From: Paenibacillus sp. FSL R5-0345
GTDB lineage: Bacteria > Bacillota > Bacilli > Paenibacillales > Paenibacillaceae
Assembly: GCF_000758585.1 (NCBI RefSeq)
Contig: NZ_CP009281.1
Location: 6,696,001 to 6,760,000 of the forward strand
DNA length: 64,000 nt
Direction of reading: 5' to 3'
In this document: piece by piece, positions 1-64,000 of the stretch
How the letters are laid out: every line of letters starts with the position of its first letter
Position numbering within the stretch: position 1 is the stretch's first letter
Notes under the pieces: model-generated
The model's database searches: none
Seen by the model: the letters and a program-made list of their open reading frames with translations, nothing else
What the model was told of the DNA's origin: nothing
Program-made: the position numbers and the translations under genes

Positions 1-71
1 TCTCAAGAATTTAAAGTAAGCCTCATGAACATACTACTTTTTGAAAAACAAAAAGCTAAAGGAGTATGCTA

Positions 72-1088
72 ATGAAAGCCGCTGTAGTAAAACAATTTAA
101 AGAAAAGTTAGAACTACAAGACGTACCTAAACCAAAACCCGGACACAAAGAAATTCTTGTCCACATTCAGGCGTGCGGAGTGTGTCATACTGATTTGCAT
201 GCTGCTCATGGCGATTGGCCTGTCAAACCGAAACTCCCTCTTATTCCCGGACATGAAGGCGTTGGGATTATTGAAGAAATAGGTGAAGGAGTTACACACT
301 TAAAGGTAGGGGACCGAGTAGGAATTCCGTGGCTGTATTCTGCTTGCGGTCATTGCGAATATTGTCTCACAGGAAGAGAGACCCTTTGTCTGGATCAGCA
401 AAATTCCGGATATTCCGTAAATGGCGGATATGCAGAATATTGTGTAGCAGCTGCCGATTATGTAGTGAAGGTTCCTGATAATCTAAGTTTCATCGAAGCG
501 GCACCTTTATTTTGCGCTGGCGTTACGACCTATAAAGCTTTGAAAGTATCAGGTGTAAAGCCAGGTGAATGGGTAGCCATTTTCGGCGTCGGAGGATTGG
601 GTCATCTAGGTGTACAATATGCAAAAGTAATGGGAATGAATGTAGTGGCCATCGACACTTCAGATGAAAAGATGGAGCTTGCCAAACAGCTTGGCGCAGA
701 CAAAACCGTAAACGCATTAAAAGAAGATGCGGCAGTCTGGATTCAAAAAGAAATCGGCGGAGTGCATGGTGTCGTTTGTACGGCGGTTGCAAAAAAAGCA
801 TTCGACCAAGCCTACCGGGCCATTCGTCGCGGCGGTACCTGCGTCATGGTTGGGCTGCCCCCTGAATCCATGGATGTTCCGATCTTTGATACGGTATTAA
901 ACGGTACAAAGGTAGTCGGTTCGATTGTCGGCACTCGCAAAGATTTGCAAGAAACATTGCAATTCGCTGCAGAAGGAAAAATCAAAACCATTATTGAGAC
1001 ACGTAAATTAGAAGATATTAATGAGATCTACGATCTGATGTTAGAAGGCAAAATCAATGGTCGAATCGTCCTTGATATGACGAAATGA
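72..1088 (+). CDS. adhP: Zinc-dependent alcohol dehydrogenase, AdhP type
   Basis: This medium-chain dehydrogenase/reductase oxidises primary alcohols to aldehydes with NAD+, or runs in reverse during fermentation, in the cytosol. Catalytic zinc ligands are visible in the CGVCHTD motif (Cys about residue 35-38) and in GHEGVG (His about 61). A structural zinc lobe follows with four cysteines at about 92-106 ([16 protein letters not shown]). The Rossmann motif GVGGLGHLG lies near residue 175. The 338-aa length and the whole sequence closely resemble Geobacillus-type AdhT/AdhP. The ATG at 72 is chosen because GGAG at 61-64 is 7 nt away; the ATG at 66 is too close. No operon partner is evident. 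Confidence 0.93.
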
Positions 1089-1151
1089 TCAATAATAAAA
1101 AGTATGCTACCATAATATTTATTGCAAGCCACAAAATTTGAGGTGATCGGA

Positions 1152-1211
1152 ATGTTAAAGCGTTCTATGGAGAATGTAATGGAATCCGTGAAGGGAAGGA
1201 GTGATGCGTAA
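1152..1211 (+). CDS. Possible 19-aa peptide ORF
   Basis: A short open frame starts with ATG after an AGGTGATCGGA stretch and ends before the hydrolase gene. It may be a real small peptide, a leader, or the scar of a deleted gene. No family is recognised, and only the ribosome site supports it. Confidence 0.2.
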   Translation: MLKRSMENVMESVKGRSDA

Positions 1212-1235
1212 AATAAAAATGAAAAAAGGATGATT

Positions 1236-2093
1236 ATGAAAATGAATAAGTACCAAACTTTAAATAGCGATGGATTTGAACTGAATTATTGTGTAAAAGG
1301 AACTGGGAAACCTATTTTGGTGATAGGCAGCAGTGTTTATTATCCTCAACTATTCTCAGAAGATTTATATGATACATTTCAGTTTATTTTCCTTGATCAT
1401 AGAGGATTTGTGAAGCCGCCCCGAACTCTACAACCGGAAGATTATAGATTGGAGAAAGTACTAGGTGATATAGAGACGGCAAGGCAAGATCTTAACTTAA
1501 CAAATTTCATCTTATTAGGGCATTCAGGACATGCTTTCATGGCTTTGGAATATGCTAAAAAATATCCTTACCATGTCCAAAAAGTTGCCTTATTGAATTC
1601 AGCACCTACAAATAGCGAGGAAAGACAGCATCATAGTTTTGCATTTTTTAATGAGACAGCAAGTCCGGAGAGAAAAAGACAGTTCGAGAAGGATATTTCT
1701 TTGTTAGAAAGTGACATTCAGAAAGATCCTGAACGGCGATTCGCTCACATGTGTATTCGGATGGGAGCCCAAAGCTTTTATGATTATACATTTGACGCAG
1801 CTTACATGTGGGAAGATGTATATACGAATATGCCAATTATCGATTATCTGTGGGGAGAAGCATTCGGAGAATTGAATCTTATACAATCACTCGCTAACTT
1901 CAACAAACCAGTATTTATCGGTTTAGGCAGGTATGATTATTTGGTAGCGCCTGTTTCACTTTGGAATTCTGTTAATAAAACCTATAAGCACGTCAAAAAA
2001 GTGATCTTTGAGCATAGTGGTCACAACCCGATGTTTGAAGAACCTCGAACCTTTGACAATGAGCTAAGCAACTGGATCCTTGAGGACAATTGA
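1236..2093 (+). CDS. Alpha/beta hydrolase
   Basis: This is a cytosolic alpha/beta-hydrolase-fold enzyme of about 285 aa; the substrate is unknown. The nucleophile elbow is GHSGH (Ser near residue 97). A candidate acid lies in GLGRYDYLVAP (about 235) and a candidate catalytic His in FEHSGHNP (about 264). The oxyanion region IGSSVYY replaces the common HGGP form, which suggests a hydrolase rather than a proline iminopeptidase. The ATG at 1236 is preferred because AAAAAGG ends 6 nt upstream, whereas the ATG at 1230 touches it. The gene stands alone between adhP and a terminator. Confidence 0.82.
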   Translation: MKMNKYQTLNSDGFELNYCVKGTGKPILVIGSSVYYPQLFSEDLYDTFQFIFLDHRGFVKPPRTLQPEDYRLEKVLGDIETARQDLNLTNFILLGHSGHAFMALEYAKKYPYHVQKVALLNSAPTNSEERQHHSFAFFNETASPERKRQFEKDISLLESDIQKDPERRFAHMCIRMGAQSFYDYTFDAAYMWEDVYTNMPIIDYLWGEAFGELNLIQSLANFNKPVFIGLGRYDYLVAPVSLWNSVNKTYKHVKKVIFEHSGHNPMFEEPRTFDNELSNWILEDN

Positions 2094-2112
2094 GGCTTTC
2101 CTTTGTATAACG

Positions 2113-2142
2113 AAAAACACTAAGTTGATTCTTAGTGTTTTT
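2113..2142 (+). terminator. Rho-independent terminator after the alpha/beta hydrolase gene
   Basis: A perfect 12-bp stem (AAAAACACTAAG with CTTAGTGTTTTT) closes a 6-nt loop and runs into TTTTTATTT. Confidence 0.85.
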
Positions 2143-2241
2143 TTATTTCTTGCTCTTTTCAGTTAAACCATACCTAAGTCGAACAGAGGATTATGATAAC
2201 GATTTAATATTTATCGTATTATTCCTCACATGCACTAAGAT

Positions 2242-2271
2242 TTGACAATGATAAGCTTAACATTGTATACC
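2242..2271 (+). promoter_or_regulatory. Candidate sigma-A promoter for the flavin-barrel gene
   Basis: TTGACA at 2242-2247 is followed after 18 bp by a weak -10 (TATACC, 2266-2271), about 25 bp before the start codon. The -35 is perfect and the -10 poor. Confidence 0.35.
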
Positions 2272-2296
2272 TTATGATACTTTAGGAGGTAATATA

Positions 2297-2767
2297 ATGA
2301 GCAAGTACGACGAAGCCATGAAGCTCCTGGAAGAACAAGTGGGTAATAAGGATGGCCTGATCTCTCTGTCCACTATCGCGCTGGAACCAGGGCCCGATGG
2401 CAAAAGCCGTCCCGCCGCCCGCATTGTGGACGCCTATTATGAGGACGGCGCGTTCTACACCGTCACCTACGCAACCTCAGGCAAGATGCAGCAGATCGCC
2501 CAAAACCCCGAAGTCGCCGTTTGTATCATCGTCGAAAACTTTACGGCCGATGGTATCGGTGAAAACCTGGGCTGGGTATGTGACGAGAAAAACGCTGAGA
2601 TGATGACAAAGCTGCGCACAATATTCGCCGATTGGTATAACGAAGCCAATAACGACGAAGACCCTAACACATGCCTGCTGCGCATTCGCCTGACAAAGGG
2701 CCTGTGGAATGACGCCCATAAAGGGATCAGAAATGAGATTGATTTTGTCAATAAGACGGCAAGTTAA
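2297..2767 (+). CDS. Pyridoxamine 5'-phosphate oxidase-family (split-barrel flavin-binding) protein
   Basis: This 156-aa protein has the layout of the flavin split-barrel superfamily: an N-terminal helix, then AARIVDAYYEDGAFYTVTYATSGKM, with the PAARIVD strand and the SGKMQQIAQNPEVAV stretch typical of FMN- or F420-binding members. It probably binds a flavin and acts as a small oxidoreductase or nitroreductase-like protein; the substrate cannot be told. The start is fixed by TAGGAGG at 2283-2289. The gene is clearly more GC-rich (CGCC, CCCGCC runs) than its neighbours, which suggests separate acquisition. Confidence 0.8.
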   Translation: MSKYDEAMKLLEEQVGNKDGLISLSTIALEPGPDGKSRPAARIVDAYYEDGAFYTVTYATSGKMQQIAQNPEVAVCIIVENFTADGIGENLGWVCDEKNAEMMTKLRTIFADWYNEANNDEDPNTCLLRIRLTKGLWNDAHKGIRNEIDFVNKTAS

Positions 2768-2792
2768 GTGGTCTATGTGGTTTCAATATTTT

Positions 2793-2864
2793 GAGGATAT
2801 AAAAAGAGTTATGAGAAGGGCGAATGAAGTTTTGAAAGACTTGTACTGGAGAATGGAGATTTAG
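2793..2864 (+). pseudogene. Decayed copy of the 28-aa peptide encoded at 6341-6427
   Basis: The open frame encodes EDIKRVMRRANEVLKDLYW followed by RMEI and a stop. It closely matches the peptide at 6341-6427 but lacks its start codon and ribosome site. It lies just behind the flavin-barrel gene and looks like a relic of a duplicated small gene. Confidence 0.5.
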
Positions 2865-3075
2865 AAATGATCTGTCGATAATGTACCTAAGCTTCTTAAC
2901 TTGGAAGTTCGATATTTTGGACCTAGTCTATCGTCTACTTCGATCCTAAGATTTCTACAACTAACCAATGTAGATTCAACGATAAAGGGATTTCTGCTGA
3001 AAAGGGTCGGTCTCTCAAAAAGACTTTTCCTTACTTCTGACACGTTCCACTGCGATGGTTGAAGCGGCAAGTTTC

Positions 3076-3101
3076 AGAGCCGCCCAGTACTGGGCGGCTC
3101 T
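3076..3101. terminator. Strong hairpin terminator between convergent units
   Basis: An 11-bp perfect GC-rich stem (AGAGCCGCCCA with its complement) has a GTAC loop and a T-rich plus-strand tail (TTTCTTATTC). It ends transcripts from the left. Confidence 0.85.
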
Positions 3102-3117
3102 TTCTTATTCTTTTATG

Positions 3118-3315
3118 TTAAGCTGAACGATTAGCAAGGAAGACAGTGATATACTGGACAGCAATACAAAAATAATTTCCACGATTACCAACATGCAAAA
3201 CTTTATACGTGGAATACCCAATCGCAGAGTCTGCCGTCCCGGCATTTATGTACAACATAATCTGACCGCTGACGCTGTTGGATTCGCTCCCGCCATGATA
3301 TCGCCAGAACCATCC
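3118..3315 (-). pseudogene. C-terminal fragment of an unknown protein
   Basis: The minus strand downstream of the U32 gene is open for about 60 codons with no start codon and a protein-like composition (for example GQIMLYINAGTADSAIGYS and then a hydrophobic end), stopping at 3118. It looks like the 3' remnant of a gene whose front was lost. No family is recognised. Confidence 0.35.
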
Positions 3316-3325
3316 CTTTGACTAC

Positions 3326-5569
3326 CTACAAAATCTCTTTATTAAAATGTCCTCTTGTTTCTGTTTCCTGATTAAAGATTGCATTATTCATTGAGCCATT
3401 TAATTTACCTGACGCCATATTAATGACTTTCATAACCTGCTCTTTTGATTCAACTGTGAAGTTTAATCTGAGCGCCTCGATTCCTTTGATGTTTTGTAGC
3501 TCATCTAAAAGATTAAGCGTCTTCCCATTAAGGAGAGTCGTTGTACAATCATTATGGGAAATTATAGGGAACGTTCCGTGCTCATCTTTTAACTCATAGC
3601 TCTTCGTTTTGCAAATTCTGCATTGATTCATTTTTTTCATCGGACAATATTTTGTAAACATCAAAGGAACCTTACCATATACAATCATTTCCAGTGCAGG
3701 ATAGCCGTCATTTTCTTCATAATAGGCATTCATTAAATCTTCAATTTGGCTCTTATTCAATTCATAAGATAAAGTGACTCGTTTTGCACCTAATTTATAT
3801 AATTCATAGCAACTAGTTGCATTAACAACATTTAGAGAATAGTCCGTAACAAACGGATTAGTTTCTCTGTAGTGATAAATTCCACCATATCCTCCGATCA
3901 GCAGCTGCCCTTCTTTTTCCTTATAATCATTCTGATTTCTTCTAACAACGTTTTTAAAATAGATTTCCTTAATTCCACAGCTCACGCAAGCATCGTACTG
4001 CTCCCTAGTCGTTACAGAGGCCGTAAGGTATGGTTTTTCAGAGGCAAAGCTTATTTTTTCTTTTGCTTTCAAAGCCTTGGTTCTTTTCTTTTGGCTGTTA
4101 AGCTTTAAGTCATATAAGCCCAGTACAATATCTCTTCTTGCTGCATTTAACAGTTTAGCTGGTATAAATGCATTGCATTCCTCAAAATCCACATGATTAA
4201 GTTCGAATATAGTATCATTTAATCTTGAAAATTGCTTTATTACCTGGTCTTTTGTTGTTGGATTATTAATGGCTTCGCCTAGTATTTCCTCGCTTTCATA
4301 TGAATAATTAAAGCCTAAGCCCTCCGCATCTATGAAAAGCTTTGAATCTGGACATGCATATACTCTAATATCGAGGTTAAACCGCTTAAATTCTTTTTCC
4401 AGTGATGATTCTAATTCTTTGCTATAGAAATAATCCTTCGTTTTATATACTAAATCTCCCTTAGACACCTTTTCTTTGATTTTGATATAGCAGACATCAT
4501 CTGCTTTGTTGATTAATTCGCCATCTTTATCGTACAGTTTTACAACAGTTAAATTAACATCTTCATTGTTGTGACTTATTCGGATGGTATCGTTTTGATT
4601 TAAAGAACGTGTAAGTGTTATTTCATACATGTCTTTAACAATCTTGCTAATTGTTCCAATTTCATAACCAAAGTTATTAGGTCTTAAGATGTTTGTAATA
4701 TTCCTCTTATCTTCGCGAAATAAATATCCTTTAGTAAATGTTCGATTGAATGTTTTTTTCAAATTTTCTTTATCTTCTTCGGTTATTTTATTATCTAAGG
4801 CCATGCGATATTTGGATACAACATTAGCAACATACGTAGGCACTTTCATTCGACCTTCTATTTTTAAAGAATCGATTTCTTTTAAATCATTGATATAATC
4901 GATTGTGTTTAAGTCCTTAGTAGATAGAATATGGTTTTTCCCTAAAGATGTATCTGATGTCTTGTCCATTAGTTCATACTCCTTACGGCACGAACCAACA
5001 CATCTTCCGCGATTTGCGCATCGATAGCCGATTAATCCTGACATTAGACAGTTTCCCGAATAAGATACACATAAAGCACCGTGAACGAAAATTTCTAAAG
5101 GTATTTCAGCTATTTTTTTGATCTCTTTTACTTTTTCAATCTCAACCTCACGGGACAGAACAACTCTTTTAGCACCAAGTTCTTTAAATAATAAAGTTCC
5201 GTCTAAATCGTCTATTCCCATTTGAGTTGAACAATGTGCTTCCATATCAAGAAAGTTTTTAACGATATAATCGAAAGCAGTCAGGTCCTGAACGATAATG
5301 CCATCAACACCGATTTCATTTAATTCGTGTATCTGCTCTTTCATCTCTTCAACTTCGTTTTCAAAAACGATGGTATTCATTGCAACATAGATTTTAACAT
5401 TCCTCAGGTGCGCATACGCAACAGCCTCTTTTAACGATTCTAAATCAAAATTAGATGAGTATGCACGTGCACCAAATTTTTGCATTCCTAAGTATACTGC
5501 ATCACAACCATTAGATATTGCAGCTTTTAAAGCTTCCATATTTCCTGCTGGAGCTAGTAATTCAGTCAT
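3326..5569 (-). CDS. U32-family peptidase / RlhA-like protein
   Basis: This large (747 aa) member of the peptidase U32 family resembles the RlhA/YdcP branch involved in 23S rRNA C2501 hydroxylation; the exact activity here is inferred. Visible signatures are ELLAPAGNMEALKAAISNG at the N-terminus and the family core EIFVHGALCVSYSGNCLMS. A cysteine cluster (YRCANRGRCVGSCRKEY, about residues 185-205) probably binds Fe-S, and more Cys pairs lie near the C-terminus (CPMKKMNQCRIC). The start at 5569 is set by AAGGAGG 6 nt upstream. The gene is AT-rich compared with the window's core genes and stands alone. Confidence 0.85.
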   Translation of the reverse strand: MTELLAPAGNMEALKAAISNGCDAVYLGMQKFGARAYSSNFDLESLKEAVAYAHLRNVKIYVAMNTIVFENEVEEMKEQIHELNEIGVDGIIVQDLTAFDYIVKNFLDMEAHCSTQMGIDDLDGTLLFKELGAKRVVLSREVEIEKVKEIKKIAEIPLEIFVHGALCVSYSGNCLMSGLIGYRCANRGRCVGSCRKEYELMDKTSDTSLGKNHILSTKDLNTIDYINDLKEIDSLKIEGRMKVPTYVANVVSKYRMALDNKITEEDKENLKKTFNRTFTKGYLFREDKRNITNILRPNNFGYEIGTISKIVKDMYEITLTRSLNQNDTIRISHNNEDVNLTVVKLYDKDGELINKADDVCYIKIKEKVSKGDLVYKTKDYFYSKELESSLEKEFKRFNLDIRVYACPDSKLFIDAEGLGFNYSYESEEILGEAINNPTTKDQVIKQFSRLNDTIFELNHVDFEECNAFIPAKLLNAARRDIVLGLYDLKLNSQKKRTKALKAKEKISFASEKPYLTASVTTREQYDACVSCGIKEIYFKNVVRRNQNDYKEKEGQLLIGGYGGIYHYRETNPFVTDYSLNVVNATSCYELYKLGAKRVTLSYELNKSQIEDLMNAYYEENDGYPALEMIVYGKVPLMFTKYCPMKKMNQCRICKTKSYELKDEHGTFPIISHNDCTTTLLNGKTLNLLDELQNIKGIEALRLNFTVESKEQVMKVINMASGKLNGSMNNAIFNQETETRGHFNKEIL

Positions 5570-5733
5570 TTTTTCCTCCTTATGACCCATAAGTTACACA
5601 CTAGTTAAACTCAGCACCATTGATCATAAAATAAGACCTACACTTAAGCTACGGCAAATAGCACAAACCAATGGCTTGTGCTTTTGTTTCTAACGATCTT
5701 ATTTGCCTGAGAGGCTTGCTTCATAATTATTTT

Positions 5734-6059
5734 TTATAATAATTCCTTCAGTACATTTTTAGCCACACGTACCTTCTCATCATTGGCCTCACGGAGCATG
5801 CCTACAATATCCTGAATATCACGCTCTGCTGCGGTAACCATGAACTCTTCACCCTGGTACGCAAACAACTGAATGATATTCACTTCAAGCAATTCTTCAA
5901 TCTTATGTAAATTCAATAAAGAAACGTTCTTCTCCCCACGTTCAATCTCCCTATGTATGAAAAATGAAATCCGCCTTTCTCCCCTTCCTGCGACAAGCCC
6001 TGCTCTTTCCGAAGAGCATGAATCCGGGTTCTTACAAGCTTCAGTATTTTCTTATCCAT
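5734..6059 (-). pseudogene. Frameshifted XRE-family (SinR-like) transcription regulator
   Basis: Two frames join into one regulator. From the ATG at 6059 the N-terminal helix-turn-helix reads MDKKILKLVRTRIHALRKEQ and onward. After HFSYIG the frame breaks, by about one missing G, and continues in another frame with IERGEKNVSLLNLHKIEELL and a C-terminal tail to 5734. It has the same layout as the intact regulator at 29403-29741, including the ERGEKN motif. A residue or two also seem missing after GLSQE. It is probably inactive. Confidence 0.65.
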
Positions 6060-6754
6060 CACGGTATTCACCTCTCCATGTCAAAAGTGTAGATAAGTTT
6101 CCTAAAATTTAGCTCATATCATGAGAAATCACCAGCAGTATAAGACTGCGTTCTTCCTTTGTCATTCTGCCCTCATTTCTATGATTCGTGCGTTATACAT
6201 CTATGAGCATAAGACGGAGTTTGGCACAGAGATGTCATTAATTGATCTATTACTTCTGATACATACAGATTATAATCCTGGGCTTGAGATAGTGGTGTTT
6301 GTGGAATTATATCGTTCACGGGGAGGGGAAGGAGTTAGAGATGATAAGGGACGAGGATATAAAGAGAGTGATGAGACGGGCGGCTGAGGTTTTGGAGGAG
6401 TTGTGCTGGAGGATGGGGAAACCGTAATATGTGTCCAGGCCAAAAGCCCATAAGCAGATAAACGCCTTAGCGAAACGAACTTGGCAGGTGTCAAAACCCC
6501 AGTTGTTTTTAGACTGGTTTAACAGGGCTATCGGCGATTTACCCTGTTGAATTAACCGGCACATTATAATACCTCCCTAATCGCATCTCGTCAAGAAATA
6601 ATGTGCGAATGAGCGACATAGCGAGGGATCCCCCTTAGGTTTTCTTAATAGGAATGAATTTCCGAGTATGCAGAGTGATATCGCTTTTTTCAATTCATCC
6701 GGTGTCACGTAAAATATTCTTTAGATCAATGAGGAATAAGGAAAGGAGATTTGT
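6060..6754. other. Degraded spacer with small ORFs and no convincing normal-sized gene
   Basis: Apart from the peptide at 6341-6427, two frames are only suggestive. A plus frame from about 6170 to 6320 has protein-like composition (TEFGTEMSLIDLLLLIHTDY) but no ribosome site. A minus ORF at 6316-6564 has an excellent GGGAGG site 7 nt before its ATG but no recognisable content. The stretch looks like eroded accessory DNA. Confidence 0.4.
6341..6427 (+). CDS. 28-aa basic amphipathic peptide
   Basis: This short ORF begins with ATG 6 nt after GGAG within GGGAGGGGAAGGAG. It encodes MIRDEDIKRVMRRAAEVLEE followed by LCWRMGKP. Charged and hydrophobic residues alternate as in a helix. A second, decayed copy lies at 2793-2864, with conserved residues across most of its length, so the peptide was probably under selection. 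Function is unknown. Confidence 0.5.
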   Translation: MIRDEDIKRVMRRAAEVLEELCWRMGKP

Positions 6755-6994
6755 ATGAACAGCGTGGACAAAATCAGATTTTCACTCTTTTACGGCGAAG
6801 CGCCCGAGGCATCTTGTTACGGGTATATGGAACGAAATCGGGATGGCAATATGATCGCGCTCTACAATAGTTGCGGCGAGGAAATCGACATGTTTGGCGG
6901 ACATAAATTTGTCAGGGTACAGGCGCTTGGCAAATTTGATGATGAAGACCGCGATAATTTTTACTCCTTGTTAGAAAGTGATGGTGTAGGATAA
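6755..6994 (+). CDS. Hypothetical 79-aa protein
   Basis: A small soluble acidic protein with no recognised family. An AAAGGAG site 8 nt before the ATG supports translation. It has a GYMERNRDGNMIALYN stretch that may form a beta hairpin and an acidic C-terminal half (KFDDEDRDNF). It sits alone just left of the IS1182-type element. Confidence 0.55.
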   Translation: MNSVDKIRFSLFYGEAPEASCYGYMERNRDGNMIALYNSCGEEIDMFGGHKFVRVQALGKFDDEDRDNFYSLLESDGVG

Positions 6995-7036
6995 TCTGCA
7001 CGATAGACAGTTGAAGATTCAGTGTCAAGATACTTA

Positions 7037-8305
7037 ATGAGCCTGTTCAAAAAGCCCATAAATGCGGAACTCATCGATTACATGGATCATGTAGACGACT
7101 CTATTGTTCTAGAGAAGATTGCTCCCCTTTACAAAGATGGCGGTCGTCCGCCCATTGATCCCAGAGTCTGCTTTCGGATGCATTATCTGTACTTTACTCG
7201 TCCAGAAATTTCTTCGTTTCGAGAGCTGGAGAGACAACTTATTGACGCAATTTTATTGGTGTTCCCAGCCCGACAAAAGTGCCGGTTCACAGCTCCCTGA
7301 GCCACTTTCGCTCAAAAGTTAGTGCCGAGTTGTTCTATGCCATTCTTTTCGACATCATCGCCCAAGCCTTGAAGCTAAAGGACTTTCTATCGCCCATGTT
7401 AACGGGCATCGATTCCAGGCCGATATGGGCCAACGTCAACGGATGCAAGCACAAACGCTGTTCTTACCCGGACCAGAGCACCTGCTCTTGCGAGAAAACG
7501 TATTCTGATCCCGATGCCACCATTGGCGTGCAGCGCAATAAAGTCAACCAAAACAAATTCTTTATCGGTTACCGTTAAACATTCTATCGTCTGTCCAAGC
7601 CCTAAAGGACCCGTTGTTCTATTCTCCATCGTTCTTCCTAACGAAACGGCCGATGTGAAGGTGATGCTGCCGCTCATCGACATGATGAAAAAAATCGAAG
7701 GGTTGCAGGTGGAGTATCTGGTAGCCGACTTGGGTTACTTCGACTCCGACGATCAGAAGGAATCCCTCCTGACCCACGATGTGGCAGCCGTCACTGGGTT
7801 CAAAACCAATACAAAGATTCCCGAACACTGTTCACCCAAAGGAACGCCGGAATGTGAACAAGGACATGTCCTGATGTTCGACGGATTCGATAAAGAGGAT
7901 TATACCGCCTGGTTCCCCGCAGCGGAGGAGAAATGTGCCGCCTGCCCGTTGCAAGGAAAATGCCAGAAGCAATGGGGCGATTCCTTTCTGGACAATCCGT
8001 TTTTCCACGGTCCCGTCCCACAAGGTAGCGCCCTGCAAGAACACATGATGGGCTTTCGCAAGCAAGTGGAGCTAGCGTTCGCCCAAGAATTCAACCCACT
8101 GACTTCGGTCATGAAGCACAAGAAGGTGCCGGTTCGAACAACCGAGCGTGTGGAGAAGTGGTTCATCTTGCGGGATGCCTTCCGATTGGTGGAGCGGATG
8201 ATAGCTCACGTTCGTCAGACCGTTCTTCCCGTACAGCATGTAGCCGCTATGAAGAAGCTACAAGAGATCCAAGTCGAGCAAATCTCACTGCCTTTGGCTG
8301 GGTAA
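7037..8305 (+). pseudogene. IS1182-type DDE transposase, frameshifted
   Basis: Three frames make one transposase. The first runs from SLFKKPINAELIDYMDHVDD to about 7240, with the family motif GGRPPIDPRVCFRMHYLYF. A second frame from about 7255 to 7570 holds LTGIDSRPIWANVNGCKHKR. The third, 7570-8305, holds the catalytic-core stretch YLVADLGYFDSDDQKES, a cysteine cluster (CAACPLQGKC) and the C-terminal RTTERVEKWF region. The second break is an extra T after GYR at about 7578. The protein cannot be made intact, so the copy is presumably immobile unless served in trans. Confidence 0.8.
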
Positions 8306-8500
8306 AGAGGCATTACTACACATTGAAAATACAGTCCTCACGACCAAGGGAGAGGTCTGTCCAAAATAGGCTATCCTAGTGGGAGACTGTGCGTTGGAAG
8401 TAGCCACAAAAGATATTCCCCTTACATTTCCAAATTTGGAGTCTCCGTCTGCGGTTTAGAGTCATTCTTTCAAAATCATTTAGCCCTTTTGAACAAGCTC
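7039..8500 (+). mobile_element. Degenerate IS1182-family insertion sequence
   Basis: The element is about 1.46 kb. Its ends are imperfect inverted repeats: 7039-7057 (GAGCCTGTTCAAAAAGCCC) and the complement of 8482-8500, which match at 15 of 19 positions including TGTTCAAAA. TTAAT occurs directly on both outer sides (7034-7038 and 8501-8505), as expected for a target-site duplication. The transposase inside is broken by frameshifts. Confidence 0.8.
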
Positions 8501-8537
8501 TTAATGGAACGCAATGAATATTCTCTGGAGGTGGAAG

Positions 8538-9995
8538 ATGAACAAACGGGTTCAAGAGGCAAGCGGAATGAAGAGTGGGGCGATGTTAGCCGCCCTGCTC
8601 ATCGGTGCATTTATTGCGTTTCTTAACGAAAATTTACTTACCAATACATTTCCTGGATTAATGCGTGAGTTCAACGTTGCTGCTTCAACTATACAATGGT
8701 TATCGACTGGTTATATGCTGATGATCGGCATACTGGTGCCGGTGACCGCATTGCTACAGCAATGGTTCACGACTCGCTGGATGTTTATGTCTGCGATGGC
8801 GTTATTTTTAGCAGGTACCTGCTTGTGTGCAGTATCCCCTGGATTCGAAGTCTTGCTGATAGGCAGGGTTGTTCAAGCTTGCGGGACAGGATTATTGATT
8901 CCGTTGATGATGAATACGATTCTTGCCCTCTATCCTCCGGAACGCAGGGGGGCTGCCATGGGTCTCATGGGGCTTGTCATCATGGCCGCCCCTGTCATCG
9001 GACCGGCTTTGTCGGGGTTGGTTATCGACAGCTTAAACTGGCGATGGCTGTTCTACATGGTGATTCCTCTCGTATTGTTTTCGATTATTTATGCATTCAT
9101 TTACTTAAAGAATGTTACAGAAATAACCAAGCCAAAGGTCGATCTTTTATCCATTTTTTTGTCAACCGTCGGGTTTGGTTGTGTCACCTACGGTTTCAGC
9201 CAGGCGGGTGTCTGGGTTAGTCCTGGGAGTTACAGTTTGATTGCCACAGGCGTCCTCTTCTTGATCTTGCTTATTTGGCGGCAGCTCAAGATTAAAGATC
9301 CTTTGATTGATCTTTCCGTATTCCGGTATCCTGCCTTTTCTTTGGTAGCAGTATTAATAGTAGTGCTGATGATGGTTTTATTCGCCACCACAACATTGCT
9401 GCCGATCTATATGCAGGATGTGATGCAGTTGACAGCATTCGCGACAGGTTTACTTCTGATGCCAGGCTGCATTTTAAACGCAATGATGATGCCTGTGACG
9501 GGAAAATTATTCGATAAATTCGGGCCGAGATTCGTCATAATGCCCGGACTGCTCATGATCGCCCTATCGCTGTGGCTGTTTGCTGGTATCGACAGCGATA
9601 CAACCCGAGGCTCCGTTCTGTTCAATCATGTCCTCTTATTCTTAGGCATATCGTTTGTCGTCATGCCAGCTCAGACGGCAGGAATGAATCAACTTCCGCG
9701 TCACCTGGTCCCCCACGGCACAGCCATCTACAATACGCTCCAGCAGATTGCTGGGGGAATTGGCATCGCTTTGTTCGTCGGCATCATGTCGTCCAGAGCT
9801 AATCGTTCTCTTCACCATTCGCTCAATCCCGCTGCGTTTCAAGATAAGACACAAAGTATCGTTGCTGGTCTGCAAACGGTTTTTAGGATTGAATTTATTC
9901 TCGCAATACTTGTTTTGGTACTGGGTTGGTTTATAAATGATCGTCTTTATGCCGATTTTTCTCAAAAGAAAGAAACCAAAAACTTATTGCCTTAG
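8538..9995 (+). CDS. MFS drug exporter, DHA2 (EmrB/QacA-like) family
   Basis: This is a 485-aa inner-membrane proton antiporter with about 14 hydrophobic segments. Family signs are the N-terminal LNENLLTNTFPGLM, the motif C-like GLVIMAAPVIGPALSG (about residues 150-165), the loop after TM2 (QQWFTTRWMF) and NWRWLFYM after TM5. It probably exports small toxic compounds. The start at 8538 is chosen for AGGTGG just upstream; the longer frame from 8514 has no ribosome site. The IS element ends only 38 bp upstream, so it may have altered the native promoter. Confidence 0.85.
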   Translation: MNKRVQEASGMKSGAMLAALLIGAFIAFLNENLLTNTFPGLMREFNVAASTIQWLSTGYMLMIGILVPVTALLQQWFTTRWMFMSAMALFLAGTCLCAVSPGFEVLLIGRVVQACGTGLLIPLMMNTILALYPPERRGAAMGLMGLVIMAAPVIGPALSGLVIDSLNWRWLFYMVIPLVLFSIIYAFIYLKNVTEITKPKVDLLSIFLSTVGFGCVTYGFSQAGVWVSPGSYSLIATGVLFLILLIWRQLKIKDPLIDLSVFRYPAFSLVAVLIVVLMMVLFATTTLLPIYMQDVMQLTAFATGLLLMPGCILNAMMMPVTGKLFDKFGPRFVIMPGLLMIALSLWLFAGIDSDTTRGSVLFNHVLLFLGISFVVMPAQTAGMNQLPRHLVPHGTAIYNTLQQIAGGIGIALFVGIMSSRANRSLHHSLNPAAFQDKTQSIVAGLQTVFRIEFILAILVLVLGWFINDRLYADFSQKKETKNLLP

Positions 9996-10233
9996 GGTCT
10001 CGTAATACTTATTTTGCCGTCATTTATGGAGACCTTGCTACCGAACGTATTAAGCATTCTAAGACGAAGGAATACTTTTATGAGGTGATGAGCTTATATG
10101 CAATTGGATATTTTTCTCTCTGTGCAGTAGTAATTTCAGACCTTGTGTAAAAACTGAAAGACTAAGTAGAACCTATAATCTTCATGCTGTAAATACAGGA
10201 TCCTACAAGCTTTTCTTCAAAAAACTTGCCCCT
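9996..10233. other. Spacer with a membrane-protein-like gene fragment next to the repeat
   Basis: A plus-strand frame without a start codon runs from the exporter's end to a stop at 10148-10150. It contains TYFAVIYGDLATERIKHSK and a hydrophobic end. It looks like a truncated membrane-protein gene. Also here, GCCGTCATTTATG (10018-10030) repeats the sequence next to the rlmH stop codon (40332-40344). Confidence 0.35.
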
Positions 10234-10249
10234 ATTTATGATACGGTTC
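10234..10249 (-). repeat. Left attachment site (att) of the SCC-like element
   Basis: ATTTATGATACGGTTC is identical to 40338-40353 at the rlmH end and in the same orientation. On the minus strand it reads GGT GAA CCG TAT CAT AAA TAG, that is GEPYHK-stop, the last six codons of RlmH. The core TATCATAA is the same as in staphylococcal SCC att sites. Confidence 0.85.
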
Positions 10250-10270
10250 ACCTTACACGCTATAATGGCT

Positions 10271-10306
10271 AAAAAAGTGAAAGGAGCTTGCCGCAGCAGC
10301 TCCTTT
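10271..10306 (-). terminator. Terminator of the CFI-box protein gene
   Basis: Stem AAAGGAGCT/AGCTCCTTT with a 9-nt loop. On the minus strand it is followed by a T-rich stretch (CACTTTTTT). Confidence 0.7.
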
Positions 10307-10341
10307 CTTGGTCGTAGATAATCTCTTTATAAATAGACGTC

Positions 10342-12537
10342 CTAAAGGTATTGAAGCTTCAAATCTTCTACCATCCCGATATAGATTTCTTTGCAGCGCT
10401 GATACCAGCCATTTTCGATAGCCAGCAGACATTCTTTCAGATAAACATCCCATAATTCTTTGTAAATTGCATCCTTGTCAAACATTGCATTTATACGGTC
10501 TACAAGGATCGGTGCAACGCTATAGTATTCCTTGATCAAGCTCTCACCATCCGCCAGATTGGTAAGCCAGTTGTCTCGGAATGCGCGAAAAGTGTTCAGT
10601 TCATACCCATCATCTGCACGTCCTAGGGAATCGCATACAGCAGTCGTAATAAAACAGGAACTTGAGCTTGTAGACCCGCTGTTCAACTTTTCGAGCTCCT
10701 TTTTTCCATAAGGATGATCATAAGCAGCAGCCAGCTTTAACATCATTTCTGCTTTTTCTTTATTACGGGTAAGTCCATGCTCTCCGGTTCTATAATAGGA
10801 TCCAAGCCACGCTAAAGCAGTGGGATGCTGACGGTTTACTGCTTCCTCAAGCAAGGTAATTGCGCTACTTTTGCTTGTGGTGGCATTATTGTACCCATGA
10901 GTACCCCAAAATCCCTGCATAGCGATTGCGGAAGTATTTCCTTTAGCTGCCATTTCGATCACAACTCTTGCCGCCTCTTTTTCTTTGGAAGAGTTGCGAC
11001 GATCCCTTCCATACATGGCATAATCTATATCAGCTAATAGATATTTGGCATAGATATTCCCGTTATTGGCGCGCTTCTGAACATCACCGAGAAGGTTCGT
11101 CATTTCAGTAACGTCGTACTTCTCAATACAGTTATGACAAATGCTATCTTTGTAATACTTTTCCATAGCGTATTCCGCATAACTGTTTCCATTGCCGATT
11201 TGGGTCCAAACATACTCCAAATTGCGATTCCTGAGCGCCTCATCGATCGGATTACGGACACGGTCCACCTGTTCAAGACTCGTATTGATGGACGCTTGCT
11301 GCTGCATTTGCCGGGATAAGGAATTCTTCTTCTCCGTCAGAGAAGAGTTCAGTGCACTGACATCCAGTTCTGGGTTGTCCTGCCGCAGCCGATTTAGTTC
11401 CTTGATCTTTTTATCGATGTTTGCCATCGTGTCGTCCGGCATTTCTTTAATGCTGACCAAACGGGAACGATCAAGGCTGATTATCGCTTCCCGATATTCA
11501 GCTTGCAGTCCAAAATACTCAACTGCTTTTAATATCTCCTGCCTGGAATCCTTGACGATGGAATAAAGATTCGAATAATAGGAAACCGAATACGGACAGT
11601 TTCGGATACATTCGCATAGCACATCGATCACTTTATCATATAGCGACTTATCGCTTGCATATTGGGTAATTAGATTGTTGGCCCTAGCGTTCAACTTTTC
11701 GGTATCGAACTCAATCAGAGGTATTCGATTTTCATCCTCCAGTATACTCCACACACTATAAAATATGCCGAAACAGCATTCATGAATCCCTTCCACTAGT
11801 AAGCCCAACGTTCGGTGATCGGTAAAAATCTTTTTTTTCATACCGGCGATTTTCGCTCTGTCTCCTGCATTGCTCAGGGAATCACCAATCCCCCTAACCA
11901 TCCCTGTCCCCATATTTAATGCACCGGCGGTTAAGGCCCCTTTGATTGCCCCACCAAGACCGAACCCACCGCCTTGCCATCTGCTCCGCCCAGCTCTCGA
12001 TAGGTTTTTGTAGTTGCTTAAGTTCTCGGCGTATTCTTCAATTTTTTCGGCAGCTTCCATAAATGGAGATATGTATTTGGGTATGTCGATATCGTTGGCT
12101 GCCAACTCCGCCAATTTATCAAAATCAACATCATCGACACCATATTTCATCAATACTGAAACCCCGAATTTCAACGATGCAGTGACCGACTCTATGAAAG
12201 TAGGAAAGGCTTTGTCAAACAGATCGTCAAACGATTTTACACTCGAATGATAGTAGACATCAAAGTCAGTTTTGCTTTTGCTCGCATGACTAGAGAACAA
12301 TGTTCTCAATTTATTGTATTCTACCATGTCAGCTGAGAAGGAGAGCGTTCGACCCTGTATTCGAAACTCGACGGACGGAGTAGAACTTTTGTTTTCTACT
12401 AAAGACTCCATAGATGTTTTAGTAGAATTTTCTATCTGATTGGTGTTATTACCTGTAACGGGAGCTCCACAATTAAAGCAAAACTTTGCAATATGTATGA
12501 ATTCTGCCCCGCAATTGATACAAAAATTATTTTGCAC
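10342..12537 (-). CDS. Zinc-ribbon protein with Sel1-like repeats and a CFI-box C-terminus
   Basis: This 731-aa protein starts with a zinc ribbon (CINCGAEFIHIAKFCFNCGA, two CxxC pairs in the first 25 residues). A serine-rich linker and an alpha-helical region follow. A glycine-rich hydrophobic stretch (FGLGGAIKGALTAGALNMG, about 195-215) may touch a membrane. Next are Sel1/TPR-like repeats (for example PTALAWLGSYYRTGEHG, with NKEKAEMMLKLAA) and a C-terminal CFI-box (SCFITTAVCDSLGRADDGYE). The start is GTG at 12537, set by AGGAGG 7 nt upstream, not the longer frame to 12618. Function is unknown; Sel1-repeat proteins often scaffold complexes. It is the leftmost cargo gene of the cassette. Confidence 0.75.
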   Translation of the reverse strand: MQNNFCINCGAEFIHIAKFCFNCGAPVTGNNTNQIENSTKTSMESLVENKSSTPSVEFRIQGRTLSFSADMVEYNKLRTLFSSHASKSKTDFDVYYHSSVKSFDDLFDKAFPTFIESVTASLKFGVSVLMKYGVDDVDFDKLAELAANDIDIPKYISPFMEAAEKIEEYAENLSNYKNLSRAGRSRWQGGGFGLGGAIKGALTAGALNMGTGMVRGIGDSLSNAGDRAKIAGMKKKIFTDHRTLGLLVEGIHECCFGIFYSVWSILEDENRIPLIEFDTEKLNARANNLITQYASDKSLYDKVIDVLCECIRNCPYSVSYYSNLYSIVKDSRQEILKAVEYFGLQAEYREAIISLDRSRLVSIKEMPDDTMANIDKKIKELNRLRQDNPELDVSALNSSLTEKKNSLSRQMQQQASINTSLEQVDRVRNPIDEALRNRNLEYVWTQIGNGNSYAEYAMEKYYKDSICHNCIEKYDVTEMTNLLGDVQKRANNGNIYAKYLLADIDYAMYGRDRRNSSKEKEAARVVIEMAAKGNTSAIAMQGFWGTHGYNNATTSKSSAITLLEEAVNRQHPTALAWLGSYYRTGEHGLTRNKEKAEMMLKLAAAYDHPYGKKELEKLNSGSTSSSSCFITTAVCDSLGRADDGYELNTFRAFRDNWLTNLADGESLIKEYYSVAPILVDRINAMFDKDAIYKELWDVYLKECLLAIENGWYQRCKEIYIGMVEDLKLQYL

Positions 12538-12609
12538 AGTTAACCTCCTATAGAGATATGAAAATTGTCGATTATATTGAGATATTTCATGCAACAATCC
12601 AGCATAGCA

Positions 12610-12615
12610 ATTATA
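12610..12615 (-). promoter_or_regulatory. Candidate extended -10 promoter of the CFI-box gene
   Basis: The minus strand reads TATAAT preceded by GTG, about 72 bp before the GTG start. No clear -35 is seen. Confidence 0.4.
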
Positions 12616-12759
12616 CACCTAAAGTTTTTTTGGGGAAAGTTTACAATTGATTCGAACTAATCTTTTTATATCGGTATAGACATAAAACCTTACACAGACA
12701 CAACTGTCGCTCCTGCCGCTATTTTAGGTTAAAATCGGCTTTGCGCTTCTGTTCACCAC

Positions 12760-13791
12760 CTAACCACCTGCTCTCACATACTTCACATTGATACTGACCT
12801 TCTCATCAAGGTATTTCTTCCAACAGGTATTGTCCCTGGATGGATCGTTAGCCTGCTCTGTGAAGTACACGCCCAAGTCTCTATTTTCAAACGTGAAGTA
12901 ATCTCTTCCCCTCTGATTTCCGAATAACGCGACCAGCGCGTAGTTGTAGCTGGAACTAACGGCAATCCCTGTCTTCTGCATCGGTATTCTTTTCTGGATC
13001 TCTTCTATAGTATATGTGACCCCATCACCAGTTCCATCCGCATCCAGGGATTGGAGTAGTAGAGCAAAGAGTAGATCAGCATTGGATCGTAATGTGATCT
13101 TTCCTATGTCGAAGACCTCTGATGAGAATGAGTTCCAGTCATGCTTTTTGGTAATTGCTGGAGCAACTCTAGAACGGGACACAGCAATACCCTTCACCTT
13201 ATGCTTCCCAAACATCATGAGGAACTTATCCAGCTCACGCTTATTCCCCTTCACCTCTTTGACTGCTGGAAGCACGGATCGTACGAATGCAGAAAAATCC
13301 GTGATGTCCTCTTGGCTTACAGGTACTCTCTTCCAAACCCAATCAGGCCTTACTGTCGACATGAGATAGTTCATTGCTCGGAAATTATGCTGATCTATGA
13401 TTTCTACTTTCTTAGAGCATATTAGATGTGACAAGAATGCTATTGTAATGAAGGACTGATGGCCTGCCAGTCGCTCTTCCCAAAAAGCAAAGATATCATC
13501 AAGTTCAAGTTTGCCTTTCTCTGCAAACTCCGGCCAATGCTTTTGTAACTTGGCAATGATGACCTTATGTGCAGGCACAAAATTGGATTTCCCCCAATGA
13601 CCATACTTCCATTCGAACGCTTTACTAATTTCATCATGTTCAACACTTTTAGGATCGGAAAAGCTTTCTTTCCACTTCAGGTATGGCTCTTCTGGATATT
13701 TCAATACCTCATACTTGGTTGTGTATTCTCCAAAGTGTTCTGAGATGGTCCTGGCTATCGACTCGATTTCTTTCTTCGTCAATTCGGACAT
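12760..13791 (-). CDS. Hypothetical 343-aa protein
   Basis: A soluble protein with no family recognised from the sequence. It is rich in aromatic residues and lysine, with a distinctive WKYGHWGKSNFVPAHKVIIA stretch near residue 65 and DQHNFRAMNYL in the middle. It has no membrane segment, Cys cluster or P-loop. The start at 13791 follows GGAGG by 8 nt; a TTG-initiated longer frame would overlap that site. It is transcribed leftwards as its own unit, between the CFI-box gene and the GTPase unit. Confidence 0.6.
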   Translation of the reverse strand: MSELTKKEIESIARTISEHFGEYTTKYEVLKYPEEPYLKWKESFSDPKSVEHDEISKAFEWKYGHWGKSNFVPAHKVIIAKLQKHWPEFAEKGKLELDDIFAFWEERLAGHQSFITIAFLSHLICSKKVEIIDQHNFRAMNYLMSTVRPDWVWKRVPVSQEDITDFSAFVRSVLPAVKEVKGNKRELDKFLMMFGKHKVKGIAVSRSRVAPAITKKHDWNSFSSEVFDIGKITLRSNADLLFALLLQSLDADGTGDGVTYTIEEIQKRIPMQKTGIAVSSSYNYALVALFGNQRGRDYFTFENRDLGVYFTEQANDPSRDNTCWKKYLDEKVSINVKYVRAGG

Positions 13792-14063
13792 ATACCGTTC
13801 CTCCAATTTCTCTTAGATTCAGTTTCCCACAAGCCATTTGGAATGTCATCCATTGTGTGCTCTGAGTACGCACTACCACCCGCAGAATCCCATTTGCTGC
13901 CCGTTCCCTCTTTTGACCTGCATTTAGTGTCAGTGCTGTAAGAAGTGACCGCAACAGCCTAAAGGGAACTTTTGAACCAAGTGACGCATTTTTAGGCAGA
14001 CAGTTGATTACTGTCACCCGAACAGTCAAATTGCAATAGAGATGCTTCTGCTTTATCTGGACA
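13792..14063. other. Non-coding spacer
   Basis: No convincing gene. The left part may hold the promoter of the 343-aa protein gene. The right part begins a sequence (14031-14050, AAATTGCAATAGAGATGCTT) that is repeated near the recombinase end at 16853-16872. Confidence 0.5.
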
Positions 14064-14099
14064 GCAAAAGACCCTTCTGCATGGGTCACAGAAAGGGCC
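14064..14099 (-). terminator. Terminator of the GTPase operon, sharing sequence with the one at 16902-16936
   Basis: Minus strand GGCCCTTTCTG pairs with CAGAAGGGTC across a TGACCCATG loop and is followed by TTTTGC. The hairpin and flanks match those of the recombinase gene end almost base for base. Confidence 0.7.
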
Positions 14100-14108
14100 T
14101 TACTAACT

Positions 14109-14423
14109 CTATTGATTAATAATTGTTCTGATTTCATTTAGCTTTTGCTGGCTAGACTTGTACCTGCTATACAAATGGACTACAAGCTCATTAAGCTCTT
14201 CGATAATATTGATACGATCCTGCTTATCGTCAGCCTCAGTAAGCTTGTTCAATCTCGCTGTTATCATCCTCTTAACTCCAACCGAGCTTCGTTCTCCCGC
14301 CCCGTAGACTTCAAAATAAATGTCCCAATAGTCATACTCAGGAAAGTCTTCTGTCCATATTTTCGAAATATGTTTCCCTTCCTTAGCCAGACGTACCATT
14401 GTTTCCGAATCTTTTTTGTTCAT
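14109..14423 (-). CDS. Hypothetical 104-aa protein downstream of the GTPase-like gene
   Basis: A small charged protein that begins MNKKDSETMVRLAKEGKHIS and has a long, probably coiled C-terminal helix (HLYSRYKSSQQKLNEIRT). The motif DFPEYDYWDIYFEVYGAGER in the first half resembles short proteins that pair with larger partners, but no family is certain. The second ATG (14423) is preferred because GGGGAG is 7 nt upstream. It lies 30 bp after the GTPase-like gene and before their common terminator, so the two are probably an operon and may form a complex. Confidence 0.6.
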   Translation of the reverse strand: MNKKDSETMVRLAKEGKHISKIWTEDFPEYDYWDIYFEVYGAGERSSVGVKRMITARLNKLTEADDKQDRINIIEELNELVVHLYSRYKSSQQKLNEIRTIINQ

Positions 14424-14453
14424 ATACATACTCCCCGTCTAATCATAATTTGA

Positions 14454-16688
14454 TTATTCTTGTTTACTTTCCTCTTGTTTACTTTCCTCTTCTTTAATTT
14501 GTACCAGTGACTCTTCAACGATAGCTTTTAATTCATCTAGGAAATCCCCTGATACATTATCATAAGTTATTTTGGGTTGTGGTATAGTTCTTTCAAAAAT
14601 ACTCCGGATCTCACTTGCCCTATTAGCCGCTGATCCTGTGCCCTTATAATAAGAATGAGCGACAATCCACTGAGAGTGCAAATCCACTTTGAGACGTCTT
14701 TCAACAAGTTGATTTATCTTGTCGGACGTATTCTCAGATAACCGCTGAAGTACACTTTGCTTTTTGTCATCAGGAGCCGGAATAGACCATCCTTTTGGAA
14801 CACTTAGAAATTCGTTTAGTCGTTGCATTAAATACCCCGCTAAATCACTTGCAGGTTTTAGGTCACTGTACTCTGTAGTTTTAGACCAATTTGCAACACG
14901 ATTGGATAAAGCTTTTATTCGCGTCCAGTGCTGTTTAGGAAATTGTGAGTTTCTTAACCCTAATAAACCAAGCCACTTTTGCATGAATAAATCTTCCGTT
15001 TCAGTTATTGCGATAACCAACCGTCCAAAGTCATACTGTGGTATAGGAATAAGTCCGTTTGGAAGTAGCGAGGCCGCCTTATCAGCTTTCATTGCTACTG
15101 ACTCTATAAAACTTTCCATTTCGGTAATCAGCTCATCTGACGGGTTTTTCAACTCTTGAGTATTTGGAAAAAAGTAAGCGTTTCTTTCTAAGTGATCCCT
15201 CAGTTGGCGGATCATCTTAGGATTTAGATTGTAGGCCTCTTGCATTGCTTCTATAGCTCCTGTTTGAATACCTAAGACGTGGTCACGACGATCATCGTCA
15301 TCAATCATATTCGACCCTTGTACTTGATCAAAGCGAGTATATACAACCATTAGCTTATCCTGCTGACCGCGAGAAGAAGCTTCCCTTAAAATCACCTTAG
15401 GAATATCAAGCATCGGCTGAGTTGCATTGTCAACAAGAATTACAGCATCAATTTCTTTGAATTTGTTTGTAACATCCATAGGAATACTTGTTGTAATATT
15501 AGAGTCATGTCCTATACCTTCCCCATCAACTAACACTAGTCGAGGGGGAATATCTGCTTCCCACCAGCTTGGTTTAAATGGCCCTTGAAGGCGGACACCA
15601 TTCACAACTGGAGCGAGTAACTGACCGAACCTTCTTCCTTCATTTCCTGCAAACCATCTCATCATATTTACTACTTCAGTCTTATCTTCTGACTCATGAT
15701 ACCAGAATACGGGCCACCCACGAGTATCACGATGCATTTGCCCTGTTCGAATTAATTCAAATCGCGACTTAATAATCTTTAATATATAATGGACAAGTTC
15801 GTTAAATCGTTCTGTGTCTTCTCTTATCCACGTTTCGTAAAGCAGGTCAATAGCTTCATCGACATTATCTTCATCCGGTGTAAATTCATCACGAGCTTCA
15901 GCTGCAAGGACTTTAACCTCATTTATGATGTAATTAATATCTGTTTGAAGGGATAGTTGATCTGGATACGGAGTATCTAATTCTTGATCCAATTGTTTAG
16001 TAATGCTAGTTTGTTTACCTGAGGAACGATACTGACCAAGCAGATAGCTTAAACGAAAGCGCTGTTCAGGATGAGACAATAAGGCCTTTGCAATAGTCTT
16101 TTCATCCTCACCAATCACCGCTCTTCTAAAGGCTTCCCAAACACATTCCTCTATAAGTTTTATGGCCTGAGCTTGGGAAATAAATGTAACAACTCCACTC
16201 CAGTCACCTTCACGAAAAACGTATTCCGTATTACATGTTGTCGTACGACTTGATGAGATAGCGGGAAAGCTGATTTCATCTGGTTCTGTACCAATCATTT
16301 GTCGGATTACTGTTGTTTTACCTGCTCCAGTTGTGCCCAGGAACATTACCCGTGCATATCCATCATCTTTGGATGGAAGTTCAATCTTCTCATTACGAAG
16401 CTCCCAAGGGTCTCTTATTAAATCCTCCTCCATTTGATCATAAAATATGTCAACAGCCTTACCGTGGAAAATCATTTTCGCTTGTTGTTGCTCATTTAAA
16501 GACCAGTAATTCTCATCAGCAAGTATGCGTTTTAAATCATCCACAATTCTTTGGGCGTCTTCTTGATCAGTACCGAGACCTCGTCTGATTTTTCTACCCT
16601 GTTTGCCTTCACGATCTTTTAATACTGGATGCCTAAATTCAACGGCCCAGCTATTCACTCCACCCTTTGTTAAACGTGCTGAATACAT
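14454..16688 (-). CDS. Large P-loop GTPase/ATPase-like protein with an integrase-arm-like N-terminus
   Basis: This 744-aa protein starts with about 60 residues (SWAVEFRHPVLKDREGKQG with KIRRGLGTDQEDAQ) that resemble the AP2-like arm-binding domain of tyrosine integrases. A P-loop follows, GTTGAGKT (residues 118-125). SSSRTTT at about 145 could be a switch I threonine. LVLVDGEGIGHD is a Walker B/G3-like site, and VVYTRFDQ a G4-like [NT]KxD variant. The C-terminal third is helical and ends with a repeated KQEESKQE. It resembles dynamin/septin-type large GTPases in layout but matches no named family. Its own strong promoter carries an operator-like repeat. As cassette cargo a DNA-sensing or defence role is possible, but this is inference. 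Confidence 0.65.
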   Translation of the reverse strand: MYSARLTKGGVNSWAVEFRHPVLKDREGKQGRKIRRGLGTDQEDAQRIVDDLKRILADENYWSLNEQQQAKMIFHGKAVDIFYDQMEEDLIRDPWELRNEKIELPSKDDGYARVMFLGTTGAGKTTVIRQMIGTEPDEISFPAISSSRTTTCNTEYVFREGDWSGVVTFISQAQAIKLIEECVWEAFRRAVIGEDEKTIAKALLSHPEQRFRLSYLLGQYRSSGKQTSITKQLDQELDTPYPDQLSLQTDINYIINEVKVLAAEARDEFTPDEDNVDEAIDLLYETWIREDTERFNELVHYILKIIKSRFELIRTGQMHRDTRGWPVFWYHESEDKTEVVNMMRWFAGNEGRRFGQLLAPVVNGVRLQGPFKPSWWEADIPPRLVLVDGEGIGHDSNITTSIPMDVTNKFKEIDAVILVDNATQPMLDIPKVILREASSRGQQDKLMVVYTRFDQVQGSNMIDDDDRRDHVLGIQTGAIEAMQEAYNLNPKMIRQLRDHLERNAYFFPNTQELKNPSDELITEMESFIESVAMKADKAASLLPNGLIPIPQYDFGRLVIAITETEDLFMQKWLGLLGLRNSQFPKQHWTRIKALSNRVANWSKTTEYSDLKPASDLAGYLMQRLNEFLSVPKGWSIPAPDDKKQSVLQRLSENTSDKINQLVERRLKVDLHSQWIVAHSYYKGTGSAANRASEIRSIFERTIPQPKITYDNVSGDFLDELKAIVEESLVQIKEEESKQEESKQE

Positions 16689-16704
16689 TCGCTCACTCCC
16701 TATT

Positions 16705-16723
16705 CATTGTTCCTGACTGTTCC
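16705..16723 (-). promoter_or_regulatory. Downstream operator arm, GTTCC repeat
   Basis: CATTGTTCCTGACTGTTCC is the inverted partner of 16747-16765 (18 of 19 bases match). It lies in the 5' leader about 17 bp before the start codon. Each arm holds two GTTCC units, so four in all could bind a repressor. Confidence 0.6.
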
Positions 16724-16740
16724 GGTTGCTTATAAATCTT

Positions 16741-16769
16741 ATTGTAGGAACAATCAGGAACAATGTCAA
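16741..16769 (-). promoter_or_regulatory. Near-perfect sigma-A promoter of the GTPase-like gene with operator in the spacer
   Basis: On the minus strand, TTGACA (16764-16769), a 17-bp spacer and TACAAT (16741-16746). The spacer is itself the second GTTCC-repeat arm. Repressor binding would block polymerase. Confidence 0.75.
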
Positions 16770-16849
16770 GGGATATTTTTCCTCTGCACTTAATATCTAT
16801 TGAGAACGCAAATGATCCCTTAAGCCATACGTTACATTAGCTAAAAAAT

Positions 16850-18517
16850 TTAAATTGCAATAGAGATGCTTTGACCCTGGATCTCTCGCTTCATATGGAC
16901 AGCAAAAGACCCTTCTGCATGGGGCACAGAAGGGTCAGCGTTTAAAAAATGGTGTAGCGTATTCTCATCGAAGTTCATATCGATTTGGTCGATGGTTTTT
17001 GAATCCTTGATTGTAATCTGCTTGATGGCCAAATGCATTAGGGTCTTTCGTTGGTCAAAGGATGACGAGTCCAGCAGCTTATCAAACTTATTCAGAAGAG
17101 CGCGGACAACTTCGTAGGAGACAGGCTCAACATGGTCGTCTTTCATTTCAGCAGCCAGCCCTGCCTTTTTGACATGTAATCGTTCCAGTTCTCCACCAAT
17201 ATCATCAAGCCGCTTGGAGAACATCGTCTTATCTAAGCCGTTCATTTCGTACATGTCAAAGTACTTTCGCCGCTTCCCCTCCAGCTCTGTTATCTTAACC
17301 AGAATATGCTCAAGTTCCTGCTCGAGGGGTTTGACACGCTTCGTTTTCCTTTCATTAATGTTTTTCACGATGGCTTTGAGAATTTGGGGCTTTGCCAGTA
17401 CTTCTTTAAGCCGTTCGATTACATAATTCTCTGCCTCCAGCTTCCGAATGCTGTTGGCGCTGCATACCTTGCTCCCCTTGTTACGGAAGTTGCTGCAAGA
17501 GTAGTATAGACGCGTGACCTTACTGCCGTCCTTCTTACGATTCTGAGTCCGATTAGCTACCATCGGCGCTCCGCACTTTGGACAGCGGATCAGCCAAGTT
17601 AACAGGAACTCGCCATCGAAGCGCTTCAGGGAGACCACTGATTTTTTCTTGCGTAAATACTGCACTTTGCTCCATAGTTCTTCCGAAACAATAGCAGGAT
17701 GAATCCCATCAAAAGTCTCCAGTATGGTGTTAAGGCCCTTACGCCTTTTCTCACTCCAGTTTTCATACCTTCCATAACGTATTCTTCCAACAAAGAATGG
17801 ATTATCCAGAATCTCCTTCACACCGCTGATGGAGAAGGCTCCACCAGATCGGGTAACATAACCCTCATGGTTGAGTTCGTTCGCAATCGACTTAAATCCT
17901 CGTCCGGTAGCGAATCGTTCAAATATCTTGAGAATAATGACTTCTTCCTCAGGAACAATCTCTACTTTTGATTCCCGACTCCGAACGCCATTCACAATGT
18001 CCTCTACACTTCGATACCCTAGCGGTAGCTTACCATTGTGCTTCCCTGTCCTAGCACGTTGTTTGTGACCCATCTTAACATTGTCAACTATGGTATCACG
18101 TTCAAGCTGTCCTACAGCCCCCATGATATGCAACATGAATTTCCCGTGGGAGGTTGAGGTGTCGAACTGTTCTGTCATGGACATAAACGCGACGTTATTC
18201 TTATTCAGAATATTAACGATTTGTGAAAGATGCTCTGCATTTCTCGCCAATCTATTAAACTTCCACACCAAGACGGTATCGAATAAATTATTTTTTGCAT
18301 CCTGAAGCATCTGCTGCAGCTCAAAGCGGTTATCCATGCTCTTACCACTGATACCTCTATCCACGTACTCGCGGTAGATTTCATAGTTATAGAGCTTAGA
18401 GTAGTCTGTCAGCGTTTTAAGTTGTGCATCAATGGAATAACCATGCTCAGCTTGCTCCTCCGTGCTTACACGAACGTATATAGCAACACGACGCACCTTA
18501 TCCGAGGTCATTAACAT
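16850..18517 (-). CDS. Large serine recombinase, Ccr-like (second of the pair)
   Basis: This 555-aa site-specific recombinase, with its partner upstream, probably cuts and joins the att sites at rlmH. The resolvase domain starts at about residue 9 (VAIYVRVSTEEQ, with the catalytic Ser in RVST) and includes LVWKFNRLARN and the LERDTIVDNVK helix. The recombinase domain follows (about 165-290). A zinc ribbon (RCPKCGAPM with YYSCSN and CSANS) and a coiled coil come next. It lies 40 bp after the first recombinase gene, like ccrA-ccrB. The last 30 or so residues are encoded across an intrinsic terminator, which is odd. The start at 18517 has a GGGCGGG site 7 nt away. Confidence 0.9.
   Translation of the reverse strand: MLMTSDKVRRVAIYVRVSTEEQAEHGYSIDAQLKTLTDYSKLYNYEIYREYVDRGISGKSMDNRFELQQMLQDAKNNLFDTVLVWKFNRLARNAEHLSQIVNILNKNNVAFMSMTEQFDTSTSHGKFMLHIMGAVGQLERDTIVDNVKMGHKQRARTGKHNGKLPLGYRSVEDIVNGVRSRESKVEIVPEEEVIILKIFERFATGRGFKSIANELNHEGYVTRSGGAFSISGVKEILDNPFFVGRIRYGRYENWSEKRRKGLNTILETFDGIHPAIVSEELWSKVQYLRKKKSVVSLKRFDGEFLLTWLIRCPKCGAPMVANRTQNRKKDGSKVTRLYYSCSNFRNKGSKVCSANSIRKLEAENYVIERLKEVLAKPQILKAIVKNINERKTKRVKPLEQELEHILVKITELEGKRRKYFDMYEMNGLDKTMFSKRLDDIGGELERLHVKKAGLAAEMKDDHVEPVSYEVVRALLNKFDKLLDSSSFDQRKTLMHLAIKQITIKDSKTIDQIDMNFDENTLHHFLNADPSVPHAEGSFAVHMKREIQGQSISIAI
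16902..16936 (-). terminator. Intrinsic terminator lying inside the recombinase reading frame
   Basis: GACCCTTCTG pairs with CAGAAGGGTC (10 of 10) and is followed by TTTTGCTGT on the minus strand, about 50 bp before the stop codon at 16850. Confidence 0.65.
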
Positions 18518-18557
18518 AAGAGTGCCCGCCCTTGTTCTAGTATGAATCGGCCTTGAT

Positions 18558-20132
18558 TTAAACAGATTTGCTGTTGATTTTGCATTGTAATTCCTCCATG
18601 TTATTTGTAAATAGTATATGATTTAACGATGCACTCCCATGTAAAACAGCTTTTGATATATCTTTGTCAGGGGGGAGCGTGATTTTATCAAATAAGCTCT
18701 TAAACAGCTTTTTTTGCTGTTCATGCGGGGAGATTTGGACCATTGCCCACAAATTCTTCAATGCGGTAAGAATCTTATTACTATCTACCAATTGTATCTG
18801 TTGATTAGCTAGTTTTTCTTCAATACCTCGCAGGGCCTCTTGCTTAACAGCCTTCTGCTCTTCGAGTTCCTTAAGCCGCGTAACTAGAACCTCCTGAGGA
18901 ATATGCTCCTCTTCAAATAACTCAAAGCATCTCTGCTGCCGCTGATCAAATGCAGCCAACTCCTTAGTCAGACCTCTCTTTTCATCCTCAAGAGGTTTAC
19001 GGCTTAGATCCCGCTTATCATTCACTGCCGCGATGATTTGATTCAGCAAAGGGGGTTTAGTCACAAGTTCCTGCATTTGTTGAGAGAACCAGCAATCCAT
19101 GTTATCTGCGCGAATCGCATTTAGGCTACACGAAGCGGAGCCCTTACTCCTATAGAGTGAGCATACATAGTAGTAGTTCTTCCGAATTGTCCCGTTTTTG
19201 TTAAAGCTCTTCGTGTGTGCTGCAACCATGCTGCACCCGCACTCAGGACATTTGAGTAATCCTGACAATGGAAAATGCCGTTTGATCGTCTTCGATGTCA
19301 GGTTCGATCGACTGCGTAGATTAGCTTGGACTTGTTCCCATAATTCCAAAGTAATGATTGCTTCTTGTTCACCCTCTATCAGTTGTACCTCAGCCCCTGT
19401 ATGGCGCTGGCTTGTACCAATGCGTATTTTGCCGATGTAGTTGGGATTAGTCAGGATGCCTCTTACCGCCGCGATCCCAAAAGCCAGGCCTTTTTTGGTC
19501 AGACAGCCTGCAGCATTTAGTCGATTGGTGATTGCCTTGTACCCTAATCCATCTGCATACATGGTAAAAATAGTTCGGACCAGCTCAGCCTCAGGTTCCA
19601 CAATTTCAAGCTGTTGCTGTCCAGGGTCAGGATTCTTATGCCACCGGTAACCGAGCACCATATTCCCGCTATTCCAGCACCCCTGCCGATTGCGCTCTTG
19701 CACAGCTAAACGGACATTGTCACAAATCTGTTCCCGTTCTAACTCAGCAATAGCACTCAGCACCTGTACGACAAAGCTGCCCATCGTTGTATCGGTATTA
19801 ATATCTTCTGTCGCGCTCTTTATTCCGACATTGCTCTTATTAAAAATTTTTACCATTTGCAGCAAGTCACTATGGTTGCGTGAAAGCCGATTTAGCTTCC
19901 AGACTAAGACGTTTTGAAAACATCCCTGCTGCGCATCCACAAGTAACTGCTGCAAAAGGGGTCTGCCCTGAATCGACTTCGCTGATTTTCCTGCATCTAT
20001 ATAGGATTTGTATATCGTTAGATTGTGCTGTCGGCAGTATGCCTTTAGCATATCCATCTGACCATCTATGCTGTAACCATCCACCTGCTCATCTGTGGAG
20101 ACCCGAATGTAGAGGGCTACTGTTGATTCCAT
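18558..20132 (-). CDS. Large serine recombinase, Ccr-like (first of the pair)
   Basis: A 524-aa recombinase. The resolvase domain holds ALYIRVSTDEQVDGYSIDGQ (catalytic Ser about residue 13), LVWKLNRLSRN and the ELEREQICDNVR helix. The recombinase domain contains NPNYIGKIRIG. The zinc ribbon is KCPECGCSM with YYYVCS and CSLNAIRAD. A charged coiled-coil follows at about 385-450. It differs clearly from its neighbour, so the pair is two distinct subunits rather than a recent duplication, as with CcrA and CcrB. The start is firm (AGGAGGT 7 nt upstream). The gene is the sixth in a leftward core operon that begins at the primase. Confidence 0.9.
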   Translation of the reverse strand: MESTVALYIRVSTDEQVDGYSIDGQMDMLKAYCRQHNLTIYKSYIDAGKSAKSIQGRPLLQQLLVDAQQGCFQNVLVWKLNRLSRNHSDLLQMVKIFNKSNVGIKSATEDINTDTTMGSFVVQVLSAIAELEREQICDNVRLAVQERNRQGCWNSGNMVLGYRWHKNPDPGQQQLEIVEPEAELVRTIFTMYADGLGYKAITNRLNAAGCLTKKGLAFGIAAVRGILTNPNYIGKIRIGTSQRHTGAEVQLIEGEQEAIITLELWEQVQANLRSRSNLTSKTIKRHFPLSGLLKCPECGCSMVAAHTKSFNKNGTIRKNYYYVCSLYRSKGSASCSLNAIRADNMDCWFSQQMQELVTKPPLLNQIIAAVNDKRDLSRKPLEDEKRGLTKELAAFDQRQQRCFELFEEEHIPQEVLVTRLKELEEQKAVKQEALRGIEEKLANQQIQLVDSNKILTALKNLWAMVQISPHEQQKKLFKSLFDKITLPPDKDISKAVLHGSASLNHILFTNNMEELQCKINSKSV

Positions 20133-20150
20133 TAGGTTGACCTCCTATTC

Positions 20151-20372
20151 TCAGGCGACCATTTGGTAGTCTGCTGTCTCAAGAAGTTGTGAGGTCAGTT
20201 CATGGTTGGCCAGTTCTTCCATTTCCAGCAATTCAACTGGCTCCAGCCAGAGCATAACTTCTGCACGGTATGATGCCCTTTTCTCTTGCATGGAAATGTA
20301 GTTGATAACCATATCCGAGAGCAAATCAATAGCGGATTCAAATTCGTACTGTACATTAAAGCCGTCTTTCAT
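20151..20372 (-). CDS. Hypothetical 73-aa acidic protein upstream of the recombinases
   Basis: This small helical acidic protein begins MKDGFNVQYEFESAIDLLSD and ends with a glutamate-rich VELLEMEELANHEL stretch. No family is recognised. GGGGGAG 5 nt before the ATG at 20372 sets the start; the longer frame to 20399 has none. It is 18 bp before the first recombinase gene, so it may modulate recombination or simply be cotranscribed. Confidence 0.6.
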   Translation of the reverse strand: MKDGFNVQYEFESAIDLLSDMVINYISMQEKRASYRAEVMLWLEPVELLEMEELANHELTSQLLETADYQMVA

Positions 20373-20441
20373 AGCAGCTCCCCCTTTGAAGTATGTCATC
20401 GAAACAAGAGCCTACCGCCTTTATAAGCAGACTTGTTTACT

Positions 20442-20525
20442 CTATTTATGATTTCTGCTGCTTTTAATGATTTCGATAGTTATTTGAAGCGCTACGATAA
20501 TGAGATTAATAACCCTTGGATTCAT
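20442..20525 (-). CDS. 27-aa hydrophobic peptide
   Basis: This short ORF lies 13 bp after the DUF960 gene stop, with a GAGGG site 8 nt before its ATG. It encodes MNPRVINLIIVALQITIEII followed by KSSRNHK: one hydrophobic helix with a basic tail, like small membrane peptides. The tight operon position and ribosome site support it. Function is unknown. Confidence 0.5.
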   Translation of the reverse strand: MNPRVINLIIVALQITIEIIKSSRNHK

Positions 20526-20538
20526 CTGTCCCACCCTC

Positions 20539-20859
20539 TCAATATTCTGATGGCAAGAGCATCGTCACGTACTCGTCGCTATCAATTATCCACACGGTAA
20601 TGCCATGCAGAGGCTTATTAATGCCAGGATAACTATAGGTCTTTGTACGTTCCGGTTGCTCTTGAGAGTGGATGATCTTTTGAACCATATGACTTCCCTC
20701 GTTCTCAGTAGTCAAATCAAATACTTGAAGGTAGTCCATCTGTACGTTGCTTTGGATTTGTTCATCCAGTAACGCCCATAGAACCAGTTGCAGTTCAGGG
20801 TTGAGCTCATTATTTACGCCTCGCGTTACGTATCGTTGGGAATCAAATGTATAAGACAT
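20539..20859 (-). CDS. DUF960-family protein (SCC core gene)
   Basis: This 106-aa protein matches the DUF960 pattern known from staphylococcal SCC elements: [20 protein letters not shown], then [23 protein letters not shown] and a C-terminal [20 protein letters not shown]. The function of the family is not established; its constant place beside ccr genes suggests a role in excision or cassette replication. The start ATG immediately follows the RadC-like gene stop codon (TAGATG), so the two are translationally coupled. Confidence 0.8.
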
Positions 20860-21327
20860 CTACATCAATCCCCTTTCCTTCATGCTTGTAAATTGGATGC
20901 CTTCTCCAAGAATAAGGTGGTCAAGTAGATCGATGCCAAGCAGGCAGCCGCTATCCCGCAGTCGCTCTGTAATCTCAACGTCCTCAGGGCTGGGATCTGG
21001 CTGGCCTGATGGATGATTATGGCAGGCTATGATGGAAGCAGAGTTGGCAAGAATCGCAAGCTTGAACGTCTCCCTGGGATGGACAATAGAGGCATTCAGC
21101 GACCCGCAGGATACTTGATGCATAGCGGTGGGCTCATTTTTAGTGTTGAGGCAAAGGATACAGAATGTTTCCCTATCACAATCACCGATGAATTGGCGGA
21201 ACAAGTCAACTGCATCTTGAGGTGAACGAATCACACGATTAGGGTAGAGCAGCGATGTTTTTTCACGCACCATTCGTAGAGAAATAACCTCAATACGCTT
21301 AGCTGGTTTAGGCTTAGAGTTAATCAT
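20860..21327 (-). CDS. RadC-like JAB/MPN+ domain protein
   Basis: This 155-aa protein consists almost only of the JAB metalloprotein fold found at the C-terminus of RadC. The JAMM zinc motif is complete: ACHNHPSGQPDPSPED (HxHPSG-x-PSxxD) at about residues 102-117, with the upstream glutamate probably in the PRETFK region. The N-terminal helix-hairpin-helix of chromosomal RadC is absent. Such short forms are common in mobile elements including SCC; their role, perhaps in DNA processing, is unproven. It overlaps its upstream neighbour by 4 bp and abuts the DUF960 gene. Confidence 0.85.
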   Translation of the reverse strand: MINSKPKPAKRIEVISLRMVREKTSLLYPNRVIRSPQDAVDLFRQFIGDCDRETFCILCLNTKNEPTAMHQVSCGSLNASIVHPRETFKLAILANSASIIACHNHPSGQPDPSPEDVEITERLRDSGCLLGIDLLDHLILGEGIQFTSMKERGLM

Positions 21328-21746
21328 TCGAAGTCCTCCTTAGCCAGGCATCCAGATTGCTCCGCAAACCACTGTTCCAGTTCTAGCCTTAAAGCGCCCC
21401 TGAGCGCGTATATCAGCAGAAAACACTCGTTGTCGGGCATTAGGCAGGCTCGGTACATATAAACTCCATTTGGCAGTTCTACCAGTTCTACGTACTCTGG
21501 TTCATTCTCCAATAGATTCACAACAACATCGCCATCTGTTAGTGTGCAAGTATCTTCTGACTGGACAACCAACATGTAGTAGCCATGATCCACAAGTGAA
21601 AATTGATCTTCACCTTCATGATGTAAGGAAGCTTTTAATTCCTCAAGCTCACTTACAAGGTACGTCAGACCAACTTGAGACAGCGTACCTTTCTTGGAGT
21701 AACTCAAAATGGATTCTTGATTTGTAATGTTAAACAAATAGCTCAT
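21324..21746 (-). CDS. Hypothetical acidic SCC-core protein
   Basis: An acidic soluble protein of about 140 aa; no family is firmly recognised. The C-terminal half (EPEYVELVELPNGVYMYRAC and on) is distantly reminiscent of the SCC-encoded uracil-DNA-glycosylase inhibitor family (DUF950/SAUGI) in position and pattern, but the match is weak. The start is uncertain: the ATG at 21746 directly abuts AAGGGAG, a TTG at 21737 would have ideal spacing, and the frame is open up to 21869. The stop overlaps the RadC-like start by 4 bp (ATGA), which shows it is part of the operon. Confidence 0.6.
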   Translation of the reverse strand: MSYLFNITNQESILSYSKKGTLSQVGLTYLVSELEELKASLHHEGEDQFSLVDHGYYMLVVQSEDTCTLTDGDVVVNLLENEPEYVELVELPNGVYMYRACLMPDNECFLLIYALRGALRLELEQWFAEQSGCLAKEDFE

Positions 21747-22085
21747 CTCCCTTAGAATTTTCTCTAGTAAATACAGCATTCTAAGGAAATAATATATATT
21801 TACAGGTAACCTTTGTTCCGTTCTTCGATGCCCCCACACGTTGCCCCCCAGTTTAGGGACTCGCCCCAACTGGGGCGACGCAAAAACCTTGTTGGCTCAT
21901 GGTTCCGTTGGCACCTGCCCCCGTTCCCCCCTAACCTGACGTGGGAGAGAGACATTTTTTATTGGCAGGGGGGGACATTATTTATTTTTTATGTTTAGTT
22001 ATGTTTTTTTATAGGGGCAATGGGGGCTCCAATCACCGCAGTCCTTGTCCCGCTTGGAATTCCCAGCGCCCCCTCTCTTCGGCTT
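21747..22085. other. Structured non-coding stretch; candidate cassette replication origin
   Basis: Between the helicase gene and the acidic-protein gene lie a perfect hairpin (CGCCCC AACT GGGGCG, 21862-21877), a run of seven G (21968-21974), a roughly 40-nt almost pure A/T tract (21974-22013) and several GGGG/CCCC tracts. GCCCCC/GGGGGC arms continue into the end of the helicase gene (22089-22115). The layout resembles hairpin plus DNA-unwinding elements of small replicons. Function is inference. Confidence 0.4.
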
Positions 22086-24404
22086 TCAGGGGGCAATGCC
22101 CCCGTTTTCGGGGGCGAACACATCAGGCAGGTCCCCTCCAGGTTCCGATCGGCTTGGCTCGGGCCTAACTCGGGGTTGTACTTCTTCGTCATCCTTTCCC
22201 CGCAAAAGTTCAGCTTTTACGCAGAGCTTGCGGGAACGCTGACCTCCTACAGTCTTCTTGACGAGGTTGTGCCGACGCTCTTTGCCGTTTTCCTTCGAAG
22301 TCTCCGTGAGCGTGATGCCCTCTTCGGCCAACTGTTTCCACAAGGTTTGACTGGAAATTGGAAAATGAGTCCCTTGTGCCGAAAGGAATCGACTCACTGC
22401 ATTGTAGAGTACATCAGGTAGAAAGTAATAGTAGTTGCTATCGTGCCAGCCTACGTGAGTTCCACTCTTGGGAATGTCCCCTTCAGAAAGCGGTTTAGCG
22501 GCTTCCGTGTAGATCGTCCGATTAGCAAGAAGTTCGCCGACAATGCTCACAAAGCGTGTCGTTGCCTTAACCTCTGCCACCTGCTCTCCCTGCTCACTCG
22601 CCGTACTGACAAATCCTTCCCAAGCCTCGCGAAGAAGCTCATTTTTACGTCCGTGTTCGATCGCTCCAACACTTTCAGCGTAGTCTAAGCCAAGTTGGAG
22701 ACCAAGGTACAGCCAAGCCGCAGCCTCTACCAGCCTGCCGTGTACATGTAGTTGGGAAGCTTCATTTCTTCTTTCGTAGAAGATTTCCGTCAGCCTGTCG
22801 TCACTTTCTGACATGGCCTGTCCTAGCCATTCCAAGTAACCGACCATTGCTTGACTTAACATCTGAGCTTGCTGCTGGGCAGTAGTCAATTTATGGAGAT
22901 CAACATCACCTTGTCTGAGCTCGACGGGGAACAACCTAGCAACGCTTGAGCCACGGTCGAGAACATCCTCCGCTGTCACAATTGCCATGCCGCGAGGGGG
23001 GTAACCAGGCCGCAGGCTAGTGTCCTGTCTCATGCGCCCTCGTCCAACCCTGTCACCGTAAGCCCTAAGGATTTGCTCAGCTAGTTGCGACATGCCTTTC
23101 GCTTCCTTCAGCGCACTGGCCGGATGGTAATCATCGATCAGAAGTAGTGAGTCTTTCACATCGAACCCCCGTTTTTCAACCGAGTTTGCCGTATCCTTAA
23201 AGCTGGCCGGAGGACGCTCTAACAAGTCACCAAAATGGCAAAGGAACAACTTAGCAAGAGTCGTCTTACGAGTTCCCGTATAGCCGTGAAGCCACATAAG
23301 GAACTTTGGCTCCAGATGTACTGTTCTCAGCCATTCACACAGAGGGGAGAGAAACGTAAGTCCCAACAGTGGCAGCGTAACCCGATGGGGAGCGATGTCC
23401 AGTAACATTAGGCTTGCTTTCATGGCCTCTTTTCGATCACCTGATGAGGTAGGCAACCTGTAGTTTTCCAACCTCGGGTCGATCTCTACCTTAACGTCCT
23501 TTGCTCCTACAGCCCCAGCAGCATGAAGGTACCTTGGGACCCCATCCACCTCTACCCAGCCAAGATGGGCAAAAACACGCTCTGTGGTTGCCCCTGACGC
23601 TGTCGTCTGGATCGCGTGGCGGACCGTGTCCCTGACCTTGTTCCCAGGTTGAATGTTAGGCTCTGGTCCCCATTGCTCCAACCACTTCATGCTGTCGAAA
23701 TCACCCGATGCAACGTGTATGGGATGTAGTCGTTTTCTATTATTCATGAGAACTCCCTCCAGTTCGTAGAATCGCTGTTGTTCTGATCCATCATCCTTGA
23801 CGACGGTTTTGTTTATCCAGGCAAAAAAGTTAGCCAGTGGAATGTCATTGCGGTTGCCTTCCTTATCCGTTTGGACAACACAAAGGTTCTTACCTTCCAA
23901 TGAGTACCGACTTGGCAGAAGCGCTTCCTTTTCCTTTATGTGGTCGGGTAACGCGGCTGGCGCTTTTGATTTTGTGCCCGTTAGAAATGCGGCTGGGGAG
24001 TTGGTGATTTCCCCTGCCTCATTCTTACTCACTTGATCACCAAAGCATTGGTGCATCTGATCACCGCTACATCCCATAGTCTCACAGCGGGTAGGGCCAC
24101 GATCTGACTTAGTCATCTCTTGTATTCTTCGTTCGCTTTGCTGGGAGTGCTTGTGGGAAGCTCGCGAGAACTCTAACGCTTTATCCAGCAATCCCGTATT
24201 AGTAAATACCGCGCTCCAACGAAACCAAGTTTCTTCATCAAGCCCATGCTGTTGCTGCCTTTCCCAATCATCGGTAAAGCGGAGACAAGACTTTTTAAGG
24301 CCCTCGAACGACCCTCTCTCAGTTGGAACGGTTCTCTGTCCCCTTTTTGGAGGAGTTATTCGTTGAACCATCCATCTAGGGGCGTTTGGTAACTGAATTC
24401 CCAT
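22086..24404 (-). CDS. DUF927-type replicative helicase of the cassette
   Basis: This 772-aa protein has an uncharacterised N-terminal region with a Cys pair (CETMGCSGDQMHQCFG), then a DUF927-like helicase/ATPase domain from about residue 200. Walker A is GYTGTRKTT (about 400) and Walker B LLLIDDYHP (about 445), with a sensor-like stretch PRGMAIVTAEDVL. Such proteins are superfamily 3-type or self-loading helicases that replicate mobile elements; SCCs carry equivalents next to ccr. It overlaps the primase gene by about 49 bp, so the two are coupled and together form a split primase-helicase. The ATG at 24404 is chosen for GGAAGG upstream; 24425 and 24371 are alternatives. The C-terminal tail is Pro/Arg-rich. 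Confidence 0.82.
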   Translation of the reverse strand: MGIQLPNAPRWMVQRITPPKRGQRTVPTERGSFEGLKKSCLRFTDDWERQQQHGLDEETWFRWSAVFTNTGLLDKALEFSRASHKHSQQSERRIQEMTKSDRGPTRCETMGCSGDQMHQCFGDQVSKNEAGEITNSPAAFLTGTKSKAPAALPDHIKEKEALLPSRYSLEGKNLCVVQTDKEGNRNDIPLANFFAWINKTVVKDDGSEQQRFYELEGVLMNNRKRLHPIHVASGDFDSMKWLEQWGPEPNIQPGNKVRDTVRHAIQTTASGATTERVFAHLGWVEVDGVPRYLHAAGAVGAKDVKVEIDPRLENYRLPTSSGDRKEAMKASLMLLDIAPHRVTLPLLGLTFLSPLCEWLRTVHLEPKFLMWLHGYTGTRKTTLAKLFLCHFGDLLERPPASFKDTANSVEKRGFDVKDSLLLIDDYHPASALKEAKGMSQLAEQILRAYGDRVGRGRMRQDTSLRPGYPPRGMAIVTAEDVLDRGSSVARLFPVELRQGDVDLHKLTTAQQQAQMLSQAMVGYLEWLGQAMSESDDRLTEIFYERRNEASQLHVHGRLVEAAAWLYLGLQLGLDYAESVGAIEHGRKNELLREAWEGFVSTASEQGEQVAEVKATTRFVSIVGELLANRTIYTEAAKPLSEGDIPKSGTHVGWHDSNYYYFLPDVLYNAVSRFLSAQGTHFPISSQTLWKQLAEEGITLTETSKENGKERRHNLVKKTVGGQRSRKLCVKAELLRGKDDEEVQPRVRPEPSRSEPGGDLPDVFAPENGGIAP

Positions 24405-24943
24405 GGGCTTTTCCCTTCCTTCCATTCATAGATGCCGCCATTTGCGTGCTTGGATGGCGGGAGAACTGTCTGTTGACCGTCGCAGAGCAGCGCACATTCT
24501 TCATGTGGATTCTCCGGATGGCTCTCAGCATACTTGACTGATCGGACTCCAATGGGAGCAGCGTACATGAGCCGCCTACCGCCCCCTGGGGTGGTAAACT
24601 CAAGTGTATCGGGGAGATCACCTTTACTCCATTGCTGTAACAGTTCTTCTCCGTACTCCCCGTCCACGTCGATGGCGACGACACCTGTTCGAGTGCCGAG
24701 TACTAACCCAACATTCATGGAAGGCCATTGCCGCGCCCATTCGTCGATTGTATCGGGCTTTGGAATAGAAGCATTCGTCCAGTCTTTTAAGAGAGGCATC
24801 TTTCCAGGTCTTGTACAATTATTCCGGTGTTGTTCGCTCATACCGCTGTGATCGTGTGAACATAGCGGTATGATGGCCCAACCTAGCGCGGCGAAGGCCT
24901 TCATTGCTTCGGCCACGTTCTTATAGGGAAGATGATTAGACAT
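24356..24943 (-). CDS. Primase-polymerase (Prim-Pol, AEP-type) N-terminal-domain protein
   Basis: This 195-aa protein matches the bifunctional DNA primase/polymerase N-terminal domain. Catalytic acids are in GVVAIDVDGEYGEEL (DxD, about residue 90). TTPGGGRRLMYAAPIG is the following beta-hairpin and ALLCDGQQTVLPPSKHANGG holds the conserved His motif. It would lay down primers for cassette replication together with the helicase it precedes; in many elements both are one polypeptide. The ATG at 24943 follows AGGTGAT. The start overlaps the upstream gene end by 8 bp. Confidence 0.85.
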   Translation of the reverse strand: MSNHLPYKNVAEAMKAFAALGWAIIPLCSHDHSGMSEQHRNNCTRPGKMPLLKDWTNASIPKPDTIDEWARQWPSMNVGLVLGTRTGVVAIDVDGEYGEELLQQWSKGDLPDTLEFTTPGGGRRLMYAAPIGVRSVKYAESHPENPHEECALLCDGQQTVLPPSKHANGGIYEWKEGKSPWEFSYQTPLDGWFNE

Positions 24944-25645
24944 CCTTATCACCTACCCCGTCAAACTGAGAAGTAGTTAGCTCTTCGGCAAAACACATCA
25001 AGTCGTACCGTTTTGCATAGATTTTTTTCTGAATCTCATACTTATAAAAATTCTGCCTCTCATTCGCGCAGTCGTTTTCTATATAGAAATGACGCATGTT
25101 CTCACGCACCTTTACCTGATGTTTGATGTTATTTGTTGGGAACCAACCATGCAGTGTCAGCTCGATTGATTCGGTTGGGTCAACTGTAATGTTTCCTCTG
25201 AAATCTGCAAAAAGTGGAAGGTAAACAACGCCTTCTCTATCCCAACAAGCCGCAGAACCGTGTTTGTCCATCTGGAGCTGCGTTCGAAATGACCTTTCAG
25301 TTCGTCGAAGTTTCCGAAACTCTGTAGGCTCGCGTACTTCTTAAACAACCTCAGACAATCGTGGTTGGGTTCTACGCCGTGATCCTCACCGAACACATCT
25401 CCAAAACTGTCGCCATAGAAGTCCAATAACTGATAATATTGTTTCCACGACAGTTTAAGGGAGAAGCACGTACAGACGAAAATCTGTTCTCCCCCTTTTA
25501 CTAGGTCACGATTCAGATTATAGAAAGATATCTCGCTGTTCTGGTTTTTCAGAAGGGAATTGATGGCACGCTCAACCTTCTTGTGATTTCCAAAGTTCAA
25601 CATGACTTGCTGCAAAGAAGCTTTTGGTGTAATCTGCTGTAGCAT
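24936..25645 (-). pseudogene. Hypothetical cassette protein broken by one frameshift
   Basis: Two frames overlap. From the ATG at 25645 (GAGGAG 9 nt upstream) the protein starts MLQQITPKASLQQVMLNFGN and continues to the region of LQSFGNFDELKGHF. At about 25290 the better continuation lies in the -1 frame (RTQLQMDKHGSAACWDREG) and runs to 24936. A single-base loss after CATTT explains it; a programmed shift cannot be excluded but no slippery heptamer is seen. The joined product would be about 237 aa, with no family recognised. It is directly upstream of the primase gene. Confidence 0.55.
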
Positions 25646-25739
25646 GAGCTCATTCTCCTCTATCATAAATTTGGTAGGCACTTTTCATTTGTTGCTATGA
25701 AATTGTCAAAGAGTAAAATTGATTTAGGACTTATATGTC

Positions 25740-26228
25740 CTACTTTTCGAGTGGGAATACGGCTATTACCGCGTCCTTATAGTTAAGGTAAGTGACTTCG
25801 TAGAACGTGATGCTTGTTCTCTCGCTGAAATCGAGGTCGAACAGCGACGTCAATTCTTTGACCAGCTCGGAAGAATAAACAACCGCTTTGGTTCCCGACT
25901 GTTTCAGCGTAAAGCAGGTCTCGTTATTTGGTAGCTTTGCGCCGACAGCAAATCCTTTCTCGTTTACACCGATCTGAATTTGTTCAGGGAACCCAATCTG
26001 TTCCATGACTTTGGCCGAAATCGTGAACCGCTTGCTATTTCCATCTGCATTCACGAGAGAGCAAACACCTGGCCTACCGTTTCCTTTACTTTCATGGGTT
26101 GCAGCTATGGGCTTAAAGTTGAGATCCTCGAAGGATTCTGTTTCCTGCCCTACACTCGCCACTTCTTCCGTATTAAGTTCTTCTGTTTCAAACTGTACCG
26201 TTACTGTTTCTTCTGCATGGTTTGTCAT
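25740..26228 (-). CDS. Hypothetical 162-aa acidic protein of the cassette core
   Basis: A soluble acidic protein beginning MTNHAEETVTVQFETEELNT. The first 45 residues are glutamate-rich and likely disordered, and a compact beta-rich domain follows (NGRPGVCSLVNADGNSKRFT). It could bind nucleic acid, as AbrB-like or ssDNA-binding proteins do, but no signature is decisive. The start follows GGGAGG by 9 nt. It is the first intact gene of the leftward run leading to the primase, so it may be the first gene of the replication operon. Confidence 0.55.
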   Translation of the reverse strand: MTNHAEETVTVQFETEELNTEEVASVGQETESFEDLNFKPIAATHESKGNGRPGVCSLVNADGNSKRFTISAKVMEQIGFPEQIQIGVNEKGFAVGAKLPNNETCFTLKQSGTKAVVYSSELVKELTSLFDLDFSERTSITFYEVTYLNYKDAVIAVFPLEK

Positions 26229-26321
26229 TTCGTGTTTCCTCCCAGAGTGAAAGTTTGTTGTTACTGCTTCTAACACTTACAAGTGTATCTAGTTCTACCT
26301 ATTTTCGCGTCCCAACCCGGT

Positions 26322-26365
26322 CTTGAAACTTTTCCTTGACAAAATCTTAAGATTTCGTTTCAAGT
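26322..26365 (-). promoter_or_regulatory. Candidate operator (CTTGAAAC inverted pair) upstream of the core operon
   Basis: CTTGAAAC (26322-26329) recurs inverted as GTTTCAAG (26356-26363), about 26 bp apart, around an AATCTTAAGATT palindrome. It lies about 100 bp before the 162-aa protein start and could hold the core operon's promoter and control site. Confidence 0.35.
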
Positions 26366-26455
26366 GTGTATTGAGTGGGTCTTTCGAGAACTAGAGTAAC
26401 ATCCGAAACAGGAAGCGCACGAACCAAAGAACTGCTGTACGTTTTCCTTGACAAC

Positions 26456-26487
26456 GAAAAAAAGCCGTGCATATTCGCAGCGGCTTT
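26456..26487 (-). terminator. Terminator of the 176-aa protein gene
   Basis: Minus-strand stem AAAGCCG/CGGCTTT across a 13-nt loop and then TTTTTTCG. Confidence 0.75.
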
Positions 26488-26502
26488 AGCTTCTTGCAAA
26501 TT

Positions 26503-27033
26503 CTATTGGTTATCAATTCGTTTCTTTAGCTCTTCCTTCCATTGTCCCATGGCGGGGTTGAGCCTTTCGAGTAGTTCGATTCGGTCTTTGGCAGGGATTT
26601 GTTGGTATAAGTCTACCAACTCCTTTACATTCTCCAGCGTCTTCTCGAACAGCGCCTGGGATTGCTCCAAGGCAAGCTCATTGGCAATAGCTTTGAACTT
26701 TGACTTCGCAGGCTCTTCAATTGTATCGATGTAGGAAAGAAGCTCCTCTTGAAATTGGAGCGATTCCTCTACCGTAATGTTACCAGACTGTTTGAGCGTC
26801 TTTTGTAAGAAAGGACTATCGATATGGCGAATCGTCCAGACTATGAAATCAGCCAATTCCTTATCAAACCATACCTGTCCTCGGCTGTCTCTTAGGTTTT
26901 CCTCTTGTTCACCGAGTAGATTGAGAATCTTACTGAATAGGCTGCGTACTGTTTTTTCCTCGAAGCCCTCGACTTGTTTTACTACCCATGGCAGATTGAA
27001 TCGTTCCACTTTAGTCTCTTCTTTTTTAGTCAT
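26503..27033 (-). CDS. Hypothetical 176-aa helical protein
   Basis: An all-helical, charged cytosolic protein with likely coiled coil in its C-terminal half (LEQSQALFEKTLENVKELVD and then RIELLERLNP). No family is recognised. The ATG at 27033 is supported by GGAGG 8 nt upstream; the longer frame to 27099 is unlikely. It is a single-gene unit with its own terminator, between the cassette core operon and the small membrane-protein gene. Confidence 0.6.
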   Translation of the reverse strand: MTKKEETKVERFNLPWVVKQVEGFEEKTVRSLFSKILNLLGEQEENLRDSRGQVWFDKELADFIVWTIRHIDSPFLQKTLKQSGNITVEESLQFQEELLSYIDTIEEPAKSKFKAIANELALEQSQALFEKTLENVKELVDLYQQIPAKDRIELLERLNPAMGQWKEELKKRIDNQ

Positions 27034-27212
27034 ATATGAAGCCTCCAATGCTCTTGTTGATAACCTGATTATAGCTTTATGTAAGGGTTGGGACAACAAG
27101 CCGAAGCGTCTTATCCAATAAAGTTCTTATCCAAAAATACCCCGTAGAATACGGTTATTTCACAAAGGATGCACAAGTATATATACATATTAAAATTGTT
27201 ATCTGAGGGAAG

Positions 27213-27246
27213 AGAAAACCCCGACCTAAAGAATTCGGGGTTTTCT
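27213..27246 (-). terminator. Terminator of the 146-aa membrane-protein gene
   Basis: AGAAAACCCCG pairs perfectly with CGGGGTTTTCT across 12 nt, and the second arm supplies the U-rich tail. Confidence 0.8.
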
Positions 27247-27256
27247 GAAAATAGTT

Positions 27257-27697
27257 TTACTTATTCAGCTTTAATCTGATTTTGGGGTTTGCATCGCTCA
27301 CCTCAATGTCCGTATCTATGCTGTAATTCTTTAACATTGCCACAACAAGAATAACCGTCAGCGCTACAATAGCTGTGATGATAACTGTTTCAGTGATACC
27401 CAAGAAACCTGCTTGTGGCTGAACAGAAGGGTCCTTCTCCAGCAACTCCAGCTTGTTTTTAACCTTGTAGGCTCTGCCCACGTTTTCTGCCAGCTCTCCT
27501 ACGATGATGATGGTACCGTATCTCTTACTTACGGCATCCTCCAGTTCTACCTTAGTGCTGACCGTGACTTGCCGATCTGAGAATGTCAGTGCCTGACGAA
27601 ATCGCCTGTTGTCCTGTTTCTCTGCTCTTCTCACCGCTGCTTCCGCTTTTGTCATGTCTATCTTATTTCTCAGCATGTCAAAAAAAAGAATTGCCAA
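27257..27697 (-). CDS. Single-pass membrane protein of unknown function
   Basis: This 146-aa protein starts at TTG (27697), with GGAGG 8 nt upstream. The N-terminal 85 residues are basic and soluble (MTKAEAAVRRAEKQDNRRFR). One membrane helix (TETVIITAIVALTVILVVAM) is followed by a short charged tail. The topology could place a small helical domain in the cytosol. No family is recognised. It follows the stalk-domain/ankyrin gene by 90 bp on the same strand and may be coexpressed. Confidence 0.55.
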   Translation of the reverse strand: MAILFFDMLRNKIDMTKAEAAVRRAEKQDNRRFRQALTFSDRQVTVSTKVELEDAVSKRYGTIIIVGELAENVGRAYKVKNKLELLEKDPSVQPQAGFLGITETVIITAIVALTVILVVAMLKNYSIDTDIEVSDANPKIRLKLNK

Positions 27698-27787
27698 GTG
27701 CTACGCCTCCGTTCTACTATCTATTATTTATAGATTCCCCATGTCCTTTAGAAGCGACATGGGGACTTCTAAATTTATAAAGACTGG

Positions 27788-29185
27788 TTACTTCGTAGCA
27801 GCTTCCAGAAGAGTTAGGATGTCAGCATATCCATTATCCCTTGCCGTACTTAGAGCAAATTCATTTGGAACTGCACCTGCTTGAAGCAGCAGCTTCACGG
27901 TTGAAGCTTTTCCACTGTATGCTGCTGAACTAAGTGGTGACGTAAAGGAATAGCCTAAATTTGGTTCAGCACCCTGGGACAGCAGATATGTGACGATTTC
28001 GTCGTTGCCTTTAAGTGCTGCTGCCATCAGCGGGGTCCGGTTTTGGGGTAGAGCGTTAGCATCGACATGGTTTGTTCCGACTAGACGCTTTACTTCGCTA
28101 AGCACTCCGTCCTCAGCCGCCTGCACGAGACCCATCTCGCCTGTGTAACTCGTCACTGTGCCTTTATCCAGACGCGCCTGTGCCTCATCGTCAAACTCAA
28201 TGGCCTGACCTTTGCCGCGATTGGCCTGTAACTGATACTCTTCTAAAGCAGTAAAGATATTACCGGCTATGAAAACTGTTACAGGAGAATCATACTGAAC
28301 GCCAAGACGATTGAGCACACTGATTTGAGACTTGCCTACAGAAATTCCCACCATTTCGATGACATCTTCTTTAGCCAGCTTCTTAGAACCGGCGTAGAAA
28401 ATCTGGAAGAACAGGCCACCGCTTTCATTCTCTCCATAGGCCATAGTGGTGATCTGTCCATTTTTTGCGGTCAGTTCCTGTACGTCAAAGATTCGGATTC
28501 GACTAACCTCAGTAATTGTGGAGCTGTACTGGGCTGGATTCTTTGACATATTAGCTGAACTTACCTGTTTAGCTTTGTCGTAGAGAGAGAACTTGTCCCG
28601 ATTAGTCGCAAAGAACGCGTCACTGTTACTCTCCAGAATCTTATAGGTAGCATCTGGCATCTTGACACCTGTCGACGTTTCGCTCTTTATCGCATCCCGC
28701 ATGACAGTGGCATAGCCTTTGTACACGCCGCTATCCGCTTTCGGAAGCTGGGATTTGTCAGTTGAAATGAGGACGGAACGAGAAGTGCTATCCCACTCGA
28801 CCTTCTCACCAAGGGCTTCACCGATGAAGCGTAGCGGCACCATTGTACTTCCATTTATGATTTGTGGAGCAGCGTCCAAAGCCACTTTGGTTTCTCCGAT
28901 CCAAGCGCCCTTCCAACCAATCTGTAGGCGGATGGTCTTGTCATCCTTTGTAGCATCGATGATTTGCTGCTTGCCATCCCACTTAACCGTTGCACCTAGT
29001 GCCTCGAAAATGGCTCGCATGGGAACCAACGTTGATCCGTCCTTGATGATTGCCGATTGTTCGAAGGTTTGTAGTTTTCCTTTCAGATACACGTTAATCG
29101 TGCTGTCTGCAAGAGCAGTCCCAGCTTGTGCGAGCAGCATTGTAGCGACGGTAAGAGTAATGATGATTCGTTTTTTCATTTGCAT
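27788..29185 (-). CDS. Exported protein with copper-amine-oxidase-like stalk domains and ankyrin repeats
   Basis: A 465-aa secreted protein. It has an N-terminal signal peptide (MKKRIIITLTVATMLLAQAG, cleavage after ALA). A copper-amine-oxidase N-terminal-like domain follows, with its two sub-repeats STLVPMRAIFEALGATVKWD and STMVPLRFIGEALGEKVEWD, common on Paenibacillus surface proteins. A middle region follows, then ankyrin repeats (RTPLMAAALKGNDEIVTYLL, about 385-460). The start at 29185 follows GGAGG by 9 nt. The protein probably binds a cell-wall or extracellular partner. It is divergent from the XRE regulator, which may control it. Confidence 0.8.
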   Translation of the reverse strand: MQMKKRIIITLTVATMLLAQAGTALADSTINVYLKGKLQTFEQSAIIKDGSTLVPMRAIFEALGATVKWDGKQQIIDATKDDKTIRLQIGWKGAWIGETKVALDAAPQIINGSTMVPLRFIGEALGEKVEWDSTSRSVLISTDKSQLPKADSGVYKGYATVMRDAIKSETSTGVKMPDATYKILESNSDAFFATNRDKFSLYDKAKQVSSANMSKNPAQYSSTITEVSRIRIFDVQELTAKNGQITTMAYGENESGGLFFQIFYAGSKKLAKEDVIEMVGISVGKSQISVLNRLGVQYDSPVTVFIAGNIFTALEEYQLQANRGKGQAIEFDDEAQARLDKGTVTSYTGEMGLVQAAEDGVLSEVKRLVGTNHVDANALPQNRTPLMAAALKGNDEIVTYLLSQGAEPNLGYSFTSPLSSAAYSGKASTVKLLLQAGAVPNEFALSTARDNGYADILTLLEAATK

Positions 29186-29288
29186 TGATAGATTCCTCCG
29201 TTAGGTCTGATAAAGTAGTATAAAATAATATAAAACATGATTCGGTAATACTTTAAAATATAGTTAGGGCATTGTAACCACACTAAAA

Positions 29289-29348
29289 GATGTTATTTAT
29301 GCCATATTTATTATCTATGGATGTTATATTTTAGTCAAATAACATTTG
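29289..29348. promoter_or_regulatory. Repeated ATGTTAT operator-like motifs between divergent genes
   Basis: ATGTTATTT (29290-29298), ATGTTATAT (29321-29329) and the inverted AAATAACAT (29337-29345, inside the palindrome CAAATAACATTTG) lie between the stalk/ankyrin gene and the XRE regulator gene. This looks like an autoregulatory site. Confidence 0.5.
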
Positions 29349-29402
29349 TAGTGTGTTAAGTCTGAGAAGCCCCTCAGGTAAGATTTTCTTGAGGTGGTAT
29401 TT

Positions 29403-29741
29403 GTGTCTGATGTGGTGAAAAGAGTCGGAGAAAGGATACGTCGGCTGCGCAAGGATAAAGGATTATCCCAAGAGCAGTTAGCGGAATTATCCGGTTTACA
29501 TACGAATTATGTGGGTCAGGTGGAGCGCGGGGAGAAGAACCTGACGATTGAGACATTGCAGAAGGTTGTTGTTGGGTTAGGTGTGTCGTTAGAAGAGTTC
29601 TTTCGATACCTTGATCCGATGAAGCGTAAGGATACTTTGGGACAGATTGTGGAGATGCTGTCGGAGCGTTCTGCGCAAGACCAAGTAATGGCCTTGAGAG
29701 TGCTACAAACCGTATTAGATTGGGAGAAATCAAAGAATTAG
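29403..29741 (+). CDS. XRE-family (SinR-like) transcription regulator
   Basis: This 112-aa repressor has one helix-turn-helix in its first 65 residues (RIRRLRKDKGLSQEQLAELS, then HTNYVGQVERGEKNLTIETL). A short C-terminal helical region probably dimerises. The initiator is GTG at 29403, 5 nt after GAGGTGG; the open frame upstream starts inside that site. It is divergent from the stalk/ankyrin gene, with repeated ATGTTAT motifs between them, which suggests autoregulation. It may be the cassette's regulator. Confidence 0.85.
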   Translation: MSDVVKRVGERIRRLRKDKGLSQEQLAELSGLHTNYVGQVERGEKNLTIETLQKVVVGLGVSLEEFFRYLDPMKRKDTLGQIVEMLSERSAQDQVMALRVLQTVLDWEKSKN

Positions 29742-29791
29742 AGTTAGACATTGGGTTCCTCGGTATACTAAGACAACAGGAGATGATATTA

Positions 29792-30097
29792 ATGACAACT
29801 GAAAACGATATGCACGGTGAAAAACCTTATATTGATATTAATGAATTGAGCAGCTTCGTGTCTCAAAAAACGTGTCATGATGCTGACCTGATTGAAACTG
29901 TTATTGGTTACTCAGACGAGTACATTAACAACAAAGAAGAAGATGAGAATGGCGAGGTTCATATTGATAATGACGAGCTCATAGTTCATATTTTAAAACA
30001 GCAGGACATTGCTTTAACTGAGAAAGAAGTGGAGGAAATACTGGAGGCAGAGTTGGAGTTTTTAGAGATAAAGGGCATTGCTGTTCCAGAGGAATAA
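29792..30097 (+). CDS. Hypothetical 101-aa acidic protein
   Basis: An acidic protein (MTTENDMHGEKPYIDINELS at the start, then NNKEEDENGEVHIDNDELIV). It looks mostly helical. GGAG 9 nt before the ATG at 29792 supports this start, not the longer frame that overlaps the regulator gene. It lies 50 bp after the XRE regulator on the same strand, so it is probably in its operon; acidic partners of regulators are common but this is conjecture. Confidence 0.6.
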   Translation: MTTENDMHGEKPYIDINELSSFVSQKTCHDADLIETVIGYSDEYINNKEEDENGEVHIDNDELIVHILKQQDIALTEKEVEEILEAELEFLEIKGIAVPEE

Positions 30098-30110
30098 AGT
30101 ATTCCGTCAT

Positions 30111-30371
30111 TTAGTCGACTATAGGCTTGCTGTCCATGTATCGGGCTGCGAGTCTTTTTTCTATTCGAACAAGTAGCAGTTCACGATCCAACTTGACTTG
30201 AATCTCGTGCATTGCGACAACGACCTCATGAACGGTCGGGAGATGAATCGGCCCGTCCTTTTTGAAGAGCATCTGAAGCACAGTGTCTATGGTCTCGGAA
30301 CAGGTCTCGATACGGTTAACCAGCGTATCCTCACTTTTTACGAGTGATTCGTAATTGGATCTATTCTGCAT
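30111..30371 (-). CDS. Hypothetical 86-aa protein
   Basis: A small helical protein (VNRIETCSETIDTVLQMLFK) with a strong AAGGGGGTG ribosome site. It follows the 125-aa ORF on the same strand by 6 bp, so the two form an operon. No family is recognised. It ends convergently to the acidic ORF, 13 bp away. Confidence 0.6.
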   Translation of the reverse strand: MQNRSNYESLVKSEDTLVNRIETCSETIDTVLQMLFKKDGPIHLPTVHEVVVAMHEIQVKLDRELLLVRIEKRLAARYMDSKPIVD

Positions 30372-30377
30372 TAGATT

Positions 30378-30755
30378 TCACCCCCTTTCCTTATGTGCGG
30401 CTTCATGTGCTTCCGTAGAAACATAGAACGGTACATTTAATTGAGAGACCCAGCCTAGCGCTAGTTCAATTGGGCTCCCCTCCATTATTGGAGGTCCATC
30501 TGCCCACTCTTCCTCTCGGGCAAATTGAATTTCGGTCGGGGTCAATAAGACATACATATCGGTTCCGTCAAAATATGGGTTAATGGATTGATCTTCATGA
30601 AAAGTTAGGGCTACCCGCAGCTTAAGAATCAATGGTTGATGGCGCTCTAATTTTTCATGTTCCATTGCAGCCACCGCTAAAATGTGAATCGTATCATCAG
30701 AATTAAATGATATTTTGAGAAAATCCAAAATTCTTTGCTGCTGTTCCTTGTCCAT
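30378..30755 (-). CDS. Hypothetical 125-aa protein
   Basis: A small cytosolic protein starting MDKEQQQRILDFLKISFNSD. The region YFDGTDMYVLLTPTEIQFAR suggests a mixed alpha/beta fold, and the C-terminus is His/Glu-rich (TEAHEAAHKERG). AAAGGAG lies 11 nt upstream of the ATG at 30755. It is the first gene of a two-gene unit with the 86-aa ORF. No family is recognised. Confidence 0.6.
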   Translation of the reverse strand: MDKEQQQRILDFLKISFNSDDTIHILAVAAMEHEKLERHQPLILKLRVALTFHEDQSINPYFDGTDMYVLLTPTEIQFAREEEWADGPPIMEGSPIELALGWVSQLNVPFYVSTEAHEAAHKERG

Positions 30756-30790
30756 AGTAGTTAGGTCTCCTTTTAAGTGAGAATACAAAA

Positions 30791-30819
30791 TACCCCTATT
30801 CGCTGTTGGAATAGGGGCA
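30791..30819 (-). terminator. Terminator after the methyltransferase gene
   Basis: TGCCCCTATTC pairs with GAATAGGGGTA (one G-T/T-A mismatch at the base) and is followed by TTTTG on the minus strand. Confidence 0.7.
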
Positions 30820-30988
30820 TTCGTTGTTGATACTGGGCTTTATTGTAGATAATATTTCTTTCTAGTTGAGTTTTGCTTACCTCCATTAGTGCATTTCTGT
30901 CGTATCTACAATTATTATATCTAAATGAAAATCCACTTAAGACGATAAAATAGTAGACCCATGGTTGGGAGTAACGTATGAGTCTATT

Positions 30989-33109
30989 CTATAATTCCTT
31001 TTTTTTAGTATCCATCAAACCACAGAAATTTGAGAGGGAAAGTATCTTGGAACGATATTCAATAGGATAAAAGGAAAGATATTTGTTTGGCACAACTAAT
31101 GAAACGTTACTTAACTCCATATCTTCCAAGGTTTTAGCACTCATACCTTTTTCTAAAGTTACAATAAATAGCGGAGGTCCTTCAGGATTTAAGTAATCCC
31201 TCCAATTCTCTTTACATGTAACTAGCGAAAGTAAATTCACTTTTTCATTGTTATTACTTATGAATCTAAATCCACGTTTTTTCGAAGTCACTACTTGGAA
31301 TTCGTAATTCAATTTTGACTGCTTAAAGATAAAGTCTAAATGGAATTGAAATGTCAACTCAGTTCTCAGTTGTCTGGTTTGTGCAGCTGTGGAGGCAAAC
31401 TCTAATAATAACTCGAGATCATTGAATGGCTTTTGGAGCTTATCTTGATATATACTTTTCTCTAATGATTTAGTTATCATGTACTCAAGTTCAATTAACT
31501 CGAGAAGTAAAGCATCAACATTAGTATTATCAATCTCCATATCTACTAAAGAATTAGAATTGAAATACAAGTTCTGTGCCTTTTGTGAAATCTGTCGTGG
31601 AGTGAGCATTTTGTTTGATACTGAATTAACAAGACCTTCATTTAGCTTGTCAGACAAGCCCAAGTCACTTTTTTCAATATTATCAATTAACCCATAATTA
31701 CCAACATTTTCAGTTGGAGATATTGAAAATGTTTCTAGGAAAGAATCAGCATCTTTTCCTGATAGCACATAACCTAGATATTCATCACTATTAACCTTAA
31801 TAAAAATTAAAAGATCGCCTAAATAACTATCGGAAAATAAAGGGAATTTTTTTCCGAAACGAGTTATTCTATATTCACTTCTTGACTTTTTACCATACCA
31901 CTTAAACATACTATCACTGTGTAAATCTAATTGCTCCCAATAAATTCTCACAGCTCTCTCTTTATTCACTTCTTTTTCTCCCGGTTTATCAAACAAGATT
32001 GACCAAGAGTCTTTTGGAATATATATTCCTGATTGATGAGATCCGGTTTTCCCAATATCGTTTGCTGAAATAAACTTATAGAAAAATTGTCCATATTGCG
32101 ATGCCCTAGCAATTGCTTCATCTCTATTATTATCATAAAAATACTTACTTCTATTATAGCTATCTACAACTTTCTTTGCTTTTAAAGCTTTAATCATACA
32201 TTCTGCTATTTTTTCAACTACCGGTACAGCTACTGAATTACCAAACTGCTTGTACGCAGCTGCATCGGAAACTACAATACGATAGTTTTCAGGAAACCCT
32301 TGCAATCTAGCACACTCACGTGGGGTTAACCGTCTTGGATTCTGGCCCTTTTGTGGAATTAAAATTTCTGAACCATCTTTGTAATATCGTGCGGATAATG
32401 TTCGCGTTGAACTATTAAAATCAACTAGCCCATAACCAAAACCATTTCCTGCTTTTTGGTGTTTTTCAGCATAGCTCTGAAGATATTTCCACAAGTTATC
32501 AGTCAATGTGTACTTTTCATCGACTTGTTGTTCTAATATCGAACTAACTGGAGGGCCTTGTTCAGGAAGCGTAGGGAACTCGAATGCTATTGGATCTAAA
32601 AATCCAACTAAGTATATACGCTCTCGATGTTGGGGCACTAATCCCTTAGCATCAAGAATCGCATCATACACCTTATAACCCAGTTCCTTTTGCAGAACTC
32701 TCATAATCGTACGAAAGGTTTTATTATCATCATGAGACCTAAGGTTTTTTACATTTTCTAATAAAAAGGCTTTGGGCCTTTTAGCACGAATAATTCGAGC
32801 AATTTCGAAAAATAAAGTACCCTGTGTTTCATCTGCAAACCCATGGCTCCGACCTAAGGAATTCTTCTTAGAAACTCCAGCAAGACTGAAAGGTTGACAT
32901 GGGAAACCTGCTAAAAGAATATCATGGTCTGGAATTTGCTCAGAAGATACATCACGTATGTCACCTACTGGTCTATATCCAAAATTGGCTTCATAGGTCT
33001 CCTGTGCCTTTTGGTCCCACTCGGATGAGAATACACATTTACCACCCTGTTTTTCAAAGGCAATACGTATACCACCTATTCCAGCAAATAAATCTATAAA
33101 CTTAAACAT
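30989..33109 (-). CDS. C5 DNA methyltransferase fused to EcoRII-like N and C domains
   Basis: A 706-aa fusion. Residues 1-315 are a full cytosine-5 methyltransferase: motif [11 protein letters not shown], motif [10 protein letters not shown] (catalytic Cys near 71), [26 protein letters not shown] and GNSVAVP. Residues about 342-454 match the EcoRII-N effector domain ([18 protein letters not shown], then [13 protein letters not shown]). Residues about 519-699 match EcoRII-C. In the EcoRII-C part the PDFLFP site reads GFRFIS and AVKTTCK reads SLVTCK, so the catalytic Asp and Lys appear lost. ATG at 33109 follows AGAGGAAA. This part probably methylates and recognises DNA rather than cuts. It is divergent from the helicase operon; the recognition sequence is unknown. 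Confidence 0.85.
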
Positions 33110-33192
33110 TATAGTTTCCTCTTTACTATTATGAAGTAATCTTGCAGCATAATATTTTATTTTAACACCCAAACCACATGCGAACAAGCGTT

Positions 33193-33387
33193 TTATTCTT
33201 TTATCTTTTCTTTCCATTTAATTAAATCTTGAATAATTTCTGCAAGGTCTTTATGGAACGGATAATTCTCTGTTATTTTCTCAAACTGATCTTCATCGTA
33301 TTGATTCCAATCTGTATTTTTCCATGCCTTATTAAGCTCGGTCATACTATCAATACACCCGTCAATATTTTTTATAAATTTTTCCAA
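33193..33387 (-). CDS. 64-aa acidic protein upstream of the methyltransferase gene
   Basis: A small, charged, helical protein that starts with TTG at 33387, with AGAGGTG about 10 nt upstream. It ends 84 bp before the methyltransferase start on the same strand. The composition ([20 protein letters not shown]) is soluble. The family is unknown; a controller or inhibitor role would fit its place but is unproven. Confidence 0.45.
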
Positions 33388-33542
33388 CTAAAACACCTCT
33401 ATTCTTTGTATTCATTATGTATATAATATCACTCAAAACAAAAATGTGGTAAATGGAAGAAACAGGTGACGGAGCAGATGAAATGTATTATCCTATAACT
33501 GGTAGAAAATAAAAAATTCCTTTTATTAGGGCGGAAGCTAAA
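33388..33542. promoter_or_regulatory. Divergent promoter region of the restriction cluster
   Basis: About 155 bp separates the minus-strand 64-aa/methyltransferase unit from the plus-strand SNF2 operon. It is AT-rich; no controller-box repeat is clear by eye. Confidence 0.45.
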
Positions 33543-35471
33543 ATGAACAATCATGGCAAATGGATCATCGTTGAAGATAAATATCTATCTATTCAGTTGA
33601 TTTCGGGAGCCTCATTTATACCAACTGCTAAAGATATATATATGGCAGAGTTTAAACGGAAGCTAATAATAAATGAAATACATATTTCCAAACCATCTGA
33701 TCAGCTTTTTGGTATAAAAATTTCAAAATTCCCATTAGATCTACGATTAAAACTTGTTAATAAAGACGGTGTAGGAATCACAGCTGAATCAATAGTTTTA
33801 CATAATAATCAAAATATTATTGTATCCAGCTTTGATAAGGGATTATCAGACCACCTAATAATTGATGGTACTTGGTACCCTTATGTAAATGGTGCAAATG
33901 AAAAAATTGCAAACCTTTTAACACAAGTAGGAATCAAGGAACTTGATAAAATCAACTTGCGACAATACGTAAACCTTCGTTCTAGCGGTAATCCTTATAT
34001 ATTAGATGAAGTTACCTCCTTGCCTTTAGATAAAAGTGCAGTGCTGGATAAATCAGTGCTGGATATACCTGGTTTTATTGGCAAGCTGTATCCTTACCAG
34101 TACCAAGGATACCGTTGGTTACAAATGATTTCAGACCAAGATGCTGGATGTATACTAGCAGATGAAATGGGTCTTGGTAAAACTGCACAAATTATCGCCT
34201 TGTTATCAAGTGAAGGCAGTAGAAACAACAATCCTTCGTTAGTTGTAGCACCTGTTACCTTACTAGAAAACTGGAAAAGAGAATTCGCCAAATTCGCACC
34301 AAGTCTAAAGATATTAATTCATCAAGGTGCAAGACGCACAGGTCTATATTCTGATATGTTAGATTTTCAAGTGGTAATCACTTCTTATGAAACTGTCCTT
34401 CGGGATTTATCCATTATTGAGATGATTGATTGGAACATTGTTGTAACAGATGAAGCACAAGCGATTAAGAATCCCTCCGCAAAACGAACCATAGCTATAA
34501 AGCAAATTCCACGCAGAACTTCAATCGCAGTGACAGGAACACCTGTGGAAAATAGACTAATTGATTTATGGTCTTTGGCTGATTTTTCCTTCCCTAGTTT
34601 TCTAGGTGATATTAATCAATTTGAAATGAACTACCCTGAGGAGGTTTTGGGTGCAAGTTCTTTAGAACCGGTTATTTCACCTATAATGTTACGTAGACGC
34701 GTAAAAGAGGTAGCAGGGGACCTACCAGAACGTATCGATATTCCACAAGTATTGGAGTTATCCGATAGCGAAATTGAAGGATACGAAAGCTTAAGGCAAA
34801 GTATAATTGAGGAATACGGTAAGAACGCCTCATTAGTATCTCTTATTAAGCTAAGAATGTATTGTACCCACCCCTTCTTGAAGCAAGATCACAAAGATGA
34901 TGATGATCCTAGTAATTTTGTTAAATATAAACGGATGATTGAAATACTTGAAGAGATTATTTCTAACAAAGAAAAGGCGATTATCTTTACTTCCTATACA
35001 AAAATGACCGATATAATGGTTGGTGATCTTTCCATTAGGCTTGGAATATACTGTGATTTTATAGATGGACGAGTTGAGGTAGGTGATCGTCAGATAAAAA
35101 TTGATACCTTCGGGAATATCGATGGATCAGCGGTTTTAATTTTAAATCCAAGAGCTGCCGGATCAGGCTTGAATATAACTGCAGCAAATCACGTCATACA
35201 TTATAATTTAGAATGGAACCCAGCTTTAGAGGACCAAGCATCAGCTAGAGCCTATCGAAGGGGTCAAACAAGGCCTGTAAATGTATATAAGCTTTATCTG
35301 GCCGATACAGTTGAAGAAACGATAAATGACCGTGTTGAGCGAAAAAGAGCACTCTCTGACACAGCTGTTGTCGGCACAGATGGTTCTAATGATTATACTG
35401 ATATACTCCAAGCATTAATGAAATCCCCATCCATAAAGAGGAGTAATGATAGCCATGAAACAAACAACTGA
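33543..35471 (+). CDS. SNF2-family (superfamily II) DNA translocase
   Basis: A 642-aa helicase-like motor. The first 175 residues are unassigned. The SNF2 core starts at about 180: YQYQGYRWLQM (Q-like motif), ADEMGLGKT (motif I, 206-214), TDEAQAIKN (motif II, DEAQ), TGTPVENRLIDLWSL (motif III), LNPRAAGSGLN (motif V) and RAYRRGQTRPV (motif VI). It has all residues needed for ATP-driven translocation on double-stranded DNA. It begins a four- to five-gene operon with the EcoRII-N, GHKL, HNH and EcoRII-like genes. Known bacterial R-M systems with MORC-like ATPases use SF2 helicases in this way. Confidence 0.88.
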   Translation: MNNHGKWIIVEDKYLSIQLISGASFIPTAKDIYMAEFKRKLIINEIHISKPSDQLFGIKISKFPLDLRLKLVNKDGVGITAESIVLHNNQNIIVSSFDKGLSDHLIIDGTWYPYVNGANEKIANLLTQVGIKELDKINLRQYVNLRSSGNPYILDEVTSLPLDKSAVLDKSVLDIPGFIGKLYPYQYQGYRWLQMISDQDAGCILADEMGLGKTAQIIALLSSEGSRNNNPSLVVAPVTLLENWKREFAKFAPSLKILIHQGARRTGLYSDMLDFQVVITSYETVLRDLSIIEMIDWNIVVTDEAQAIKNPSAKRTIAIKQIPRRTSIAVTGTPVENRLIDLWSLADFSFPSFLGDINQFEMNYPEEVLGASSLEPVISPIMLRRRVKEVAGDLPERIDIPQVLELSDSEIEGYESLRQSIIEEYGKNASLVSLIKLRMYCTHPFLKQDHKDDDDPSNFVKYKRMIEILEEIISNKEKAIIFTSYTKMTDIMVGDLSIRLGIYCDFIDGRVEVGDRQIKIDTFGNIDGSAVLILNPRAAGSGLNITAANHVIHYNLEWNPALEDQASARAYRRGQTRPVNVYKLYLADTVEETINDRVERKRALSDTAVVGTDGSNDYTDILQALMKSPSIKRSNDSHETNN

Positions 35472-35892
35472 TAAACCTAATGCAATTAGTAAAGTATTAA
35501 GCCCCAATGACACCGGTGAGACTGGTGGACATCAAGCTGGAATGTTAATTCCCAAAGTCGATGGTGTGCTGTCTTTTTTCCCCACCTTGGGATCAGCTAC
35601 CAAAAACCCCCGTTACAGACTTAACTTCCTTGATGATATTGGTCAGGTATGGAAATTTAATTTTATTTATTATAATAATCGCTTTTTTGGTGGCACAAGA
35701 AATGAATATCGTTTAACCGGGATGACATCTTTCATTAAACAGAATAACCTAAAAGCCGGAGATTCAATCATATTAAAAGGAAACACAGAAGAAGATCAGT
35801 TGGAGATACACTACGAGCGGTATAATAATATTGATGAAGCAGAGGACGATATCATTCACCTTGGTTCATCATGGAAGGTGATTAATATATGA
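35455..35892 (+). CDS. Free-standing EcoRII-N (B3-like) DNA-reader protein
   Basis: This 145-aa protein is almost only the EcoRII effector domain. It carries SPNDTGETGGHQAGMLIPK (about 15-33), the loop that binds DNA in EcoRII-type B3 folds, and then FGGTRNEYRLTGMTSFI, matching HFGKTRNEKRITRWG. It probably recognises the target sequence for the SNF2/GHKL/HNH complex. Its start overlaps the end of the helicase gene by 17 bp and its stop overlaps the GHKL gene by 4 bp, so expression is coupled. The same domain lies in the methyltransferase fusion across the divergent promoter. Confidence 0.82.
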   Translation: MKQTTDKPNAISKVLSPNDTGETGGHQAGMLIPKVDGVLSFFPTLGSATKNPRYRLNFLDDIGQVWKFNFIYYNNRFFGGTRNEYRLTGMTSFIKQNNLKAGDSIILKGNTEEDQLEIHYERYNNIDEAEDDIIHLGSSWKVINI

Positions 35893-37493
35893 AAACTAAA
35901 AATCTACCCCCACGGGCTACAAGAATGATCGAAGGTCTAAGGGATACTGGATATGAATTTAATACAGCTATGGCTGATGTCATTGATAACTCTATCGCTG
36001 CAAATGCATCCTCAATTGAGATTGATATCTTAATGGACTTTGCTGGTGATATAAGTATTTATATTGCCGATAATGGTTGTGGGATGAATGAACAGGGCCT
36101 CGATGACGCAATGACTTATGGTTCATTAGAAAGGCCCGATCCAAGTAGCTTAGGTAAGTTTGGATTAGGATTAAAAACAGCATCAACTGCCTTTTGTAGA
36201 TGCTTATCAGTAATAACACGTGCTGGAGCCGGTATTGACCCAATAAAAGCCAGATGGGATCTTGATTACATTAGCGACGTTGCTAAAGATTGGGTACTTC
36301 AATTTCCTGAGATTGATCCCTATGAGTTGGAATTACTTGAGAAAGTCACTGGTGGTAGTTCAGGAACTATAGTTGTTTGGGAAAACGTGGACAGAGTAAT
36401 GAAGGCATATTCAGATCAAGGTGGACCTCATGCTCGAAAAGCTTTAGATAAAATTGTAGATAATTTAAGAGAACATGTGGCAATGGTTTTTGAACGCTTT
36501 CTTGATACGAACTTTACCACTGCACCAAATGTGGTAATCAAATTAAACCAAGACCCAGTTATACCTTGGGACCCATTTTGCAAATCAGAACCAGAAACCA
36601 AATTGGTAGCTAAGAAAATTCAACCTGTAATTATTGATGAATACGGTGCAAAAACAACCTTTGATATTAAAGCTTATGTCATACCAAGGAAAGAAGGATT
36701 CACCTCCGAAGATGCTTGGAAGCTCGCAAAACTGAACAATGATATGCAAGGATTTTATATATATCGTGAAAATCGATTAATTCATTACGGAGATTGGCTT
36801 GGAATGTTCCGCAATGAGCCCCATGGAACATTACTTAGAATAGAATTCTCCTTTGATCATACTTTGGACGATGCTTTTAATGTAGATATTAAAAAGTCCA
36901 GAATTATGTTAACGGGTGAGCTATATAACTGGCTTAAAGAAAAGTTCTTGCCTGCGCCTAGACGAGTTGGCGATGATAGATATAGAAAGGGTGTAAGTAG
37001 TACAGTCAATAAGGTGTCCAAAGGCGCACATGATGGTTCAAATGCTGGTATTGGTTCTCGTGAAAAAGAAGTTCAAATATCAAAAATAGAAGTCAAAAAC
37101 CCAGGTGTTAATGAAGTTGAGGTAACTAACAAGAAAGGTAAATTCACAATTAAGATACCTGTGATTGACCCAGTAAAAGAAGGTGAGCTTTTTGTACAAC
37201 CAGTTGAGTCTATTGATGAAGGAATGTTGTGGGAACCTTGTATAATTGGTGAACATCATGCGGTTAGAATCAATACAAAGCATTCATATTATCATAAAGT
37301 GTACGTACCTAATCTAGCCTCAGGAGTAACTATTCAAGGAATGGATTCGCTTCTATGGGCTCTTAGTGAGGCCGAGTTAGGAACAATTAATGATTCTACA
37401 AGGTATCATCTGAAAGAACTGCGTTATGAAGTATCGAAGATACTAAGAAGATTAGTAGAGGATCTTCCAGAACCGGAGATCAATAATGAATAG
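35889..37493 (+). CDS. GHKL (MORC/MutL-like) ATPase
   Basis: A 534-aa ATPase with the Bergerat fold at the N-terminus: N box AMADVIDNSIAANA (residues 27-40, Asn34), G1 ADNGCGM (60-66), G2 GKFGLGLKTAST (89-100). An S5-like transducer region follows (about 240-370) and a beta-rich C-terminal part. Such proteins dimerise on ATP binding and clamp DNA. Prokaryotic MORC-related ATPases of this type are known to occur with SF2 helicases and nucleases in restriction-like clusters. The overlapping starts and stops (4 and 8 bp) put it in one operon with its neighbours. The ATP site looks intact. Confidence 0.85.
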   Translation: MKTKNLPPRATRMIEGLRDTGYEFNTAMADVIDNSIAANASSIEIDILMDFAGDISIYIADNGCGMNEQGLDDAMTYGSLERPDPSSLGKFGLGLKTASTAFCRCLSVITRAGAGIDPIKARWDLDYISDVAKDWVLQFPEIDPYELELLEKVTGGSSGTIVVWENVDRVMKAYSDQGGPHARKALDKIVDNLREHVAMVFERFLDTNFTTAPNVVIKLNQDPVIPWDPFCKSEPETKLVAKKIQPVIIDEYGAKTTFDIKAYVIPRKEGFTSEDAWKLAKLNNDMQGFYIYRENRLIHYGDWLGMFRNEPHGTLLRIEFSFDHTLDDAFNVDIKKSRIMLTGELYNWLKEKFLPAPRRVGDDRYRKGVSSTVNKVSKGAHDGSNAGIGSREKEVQISKIEVKNPGVNEVEVTNKKGKFTIKIPVIDPVKEGELFVQPVESIDEGMLWEPCIIGEHHAVRINTKHSYYHKVYVPNLASGVTIQGMDSLLWALSEAELGTINDSTRYHLKELRYEVSKILRRLVEDLPEPEINNE

Positions 37494-38316
37494 AATTAAT
37501 TTAGTTCTATTGGATGATCGTTTAACTGAACAATTTGGCATCATCATTCAATCAGAGTTTGTTAATAACTCGATTGAAATTAGACCTCAAGATCTTCCTC
37601 GGGGTAATGGGTTTATCATAAGAGGTTCTTTAGGTTGGCGAAACTTAAGCCTTGAGTTTATACCCGACAACTTCGCTGGTCCCTTAATTCGTGCCATGGG
37701 TTTAGCAGATCAACAAAAGAAAGTGCTGTTTTGTTCGATAGCTAGTACAATAAAACCGACAACTGAAGACCTAAACTTTCGTTTAAATTCAATTGATCAA
37801 AATCCTATGGATACTTCTACATGGCCTAATCAATGGAATAAACTTAATTTAAAAGTAATAAAGATACCGGTATACAGTGAAGAGATAAATCCAAATGAAC
37901 TACAAGAATTATTTGAGGTACTGGTCGCTAAAATACTGGGTATGATTGTTTGCTTGCTTCCCTTAGAAGAGAGTGTTGTTGAGCACTCAAGTATAGGTTT
38001 ACCCGAAGGTGCTGTAACAAGAGTAGAGGTCAATCGATATGAAAGAAGCGTTTTGAACAGGGAAGCTTGCATCATGATCCACGGTTGTATATGTAAAGCT
38101 TGTGGTTTCGATTTCCATAAATATTACGGAGTTATGGGTCAGGGTTTTATTCATGTACATCATGTTACGCCTGTGTCAGCAATTGGACCAAATTATATTG
38201 TTAATCCCACAACCGACTTAGTTCCTGTCTGCCCAAATTGCCATTCAATGCTGCATAAAAGAAATCCACCATTTACGGTAGATGATCTGAAGTTAATTAT
38301 CAGTAAGAACACTTAG
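37486..38316 (+). CDS. HNH endonuclease
   Basis: A 276-aa nuclease. The first 180 residues are of unknown fold and may bind DNA or the ATPase. The HNH site is at the C-terminus: CICKACGFDFHKYYG (zinc cysteines, 201-215), GFIHVHHVTPVS (catalytic His pair, about 220-231) and DLVPVCPNCHSMLHKR (second zinc pair and final His, about 244-259). It is complete and probably the true cutting subunit of the system, since the EcoRII-C nuclease part looks inactive. It overlaps the GHKL gene by 8 bp. Confidence 0.87.
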   Translation: MNRINLVLLDDRLTEQFGIIIQSEFVNNSIEIRPQDLPRGNGFIIRGSLGWRNLSLEFIPDNFAGPLIRAMGLADQQKKVLFCSIASTIKPTTEDLNFRLNSIDQNPMDTSTWPNQWNKLNLKVIKIPVYSEEINPNELQELFEVLVAKILGMIVCLLPLEESVVEHSSIGLPEGAVTRVEVNRYERSVLNREACIMIHGCICKACGFDFHKYYGVMGQGFIHVHHVTPVSAIGPNYIVNPTTDLVPVCPNCHSMLHKRNPPFTVDDLKLIISKNT

Positions 38317-38361
38317 GTAGGTCGTTAATTATCACAGAAACTGGATGAAGGGGCTGATTGC

Positions 38362-38862
38362 ATGAGCTTTTTATCTTTATATTTTAGAGGTGTTGCAGCA
38401 AAAATTTTAAGTTCGGTAGAAATAAATAGGTGGCAAAGCAATCAACATGAGTTCCATGGAGTAAAAGTATTAAAAAATATATTTGGGTTAAAAAGACAGT
38501 ATTTCAACGCAAAATTTATTTATTTCGATAGAAATGGAAAAGCACTGCAGGACACGGGGCAATTAACTTGGTATGATGCAAGGGAATATTCACTGGATAG
38601 AACTGAGCATCGTTTGTATTACACAGACTCTAATGCTGTTAATAACGCACAGGAAAACGATTTAATGATAGTAGGATTGCGGAGTGATAATACCGTTATA
38701 GTTATTATAGCCGATAAAGACAGTGAATTTTGCGAAAAATTGAAATTCCTTTTCGGAATTAAATCTTTAAGCACTGAATACAAATCAGTCAATTTAGAGA
38801 ATAGTGAAGTCAGCAGTAATGACATAGATATGTTAATGAAGATAGGGATTGCAATACAATAA
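38362..38862 (+). CDS. Protein like the N-terminal domain of some EcoRII-C-type endonucleases
   Basis: This 166-aa protein carries the pattern typical of the N-terminal half of EcoRII-C-type restriction enzymes: YFRGVAAKILSSVEINRWQS with SNQHEFHGV, then QLTWYDAREYSL with EHRLYYTDSN and NDLMIVGLRSDNTVIVIIAD. The expected C-terminal catalytic domain is absent, and the ORF ends cleanly. It follows the HNH gene by 45 bp, with an AAGGGG site, and is the last gene of the unit. It could be a structural or DNA-reading subunit, or the remnant of a nuclease gene split from its catalytic half. Confidence 0.65.
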   Translation: MSFLSLYFRGVAAKILSSVEINRWQSNQHEFHGVKVLKNIFGLKRQYFNAKFIYFDRNGKALQDTGQLTWYDAREYSLDRTEHRLYYTDSNAVNNAQENDLMIVGLRSDNTVIVIIADKDSEFCEKLKFLFGIKSLSTEYKSVNLENSEVSSNDIDMLMKIGIAIQ

Positions 38863-38879
38863 ATAAATTTCTTGAGTAC

Positions 38880-38917
38880 AAGGGCTCTTATGGGTTATAC
38901 CAGTACGAGCCTTTTTT
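38880..38917 (+). terminator. Terminator of the helicase-HNH operon
   Basis: AAGGGCTC pairs with GAGCCTTT (with a small bulge) across 19 nt and is followed by TTTTTTG. Confidence 0.6.
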
Positions 38918-39118
38918 GTTTTTCTTTTTAACTGCTGTGCTAGCCTCTCCCTTTCCATAAGCCACCCTGCTAGAGAATTTCAAAAAATGTCCCTAGCCCA
39001 CAAACCAGCTATAAAAAGTGACGGTATGGTAGAAGTGAGAACTGTTTTTTTGACAAAACTGACCGTATTGTCGCTATTTACTTCAGCAAAAGAGGGCTTC
39101 CAGCGTCATCTTAATAAA
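38918..39118. other. Spacer with no gene seen
   Basis: Between the convergent operons there is a plus-strand frame at 38987-39232, but it has no ribosome site and is opposite a better minus-strand gene. Confidence 0.5.
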
Positions 39119-39295
39119 TCATTTTTCATCAAACACTTGAAGTACGTCAGCAATCTTGCTATCCATTGCATCCTTTACAGCTCGAAAAACCTCAAACTCA
39201 GAATAGCCTTCTGCAAGCAATTTTGCTTTTAGCTTCAAAGTAATTTCTTCTTGCACTTGCTTTGGTAACTGTAAGATGTATATCGGTTTCGTCAT
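39119..39295 (-). CDS. 58-aa hypothetical protein
   Basis: A short ORF encodes MTKPIYILQLPKQVQEEITL with a charged, helical second half (EGYSEFEVFRAVKDAMDSKI). It looks like an antitoxin-sized DNA- or partner-binding protein. An AGGAAG site lies about 12 nt upstream. It was found by reading the complement; no family is certain. Confidence 0.5.
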   Translation of the reverse strand: MTKPIYILQLPKQVQEEITLKLKAKLLAEGYSEFEVFRAVKDAMDSKIADVLQVFDEK

Positions 39296-39448
39296 AAAGC
39301 TTAATCACTTCCTAATAAGTAATATTTTTAGTATTATCATAAAACTCTCAGCCACGGTTCAGTATCGCAAACTCCCTTTCCAATGATGGAGTAATGAAAG
39401 CCCGTATTAGCCCTAAAACAAGCTAATCGGGCCTTATGTTTAAATACA

Positions 39449-39703
39449 TTAAAAAATACCGGGTACTAAGTGTTTAATAACTTGTACTATATCTTCTCCT
39501 TTACTATTAGCATCCACTATCTCATCATAAATATCCTGTTGAATTTCTTGAAAATCACTTTTATTAGCTTTCAGTAGCACGTCTCCAGGTATCAGTTCAT
39601 TGATTAAATCAACAGTCTTTTGATCCTCATAAGAATGACTTTTATGTACGTAAACCCAACCGGCCTCATGGCCAGACTTTGTTATATAATATCGATCAGT
39701 CAT
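39449..39703 (-). CDS. 84-aa hypothetical protein
   Basis: A small acidic protein starting MTDRYYITKSGHEAGWVYVH, with a helical C-terminus (DIYDEIVDANSKGEDIVQVI). The start at 39703 is preferred since GAGGTG lies 6 nt upstream. Family unknown. It may be a single-gene unit of the cassette right arm. Confidence 0.5.
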   Translation of the reverse strand: MTDRYYITKSGHEAGWVYVHKSHSYEDQKTVDLINELIPGDVLLKANKSDFQEIQQDIYDEIVDANSKGEDIVQVIKHLVPGIF

Positions 39704-39868
39704 TAATATCACCTCTGGTATTATTAGTCAACTTAATGAAAACAAACAAGGTGCTTCAATTGTCGCTGTATTTTGAACAAACTGAACCAGAATTTTGGGA
39801 GATTGATTCTTTATCTTTAAAAAATTATACTTATAATTAATATCGGCAAGGATTCATCATTAAAAAAT

Positions 39869-40195
39869 TCATTCTTTTGGAACCACATATTCGGATAAAT
39901 TTATTCCCTTACTAACTTCTGTTGCATATGAAATGTTTATACCAGACGCTGCTACTATATCCTTGACGCTGTAGTTATTCTTTCGAATGATATCTGCATA
40001 TTTAACACCAAATAAATGAATTTTTGCAACTTGTTTTCCGTGAGGTGCCTTATTATACATCTCACATAGAATTCTTCCTAACTCTTGAACACCCAAGTTA
40101 AATCCCCCATTCAATTTTTCTGTGATTAAATGTATTTCTATGAAGCTCCTGATAAATCCTGCTGACTGAGAATTTACCAAGCAGGGGATCGTCAT
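39869..40195 (-). CDS. 108-aa protein with an HTH-like C-terminal half
   Basis: The second half (KYADIIRKNNYSVKDIVAAS with GINISYATEV) reads like a winged or recognition helix pair, so this may be a DNA-binding protein. The first half is helical. GAGGGG 6 nt before the ATG gives a good start. It is the gene nearest the rlmH end of the element, where accessory recombination factors often lie; its role here is conjecture. Confidence 0.5.
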   Translation of the reverse strand: MTIPCLVNSQSAGFIRSFIEIHLITEKLNGGFNLGVQELGRILCEMYNKAPHGKQVAKIHLFGVKYADIIRKNNYSVKDIVAASGINISYATEVSKGINLSEYVVPKE

Positions 40196-40335
40196 CTCGA
40201 ACCCCTCTAATTATATAAATTGCCCGCATAAGTCTTTATAACAAGCTGATTGAACCTTATCTATTCCATCCCCCACCCTACCAACTCCAGCCGCTTTTAA
40301 CGCCTCTACGCCCTTCTCACACAAAAATTTAGCCG

Positions 40336-40815
40336 TCATTTATGATACGGTTCCCCCCGATTTATCTTCACCGCGCGATAAATCTGCTCCACCAGCACCA
40401 GGCGCATGAGCTGATGGGGCAGCGTCATGCGCCCAAAGCTCATGCGCTGCTGCGCGCGGCGCATGACCTCATCGGAGAGCCCGTGGCTCCCTCCGATGAC
40501 GAACACGACATGGCTCGTCCCGTAGGTGCCGAGCCTGTCAATTTCTGCGGCAAGCTCTTCCGAGCTCCATAGCTTGCCGTCAATCGCGAGCGCAATGACA
40601 TGCGCCTCGCTCTTTATGTGCGCGAGGATGCGTTCGCCCTCGCGCGCCTTAACAATACCGACCTCTGCTTCGCTTAGAGAGTCGGGTGCTTTTTCATCTG
40701 CCACCTCAATCACCTGAAATTTCAAGTACGGTGTCAGCCGTTTAGCATACTCTGCAATGCCATTGATCAAGTACTTTTCCTTCAATTTTCCTACGCCAAT
40801 AATTTGAATAAGCAT
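40336..40815 (-). CDS. rlmH: 23S rRNA pseudouridine-1915 N3-methyltransferase RlmH
   Basis: A 159-aa SPOUT methyltransferase that modifies helix 69 of 23S rRNA in assembled ribosomes. The typical start [20 protein letters not shown], the SAM-binding [11 protein letters not shown] loop and the C-terminal [20 protein letters not shown] with INRGEPYHK are all present. The length is normal, so the integrated element did not disturb it: the last codons are rebuilt by the att sequence. AGGAGG 7 nt before the ATG. Confidence 0.95.
40338..40353 (-). repeat. Right attachment site (att), in the 3' end of rlmH
   Basis: ATTTATGATACGGTTC, identical to 10234-10249. It includes the final rlmH codons GAA CCG TAT CAT AAA T and the TATCATAA core. 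Confidence 0.85.
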
Positions 40816-40947
40816 AAGTGCCTCCTGTCAAAATCCTCTATAGAAATAGCAAAAGGACGCGCAATAGGCCGTCCCTTGTAGTTTTAGCAAGTAGCTTCCT
40901 AATCTTTCGCATTCCTTAAATATCCTATTCTTCAGACAATCCATCCC

Positions 40948-41298
40948 CTACTTACTCTCCTCCCGCTCCTCCATTGCAAAATCCGGCATTTCCCCAGCTT
41001 CATAAGCACACAATATAGAATCCAGCAAACCTGGGAATCGTACATTAAGATCCTCAGTCCGCAGCGATAGTATGCGCTGGGTTCCTTGAACCCGCGTAAA
41101 CACAACCCCTGACTCGCGCAGCGTACGGGCATGATGAGACATGGTGGATTTGGCGATCGGAACGTTGAAGCCGTTGCAAGCCTGTTCTCCATTTCTATGA
41201 ATATCCGATACGATATGGAGGCGAATCGGATCACTGAGCGCATACAATACGGAAGCAAGCTGAATGTCCTTGCGGTCCGGATGAAATAGTATTTTCAT
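40948..41298 (-). CDS. ArsR-family transcription regulator
   Basis: This 116-aa winged-helix repressor starts MKILFHPDRKDIQLASVLYA and shows the ArsR core: ALSDPIRLHIVSDI, then IAKSTMSHHARTLRESGVVF as the recognition helix. The typical metal-binding CxC is not obvious, so the effector is unknown and may be a small molecule. It is divergent from the MFS exporter gene, which it probably represses. An imperfect inverted repeat (GTTCG, 8 bp, CGAAC) in between is a candidate operator. Confidence 0.88.
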   Translation of the reverse strand: MKILFHPDRKDIQLASVLYALSDPIRLHIVSDIHRNGEQACNGFNVPIAKSTMSHHARTLRESGVVFTRVQGTQRILSLRTEDLNVRFPGLLDSILCAYEAGEMPDFAMEEREESK

Positions 41299-41389
41299 GG
41301 ATGATTATCCCCTTTGTCCTACTTTTAATGCGAAAAAAATATTGGTGCTCCTAATTGCATTTTATATCAACGCATGCTATATTTCAATT

Positions 41390-41407
41390 GTTCGTAAGTA
41401 ATCGAAC
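41390..41407. promoter_or_regulatory. Candidate ArsR-type operator
   Basis: GTTCG-N8-CGAAC (41390-41394 and 41403-41407) in the 141-bp gap between the ArsR-type gene and the MFS gene. Confidence 0.45.
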
Positions 41408-41439
41408 TATTAAACAATAATAAAAGGAGTGCTTCGCAC

Positions 41440-42852
41440 ATGACTTCTGTAAATAACCTTTCCGCGAATGCGGATCATGAAGCCTCCGCTCCGGAAGCGA
41501 CTCTTCCACGGGAAGGCCTGCTGACTCTTCTGTTCAGCATCGCTGTGGTTCTCGTAATCATGAATACAGCCATGTTCAATCTGGCACTGCCTGATGTAAC
41601 TGAAGCCTTCGGCATTACAGCTGCATCCGCTTCTTGGATTGTTACCGGGTATTCCATTATGTTTTCGATTGCCTCAATCACGTACAGCCGGCTCTCTGAT
41701 TTCTTGCCGATCCGCCGCCTGCTGGTGATAGGTCTGTTGACGCTGGGCTTTGCGGCTGTAGCCGGCTTCTTCAGCACCAACTTTATCTTTCTGCTTATCG
41801 TGCGCATTCTACAGGCGTCGGGCGCGGGCGCTGTAATGTCCTTATCTCTTGTTCTGTTTACACGTTATGTCCCGCAAGCCCGTCGCGGCAAAGCGATGGC
41901 GACGATTATGTCAGCCGTTTCACTCGGCCTAGGCCTTGGTCCGGTCGCGGGCGGAGCCATCGTCGAATATCTCGGCTGGATCTGGTTGTTCGCTGTAACG
42001 GCAGCTATTTTGCTTCTCGTGCCGATGTTCCTTATCCTGCTACCTAAAGAGGTGCCCACCCGAGGCTCCTTTGATGTGCTTGGTGGGCTGCTCTTGGGCG
42101 TCGGCACCACCGGTCTGCTGCTGTTCCTGACGAGTGGGTTGTGGGTGGCCTTGGTCACCGGACTTGTCGCCATCGCTTTATTTGTTGGCCGTATCCGCAG
42201 CACGCCCGACCCATTTGTAATGCCCGCGCTTTTCCGTAACCGCTCATATCTCGTGTTGGCGGTGGTCGGAATCGCCTCCTATCTGTGCAGCTTCGCCACC
42301 TTGTTCCTGCTGCCACAGATTTTGACTCATCGCTTTGGCTTCAGTGCAAGTCATGCCGGGCTTGTGATCTTTCCCGGATCGCTGCTCGCAATCTTCGTCT
42401 CCCGTTCCGTCGGACGAATCATCGACCGTTATGGCAATGCGGGGATATTGCGTTTCGCTCCACTACTTGTGCTGACTGCTACCGTCCTGTTCGCTGTTTT
42501 TGCGGGACGATCCTGGATTGCCGTCATGCTCATCTATATGATTATGAGTCTTGCCTTCACTACATTGTCCAGTAGTGTATCCAATGAAATCTCACGGATT
42601 CTGCCTTCCTCACAAATCGGCTCCGGGATGGGGCTGTTCCAGTTACTGCAATTCTTTAGTGGCGCCTTCAGCGTAGCTATGGCCGCAAGCGCACTGGAAT
42701 GGCAGCGTGGGCTGCCGCTCCGGGCCGCTTACTCAAACATCTACTGGGGACTCTCTATTGCAGCAATGCTTGCCATCATCTCAGCAATTGTCTACCGCAA
42801 GAACAACCGAGGTAGCTCCCTGACCAATATGGCAGATGCAGCAGATGCATAA
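41440..42852 (+). CDS. MFS multidrug exporter, DHA2-like
   Basis: A 470-aa inner-membrane antiporter with about 14 hydrophobic segments. Motifs: LALPDVTEAFGITAASASWI at TM1, RLSDFLPIRRLLVIG (motif A-like), SLGLGLGPVAGGAIVEYLGW (motif C, proline-glycine rich). The N-terminal 25 residues are soluble. AAAGGAG 11 nt upstream. It probably exports a drug or metabolite sensed by the divergent ArsR-type regulator. A terminator follows. Confidence 0.88.
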   Translation: MTSVNNLSANADHEASAPEATLPREGLLTLLFSIAVVLVIMNTAMFNLALPDVTEAFGITAASASWIVTGYSIMFSIASITYSRLSDFLPIRRLLVIGLLTLGFAAVAGFFSTNFIFLLIVRILQASGAGAVMSLSLVLFTRYVPQARRGKAMATIMSAVSLGLGLGPVAGGAIVEYLGWIWLFAVTAAILLLVPMFLILLPKEVPTRGSFDVLGGLLLGVGTTGLLLFLTSGLWVALVTGLVAIALFVGRIRSTPDPFVMPALFRNRSYLVLAVVGIASYLCSFATLFLLPQILTHRFGFSASHAGLVIFPGSLLAIFVSRSVGRIIDRYGNAGILRFAPLLVLTATVLFAVFAGRSWIAVMLIYMIMSLAFTTLSSSVSNEISRILPSSQIGSGMGLFQLLQFFSGAFSVAMAASALEWQRGLPLRAAYSNIYWGLSIAAMLAIISAIVYRKNNRGSSLTNMADAADA

Positions 42853-42885
42853 GACTAGTGAGCCCCCCTATATATTATTCCACGC

Positions 42886-42928
42886 AAAAACACCTTACGG
42901 CCCATTTCCAGGACTGCAAGGTGTTTTT
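42886..42928. terminator. Terminator of the MFS exporter gene
   Basis: AAAAACACCTT/AAGGTGTTTTT (11 bp) across 21 nt, then TT; it may serve both strands. Confidence 0.75.
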
Positions 42929-42948
42929 TTATAAGTCTTAAAGGTCCT

Positions 42949-43116
42949 TTAGACCACCAAATATTCAGCGTTCTTCTCACATTGGGTGCACTTTGCCGGC
43001 GGGTCCCAGTCAGAGAATTCCGTTTCCTTCAAATCCACTACATCTGGTGCATCTTCATACTCGTCCACAAACAAATCAATAGCTAATTCTACATGTTCTT
43101 TACATACTACATACAT
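42949..43116 (-). CDS. CxxH/CxxC protein
   Basis: A 55-aa protein starting MYVVCKEHVELAIDLFVDEY and ending KCTQCEKNAEYLVV. The CKEH and CTQC pairs make it a member of the small CxxH/CxxC zinc-binding family, which in Bacillales lies near rlmH and htrA, as here. Function unknown. The ribosome site (AAAGGGATG) is rather far from the ATG. Confidence 0.82.
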   Translation of the reverse strand: MYVVCKEHVELAIDLFVDEYEDAPDVVDLKETEFSDWDPPAKCTQCEKNAEYLVV

Positions 43117-43253
43117 TCAACCAAGCATCCCTTTCTGTGCCGCTACGGCCTAATACTCCTTCTATTGTTCTACCATACTTCCCACGAAAATGGAACTCCT
43201 ATCTATCCATTCCAGCGATCTGTTCATCCATTGTCTATATTCTTGCCCTGCAC

Positions 43254-43294
43254 CAAAAAAAGATTCCTCCCACCCCGAAGGGCAAAAGGAATCT
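43254..43294 (-). terminator. Terminator of the cyd operon
   Basis: AGATTCC/GGAATCT with an inner stem and a TTTTTTTGG tail on the minus strand, 53 bp after cydC. Confidence 0.75.
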
Positions 43295-43346
43295 CATCAC
43301 TTATCTCTCTCTATTATCTATAAATATTATCTCCAAACTCTCCATC

Positions 43347-45104
43347 CTACCCTAGAAACTCCACCGGACGATCCAGCTCATATAATCTGCGGTAACGTGG
43401 TTCTTTTTTCATCAGCTCCGCATGGGTTCCACGCATTTCTACCGAGCCATTTTCCATAAAAATCACTTCATCCATCTGCTCCGCACCGACCAAATGATGC
43501 GTTACCCAAATTAGTGACTTACCCTTCATGGCTTCGAACATTGTCTTCAAAAGATCACGTTCCGTCCGCGGGTCCAACCCTACAGTCGGTTCGTCGAGTA
43601 TGACAACAGGTGTATTTTGCAGCAAAATACGAGCTAACGCTATCCGCTGACGCTCTCCACCGGAGAAACGTTGCCCCGCTTCACGGACAAAGGTATCATA
43701 TCCATCTGGCAACGAGGAAATCAACGTATCCATTTTGGCTAAGGCGCCAGCTTCTTTAATGTCTTGTTCGGAAGCCTTCGGATCACCCATACGAATATTG
43801 TTCGCAACCGTAGTATCGAATAAGTGTGGGCTCTGATTTAGCACCGCTATAATAGAAGGAATATGCTCGCCATAGGCAGCAGCAGCAATCCCATTAATTG
43901 TAGCTGAGCCGTCAGAAGGTTCAATAACACCTTGAATAGCCTTTAATAACGTCGATTTACCCGCACCACTTCGGCCGATGATCGCAATCTTTTTACCTTG
44001 TGGAATATCGAGGCTGAGATCGCGAACCGACCAGTTAGCCTCTGAACCATAGTGGTAACCTACATTTTCGAGCTTGATGTAAGCACTCCTCATGGCCTGA
44101 GGCAGAGCATCGACTACAGATACAGAAGCTTTTTCAGACACGATGTTCTGCTCAGTTCCATTTACACCAGACAATCGCTCTAAGGAGTTACGGTACTGCG
44201 GGATTTTCTCCACTGCTTCAGACACTGGCAGAAAGGCATCTGCTACAGGAAAAACAACCAATACGAATGCCGCAATCAATGTACCTGCAATAGCACCATC
44301 TGCAAACTCTCCAGCGGCCCAATATAGCATAGAAAGCACGCCAATCCCAATTACTGCTTGCCCAATGAACGTACGAAGACGTGACCAACTGCGCAGCGCT
44401 GCATCAGTTTTGGCTACCTTTCTCTCATCTGCTTCATAAGTGTCTACGAACTGGCTTTGTCGTCCACTAATGACCCAGTCACCCATACCAAGTACGGCGT
44501 CAGTCAGCTTTTGATAGAGACGATTACGCTCTACTTTCACTTCACGTTGGCGCTTCTGTGTAAAGAGCAGAGATAAGAACGGCAACACCACTACTAACAC
44601 CAATATATACAGAGCCATCAATAGCGCAAAGGCGATATCAAAAGTACCCAGTGCAATCACAGCTGCTCCATAAATCAGCAAAGCAATAATGCTTGGAAAA
44701 ACGGTGCGCAGATATACATTTTGCAAATATTCAATGTCATCCGCAAGCATCCCGAGAATATCCCCAGTGCGGAAACGTGACGACAGGAACAAAGCCTGTG
44801 GTTCCAAAATATTGTACAGACGCACACGCATCTTAGATAGAATTCGCAAAATCGTGTCATGCCCAACTAAACGTTCTACATAATGAATGACAGCCCGACT
44901 CGTTCCGAACGTACGCACACCTACAATCGGTACATAAATCATTAGAATATTTTCGACAGGTGTAGACGCTTTTGAGATCAGAAATCCTGAAGTATACATT
45001 AATGATGAGGCTGTAAAAATTGTCAACGCCCCAAGCACGATAATAAGCACAAAACGCCAAAAATACGACGATACATACGGAGCAAACCATCCTTCACGTT
45101 TCAA
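43347..45104 (-). CDS. cydC: Thiol reductant ABC exporter subunit CydC
   Basis: This 585-aa half-transporter pairs with CydD to export cysteine/glutathione needed for cytochrome bd assembly. It has six transmembrane segments in the first 300 residues, then an ATP-binding domain with Walker A GRSGAGKST (about 373), signature FSGGERQRIALARIL and Walker B PVVILDEPTVGLD, plus the H-loop THH. It is the last gene of cydABDC, overlapping cydD by 4 bp; a terminator follows. By the Bacillus numbering this gene is called cydD. Confidence 0.92.
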   Translation of the reverse strand: MKREGWFAPYVSSYFWRFVLIIVLGALTIFTASSLMYTSGFLISKASTPVENILMIYVPIVGVRTFGTSRAVIHYVERLVGHDTILRILSKMRVRLYNILEPQALFLSSRFRTGDILGMLADDIEYLQNVYLRTVFPSIIALLIYGAAVIALGTFDIAFALLMALYILVLVVVLPFLSLLFTQKRQREVKVERNRLYQKLTDAVLGMGDWVISGRQSQFVDTYEADERKVAKTDAALRSWSRLRTFIGQAVIGIGVLSMLYWAAGEFADGAIAGTLIAAFVLVVFPVADAFLPVSEAVEKIPQYRNSLERLSGVNGTEQNIVSEKASVSVVDALPQAMRSAYIKLENVGYHYGSEANWSVRDLSLDIPQGKKIAIIGRSGAGKSTLLKAIQGVIEPSDGSATINGIAAAAYGEHIPSIIAVLNQSPHLFDTTVANNIRMGDPKASEQDIKEAGALAKMDTLISSLPDGYDTFVREAGQRFSGGERQRIALARILLQNTPVVILDEPTVGLDPRTERDLLKTMFEAMKGKSLIWVTHHLVGAEQMDEVIFMENGSVEMRGTHAELMKKEPRYRRLYELDRPVEFLG

Positions 45105-46867
45105 TGGATTCCCTCCAATTGCGACCCAATCAATTCATAATACGCACCCTTGCGGGCAAGCAACTCCTGATGGGTACCGATTTCTGCCACTTTTCCTTGT
45201 TTCATTACTACAATAATGTCCATATCAAGCATCCAGTGCAGGCGATGTGTAGCCAGAAAGACCAGCTTTCCTTCAAAAAGAGGCACCATCGTCTCCTTCA
45301 GCTCATATTCCGTCTCAATATCCAGATGTGCCGTTGGCTCATCTAATAACATAATTGGACGACTGCTGAGTAAAGCTCGAGCCAGCGCAACCCGCTGCTC
45401 CTGTCCACCACTGAACGAACGACCTCCGCCGCCGATCATCTCATCCAAGCCATTCGGAAGGGTTGCCGCCAGCTCTGATAATCCAGTAGCTTTCACAGCT
45501 GCAGCCACAGCTTCCATAGAAGCTTCAGGGTAATAGAAGCGAATATTATCAGCCAATGTACCACTAAAAATATAAGGGCGCTGCGGGATATACGAGGTCT
45601 GCTTTCGCCAAGCCTCATCCGTTAATGCGCTAACCTTTGTACCGTTTACTGTAATACTTCCTGAAGTAGGGTGTAAGAAACCACCCAAGATATCGACTAG
45701 TGTAGATTTACCGGCCCCACTCTCTCCGATAATCCCAATTTTGCTTGCTCCTTTAAATTGCAGGTTCACCGCTTCCAGCGAAGAAAGACCAGCTTCCTCG
45801 TATTTCACACTGACATCATTTAATGTAAGTACGCTATTTTTATGCCAAGTGAATATCTCTTCTGGTGTTTTAAATGCTGATTTCAATGCTTGGTCACCAT
45901 TAGAACCTACTACTTCAGCTTTCACTTCATCCTGATCTATAATGCTTTTCATTGCCTCAGCGGCTTCCTTACCATCGAGAGTAGCATGGAAATCTGAACC
46001 CACCAATCTGACAGGCAAGAAATATTCCGGTGCCAAGATCAGAATGGTTAAGCCCGTAACCAGTGTCATCTGATCGTTGACCAGACGTAGGCCGAGACTT
46101 ACCGCGACGGAAGCAACGGATAACATCGTAAAGAAGTCCAGCGCGAACGAAGACAAAAAGGCTACTCGCAGTGTACGCATCGTCGCCGAGCGATATCGAT
46201 CGCTGACGGTGGCAATACTCGTGCTATGACTACGGCTGCGGCCCAGAAATTTCAGCGTTTCTAGCCCACGGAGGGAGTCTACGAAATGATTAGATAAGGT
46301 GCGATAAGATTTTAGCTGACGGTCCATCTGCTTACGAGCCGTCATCCCGATCAAGATCATAAAAACAATAATAATCGGCATGGTGATCGTAAGAATAATC
46401 CCACTCGCGGTATCCATCTTGTAGATATAAATAAGCACCAAAATCGGTGTAATTGACATCCCTACCATTCTAGGGATAATCGCTTCTAAATATGTGCGGA
46501 ACTTTGTTACACCTTCCAGCACAAGTGTGACAAGATCCCCGGTTCCACGCCCGCCCACCATTCTGGGTCCAAGCTGGAAGAGCTTATCCATCATTTCCCT
46601 CCGCATGTTGCTGCCCGTTGCTTCCGCAAAGCGGTAAGAGATACGGCTCATCAGCATGGCGCAAGCATGGCGCACTAGAAATGCAAGAAGGAACAATAGC
46701 GAAGTAGCCCATTGTTCCTTCAGAGGTTCTCCCGCAAATAGCGCAGAGATGACTTCTGCCAGCCATTTGGCCAGCAGAAGTATGGACATGCTTTGCACCA
46801 GGGTAAGGAGGCCAACGATCAGAAAGACCGGCTTAACTCCTTTATACCCAAGCAAATTTTTATCCAT
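45101..46867 (-). CDS. cydD: Thiol reductant ABC exporter subunit CydD
   Basis: This 588-aa half-transporter is the partner of the downstream CydC. It shows the CydD-like membrane region (GLETLKFLGRSRSHS, then PEYFLPVRLVGSDFHATLDG), Walker A GESGAGKST (about 375), signature FSGGQEQRVALARAL and Walker B PIMLLDEPTAHLD. It overlaps cydB by one base and cydC by four. It is required for assembly of cytochrome bd in the membrane. In Bacillus naming this third gene is called cydC. Confidence 0.92.
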   Translation of the reverse strand: MDKNLLGYKGVKPVFLIVGLLTLVQSMSILLLAKWLAEVISALFAGEPLKEQWATSLLFLLAFLVRHACAMLMSRISYRFAEATGSNMRREMMDKLFQLGPRMVGGRGTGDLVTLVLEGVTKFRTYLEAIIPRMVGMSITPILVLIYIYKMDTASGIILTITMPIIIVFMILIGMTARKQMDRQLKSYRTLSNHFVDSLRGLETLKFLGRSRSHSTSIATVSDRYRSATMRTLRVAFLSSFALDFFTMLSVASVAVSLGLRLVNDQMTLVTGLTILILAPEYFLPVRLVGSDFHATLDGKEAAEAMKSIIDQDEVKAEVVGSNGDQALKSAFKTPEEIFTWHKNSVLTLNDVSVKYEEAGLSSLEAVNLQFKGASKIGIIGESGAGKSTLVDILGGFLHPTSGSITVNGTKVSALTDEAWRKQTSYIPQRPYIFSGTLADNIRFYYPEASMEAVAAAVKATGLSELAATLPNGLDEMIGGGGRSFSGGQEQRVALARALLSSRPIMLLDEPTAHLDIETEYELKETMVPLFEGKLVFLATHRLHWMLDMDIIVVMKQGKVAEIGTHQELLARKGAYYELIGSQLEGIH

Positions 46868-47883
46868 TAGTATTCAAGATGCTCCTTCTCGTGAACGCGT
46901 TTATGAAAGACAAAGTAACTCCAAATTTGATATCCCAATACGAATGGAAGGATGGTCAGTGCCACAATCGTCATTACCTTTAAAGAGTAATGTCCCGAAG
47001 CCGCATTGGTGATTGTCAAATTAAAGGCTTGATCGATTGAACTAATCATAACACGTGGGAATAGTCCTACAAAGACTGAAGTTACCGACAACGCCATTAC
47101 TGCTCCTGTCATTCCAAAAGCGTAGCCATCCTTCTTCTTCTTCATAAAATAACCCGATAGCACAAAAGCGATAATTCCAAGCGCTACAATAATCATAAGA
47201 ACCGTTCCGCGCTGCTCGAAGATATCAGTCATATTATAAGTCATAATCACAAAAGCAGTAAACAAAACTGCAAGTGGGATCAGCAATTTCTGTGCCATCT
47301 TCCGAGCACGAGCCTGTAGATCACCCACTGTACGCAGCGTTGTGAACATGAGACCATGCACCAAACAGAGAAGAACTACCGTAAGACCTGCTACTACAGT
47401 ATATACATTCACGATATCTGTAAAACCTGCGTACATTTGCATATCGCCATCAATAGGCAAACCTTTAATAAAGCTGGCGAACACTACTGCAAGGAGGAAC
47501 GGTGGGAGGAAGCTGCCAATAAAGATACAAGCATCCCAAGTTCTTTTCCAAGCTACAGAATCTCGTTTACCTCTGAACTCAAAAGCAACACCACGCGCAA
47601 TCAAAGCTAATAAAGCAAAGACAAAAGGAATATAGAATCCGCTAAACAACGTTGCATACCATTCCGGAAAAGCCGCGAACATTGCGCCCGCACCCGTTAG
47701 TAGCCATACCTCATTAGCATCCCAGAAAGGTCCGATAGAGTTAATCAGTACCCGGCGCTCTGTATCATTTTTAGCGAGAATCTGTGTTTCCATTCCTACG
47801 CCGAAATCAAAACCCTCCAGAAAGAAGAACCCTATAAACAGAACTGCAATCAGCACAAACCACAATTCATTAAGAGATATCAT
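46867..47883 (-). CDS. cydB: Cytochrome bd ubiquinol/menaquinol oxidase subunit II
   Basis: A 338-aa membrane subunit with about eight hydrophobic helices. Family motifs: FFLEGFDFGVGM near the N-terminus, GPFWDANEVWLLTGAGAMFAA and FEFRGKRDSVAWKR (about 100). It partners CydA in the oxygen-scavenging quinol oxidase. It overlaps cydA by 4 bp and cydD by 1 bp; the full operon lies behind Rex-type boxes. Confidence 0.95.
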   Translation of the reverse strand: MISLNELWFVLIAVLFIGFFFLEGFDFGVGMETQILAKNDTERRVLINSIGPFWDANEVWLLTGAGAMFAAFPEWYATLFSGFYIPFVFALLALIARGVAFEFRGKRDSVAWKRTWDACIFIGSFLPPFLLAVVFASFIKGLPIDGDMQMYAGFTDIVNVYTVVAGLTVVLLCLVHGLMFTTLRTVGDLQARARKMAQKLLIPLAVLFTAFVIMTYNMTDIFEQRGTVLMIIVALGIIAFVLSGYFMKKKKDGYAFGMTGAVMALSVTSVFVGLFPRVMISSIDQAFNLTITNAASGHYSLKVMTIVALTILPFVLGYQIWSYFVFHKRVHEKEHLEY

Positions 47884-49274
47884 TGGGCGCCCTCCTCATT
47901 ATATGGATCATGCGAATCCCCGTGATCGTTATCCATCGCATAAGGACCTTTTTTAATTACTTTCATAAACAAACCAATCAGTACTAATCCGAGAATTGCG
48001 TAAATCGTTGTAAAAGAAATAACAGAGAATAGAACCTGACCACTCGTAATATTAGGCGACACACTGTCTTCCGTGGTCATCAGTCCGAATACCGTCCATG
48101 GCTGACGCCCGAATTCGGTCATGACCCAACCCGCTGTATTCGCGATTGGAGGAAGCAGTAATCCCCATAACATAAACCGCATAAACCAGGTGTTTGGACG
48201 GTCCATTTTTTTGCGCCACATTAAATACATAGCGTACATACCCAGTACAATCATTAACGTTCCTGCTAGAACCATGATCCGGAAACTCCAGAATGTCGTA
48301 CGTACAGGTGGAATATAGTCACCGGGGCCATAGGTTTGCTCATACTCAGCTTGCAGTTCAAGCATACCTTTAACTTCACCGGAAAATTTACTGTATGAAA
48401 GGAAGCTCAGCATATACGGAATTTGAAATTCTCCAGTACTTTCTTGCTTCTCTGGATCAATATTTGCCCATACGGTCCAAGGCGCTGGGTCACCACTCTT
48501 ACCCCATAGTCCTTCGGAAGCCGCCATCTTCATAGGTTGAGTCTCAACCAAATACTGTGCTTGCGCATGGCCTGCCACGGCTACACCAATAGAAGAAATA
48601 ATACCTACGATAGCTGCAATTTGAAAAGATTTCTTAAAGAAAGATACATCTTGTTTCTTCAATATCTTGTACGCACTAATACCCGTTACTAGGAAGGCAC
48701 CTGTTGCATACGCAGCAAGAACCGTGTGCGGGAATTCAACCAACAATTGTCCGTTCGTAATAAGCGCGAAGAAATCATTCATTTCTGCACGACCATTATT
48801 AATCGCAAATCCTACTGGATGCTGCATAAAGGAGTTTGCTGCCAGGATCCAGAAAGCAGATAACATCGTACCGAATGCTACCAGCCAGATGGAGGCCAAG
48901 TGCACTCTCTTGGACACTTTGTCCCAGCCAAATATCCAGATTCCAATAAACGTAGACTCCAGAAAAAAGGCTGCCAATGCTTCTACTGCAAGCGGAGCCC
49001 CGAAGACATCACCCACAAAACGTGAATAATCAGACCAGTTCATCCCGAACTGAAATTCCTGTAAAATCCCTGTAACTACCCCTACTGCAAAATTGATGAG
49101 GAACAGCTTTCCCCAGAACTGCGCCATTCTTTTGTACTCTTCATTGCCTTTTCTAACGTACATGGTCTCCATAATGGCAATCAAGAGCGCTAGTCCGATT
49201 GATACCGGTACAAAGAAATAGTGGAATATTGTCGTCGACGCAAATTGTATACGCGACAGCATTACTGTATCCAT
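47880..49274 (-). CDS. cydA: Cytochrome bd menaquinol oxidase subunit I
   Basis: A 464-aa membrane subunit that binds hemes b558, b595 and d and reduces oxygen to water. The start MDTVMLSRIQFASTTIFHYF carries the N-terminal His; GWVMTEFGRQPWTVFG and the short Q-loop (about 240-330) are of the Gram-positive type. AAGGAAGGG before the ATG. The operon is first in line behind two TTGTGA-N6-TCACA(A/C) boxes. It serves respiration at low oxygen. Confidence 0.95.
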   Translation of the reverse strand: MDTVMLSRIQFASTTIFHYFFVPVSIGLALLIAIMETMYVRKGNEEYKRMAQFWGKLFLINFAVGVVTGILQEFQFGMNWSDYSRFVGDVFGAPLAVEALAAFFLESTFIGIWIFGWDKVSKRVHLASIWLVAFGTMLSAFWILAANSFMQHPVGFAINNGRAEMNDFFALITNGQLLVEFPHTVLAAYATGAFLVTGISAYKILKKQDVSFFKKSFQIAAIVGIISSIGVAVAGHAQAQYLVETQPMKMAASEGLWGKSGDPAPWTVWANIDPEKQESTGEFQIPYMLSFLSYSKFSGEVKGMLELQAEYEQTYGPGDYIPPVRTTFWSFRIMVLAGTLMIVLGMYAMYLMWRKKMDRPNTWFMRFMLWGLLLPPIANTAGWVMTEFGRQPWTVFGLMTTEDSVSPNITSGQVLFSVISFTTIYAILGLVLIGLFMKVIKKGPYAMDNDHGDSHDPYNEEGAQ

Positions 49275-49335
49275 ATTTTTCCCTTCCTTCTCCCCTTTTC
49301 GTTAATTATATTGTGTCAAAAATTTAAACGTCTTT

Positions 49336-49353
49336 TTGTGATTAATGTCACAC
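49336..49353. promoter_or_regulatory. Rex-type box 1 upstream of cydA
   Basis: TTGTGATTAATGTCACAC matches the TTGTGA-N6-TCACAA Rex operator with one base different at the end; 62 bp before the start codon. Confidence 0.75.
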
Positions 49354-49387
49354 AAAGAGGTGTATTTAACGGTAAAATTCAAATGAT

Positions 49388-49405
49388 TTGTGACAAAAAT
49401 CACAA
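49388..49405. promoter_or_regulatory. Rex-type box 2 upstream of cydA
   Basis: TTGTGACAAAAATCACAA is a perfect inverted repeat (TTGTGA/TCACAA), 52 bp upstream of box 1. NADH-sensing Rex represses cyd genes from such boxes in Firmicutes. Confidence 0.8.
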
Positions 49406-49431
49406 TTTACCATAAAAAAAGCAAAAAAAAT

Positions 49432-49450
49432 AAGACGGTTTAACCGTCTT
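49432..49450 (-). terminator. Terminator of the ydjO-like gene
   Basis: AAGACGG/CCGTCTT with a 5-nt loop and an ATTTTTTTT tail on the minus strand. Confidence 0.75.
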
Positions 49451-49497
49451 GAAGTTGTTCACTGCTCTATAACAAGCTTGACTCATAAAGGCATTGG

Positions 49498-49728
49498 TTA
49501 GGTAATGGAAATACCCTTCTTCAGCGATTTGAGATCGCCATTCGAATTAAGCAATTGTGGTAGCATCTTCGTGCTGCGAACCATTGGAGAGTCACATAGA
49601 CGGCAAGAAGGCGCATGTTCAAATGCGAAATTATCCCTCATCCATCCGTTGCATCCATCATTGGTACACGCCCAAATCGCGGTATTTTCTTCCGGTATTT
49701 CTTCCAAAGGTTTCTTCCGGTAGTTCAT
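49498..49728 (-). CDS. Cold-inducible YdjO-family zinc-ribbon protein
   Basis: This 76-aa protein matches the YdjO pattern: WACTNDGCNGWMRDNFAFEH then PSCRLCDSPMV (two Cys pairs that may bind zinc). In Bacillales ydjO-like genes are cold-inducible and lie beside cold-shock genes, as here: the cspA-type gene is just upstream on the same strand, with a terminator between them. The ATG at 49728 follows GGGAGG by 7 nt. Precise function unknown. Confidence 0.8.
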   Translation of the reverse strand: MNYRKKPLEEIPEENTAIWACTNDGCNGWMRDNFAFEHAPSCRLCDSPMVRSTKMLPQLLNSNGDLKSLKKGISIT

Positions 49729-49779
49729 TGCCGTTCCTCCCATCCTGTAAGTCAATAGTGACTAACTAGATATAAAAAG

Positions 49780-49811
49780 ACCGTCCCAACTTTCAAAAAG
49801 CTGGGACGGTT
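49780..49811 (-). terminator. Terminator of the cold-shock gene
   Basis: ACCGTCCCAGC pairs with GTTGGGACGGT across 10 nt, then CTTTTTATA on the minus strand. Confidence 0.85.
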
Positions 49812-49821
49812 TCTTCTATTA

Positions 49822-50022
49822 TTACAGTTTTACAACGTTTTCGGCTTGTGGTCCACGGTTGCCTTGAACAACGTTGAATTCAACGCGTTGGCCTTCGTCC
49901 AAAGTTTTGAAGCCGTCGCCAGTGATTGCGCTGAAGTGAACGAATACGTCGCTTCCGCCTTCAACTTCGATAAATCCGAATCCTTTTTCTGCGTTGAACC
50001 ATTTAACTGTACCTGTTTGCAT
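49822..50022 (-). CDS. Cold-shock protein (CspA/CspB type)
   Basis: A 66-aa OB-fold RNA chaperone that binds single-stranded RNA/DNA. RNP1 KGFGFIEV (residues 14-21) and RNP2 VFVHFSAI (about 27-34) are intact. The start ATG at 50022 follows GGAGG by 8 nt; the longer frame to 50037 is unlikely. The promoter (50167-50195) gives a leader of about 140 nt, long enough for cold-dependent folding as in other csp genes. Confidence 0.95.
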
Positions 50023-50166
50023 GTGTGTTACCTCCACAAATTTAAATTAATATGTTCTTTTTATCTTCAAACAAAGAAAAAATTCACACATTGAAAAAGG
50101 TTGTATTGCCAAATATAACAGCCCTTTTCAATGCGAAAATTAGGGACTAAATGTATGATTGATATC

Positions 50167-50195
50167 ATATTACCACACCTGATTAGCAAAGGCAA
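50167..50195 (-). promoter_or_regulatory. Candidate promoter of the cold-shock gene
   Basis: Minus strand TTGCCT (50190-50195), 17-bp spacer and TAATAT (50167-50172) with a TG extension, about 145 bp before the start. Confidence 0.55.
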
Positions 50196-50441
50196 GCTGG
50201 CATCCGGATTTATCCGGTTCTACCCTAATAAGTATTACCTTCCAATGTAAGGGTTGCCAGTCGGCCCAAAATTCATTAAATCAGCTTATAATTGCCATAT
50301 TTATCAAATCTTTAGAAGAAACAAATCCCCGATAGCGATACAAAGTATCGCTATTTCAGGAAGGTCTACCTTCACAACTGAAGGGGTAGTCCGCTCTACT
50401 TGTCATTACTGCTATATCATTATATGCCGACTTTCAGTATA
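50196..50441. other. Spacer between csp and htrA, with one strong hairpin
   Basis: GATAGCGATAC pairs with GTATCGCTAT (50331-50341, 50345-50354) over an AAA loop; no T-run follows, so it may be a weak terminator of htrA or a structured site. No gene seen. Confidence 0.45.
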
Positions 50442-51686
50442 TTATTCCTCTGGTTTTTCAAGAAGTTTAACTGTCGTCTGATTGACCTTCCCATTTCGGT
50501 AATAGGTGATCTTCAGATCCTCGCCAATCTTCGTTTGATTATATAAATACTTGCGAAGGGAAAGTGTGGATGTAATAGGCTCATCATTAAACTTTGTAAT
50601 TACATCATTAAATTGTATTCCGGCTTCCTTTGCAGGTCCAACAGCATCCAGAACGACTACCCCATCCTTAACATTATTCGGTAGGTTCAGTTCCTTACGT
50701 TGATCCTCTGCAAGAGGAACGTAAGGATTATTTAAATCTACGGAATATACACCTAAGTAGGACCGGGCAATACGCCCTTTTTCAGCCAGTTCATTTGCGG
50801 TATCTATCACATGGTTAGCTGGAATTGCAAACCCTAGACCCTCTACACCTGCATCGGAGATTTTCATCGTGTTAATACCGATGACTTTACCATCCAGATC
50901 CACAAGTGCTCCGCCGCTATTACCTTCATTAATCGCCGCATCGGTCTGAATGACCTCTTGCTCCCAGTCATATACGCCGTCCTGATTTAAGGATACAGGA
51001 ACCTTCCGTTCAGTATAGCTGACAATCCCTGAGGTCAATGTGTCTCCAAGTCCTAAAGGGTTACCAATGGCAATCACTGTTTCACCTAGGCGAAGCTTGG
51101 AGGAATCTCCTAGCTGTGCGATCGTATTGATACCCTTAGCATCAATAGAAAGAACTGCGATATCACTCACTTTATCCGTGCCAACAAGTGTAGCTTTACG
51201 TGTCTCACCATCTACTGTTACGACCTCAAGATTGCCGGAGTCTTCGATAACATGGTTATTAGTAATAATAAATGCTTTATTATCTACCTTTTTATAAATC
51301 ACTCCAGAGCCTAATGCTGACTCATCCAGAATGTTCAATTCTTTATTATCTTCCTTATGATTGATAATACTTACTACTGCAGGACGAACCGTAGCAGCAG
51401 CTTGAATGATACGGTCAAACGGATCACTGCTTGGAGTAACCTCCCCAGTTGTTGCTACCGACTTAGGGGCAGTTTCATGACTCATTTGTCCAGTAAGCAC
51501 ACTGAATAAGAACACTGCTACCACAGCACTGATTAAGGAGCAGACGGCGGATATTTGCCAAGTGGATAAACCCTTGCGTGATCTTCGCACAGAATGCTTG
51601 CGGTTTGCAAATGATCCCTTTGATGCTTCATCCCCTCTGGACCGTGATACTTTAGTTGAATAGAAATCGTCATCAAACAATCCCAC
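50442..51686 (-). CDS. htrA: HtrA/DegP-like membrane-anchored serine protease
   Basis: A 414-aa envelope protease for misfolded proteins. It has a basic cytosolic N-terminus, one membrane helix (STWQISAVCSLISAVVAVFL), a trypsin-like domain with His145 (ITNNHVIED), Asp175 (DIAVLSID) and Ser257 (GNSGGALVD), and a C-terminal PDZ domain (VVLDAVGPAKEAGIQFNDVI). The start is GTG at 51686, 7 nt after GGGGGAG. In Bacillales it lies next to the wal genes, as here. No partner in the operon is evident. Confidence 0.93.
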   Translation of the reverse strand: MGLFDDDFYSTKVSRSRGDEASKGSFANRKHSVRRSRKGLSTWQISAVCSLISAVVAVFLFSVLTGQMSHETAPKSVATTGEVTPSSDPFDRIIQAAATVRPAVVSIINHKEDNKELNILDESALGSGVIYKKVDNKAFIITNNHVIEDSGNLEVVTVDGETRKATLVGTDKVSDIAVLSIDAKGINTIAQLGDSSKLRLGETVIAIGNPLGLGDTLTSGIVSYTERKVPVSLNQDGVYDWEQEVIQTDAAINEGNSGGALVDLDGKVIGINTMKISDAGVEGLGFAIPANHVIDTANELAEKGRIARSYLGVYSVDLNNPYVPLAEDQRKELNLPNNVKDGVVVLDAVGPAKEAGIQFNDVITKFNDEPITSTLSLRKYLYNQTKIGEDLKITYYRNGKVNQTTVKLLEKPEE

Positions 51687-52163
51687 CGAAAATCTCCCCC
51701 TTCTATTGCCAAGCGTCCACAGTCTCTAAAACTTGAACCTAGCAATCACATCCCAAGCATAAACGCCTGTGCCGTCCTTAATAGAACGAAACGCATTTAT
51801 GCGAGAATTACAAGACATACAAGAACCTTAGATGCAAAACACTTATGTTCTTATATTTCAGCACATATTACTGCATACTTTTAGACTCTCACAATCACTA
51901 AAAGGTTTCACTTTATCCATTAACCCCACAATAGTTTCAGTTAATCGAAAGAATATTAGAATCTTTCAATATATCTTCTCTATTAGGAATATTTTGCAAC
52001 TTAAAAGACTACAATAATAGAAATGTTCCTTAATTTTAGGTTTTGCTCATTATGTCTACAATTGTATCACAGGCAACCCTCAATTCGTGATTTTCCTGAG
52101 GTAAAAGGTCTGCGAATTTTTTACAACTCCAATTTTGTTTTTACTATATAAGGAGGTATAATT
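51687..52163. other. AT-rich spacer between divergent htrA and the 69-aa ORF
   Basis: About 480 bp without a supported gene. The region is AT-rich and probably holds promoters for both sides. No hairpin-plus-T terminator or repeat stands out. Confidence 0.5.
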
Positions 52164-52373
52164 ATGAATTCTTTTTCTACAAGTATGGATCTGGTTGAGT
52201 TTATCGGTAAACTTGGTGATTTAAAGGATGAACACTATCATATGACCCTTGCCTTCAGTGCTATGATCGAATTAATGATCGATAAAGGCCTGATCTCCCG
52301 CCAAGAATTAGAACAAAAAACCGCCGAGCTTGATCAGCTTATGACAACTGGCTCAACTTATCCCATGGCGTAG
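52164..52373 (+). CDS. Hypothetical 69-aa protein
   Basis: A small soluble protein starting MNSFSTSMDLVEFIGKLGDL with a helical second half (ISRQELEQKTAELDQLMTTG). The AAGGAGG site 8 nt from the ATG is excellent. It is the only plus-strand gene between htrA and dnaB, and its end overlaps the 3' end of walJ by 35 bp. Family not recognised. Confidence 0.6.
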   Translation: MNSFSTSMDLVEFIGKLGDLKDEHYHMTLAFSAMIELMIDKGLISRQELEQKTAELDQLMTTGSTYPMA

Positions 52374-53148
52374 GCTGATCATAATACGTATCACAAAGCT
52401 TAAACTCACTATCCTTGAAGAAACAACCCCGATCCTCCATTGCGCAACGTACCGACATTTTAGCCAAATCCATCATATTATGATCCCGGCTTAAATGCGC
52501 TAAATAGGTACGCTTGGTCCGTCCTGTGAGAATCTCACTAAGTGCTGCTCCAGCTGCTTCATTAGACAGGTGACCCATATCGCCAAGTATACGTCGTTTC
52601 GTATTCCACGGATAACGTCCCATCCTCAGCATTTCAATATCATGATTCGCTTCCAGCACCAATACGTCTGCATCTGAAATCGCATCTCTTACCTTGTCGC
52701 TAACATACCCAAGGTCCGTAGCTACACACAGCTTCTCTTTTCCATCATAAAAATTGTAACCCACCGGTTCCGCCGCATCATGAGAAATCGCAAACGACTC
52801 TACTCGCAGACTGCCAAAATCCCTATGCTGCCCCGACTCCATAATGATTCGGTTATAGTCCGGTATTTTGCCAATGCCTTTCTCTATAGCACCCCAGGTA
52901 TTGGTGTTTGCATAAATCGGAAGATCGTATTTACGGGCCATTGCCCCGAGTCCCTTGATATGATCGGAATGCTCGTGCGTAACTAGAATCCCGTCTATAT
53001 CATTACCCGTTAACTCGCGCATGGCTAACAGCTCATCGATCCGCTTGGCACTCAGACCTGCGTCAATCATAAGTGTTGTATCCCCGTTCCGTACCACCGT
53101 AACATTTCCGGTAGAACCACTGGACAATACTGTAAATGAAATCCCCAT
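52339..53148 (-). CDS. walJ: Metallo-beta-lactamase-fold hydrolase WalJ/YycJ
   Basis: A 269-aa protein with the metal site THEHSDHIKG (HxHxDH, about residue 58) and the family start SFTVLSSGSTGN. LVLEANHDIEMLR and YLAHLSRDHNM supply further ligands. WalJ is linked to the WalRK operon; its activity is probably a nuclease or related DNA/RNA hydrolase that coordinates division and replication. AAGGAA before the ATG. It is the last gene of the wal operon. Confidence 0.92.
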   Translation of the reverse strand: MGISFTVLSSGSTGNVTVVRNGDTTLMIDAGLSAKRIDELLAMRELTGNDIDGILVTHEHSDHIKGLGAMARKYDLPIYANTNTWGAIEKGIGKIPDYNRIIMESGQHRDFGSLRVESFAISHDAAEPVGYNFYDGKEKLCVATDLGYVSDKVRDAISDADVLVLEANHDIEMLRMGRYPWNTKRRILGDMGHLSNEAAGAALSEILTGRTKRTYLAHLSRDHNMMDLAKMSVRCAMEDRGCFFKDSEFKLCDTYYDQPTPWDKLSQLS

Positions 53149-53162
53149 TTTCCTTACTCCTT

Positions 53163-53903
53163 CTAATCTGTTGTCTTCGGACTGATGATGTCCGCACTAA
53201 TAGCATCCACATAATAGGCATTGCCGTTCTCCAGCATGAACCGCCACATCGGCGACGCTACCTGACTTTCGGAGTTGAACAGCTCACCATAATAACCAAG
53301 TTCAATCTCCTTCACTACAGAGTCTGCCGGAAAATATTTTTCAATCAAACTACTAAGCGCTTGTGATGCCGGCAGTACCTTCTGTTCCTTATCACTACTG
53401 CTTGCCCCAATCTCAATCTTCGGCGAGCGGTAAGCTACAATCTTCTGATCACTATTAATCAACTCTAGTCTAACTCGGAATAACGACCACTGATTCTGAA
53501 CTAGCGGGTGAAGAACAAATTTCCCAACTTCACTTTCTTGTGAATCGAAGCGATAATTGGCGATGTCGGGAATTTGACTCTCAAGCGCCTTGCTAAGGTC
53601 AGAGAATGAAGAATAGATCAGCTTACTATCTATAGGAACATCTAATTTAATAGGTGGCTCATTCTGCTCTTCAGCAGAATATCGATAAGTTATATTAGGA
53701 AGCTGCGGGGTAGACGCAGGAATCGGACACAACACACGAATCCCTTTTTGCTCCATCACCGCTTGGGTTTCTTCAGATAGGGAAGTGAAATCGAGATTGG
53801 CACTAACCTGATCGCGCAAATCAATCCACAGCTGATAACAAAGCAGCAGATTCAGACCTAAAAAGGCGCAAATTAGTACATTTTTGGCTCTTCCCCAATC
53901 CAT
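53163..53903 (-). CDS. walI: WalK regulator WalI/YycI
   Basis: A 246-aa single-pass membrane protein (N-terminal MDWGRAKNVLICAFLGLNLL anchor) with an extracytoplasmic YycI-like domain. With WalH it forms a ternary complex with WalK and holds kinase activity down. It lies 14 bp before walJ on the minus strand and 37 bp after walH. The C-terminal end IISPKTTD is normal. Confidence 0.88.
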   Translation of the reverse strand: MDWGRAKNVLICAFLGLNLLLCYQLWIDLRDQVSANLDFTSLSEETQAVMEQKGIRVLCPIPASTPQLPNITYRYSAEEQNEPPIKLDVPIDSKLIYSSFSDLSKALESQIPDIANYRFDSQESEVGKFVLHPLVQNQWSLFRVRLELINSDQKIVAYRSPKIEIGASSSDKEQKVLPASQALSSLIEKYFPADSVVKEIELGYYGELFNSESQVASPMWRFMLENGNAYYVDAISADIISPKTTD

Positions 53904-53940
53904 ACCCTTACCTCCTAAATGTTATATGAACAACTTGTAA

Positions 53941-55233
53941 TTAGTTTAAAGTAAGAACACTGCCATCAATAAGCGTTACCTTCCAGACTGGGAGCAGTTG
54001 CAGCTTCTCATCTTTCACTACAGGTACATACGCAGGCGTCAAATCCTTCACTCCCGAAGTTTTGCTGACTAACGACAATTGATTCTCCAGCTCCGCGCCT
54101 CCAGATAGCTCTACGATTTTCTTCACTGCTTTACTCTCCTCAATATAGATTAATGAGCGTTCATAAGAGGATACGGTTCCCTGCTGCAATTCCAGATTAA
54201 TTACGCCATACTGTAGCTGCGAATTACTCATGATCGGATAGGAGCCATATGGGTAGGAGCCATAGTATTGTTGAAAAGAGACCTTTCTCTCCTGTCTCCC
54301 CTCCTCGGTAGCTTCAAGACGATAGGTTCCGTTCCATCCACCATGCTGGTTCACAAATTCCACAGCTTCAAGCGCATCCTTGGCAGGTGTACTGTCTCCA
54401 GCTGGAAGTGCGGCTGGATCACTATAGCTCATCCAATTCCGTTCCTTATCGACCTGAAGACTGCGTTTGCTGTCCGTATAAATCTCCGATCCGTTTTTCT
54501 CGCGAATATATCTAGTACTTCCAACATCGAAGAAAAGATTACTCTGCATTTGTTCTATGGTATACATGCCTGAAGGCATCTCAACCTGAACTAGAGAAAT
54601 CTTGCTGTCTGGCACATAATAATCACCGTCTACTGCCTTGTAAGGCGTCCAGTTTTTGCCGAAATCCACATGCTGCTGCACGTCTTGAACGGTTAAATCG
54701 GCTTTTGCCGCTTCATATATAATGTCGCCTCTCGTACTGAAGAAAATGGCATGCGCTTTAGAGTCATTCTTAATGTTATAGATCCAAATGCGATCGATGC
54801 TTTCTCCTTCAAACAGGGAATCAGGTGACAACTGCATAACCCGCTGTAGTAACGTTACCGGAATGCCGGATCCGAACGAAAGCTCAATCCCCGGATTCTC
54901 ACTACGAATCTTATCCCAGTCATAATCCTGTACCGAGTGCCGCTGGAAGCTTTCAAATCCACGACCTTTTAACCGATTCATAATTAAGCTATAGAACGTT
55001 GAGTCTGGATAAAAAAGCGTATGCTTGTTATCGCCCATATGGATGATCATTTTGTCAGGGTACAATAGGTTCTCGACCTTTTCTTCTGGTCCCATATTAT
55101 CCGTCTTCACATATAGATTCTCGGAGAGTACCGCAGAGTCTGCACCAGGCAGCCGGTAAATCAAATAATAACTCTCAACAAGACTTCCCACCACGAGCAA
55201 AGCTAGAATCCATGATTTCAATCTCTCCTTCAT
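53941..55233 (-). CDS. walH: WalK regulator WalH/YycH
   Basis: A 430-aa protein with one N-terminal membrane helix (SWILALLVVGSLVESYYLIY) and an extracytoplasmic YycH-like domain. With WalI it controls WalK. Overlaps walK by 4 bp, so it is coupled. The WKVTLIDGSVLTLN end is intact. Confidence 0.88.
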   Translation of the reverse strand: MKERLKSWILALLVVGSLVESYYLIYRLPGADSAVLSENLYVKTDNMGPEEKVENLLYPDKMIIHMGDNKHTLFYPDSTFYSLIMNRLKGRGFESFQRHSVQDYDWDKIRSENPGIELSFGSGIPVTLLQRVMQLSPDSLFEGESIDRIWIYNIKNDSKAHAIFFSTRGDIIYEAAKADLTVQDVQQHVDFGKNWTPYKAVDGDYYVPDSKISLVQVEMPSGMYTIEQMQSNLFFDVGSTRYIREKNGSEIYTDSKRSLQVDKERNWMSYSDPAALPAGDSTPAKDALEAVEFVNQHGGWNGTYRLEATEEGRQERKVSFQQYYGSYPYGSYPIMSNSQLQYGVINLELQQGTVSSYERSLIYIEESKAVKKIVELSGGAELENQLSLVSKTSGVKDLTPAYVPVVKDEKLQLLPVWKVTLIDGSVLTLN

Positions 55234-57059
55234 GCCTCACTCCCCCTTTGCTCATTCAGAGGTAGCGTAAAGGTTACCTTGGAGCCTTCATTAAGCTCGG
55301 ATTGCAGGGAAATAGAGCCTCCATGTGCTTTCACAATTTCCCGGGCAATGGAAAGACCGAGTCCGGTGCCTCCCATATTCCGTGAACGTGCCTTATCCAC
55401 CCGATAAAAGCGTTCGAAGATCCGCTCGATGTCTTTCTTCGGAATACCAATCCCGGAATCACGTACAGAAATGGAGAGCATTCCATCCTCATTCTTCAAG
55501 GCTTCCAATTCAATCGTACCGCCTTCTGGCGTATATTTTAACGCATTCGAGACTAGATTCCCCAGCACTTGATCAATTTGATCCCGATCAAGCCATGCTG
55601 TGCTGACATCCCTACGAACCCTTGTGCTAATATCGATACGTTTCTGCCGAATCTGAAAAGAAAAACGGTCTGCTACATCCTCTAGCATCTCAGTAATATC
55701 GGTCTGCTGAATTCTGAGAAGTGCCTCTTTAGAATCCAGTCGCGAAAGATGCAGTAGATCTGTAACCAGACGAATCATACGCTCGGTTTCGTTACGAATA
55801 ACCCCAACAAATCGAACCGCTAACTGCGGATCCTCCAGCGCTCCATCATCGAGTGCCTCCACATAGCTCTTAATCGTTGTAAGTGGTGTTCTTAGCTCAT
55901 GCGAAACGTTCGCCACGAATTCTCGGCGTGATTCTTCCAGGTTTTCTTGCTCAGTTACATCCTGTAACACAGCAATGGTACCAGCAATCCCACCTTCACG
56001 GCGATGAATGGGAGTAAACGTCACTCTCACGATATTAGAATCTTCTCCACCCATATGTGTTAGATGAAGCATTGCGGATTGTGCGTTTCCTTTCGCCAAG
56101 GCGCCACTCTGCTCATAGTCAAGACCTAGCAGCTTGTCCAATGGAGCACCTTCAGGCAATGGACCTTCTGTTCCCAGCATAAGTGCTGCCCGAAGGTTCA
56201 TAAGAATCACTACGCCATTCTCATCCGTGGCTACCACGCCATCGCTCATGTTCGTCAGAATAGAGGTGAGCTTCTCCTTCTCCTCCTCATTCTGCGAGAG
56301 CGCCTCACGCAATCTTCCAGTCATATAATTGAATGCCTGACTGAGTTGTCCAATTTCATCGTTGCCCAGTACAGGCATTTTCCGATTGAAACGGCCCTCT
56401 GCAACAGCTGTTGCATGCCTGGTCATTTCTTTAATCGGTTGTGTAATGGTGTGTGCAAGAATAACACATAAGACAACTGTCAGTGATAAGGCTAACAGCA
56501 AACCAGAGATGAATACACTGTTGATCCTGCCCATGGTTGCATATAAATCTTTCATGTCGGCAGCAATATAGATTGCCCCAACCACCTTATCACCGGAGAG
56601 CACCGGCTTGGCCACAACCTTTTTACGCACATTATCATCAGCAATAATATATTCTTCATTATCGCTGATCCCCTGCAAAGCACGATTCACTACAGTCTGA
56701 GTATTGCGCTGTCCGACATAGTCATTCTGCGAGGGTACGGAGGTGGTAATAATTTTGCCGCTGGCATCAAGCACCTGAATCTCGGCCCCGTTAATATATA
56801 GATTATTGACCATGCCACGCAGACTTTCTACAGCCGTTTCCTCGTCCGCCGTTCCAGCCTCACTGCCAAATTTATCAGCAGTCAGGATAGACAGCATCTC
56901 AGCACGTGCTTTAAGATCCTTCGTGAAATTATCCGTTAACGAGTTCTTCATCGAGCTGACAAAATAGACTCCGATTAACTGCATAGCTATCAGAATCAGC
57001 AGTACATAAATAATAATAAGCTTGGCCTGAATTGTCCGGAAAAAGGACCACCATTTCAT
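55230..57059 (-). CDS. walK: Sensor histidine kinase WalK
   Basis: A 609-aa essential kinase for cell-wall homeostasis. Two membrane helices (about 12-32 and 185-205) flank an extracytoplasmic sensor; then HAMP, PAS (ILTNMSDGVVATDENGVVIL), HisKA with SHELRTPLTTIKSYVEAL (phospho-His) and HATPase_c with NALKYTPEGG, DSGIGIPKKD and GGTGLGLSIA. The ATG at 57059 follows GGAGG by 6 nt and overlaps the walR stop codon. Confidence 0.95.
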   Translation of the reverse strand: MKWWSFFRTIQAKLIIIYVLLILIAMQLIGVYFVSSMKNSLTDNFTKDLKARAEMLSILTADKFGSEAGTADEETAVESLRGMVNNLYINGAEIQVLDASGKIITTSVPSQNDYVGQRNTQTVVNRALQGISDNEEYIIADDNVRKKVVAKPVLSGDKVVGAIYIAADMKDLYATMGRINSVFISGLLLALSLTVVLCVILAHTITQPIKEMTRHATAVAEGRFNRKMPVLGNDEIGQLSQAFNYMTGRLREALSQNEEEKEKLTSILTNMSDGVVATDENGVVILMNLRAALMLGTEGPLPEGAPLDKLLGLDYEQSGALAKGNAQSAMLHLTHMGGEDSNIVRVTFTPIHRREGGIAGTIAVLQDVTEQENLEESRREFVANVSHELRTPLTTIKSYVEALDDGALEDPQLAVRFVGVIRNETERMIRLVTDLLHLSRLDSKEALLRIQQTDITEMLEDVADRFSFQIRQKRIDISTRVRRDVSTAWLDRDQIDQVLGNLVSNALKYTPEGGTIELEALKNEDGMLSISVRDSGIGIPKKDIERIFERFYRVDKARSRNMGGTGLGLSIAREIVKAHGGSISLQSELNEGSKVTFTLPLNEQRGSEA

Positions 57060-57790
57060 CACAGTCCTCCGCTTTTAGGGCTATGCATCAAATAGCCAAG
57101 TCCGCGCCGGGTATAAATATATTCCGGCTTGCTGGGATTCTCCTCAATTTTCTCTCTTAGACGACGGATCGTCACGTCTACGGTCCGCACATCACCGAAA
57201 TACTCGAATCCCCACACAGCCTGCAATAAATGCTCCCGGGTCATCACCTTACCCGCATGTTTGATCATATAATAGAGCAGCTCATATTCACGATGCGTCA
57301 AATCAAGCGGTTCTCCGCCCTTGTATACCATATACATATCTGTATCAATAAATAGATCAAAATGATAAATCCCCTGCTTGCTCTCTGCAGGCTCACTCGT
57401 CACTCCCGTTGGTGACGGTTTGTGCTGTCTCCGCATTTGGGCTTTAACTCTGGCGAGCAGTTCTCGTGTACTAAAAGGTTTAGTTACATAGTCATCCGCA
57501 CCAAGCTCCAGGCCAAGCACCTTATCAATCTCTCCGTCTTTGGCAGTAAGCATAATGATAGGAATGTCCAAGTGCGCAGAACGAACCTCACGACAAACAT
57601 CCATCCCGTCCTTACCAGGCAGCATAAGATCAAGCAGCATAAGATCAGGCTTTTTGGACAATGCCAGTTCCACTGCACTGTTACCGTCAAAAGCACAAAT
57701 AACCTCGTAGCCTTCTTTTTCTAAATTAAACTTCAATATATCAGCAATAGGCTGTTCATCGTCTACTACCAGAATCGTTCCCATCTGCAT
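57059..57790 (-). CDS. walR: Response regulator WalR
   Basis: A 243-aa OmpR-family response regulator. The receiver has [20 protein letters not shown] with phospho-Asp in [12 protein letters not shown] (about 55). The C-terminal winged helix ends [20 protein letters not shown] and [10 protein letters not shown]. It controls wall hydrolase genes through TGTWAH-N5-TGTWAH boxes. First gene of the wal operon. Confidence 0.95.
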
Positions 57791-57939
57791 GTCTCAGCTT
57801 CACCTTCCTATCCCTACTTAAAGATCATTCCTTTATTTTAACATACCTGTCTTACCGTCACATCCTACGAAATAAGGAATCGTCCACCTCAGCCAAAGAA
57901 ATTCCTTTACCATCATTTACATATCGTAAAAAAAATAAA

Positions 57940-57965
57940 AACTGCTCGATTAACATCGAGCAGTT
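57940..57965 (-). terminator. Terminator of the M23 peptidase gene
   Basis: AACTGCTCGAT/ATCGAGCAGTT with a 4-nt loop and a TTTTATTTTTTTT tail on the minus strand. Confidence 0.88.
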
Positions 57966-57981
57966 GAGGTTAACGTATGAA

Positions 57982-59523
57982 TTATTGCAAATACTTCATC
58001 GGATTTACTGCAGTGCCATTCTTCCGAATTTCAAAATGCAGATGCGTACCCGTCGAACGGCCCGTGCTTCCCATTACGCCAATCTTGGCGCCTTGCTCCA
58101 AGCGCTGTCCCGTAGAGACTGAGATGCTATTTAAGTGACCGTAATAAGTCTCGTATCCGTTACGGTGATCCACGATAACCACATTTCCATATCCACTCTT
58201 CACACCTGCAAAGACTACAGTTCCAGCATCAGAGGCTTTTATGGTTCGATTGCCAGATACCATATCTATCCCCTTATGGGCACGGCTCCAGCGTTCGCCG
58301 AAACTACTAGTAAGGGTTGCTCCGCTTACTGGCCAACTGAACATGCCAGTTCCTTCTCCAACAACCTTCGTTCCTCGATAAACAACTTCAGGTAGTGATG
58401 CTTTTATAACGGTCTGGCCCAACCATTCTTCTTGTACAACCATTCCGTTTTTCTTTGTTAACCGATACTGCATTTCTTTAAGGCCTGTTTGTCCTGGACG
58501 AACGACCTTGCTTTTGCCAGCCGGTAACTGGTCGCTTTTACGCACGATCACTTCAGGTTCTGTAACTACCTGCTCTGACACTTGCTCTACAGTAACCACT
58601 GTAACATCTGGCTGTGGTACCTTCAGCTTCAGCGTATCACCAATCTTCAACGTTAGCTCTTTCACATCAGGATTGTTACTATAAATCTCTTTTTGTGTAA
58701 TTTCAAACCGTTTGGCAATCCCCGAAATCGTATCGCCCTCTTGAACGGTGTAGAGAAGCGGTGCTTCTTTACCCTCGGTAAGCGTCTTGACTGCTTCCTC
58801 CACATCCAACACTTTATTAGGATCTGTTTTTACAGGAACAATAGAGACCTCTTCAGTAATCTTAACTGACTCCACTTGCTTGGCAGCTTTTGTCTTTGCA
58901 GCATTTGAACTTGAGGCCGCTGTTCTTGTGAGCTTACTAGCTGTTGCTACTTCAGTTTGTGGAACATAGTGATTCTTTACCCCTTCAAGCACCGCATTTG
59001 CGGTCTCTTGATCCTTAACAATACCAACAGCCTTGCCATCTACCATTAATTGTACACCTACAGCATAGGCCTTCAGCATACCATCCAATTTATTAAGTGT
59101 AGCCTCACTATCAACTTCAGGCTTATACGCTTTCTGCTGTTTAATTGTAATGCCTTCTGTCTGAAGTACCATTGTTTTATCAGGATACTTGTCCTGATAT
59201 TCCTGTTGCTTCTTATCGTACAGCTGATTAAGCTGTGCCTGATCGTTAAGTTTCCCGATCTCCTCGCCCTTCACCAACACTTGATAGTAGGTTTCAGTAT
59301 TGGCCGCTACATACTTTTTCTCTGCACCAACCAACACAGTGGTTAGAAGTACTAGGCCAACAGCTCCAATAATCCAAGAGCGCCGAAATCTACGAGTACC
59401 TTTTTCTTGATGAAAGTGCGTGGAGTCGTGATCGAAATTGTGGCTCTGCACATCTACCCCGGATTCTGCTTTGTGGCTATCCTGCAGTTTCCCCATCCGG
59501 CGCATGAACTTAAATCTCTTCAT
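57982..59523 (-). CDS. LysM-G5-M23 peptidoglycan endopeptidase
   Basis: A 513-aa wall hydrolase. It has a basic N-terminus, one membrane anchor (SWIIGAVGLVLLTTVLVGAE), a spacer, LysM (YTVQEGDTISGIAKRFEITQ, about 255-300), G5 (about 305-385, with PGQTGLKEMQYRLTKKNGMV) and a C-terminal M23 domain with HKGIDMVSG, YGHLNSI and HLHFEIRKNG (zinc ligands His, Asp and His). The start at 59523 follows AAAGGGAG. A WalR-like repeat upstream fits control by the neighbouring WalRK, which activates wall hydrolases. Confidence 0.9.
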   Translation of the reverse strand: MKRFKFMRRMGKLQDSHKAESGVDVQSHNFDHDSTHFHQEKGTRRFRRSWIIGAVGLVLLTTVLVGAEKKYVAANTETYYQVLVKGEEIGKLNDQAQLNQLYDKKQQEYQDKYPDKTMVLQTEGITIKQQKAYKPEVDSEATLNKLDGMLKAYAVGVQLMVDGKAVGIVKDQETANAVLEGVKNHYVPQTEVATASKLTRTAASSSNAAKTKAAKQVESVKITEEVSIVPVKTDPNKVLDVEEAVKTLTEGKEAPLLYTVQEGDTISGIAKRFEITQKEIYSNNPDVKELTLKIGDTLKLKVPQPDVTVVTVEQVSEQVVTEPEVIVRKSDQLPAGKSKVVRPGQTGLKEMQYRLTKKNGMVVQEEWLGQTVIKASLPEVVYRGTKVVGEGTGMFSWPVSGATLTSSFGERWSRAHKGIDMVSGNRTIKASDAGTVVFAGVKSGYGNVVIVDHRNGYETYYGHLNSISVSTGQRLEQGAKIGVMGSTGRSTGTHLHFEIRKNGTAVNPMKYLQ

Positions 59524-59664
59524 GAAACTCTCCCTTTCAGTCCGCTCTGTCATCCGAGACGAGCGGCCAAGCTAGTTATACGATCTCGATTATATAGATT
59601 ACGACCATGAATATTTCTGCATATCCTAGTTCTAAGTTCCTGCTTCTAATGGACCGTTCAAAAG

Positions 59665-59680
59665 GTTACAATTGGTTACA
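59665..59680 (-). promoter_or_regulatory. WalR-like direct repeat upstream of the M23 gene
   Basis: Minus strand TGTAAC-CAAT-TGTAAC: two WalR half-sites in tandem, but the spacer is 4 rather than 5 nt. About 140 bp before the start. Confidence 0.4.
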
Positions 59681-59751
59681 AAAAATTAACCCTTTGACAT
59701 CCTTGTCTAATGTACCATAGCTGAGCGAAAAATTTCAACTTTACACATATA

Positions 59752-59780
59752 AAAAAACCCACGAAATATGCGGGTTTTTT
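59752..59780 (-). terminator. Terminator of the 215-aa protein gene
   Basis: AAAAAACCC/GGGTTTTTT across 10 nt with U-rich ends; it works in either direction. Confidence 0.82.
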
Positions 59781-59837
59781 GCGCAAATATGAAAATTTAA
59801 CCTATTTCTTGTGTCTATAAATTGACAATTACTAGAA

Positions 59838-60485
59838 CTACTGAAGCGATTCTGTAGTTGGTGTAAGCATTTTCATTATGCTCTCGTATTCATCAGGATC
59901 AACATATCTGGCAATGACTTGTTGTAATTCCTTAACCTCATCCTCCGTTAGTCCATCCTCCATCGCCGTAGAGATTTTCTGCATCTCATCCTGCGGTAGT
60001 TTGGACATCAAAATATTGAATATATTTACCTTCTCCGCTGAAGGGAGATTATCTTTAAAGTCACCTAATGCCTCCGGTGTCATCACCAATTTCTGGTCCT
60101 CTGAACTTCCACTCTGGTTTTCATTAGTAGAGGACTCATTTGAGGCTTGTCCCATAACCGGTAAAGCATCTTCGGGTGCTTTTTCCTCCACAGGTTCTCC
60201 TTTTTCTTTTGCCGGTGTATCCTTACTATTATCTTTATCCTTATTTACCGTACTGCCTGTCGTCGCTTCTTTATTCGTTTTAGTGGTGTTCGTTTGGCTA
60301 TCCATGCCAATAATACTCTTGATCATCCCGCCTAAACCTGGGCCTGGACTATCCACTTTAATATCGAAGCTTGCCAGCACCGATTGAATATAAGCATTTA
60401 CAACCACGCCCGTGGTCAGAATTGAAAGTGTACTTGCGAGTACTACAATTAGGCATACACCCAGTACACGCTTCACAATCTTCAT
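59838..60485 (-). CDS. Membrane-anchored hypothetical protein
   Basis: A 215-aa protein with an N-terminal membrane helix or signal anchor (VLGVCLIVVLASTLSILTTG), a long Ser/Thr/Lys/Glu-rich linker (about 65-135) and a helical acidic C-terminal domain (KISTAMEDGLTEDEVKELQQ, then YVDPDEYESIMKML). It probably faces outside. GAGGAGAG before the ATG at 60485. It lies between purA and the M23 gene; family unknown. Confidence 0.65.
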   Translation of the reverse strand: MKIVKRVLGVCLIVVLASTLSILTTGVVVNAYIQSVLASFDIKVDSPGPGLGGMIKSIIGMDSQTNTTKTNKEATTGSTVNKDKDNSKDTPAKEKGEPVEEKAPEDALPVMGQASNESSTNENQSGSSEDQKLVMTPEALGDFKDNLPSAEKVNIFNILMSKLPQDEMQKISTAMEDGLTEDEVKELQQVIARYVDPDEYESIMKMLTPTTESLQ

Positions 60486-60602
60486 CTTCGTCTCTCCTCT
60501 CACCTATGTTCTAGTCTATCCGGTAGATAATATCCATATTTTTCTATACCTCCAGTATTGACTAGAACCAGCTGCGGGAAACATACGAGTAACAGTAAAC
60601 AT

Positions 60603-60630
60603 AAAAAAAGAGACCTCTCTCGAGGCCTCT
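60603..60630 (-). terminator. Terminator of purA
   Basis: GAGGCCTC/GAGGTCTC stem (one mismatch) with a TTTTTTT tail on the minus strand, 19 bp after purA. Confidence 0.8.
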
Positions 60631-60648
60631 TATAAATGACTATGTTGC

Positions 60649-61935
60649 TTAGATATAAATTGGTATTACTTGATTCGTCTGCTCACGGTTACGGCCTACT
60701 GAGAAGATGGCAATCGGAATTCCTGTAAGCTCAGACACACGCTCAACATATCTGCGTGTATTGGCTGGCAGATCGTCCAATGTTTTTGCAGAAGTAATAT
60801 CTTCACTCCAACCTGGAAGCTCCTCGTATACCGCTTCACACTCTGCCAGCATCTTAAGGCTAGCTGGGTAATGCGTGATTACTTCACCACGGTATTTGTA
60901 GCCTGTGCAGATCTTCACAGTCTCAAGTCCGCTGAGTACATCCAGCGAGTTAAGAGACAAGCCTGTAATTCCACTTACACGACGAGCGTGACTTACAACA
61001 ACACTGTCGAACCAACCTACACGGCGAGCACGTCCAGTAACTGTGCCATATTCATGACCCGTTTCACGGATATAGTCTCCAGTTGCATCATTCAGTTCTG
61101 TAGGGAACGGGCCATCTCCAACACGAGTGGTGTAGGCTTTAGCAACCCCGATAACTTGTTTAATCTTGGAAGGTCCAACGCCAGAACCTATGCATACTCC
61201 ACCTGCAGATGGGTTAGAAGAAGTTACAAATGGATACGTACCTTGATCGATATCAAGCATTACCCCTTGTGCACCTTCAAACAATACTTTGCGGTCTGCA
61301 TCAATAGCTTCATTAAGAATAACCGACGTGTCTGTCACATAGTTACGCAGTACTTCCGCATATTCTAGGTACTGGGTCAGGATCTCTTCAACATTAAGAG
61401 CTTCCGCGCCATATACTTGAGTAATCACTTGGTTCTTCTCTTCCATTAAGTGACGGAGTCTCAATTCGAATTCCTCAGCGTCCATCAGGTCAGCAATACG
61501 GATACCGTTACGCGCAGCCTTATCCATGTAACAAGGACCGATACCTTTGCGTGTTGTACCAATCTTATTCGGACCCTTGCGGTCTTCTTCTAGAGCATCC
61601 AGTACCATGTGATAAGGCATAATAACGTGAGCCCGGTCGCTGATCACTAAGTTCTTAGTGTCAAAACCGTTCTCGTGAATATAATTAATTTCTTGGATCA
61701 AGGCAGCTGGATTAATAACCATCCCGTTACCAATTACACAAGTCTTTTCTTTATAAAATACACCAGAAGGGATTAAGCTGAGCTTAAACTTCTCACCGTC
61801 AATCAGAATCGTGTGACCGGCATTATTGCCCCCTTGATAACGGGCAACCACATCTGCACTTTCCGCTAGAAAGTCAGTGATTTTCCCTTTACCTTCGTCT
61901 CCCCATTGTGTTCCCACGACGACTACCGTTGACAT
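60649..61935 (-). CDS. purA: Adenylosuccinate synthase
   Basis: A 428-aa enzyme that makes adenylosuccinate from IMP, GTP and aspartate, first step to AMP. It has the start [20 protein letters not shown] (GTP/IMP loop, Asp13-like), [31 protein letters not shown] and the C-terminal [20 protein letters not shown]. The length is normal. The ATG at 61935 follows GGAGG by 7 nt; the longer frame has no ribosome site. It is a single-gene unit here. Confidence 0.96.
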
Positions 61936-62092
61936 GTTCATTCCTCCGTAGGTGCTAGCCAGCACCATTATTTTTCATAATATGGGCCCTGTACGTCATT
62001 CTTATGTACGTAGCCCTCCGGACTCCAAGCGGATTTACCCACTAAAGGACAATACTCAGTGTAACAGCCGTTTTTTTCAAAGTCAAATAAAA

Positions 62093-62126
62093 CGAACGAT
62101 TACACAAAGAAATGTGCAATCGTTCG
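62093..62126 (-). terminator. Terminator of dnaB
   Basis: A 14-bp stem (CGAACGATTgCACA with TGTGTAATCGTTCG) and a TTTTATTT tail on the minus strand, 19 bp after dnaB. Confidence 0.82.
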
Positions 62127-62144
62127 GATATCATACATGACAGG

Positions 62145-63512
62145 TTAACCAGCAAATGGTTCTGCATGTGCTCGCTCGTAGTTAACGAACTTGTTGAAAT
62201 TTTTGAGGAAGACAAGCTCTACTGTCCCAACGGGACCATTACGCTGTTTAGCTATAATAATTTCAATAATATTTTTCTTCTCAGTGTCCTGATTGTAATA
62301 GTCGTCACGATACAGGAACGCAACAATGTCGGCATCCTGCTCGATAGAACCGGATTCACGCAAGTCACTCATCATTGGTCGTTTATCCTGACGCTGCTCT
62401 ACACCCCGGCTAAGCTGTGACAGGGCGATAACCGGCACGTCCAATTCACGGGCAATCTGCTTCAGTGTACGGGATATATCCGATACTTCCTGTTGCCGGT
62501 TTTCCCCGCCTTTACCGCGGCCCTGAATGAGCTGCAAGTAGTCAATGACGATCATCCCGAGGCCCTTTTCCTTCTTGAGCCTCCGACATTTCGCACGAAT
62601 ATCCGTTACAGTAATCCCTGCTGTATCATCGATATAAATCTCCGCCTCCGATAGGGATTGAATGCCCATTGTCAGCTTCGACCAATCATCATCACTCTTG
62701 AAGTCACCGGTACGCATAGTATTCGCATCCAGATTAGCTTCGGCACAAATCATCCGTTGTACTAGCTGCGGTGCAGACATTTCCAGACTAAATATGGCAA
62801 CCGTCTCTTTGGCACGCACTGCCACATTCTGAGCAATATTTAGCGCGAATGCTGTCTTACCTACAGAAGGACGGGCTGCAACAATGATCAAATCATTGCG
62901 CTGGAATCCATTAGTCATATGGTCTAAATCCACAAATCCCGTTGGAATACCTGACATGCCGCCCTTATCTTTATTCTGATGAAGGAGTTCAACCTTATCA
63001 AATACTTCCATCAAAACATCGCGGATTGCGATAAATCCACTGCCGCTGCGCCGGTTAGAGATTTCAAGAATTCGCCGTTCTGCATCACTCAGCATATCGG
63101 CAACATCTTCGCCACCCGTGTAACCCTCGCTCACGATCTGCGTCGCTGTACGAATCAAACGCCGTAGCATAGCCTTTTCTTCAATAATCTGCGCGTAGTA
63201 TTCTACGTTGGCCGCAGTAGGCACAGCATGCGCCAGCTTAGCTAAGTAGCTAACACCGCCAATATCTTCAAGCTCTCCCTTGTCCTGCAGTCTTGAGGTA
63301 AGCGTAACAAGATCAATCGGCTGGCTCTCTTCTCCGAGCTGCACCATCGCCTCAAAAATCATTTGATGCGCTTTATCGTAGAAGTCTTCGGTATTCACCC
63401 GTTCCATTGCAGTAATGAGCGCTTCATCCTGCAACAGAACAGCACCGATTACCGCTTGCTCCGCCTCAAGATTCTGCGGGGGAACCCGATCGAAAAAGAG
63501 ATCTCCACCCAT
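62145..63512 (-). CDS. dnaB: Replicative DNA helicase DnaB (DnaC of Bacillus)
   Basis: A 455-aa hexameric helicase of the replication fork. N-terminal domain PPQNLEAEQAVIGAVLLQDE, RecA core with Walker A AARPSVGKTAFALNIA (about 215-230), Walker B GMIVIDYLQLIQGR and the DnaB C-terminal SDLRESGSIEQDADIVAFLY. GGAGGAG before the ATG. It follows rplI by one base, so the two are one transcript. Confidence 0.96.
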   Translation of the reverse strand: MGGDLFFDRVPPQNLEAEQAVIGAVLLQDEALITAMERVNTEDFYDKAHQMIFEAMVQLGEESQPIDLVTLTSRLQDKGELEDIGGVSYLAKLAHAVPTAANVEYYAQIIEEKAMLRRLIRTATQIVSEGYTGGEDVADMLSDAERRILEISNRRSGSGFIAIRDVLMEVFDKVELLHQNKDKGGMSGIPTGFVDLDHMTNGFQRNDLIIVAARPSVGKTAFALNIAQNVAVRAKETVAIFSLEMSAPQLVQRMICAEANLDANTMRTGDFKSDDDWSKLTMGIQSLSEAEIYIDDTAGITVTDIRAKCRRLKKEKGLGMIVIDYLQLIQGRGKGGENRQQEVSDISRTLKQIARELDVPVIALSQLSRGVEQRQDKRPMMSDLRESGSIEQDADIVAFLYRDDYYNQDTEKKNIIEIIIAKQRNGPVGTVELVFLKNFNKFVNYERAHAEPFAG

Positions 63513-63513
63513 T

Positions 63514-63960
63514 TTACTCCTCCGTTACCTGAACCTTAAGGGTAGCCTTTACTTCAGTGTGTAGTTTTATACTTACTTGGAAGACTCCCAAATGGCGAAT
63601 CGGTTCACCTAGCTCAATCTTGCGCTTATCGATGGAAATACCTTGAGTGGAAGCTAGCGTTTCAGCAATTTGTTTACTCGTGATTGCGCCGAATAGACGG
63701 CCGCCTTCACCTGCTTTTGCCTTCATAGTAAGGGTAAGCTCATCTATTTTCTTGCCCAGTTGCTGAGCTTCTTCTTTTTCGTTATCTTTACGGCGTTGTT
63801 CAGCAGCTGCTTGATTCTCAAGCGTCTTCACATTGCCTTCCGTTGCCGGACGAACTAATCCACGTGGTAATAGGAAGTTCGAAGCATAACCTTCGGATAC
63901 CTCTTTAACCTGACCTTTTTTACCTTGACCCTTAACATCTTTTATGAAAATGACCTTCAT
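63514..63960 (-). CDS. rplI: 50S ribosomal protein L9
   Basis: A 148-aa protein of the large ribosomal subunit. N-terminal domain [20 protein letters not shown] with [18 protein letters not shown], long helix and C-terminal domain [20 protein letters not shown]. It starts at ATG 63960 after AGAGGG. The order rplI-dnaB-purA is standard in Bacillales. Confidence 0.96.
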
Positions 63961-64000
63961 TCGAATAAACCCTCTTTCGATTCGATTTCAGCCAGCACTT

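Follow-up and report, generated by a model that had tools for sequence, protein, structure and literature searches.

Genes of the cassette

The window, by which we mean the whole 64-kb stretch of DNA analysed here, contains a 30.1-kb mobile cassette in rlmH of Paenibacillus, the same target gene as that of the MRSA resistance cassette. In its core, the genes for a primase, a helicase, an acidic protein, a RadC-like protein, a DUF960 protein, a small ORF, and two large serine recombinases make up one leftward run with every ORF on the minus strand, an arrangement that an earlier reading from the letters alone (the sequence-only reading) had described correctly. The short overlaps to which that reading pointed are also present: the RadC and acidic protein ORFs share 4 nt (21324–21327), and the DUF960 gene abuts that of RadC with no gap. 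The primase gene (24356–24952, minus strand) encodes an AEP-type Prim-Pol (PF09250, 102 bits; DNA primase by PHROG match), which lacks the motif-II histidine, and its ORF may open at GTG 24952, the ATG at 24943 being internal. The helicase gene (22086–24404, minus strand) lies in an ORF that opens at 24425; its likely start is ATG 24404, which follows a Shine–Dalgarno (SD)-like stretch, and it overlaps the primase gene by 49 nt. The ORF between the helicase and RadC genes (21324–21746, minus strand) encodes an acidic protein of 140 amino acids and pI 4.2 that was found at the same place in many relatives and that probably starts at ATG 21746 rather than at 21869. Although its structure was modelled confidently (pLDDT 86), Foldseek returned no PDB match at E ≤ 0.001; a SAUGI-like inhibitor was considered and set aside for want of such a fold match or of any notable Pfam match, absent matches that do not exclude it. 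The RadC-like JAB-domain protein (20860–21327, minus strand; PF04002, 136.7 bits) and the DUF960 protein (20539–20859, minus strand; PF06124, 84.4 bits) are followed by the small ORF of 82 amino acids (20151–20399, minus strand), which was recognised in some relatives. We infer the roles of the RadC-like, DUF960, and acidic proteins, and to call the last a DNA mimic would be a guess.

Outside this run, a 178-aa ORF (25740–26276, minus strand) has homologues upstream of the primase gene in many relatives. Behind recB lies a cargo gene for a P-loop, weakly GTPase-like protein (14454–16688, minus strand), and the recB 3′ end is repeated at its flank. A second cargo block adjoins rlmH (30989–38862) and consists of genes with PADLOC matches to a C5 DNA methyltransferase, an SNF2 helicase, an REase-like protein, an MzaB-like ATPase, and an HNH protein, plus one ORF with no match; these are probable defence genes.

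The two recombinase genes, recA (18558–20132, minus strand) and recB (16850–18517, minus strand), each encode Pfam Resolvase, Recombinase, and Zn-ribbon domains. The NCBIfam CcrB model gave 417 bits for recB and 303 bits for recA (for which CcrC gave 276 and CcrA 113 bits), both below the equivalog cut-off of 900 bits, and nine staphylococcus-like genomes scored 1067–1157 bits. In a tree of the 'quick' kind with 72 rows (rows L139–L147, L069, L071–L073, L075, L047, and L049 having been omitted beforehand), recA and recB were placed in two starred clades of 11 rows; Paenibacillus, Cohnella, Sporomusa, and G580 (a genome that its kinship label assigns to another order) are represented in both. 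Staphylococcal CcrA, CcrB, and CcrC formed starred branches of their own; the deep forks were weak, as was the root (66), and long-branch warnings were raised for CcrA-like2, CcrB-like2, and several single rows. To judge from these sequences, recA and recB are two old CcrB-like paralogues and not a CcrA plus CcrB pair, and the two look co-inherited and distinct from that pair. The window is thus linked to the Ccr family of large serine recombinases through the CcrB-like clade, though below the equivalog cut-off; it holds no orthologue of CcrA/CcrB or CcrC, as the scores and the separate tree branches indicate, and so differs from SCC in the strict sense, which is defined by ccrA and ccrB allotypes.

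A tblastn search of recB against phage records gave at best 31.3% identity and 199 bits among the matches listed; against plasmid records, the best match listed was from Staphylococcus aureus (42.6% identity, 362 bits). The sequence-only reading had named a grouping with phage integrases of unrelated targets as the outcome that would speak against it; no such grouping was seen, and the recombinases were nearer to the staphylococcal than to the phage ones. Since the tree has no phage row, it is the tblastn search that carries the comparison with phages. These matches bear on the reading of the locus as the remnant of an ordinary prophage or phage satellite whose integrase happens to use rlmH. 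An AEP primase next to a Rep-like helicase is the arrangement of SaPIs (PMC7581432), and the primase matches phage families; against this, none of the phage records among the matches listed is as close to recB as a staphylococcal recombinase is, and the scanned ORFs (six window ORFs searched against PHROGs) included no recognisable gene for a phage structural protein. We regard this explanation as very improbable.

Insertion at the 3′ end of rlmH

The target gene rlmH (40336–40815, minus strand; PF02590, 191.6 bits) is the sole match to its Pfam family in the 6.79-Mb genome. Its last codons form the rlmH-side att (40336–40353, minus strand; GAACCGTATCATAAATGA), which encodes EPYHK-stop, and the distal att (10232–10249, minus strand; GAACCGTATCATAAATAG) lies on the same strand. 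The whole cassette, from the distal att to the att at the rlmH 3′ end, extends from 10232 to 40353 (~30.1 kb) and is bracketed by a 35-nt direct repeat (10218–10252 and 40322–40356) of 80% identity. Integration at the rlmH 3′ end between direct repeats that contain this end is what characterises SCC-like rlmH cassettes. When up to 3 mismatches were allowed, a search of the window for the att pattern found one match besides rlmH itself, compared with 0.04 expected; genome-wide, the same threshold gave 15 matches versus 11 for the reversed pattern, and only 3 were left at up to 2 mismatches. Homology to the cassette of a related genome, G017, starts at 10222, beside the distal att, and the DNA outside the distal att is similar to that directly after rlmH in genomes G066, G001, and G064. 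Together, the repeats, the edge of homology, and the similarity of the outside DNA delimit a cassette of ~30.1 kb. In G580, att sites were found at rlmH and 30.5 kb away from it. These observations support, at the level of sequence, the SCC-type interpretation of the sequence-only reading: rlmH is the target, and att repeats flank the element.

The G017 cassette is 95.0% identical to that in the window over 11.3 kb versus 88.0% for rlmH and its flank, a difference that indicates horizontal transfer, and the cassette has probably moved between species. The recombinase pair would insert it into, and excise it from, the last codons of rlmH; because the inserted DNA supplies the end of the gene (EPYHK-stop), the host gene stays intact. 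Differences between relatives that are bounded by att sites were seen and bear indirectly on the precise excision and re-insertion of SCC-like rlmH cassettes.

The association of such recombinases with rlmH was then counted. In the class sample outside the genus, 31 genomes carry a CcrB-like gene (305–497 bits), and the best gene of each lies within 30 kb of rlmH in 23, on another contig in 5, and farther away in 3. Counting the second gene of G480, located 154 bp from rlmH, would give 24; G653 (301.7 bits) was left out, and the genus of the window (G000, G009, G068) is not among the 31. Within the genus, a recB homologue is present in 16 of 100 genomes, and a comparison of coordinates placed 12 of these homologues on the rlmH contig within ~22 kb of the gene and 4 on other contigs. 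The sequence-only reading had proposed a synteny search; relatives indeed carry these genes in the order seen in the window, and the set adjoins rlmH wherever the fetched stretch includes it.

A split primase–helicase and a candidate origin

The helicase had been labelled a DUF927 protein, a label that comes from fold and remote similarity only; in Pfam, the protein of ORF 22086–24425 has no match at E ≤ 1, and DUF927 appeared only as a sub-threshold match in one relative (E 0.005). A profile search of the PDB with the helicase sequence gave nothing meaningful. The structural model is of low confidence (mean pLDDT 56.5), and with this weak model the only Foldseek match below 0.001 was the Rep protein of SaPIbov1 (E 3.5e-7). 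Re-alignment of the same weak model with VIA-align gave Z 10.5 for SCCmec Cch (rmsd 12.2, 395 residues) and Z 9.0 for SaPIbov1 Rep (rmsd 12.8, 402 residues), with an unrelated relaxosome protein between the two (Z 9.3) through its C-terminal winged-helix part. With hhalign, the helicase matched staphylococcal Cch at E 0.0055 (probability 6.7%) and two D5-type helicases at E 0.2 and 0.58. This fold and remote similarity suggests a helicase of the Cch/SaPIbov1-Rep type.

The observation that primase and helicase, often fused, are split here was borne out. Apart from the window's own, nine family genomes have a match (making 10 of 295 in all), and in each of the nine the helicase lies in one frame of 917–1073 amino acids; each of 10 long frames checked aligns to both reading frames of the window; the frame in G045 has a stop within the matched stretch. 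Among 17 named relatives from public genomes, primase and helicase are in one frame in 12, the other 5 have no primase match, and none is split. The same split recurs at the same spot in G580, which has a primase of 185 amino acids and a helicase of 784 amino acids that is 66% identical to that of the window. The genes overlap by 13 nt there versus 49 nt in the window. In G580, the helicase ATG is preceded by an SD-like AAAGGAGG; both helicases begin with the pattern MG...P.AP.WM, and the linker of the fused forms is missing from both. The recurrence with a matching N-terminus and the same missing linker argues that the split was inherited, and G580 rules out a recent frameshift as its cause. 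No slippery heptamer of the kind used in programmed frameshifting was common to the window and G580, by eye and as a weak test. Two proteins, in place of the one polypeptide of most relatives, would arise by re-initiation at the ATG inside the primase gene.

These data also weigh on the view that the locus is a stranded relic, a once-mobile cassette in which a frameshift broke the primase–helicase and which no longer moves or replicates. The single long frame in the nine other family genomes, the duplicated recB end, and the apparently broken helicase of G017 would fit such decay. Against it stand the split in G580, of another order, with its conserved helicase N-terminus, SD-like stretch, and 13-nt overlap, and the integrity of the genes themselves: each half has an open frame across its domain, and neither recombinase is truncated or interrupted by a stop. 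We consider a relic unlikely.

Directly behind the helicase gene, non-coding DNA contains 10 runs of at least five G or C per 400 bp, compared with a mean of 0.23, and every 400-bp segment of the 64-kb stretch with at least 6 such runs is located there. The candidate replication origin (21917–22027) consists of inverted 15-nt G/C boxes (21917–21931, minus strand; 22013–22027, plus strand) around an A-rich tract. The outer boxes are inverted copies of each other and occur nowhere else in the window when 1 mismatch is allowed (0.1 expected); a search for repeats elsewhere near the core gave nothing convincing. When 15 loci were compared, G/C runs were enriched in the window and 8 relatives (4 to 11 runs), absent from 4 distant relatives, and 2 loci were too short; per enriched locus, 1 to 3 segments reach its G/C-run count. 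If up to 2 mismatches per box were allowed, a clear box pair was present in 6 of 13 loci (the window, G580, NEAU-GSW1, G011, G087, and G025), which span two orders and share the layout GCCCCC.TTGCCCC, A-rich stretch, CCC..CTG.C, GGGGG.A..GGGGGC, with 85–101 nt from box to box. The pair was not recognisable in the other 7 loci with the same helicase type, where G054, G045, and Cohnella have G/C runs only and the 4 distant ones have neither. SaPI origins and the Cch2 site sit just downstream of the helicase gene (PMC7581432). The arrangement, with primase, Rep-like helicase, and downstream boxes, resembles that of a SaPI-type replicon, with the box pair region as a candidate origin.

Comparison with G017 suggests that this module is exchangeable. 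Its otherwise near-identical cassette, for which homology ends near window positions 21500 and 27305, carries a D5_N-type helicase without the window's boxes, suggesting that initiator and origin were swapped as one block. The G017 helicase is apparently split by a frame change within the ATPase region, where a sequencing error is not excluded; if truly broken, it indicates that such cassettes decay. In G072 and G068, this slot is occupied by yet another, third type of helicase-like protein, which hhalign aligned to Cch at E 0.09.

We estimate a probability of roughly 70% that the window holds an autonomous SCC-like Paenibacillus cassette, which its recombinase pair moves at the rlmH end and whose circle replicates by means of helicase, boxes, and primase. 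In such a cycle, the Cch/SaPIbov1-Rep-like helicase would bind the circular cassette at the two G/C boxes that directly follow the helicase gene and melt the intervening A-rich stretch; synthesis would be started by the AEP primase, the product of the overlapping upstream gene. A different use of the same enzymes, named by Rice 2023 (PMC10061031), is second-strand synthesis after single-stranded uptake by competence or conjugation, rather than amplification of a circle. A primase would be needed for that role too, and no conjugation gene was recognised among the scanned ORFs, which cover part of the cassette; yet an origin-like element behind the helicase gene would be superfluous for priming on any single strand, and we think this use possible but rather doubtful. 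For replication of the circle, the AEP primase, the Cch-type helicase, and a ~110-bp candidate origin in six cassettes make self-replication of an SCC testable with a small plasmid.

Known cassettes and att arrays after rlmH

Cassettes in rlmH with Ccr-like recombinases have been published outside staphylococci for Enterococcus, Bacillus, Paenibacillus, and others (PMC6222049, PMC10061031, PMC10581047). The sequence-only reading held that the set and order of genes mirror those of the SCC ccr complex. The set does: a helicase apparently of the Cch type, DUF960, RadC, and a recombinase pair are also found in L276, a staphylococcus-like control SCC locus. The order does not, nor is the second recombinase orthologous to CcrA. 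The genes of L276 run DUF927 helicase, CcrA, CcrB, SAUGI, DUF960, DUF1643, and RadC; the small genes are downstream of the recombinases there, whereas RadC and DUF960 are upstream of them in the window, making this an SCC-like set in a differing order. Of four ccr loci examined, all contain DUF960 and one contains RadC. SAUGI and DUF1643 were not recognised in the window, the four ORFs behind recB having no such match, so that of the SAUGI, DUF960, and DUF1643 core behind ccr in SCC pattern 1, DUF960 alone is present, upstream of the recombinases. Staphylococcal pattern 1 (LP1413, Cch with DUF927, CcrAB) and the window have in common the rlmH target, the att core TATCATAA, a recombinase pair, an apparently Cch-type helicase, and, in L276, DUF960 and RadC in one locus; they differ in that no AEP primase was identified in pattern 1 and that CcrA is a separate lineage.

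SCC pattern 2 (CCPol, MP, Cch2, CcrC) resembles the window in its primase–polymerase and helicase operon by ccr and in a putative origin, bound by Cch2, that adjoins the Cch2 gene, but is described with a PolA-type (A-family) primase–polymerase and a Primase_Cterm/D5-type helicase (Bebel 2020, PMC7581432), in place of which the window has an AEP primase and a Cch-type helicase. The PolA-SSB SCC-like islands (Rice 2023, PMC10061031) are likewise inserted in rlmH in Bacillota including Paenibacillus pinistramenti, with a helicase adjoining large serine recombinases and composite islands with several att sites; their core of A-family polymerase and SSB-like partner was not found in the window, where a Prim-Pol takes that place. 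Composite islands are therefore already known. A SaPIbov1-type replicon likewise combines an AEP primase with an adjacent Rep helicase of similar fold, and the candidate origin of the window lies directly downstream of the helicase gene, but the window uses a Ccr-like pair at rlmH and phage packaging genes were not found among the ORFs scanned. The Enterococcus cassette chromosome (PMC6222049) has a ccrAB-like pair in rlmH and the TATCATAA att, and circle formation and transfer were shown for it; it differs in having fewer than 5 att per genome, and the word 'primase' is absent from the text of that paper. In the open-access literature, our searches turned up no published rlmH cassette that combines an AEP primase, a Cch-type helicase, and a candidate origin, and no description of dense att arrays for Paenibacillus.

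A survey of such arrays took in as much as 20 kb on the downstream side of rlmH from 53 of the 100 genus genomes, 48 picked for an rlmH far from a contig end and 5 as near relatives, none of them among the 16 with a recB homologue. More att copies follow rlmH in 46 of the 53 genomes, 127 on the rlmH strand and 1 on the other, with a median spacing of 3.1 kb; the reversed-pattern control gave 0 and 1. A recombinase-like ORF was seen in just 8 of the 53 regions, mostly as fragments. Allowing up to 4 mismatches yielded 129 further att copies, of which 88 keep EPYHK-stop, and 7 on the opposite strand. Changes in the att sites were synonymous in 173 cases versus 87 others, for which chance would give a ratio of 8:46. 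This signal fits cassettes that take turns as the rlmH end, but the sites were found by pattern and are constrained by recombinase recognition too, so it is only a lead.

The att arrays point to rlmH as a general platform for cassettes in Paenibacillus, and SCCmec would then be a clinical cousin. Tentatively, and at somewhat less than even odds, this platform might resemble an integron, but with serine recombinases operating it: cassettes in a directional array, most of them lacking a recombinase gene, would be gained and lost at att sites that each carry the last rlmH codons, and self-replicating cassettes such as that of the window would be visiting drivers that move others in trans. Three differences separate the closely related G057 and G078, two cassettes of 2038 and 1611 bp and one of 304 bp, and their breakpoints fall at att sites. 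There, the downstream cassette keeps a CCT variant, which places the exchange at or before GAACC, in agreement with the central GA of SCC sites (PMC10581047). Six pairs of whole cassettes are common to different genomes, with up to 99.1% identity, two of them from the G057/G078 pair.

Arrays of att sites downstream of rlmH

Further copies of the att site, which contains the last codons of rlmH, were found 3′ of rlmH in 46 of 53 genomes of the genus in which the 20 kb downstream were examined, and form directional arrays there (for example, at loci L135, L128, L130, L252, and L248). Across the 53 genomes, 127 of these copies lie on the rlmH strand versus a single copy on the opposite strand, and most of the arrays lack a recombinase gene. 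An additional weak att-like copy is present at positions 3017–3051 of the window (69% over 35 nt), which is possibly the edge of an older array.

Att-like sites were also observed distant from rlmH. A second cluster in genome G000 (contig C1, 4011089–4025636; L271 and L272) contains six such sites, all on the same strand, the last of which stands behind a fragment of the rlmH 3′ end. Fragments of this end, approximately 65–110 bp in length, are located at other places in G097, G007, G060, G070, and G064.

Repeated recB end and the cassettes of G017

The 3′ end of recB, one of the two recombinase genes of the cassette, is present twice in the window (14021–14096 and 16845–16934), enclosing a 2.8-kb unit that carries a weakly GTPase-like gene. 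This unit is missing from the corresponding position of an additional cassette copy in G017 (L042:9161–15077), which is located on the 5′ side of rlmH and has a 94% identical recB and a cut recA. The other G017 cassette encodes a D5_N-type helicase (L041:1438–2948) that appears to be broken in two by a frame change within the ATPase part.

Primase motif II and cargo

In motif II of such primases a histidine is expected; in the window primase (24356–24952), the motif reads TPGGGRR at this place. The pattern TPG.G.R is common to its aligned relatives, and relaxed conservation of the motif II histidine is described for PrimPol-PV1 (PMC5862659).

The genes at 30989–38862 are probably a defence block, encoding a DrmMII-like C5 methyltransferase, an SNF2 helicase, a small REase-like protein, an MzaB-like ATPase, and an HNH protein. 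Near the distal att is the remnant of a transposase-like gene (7040–8305), presumably IS1182-like.
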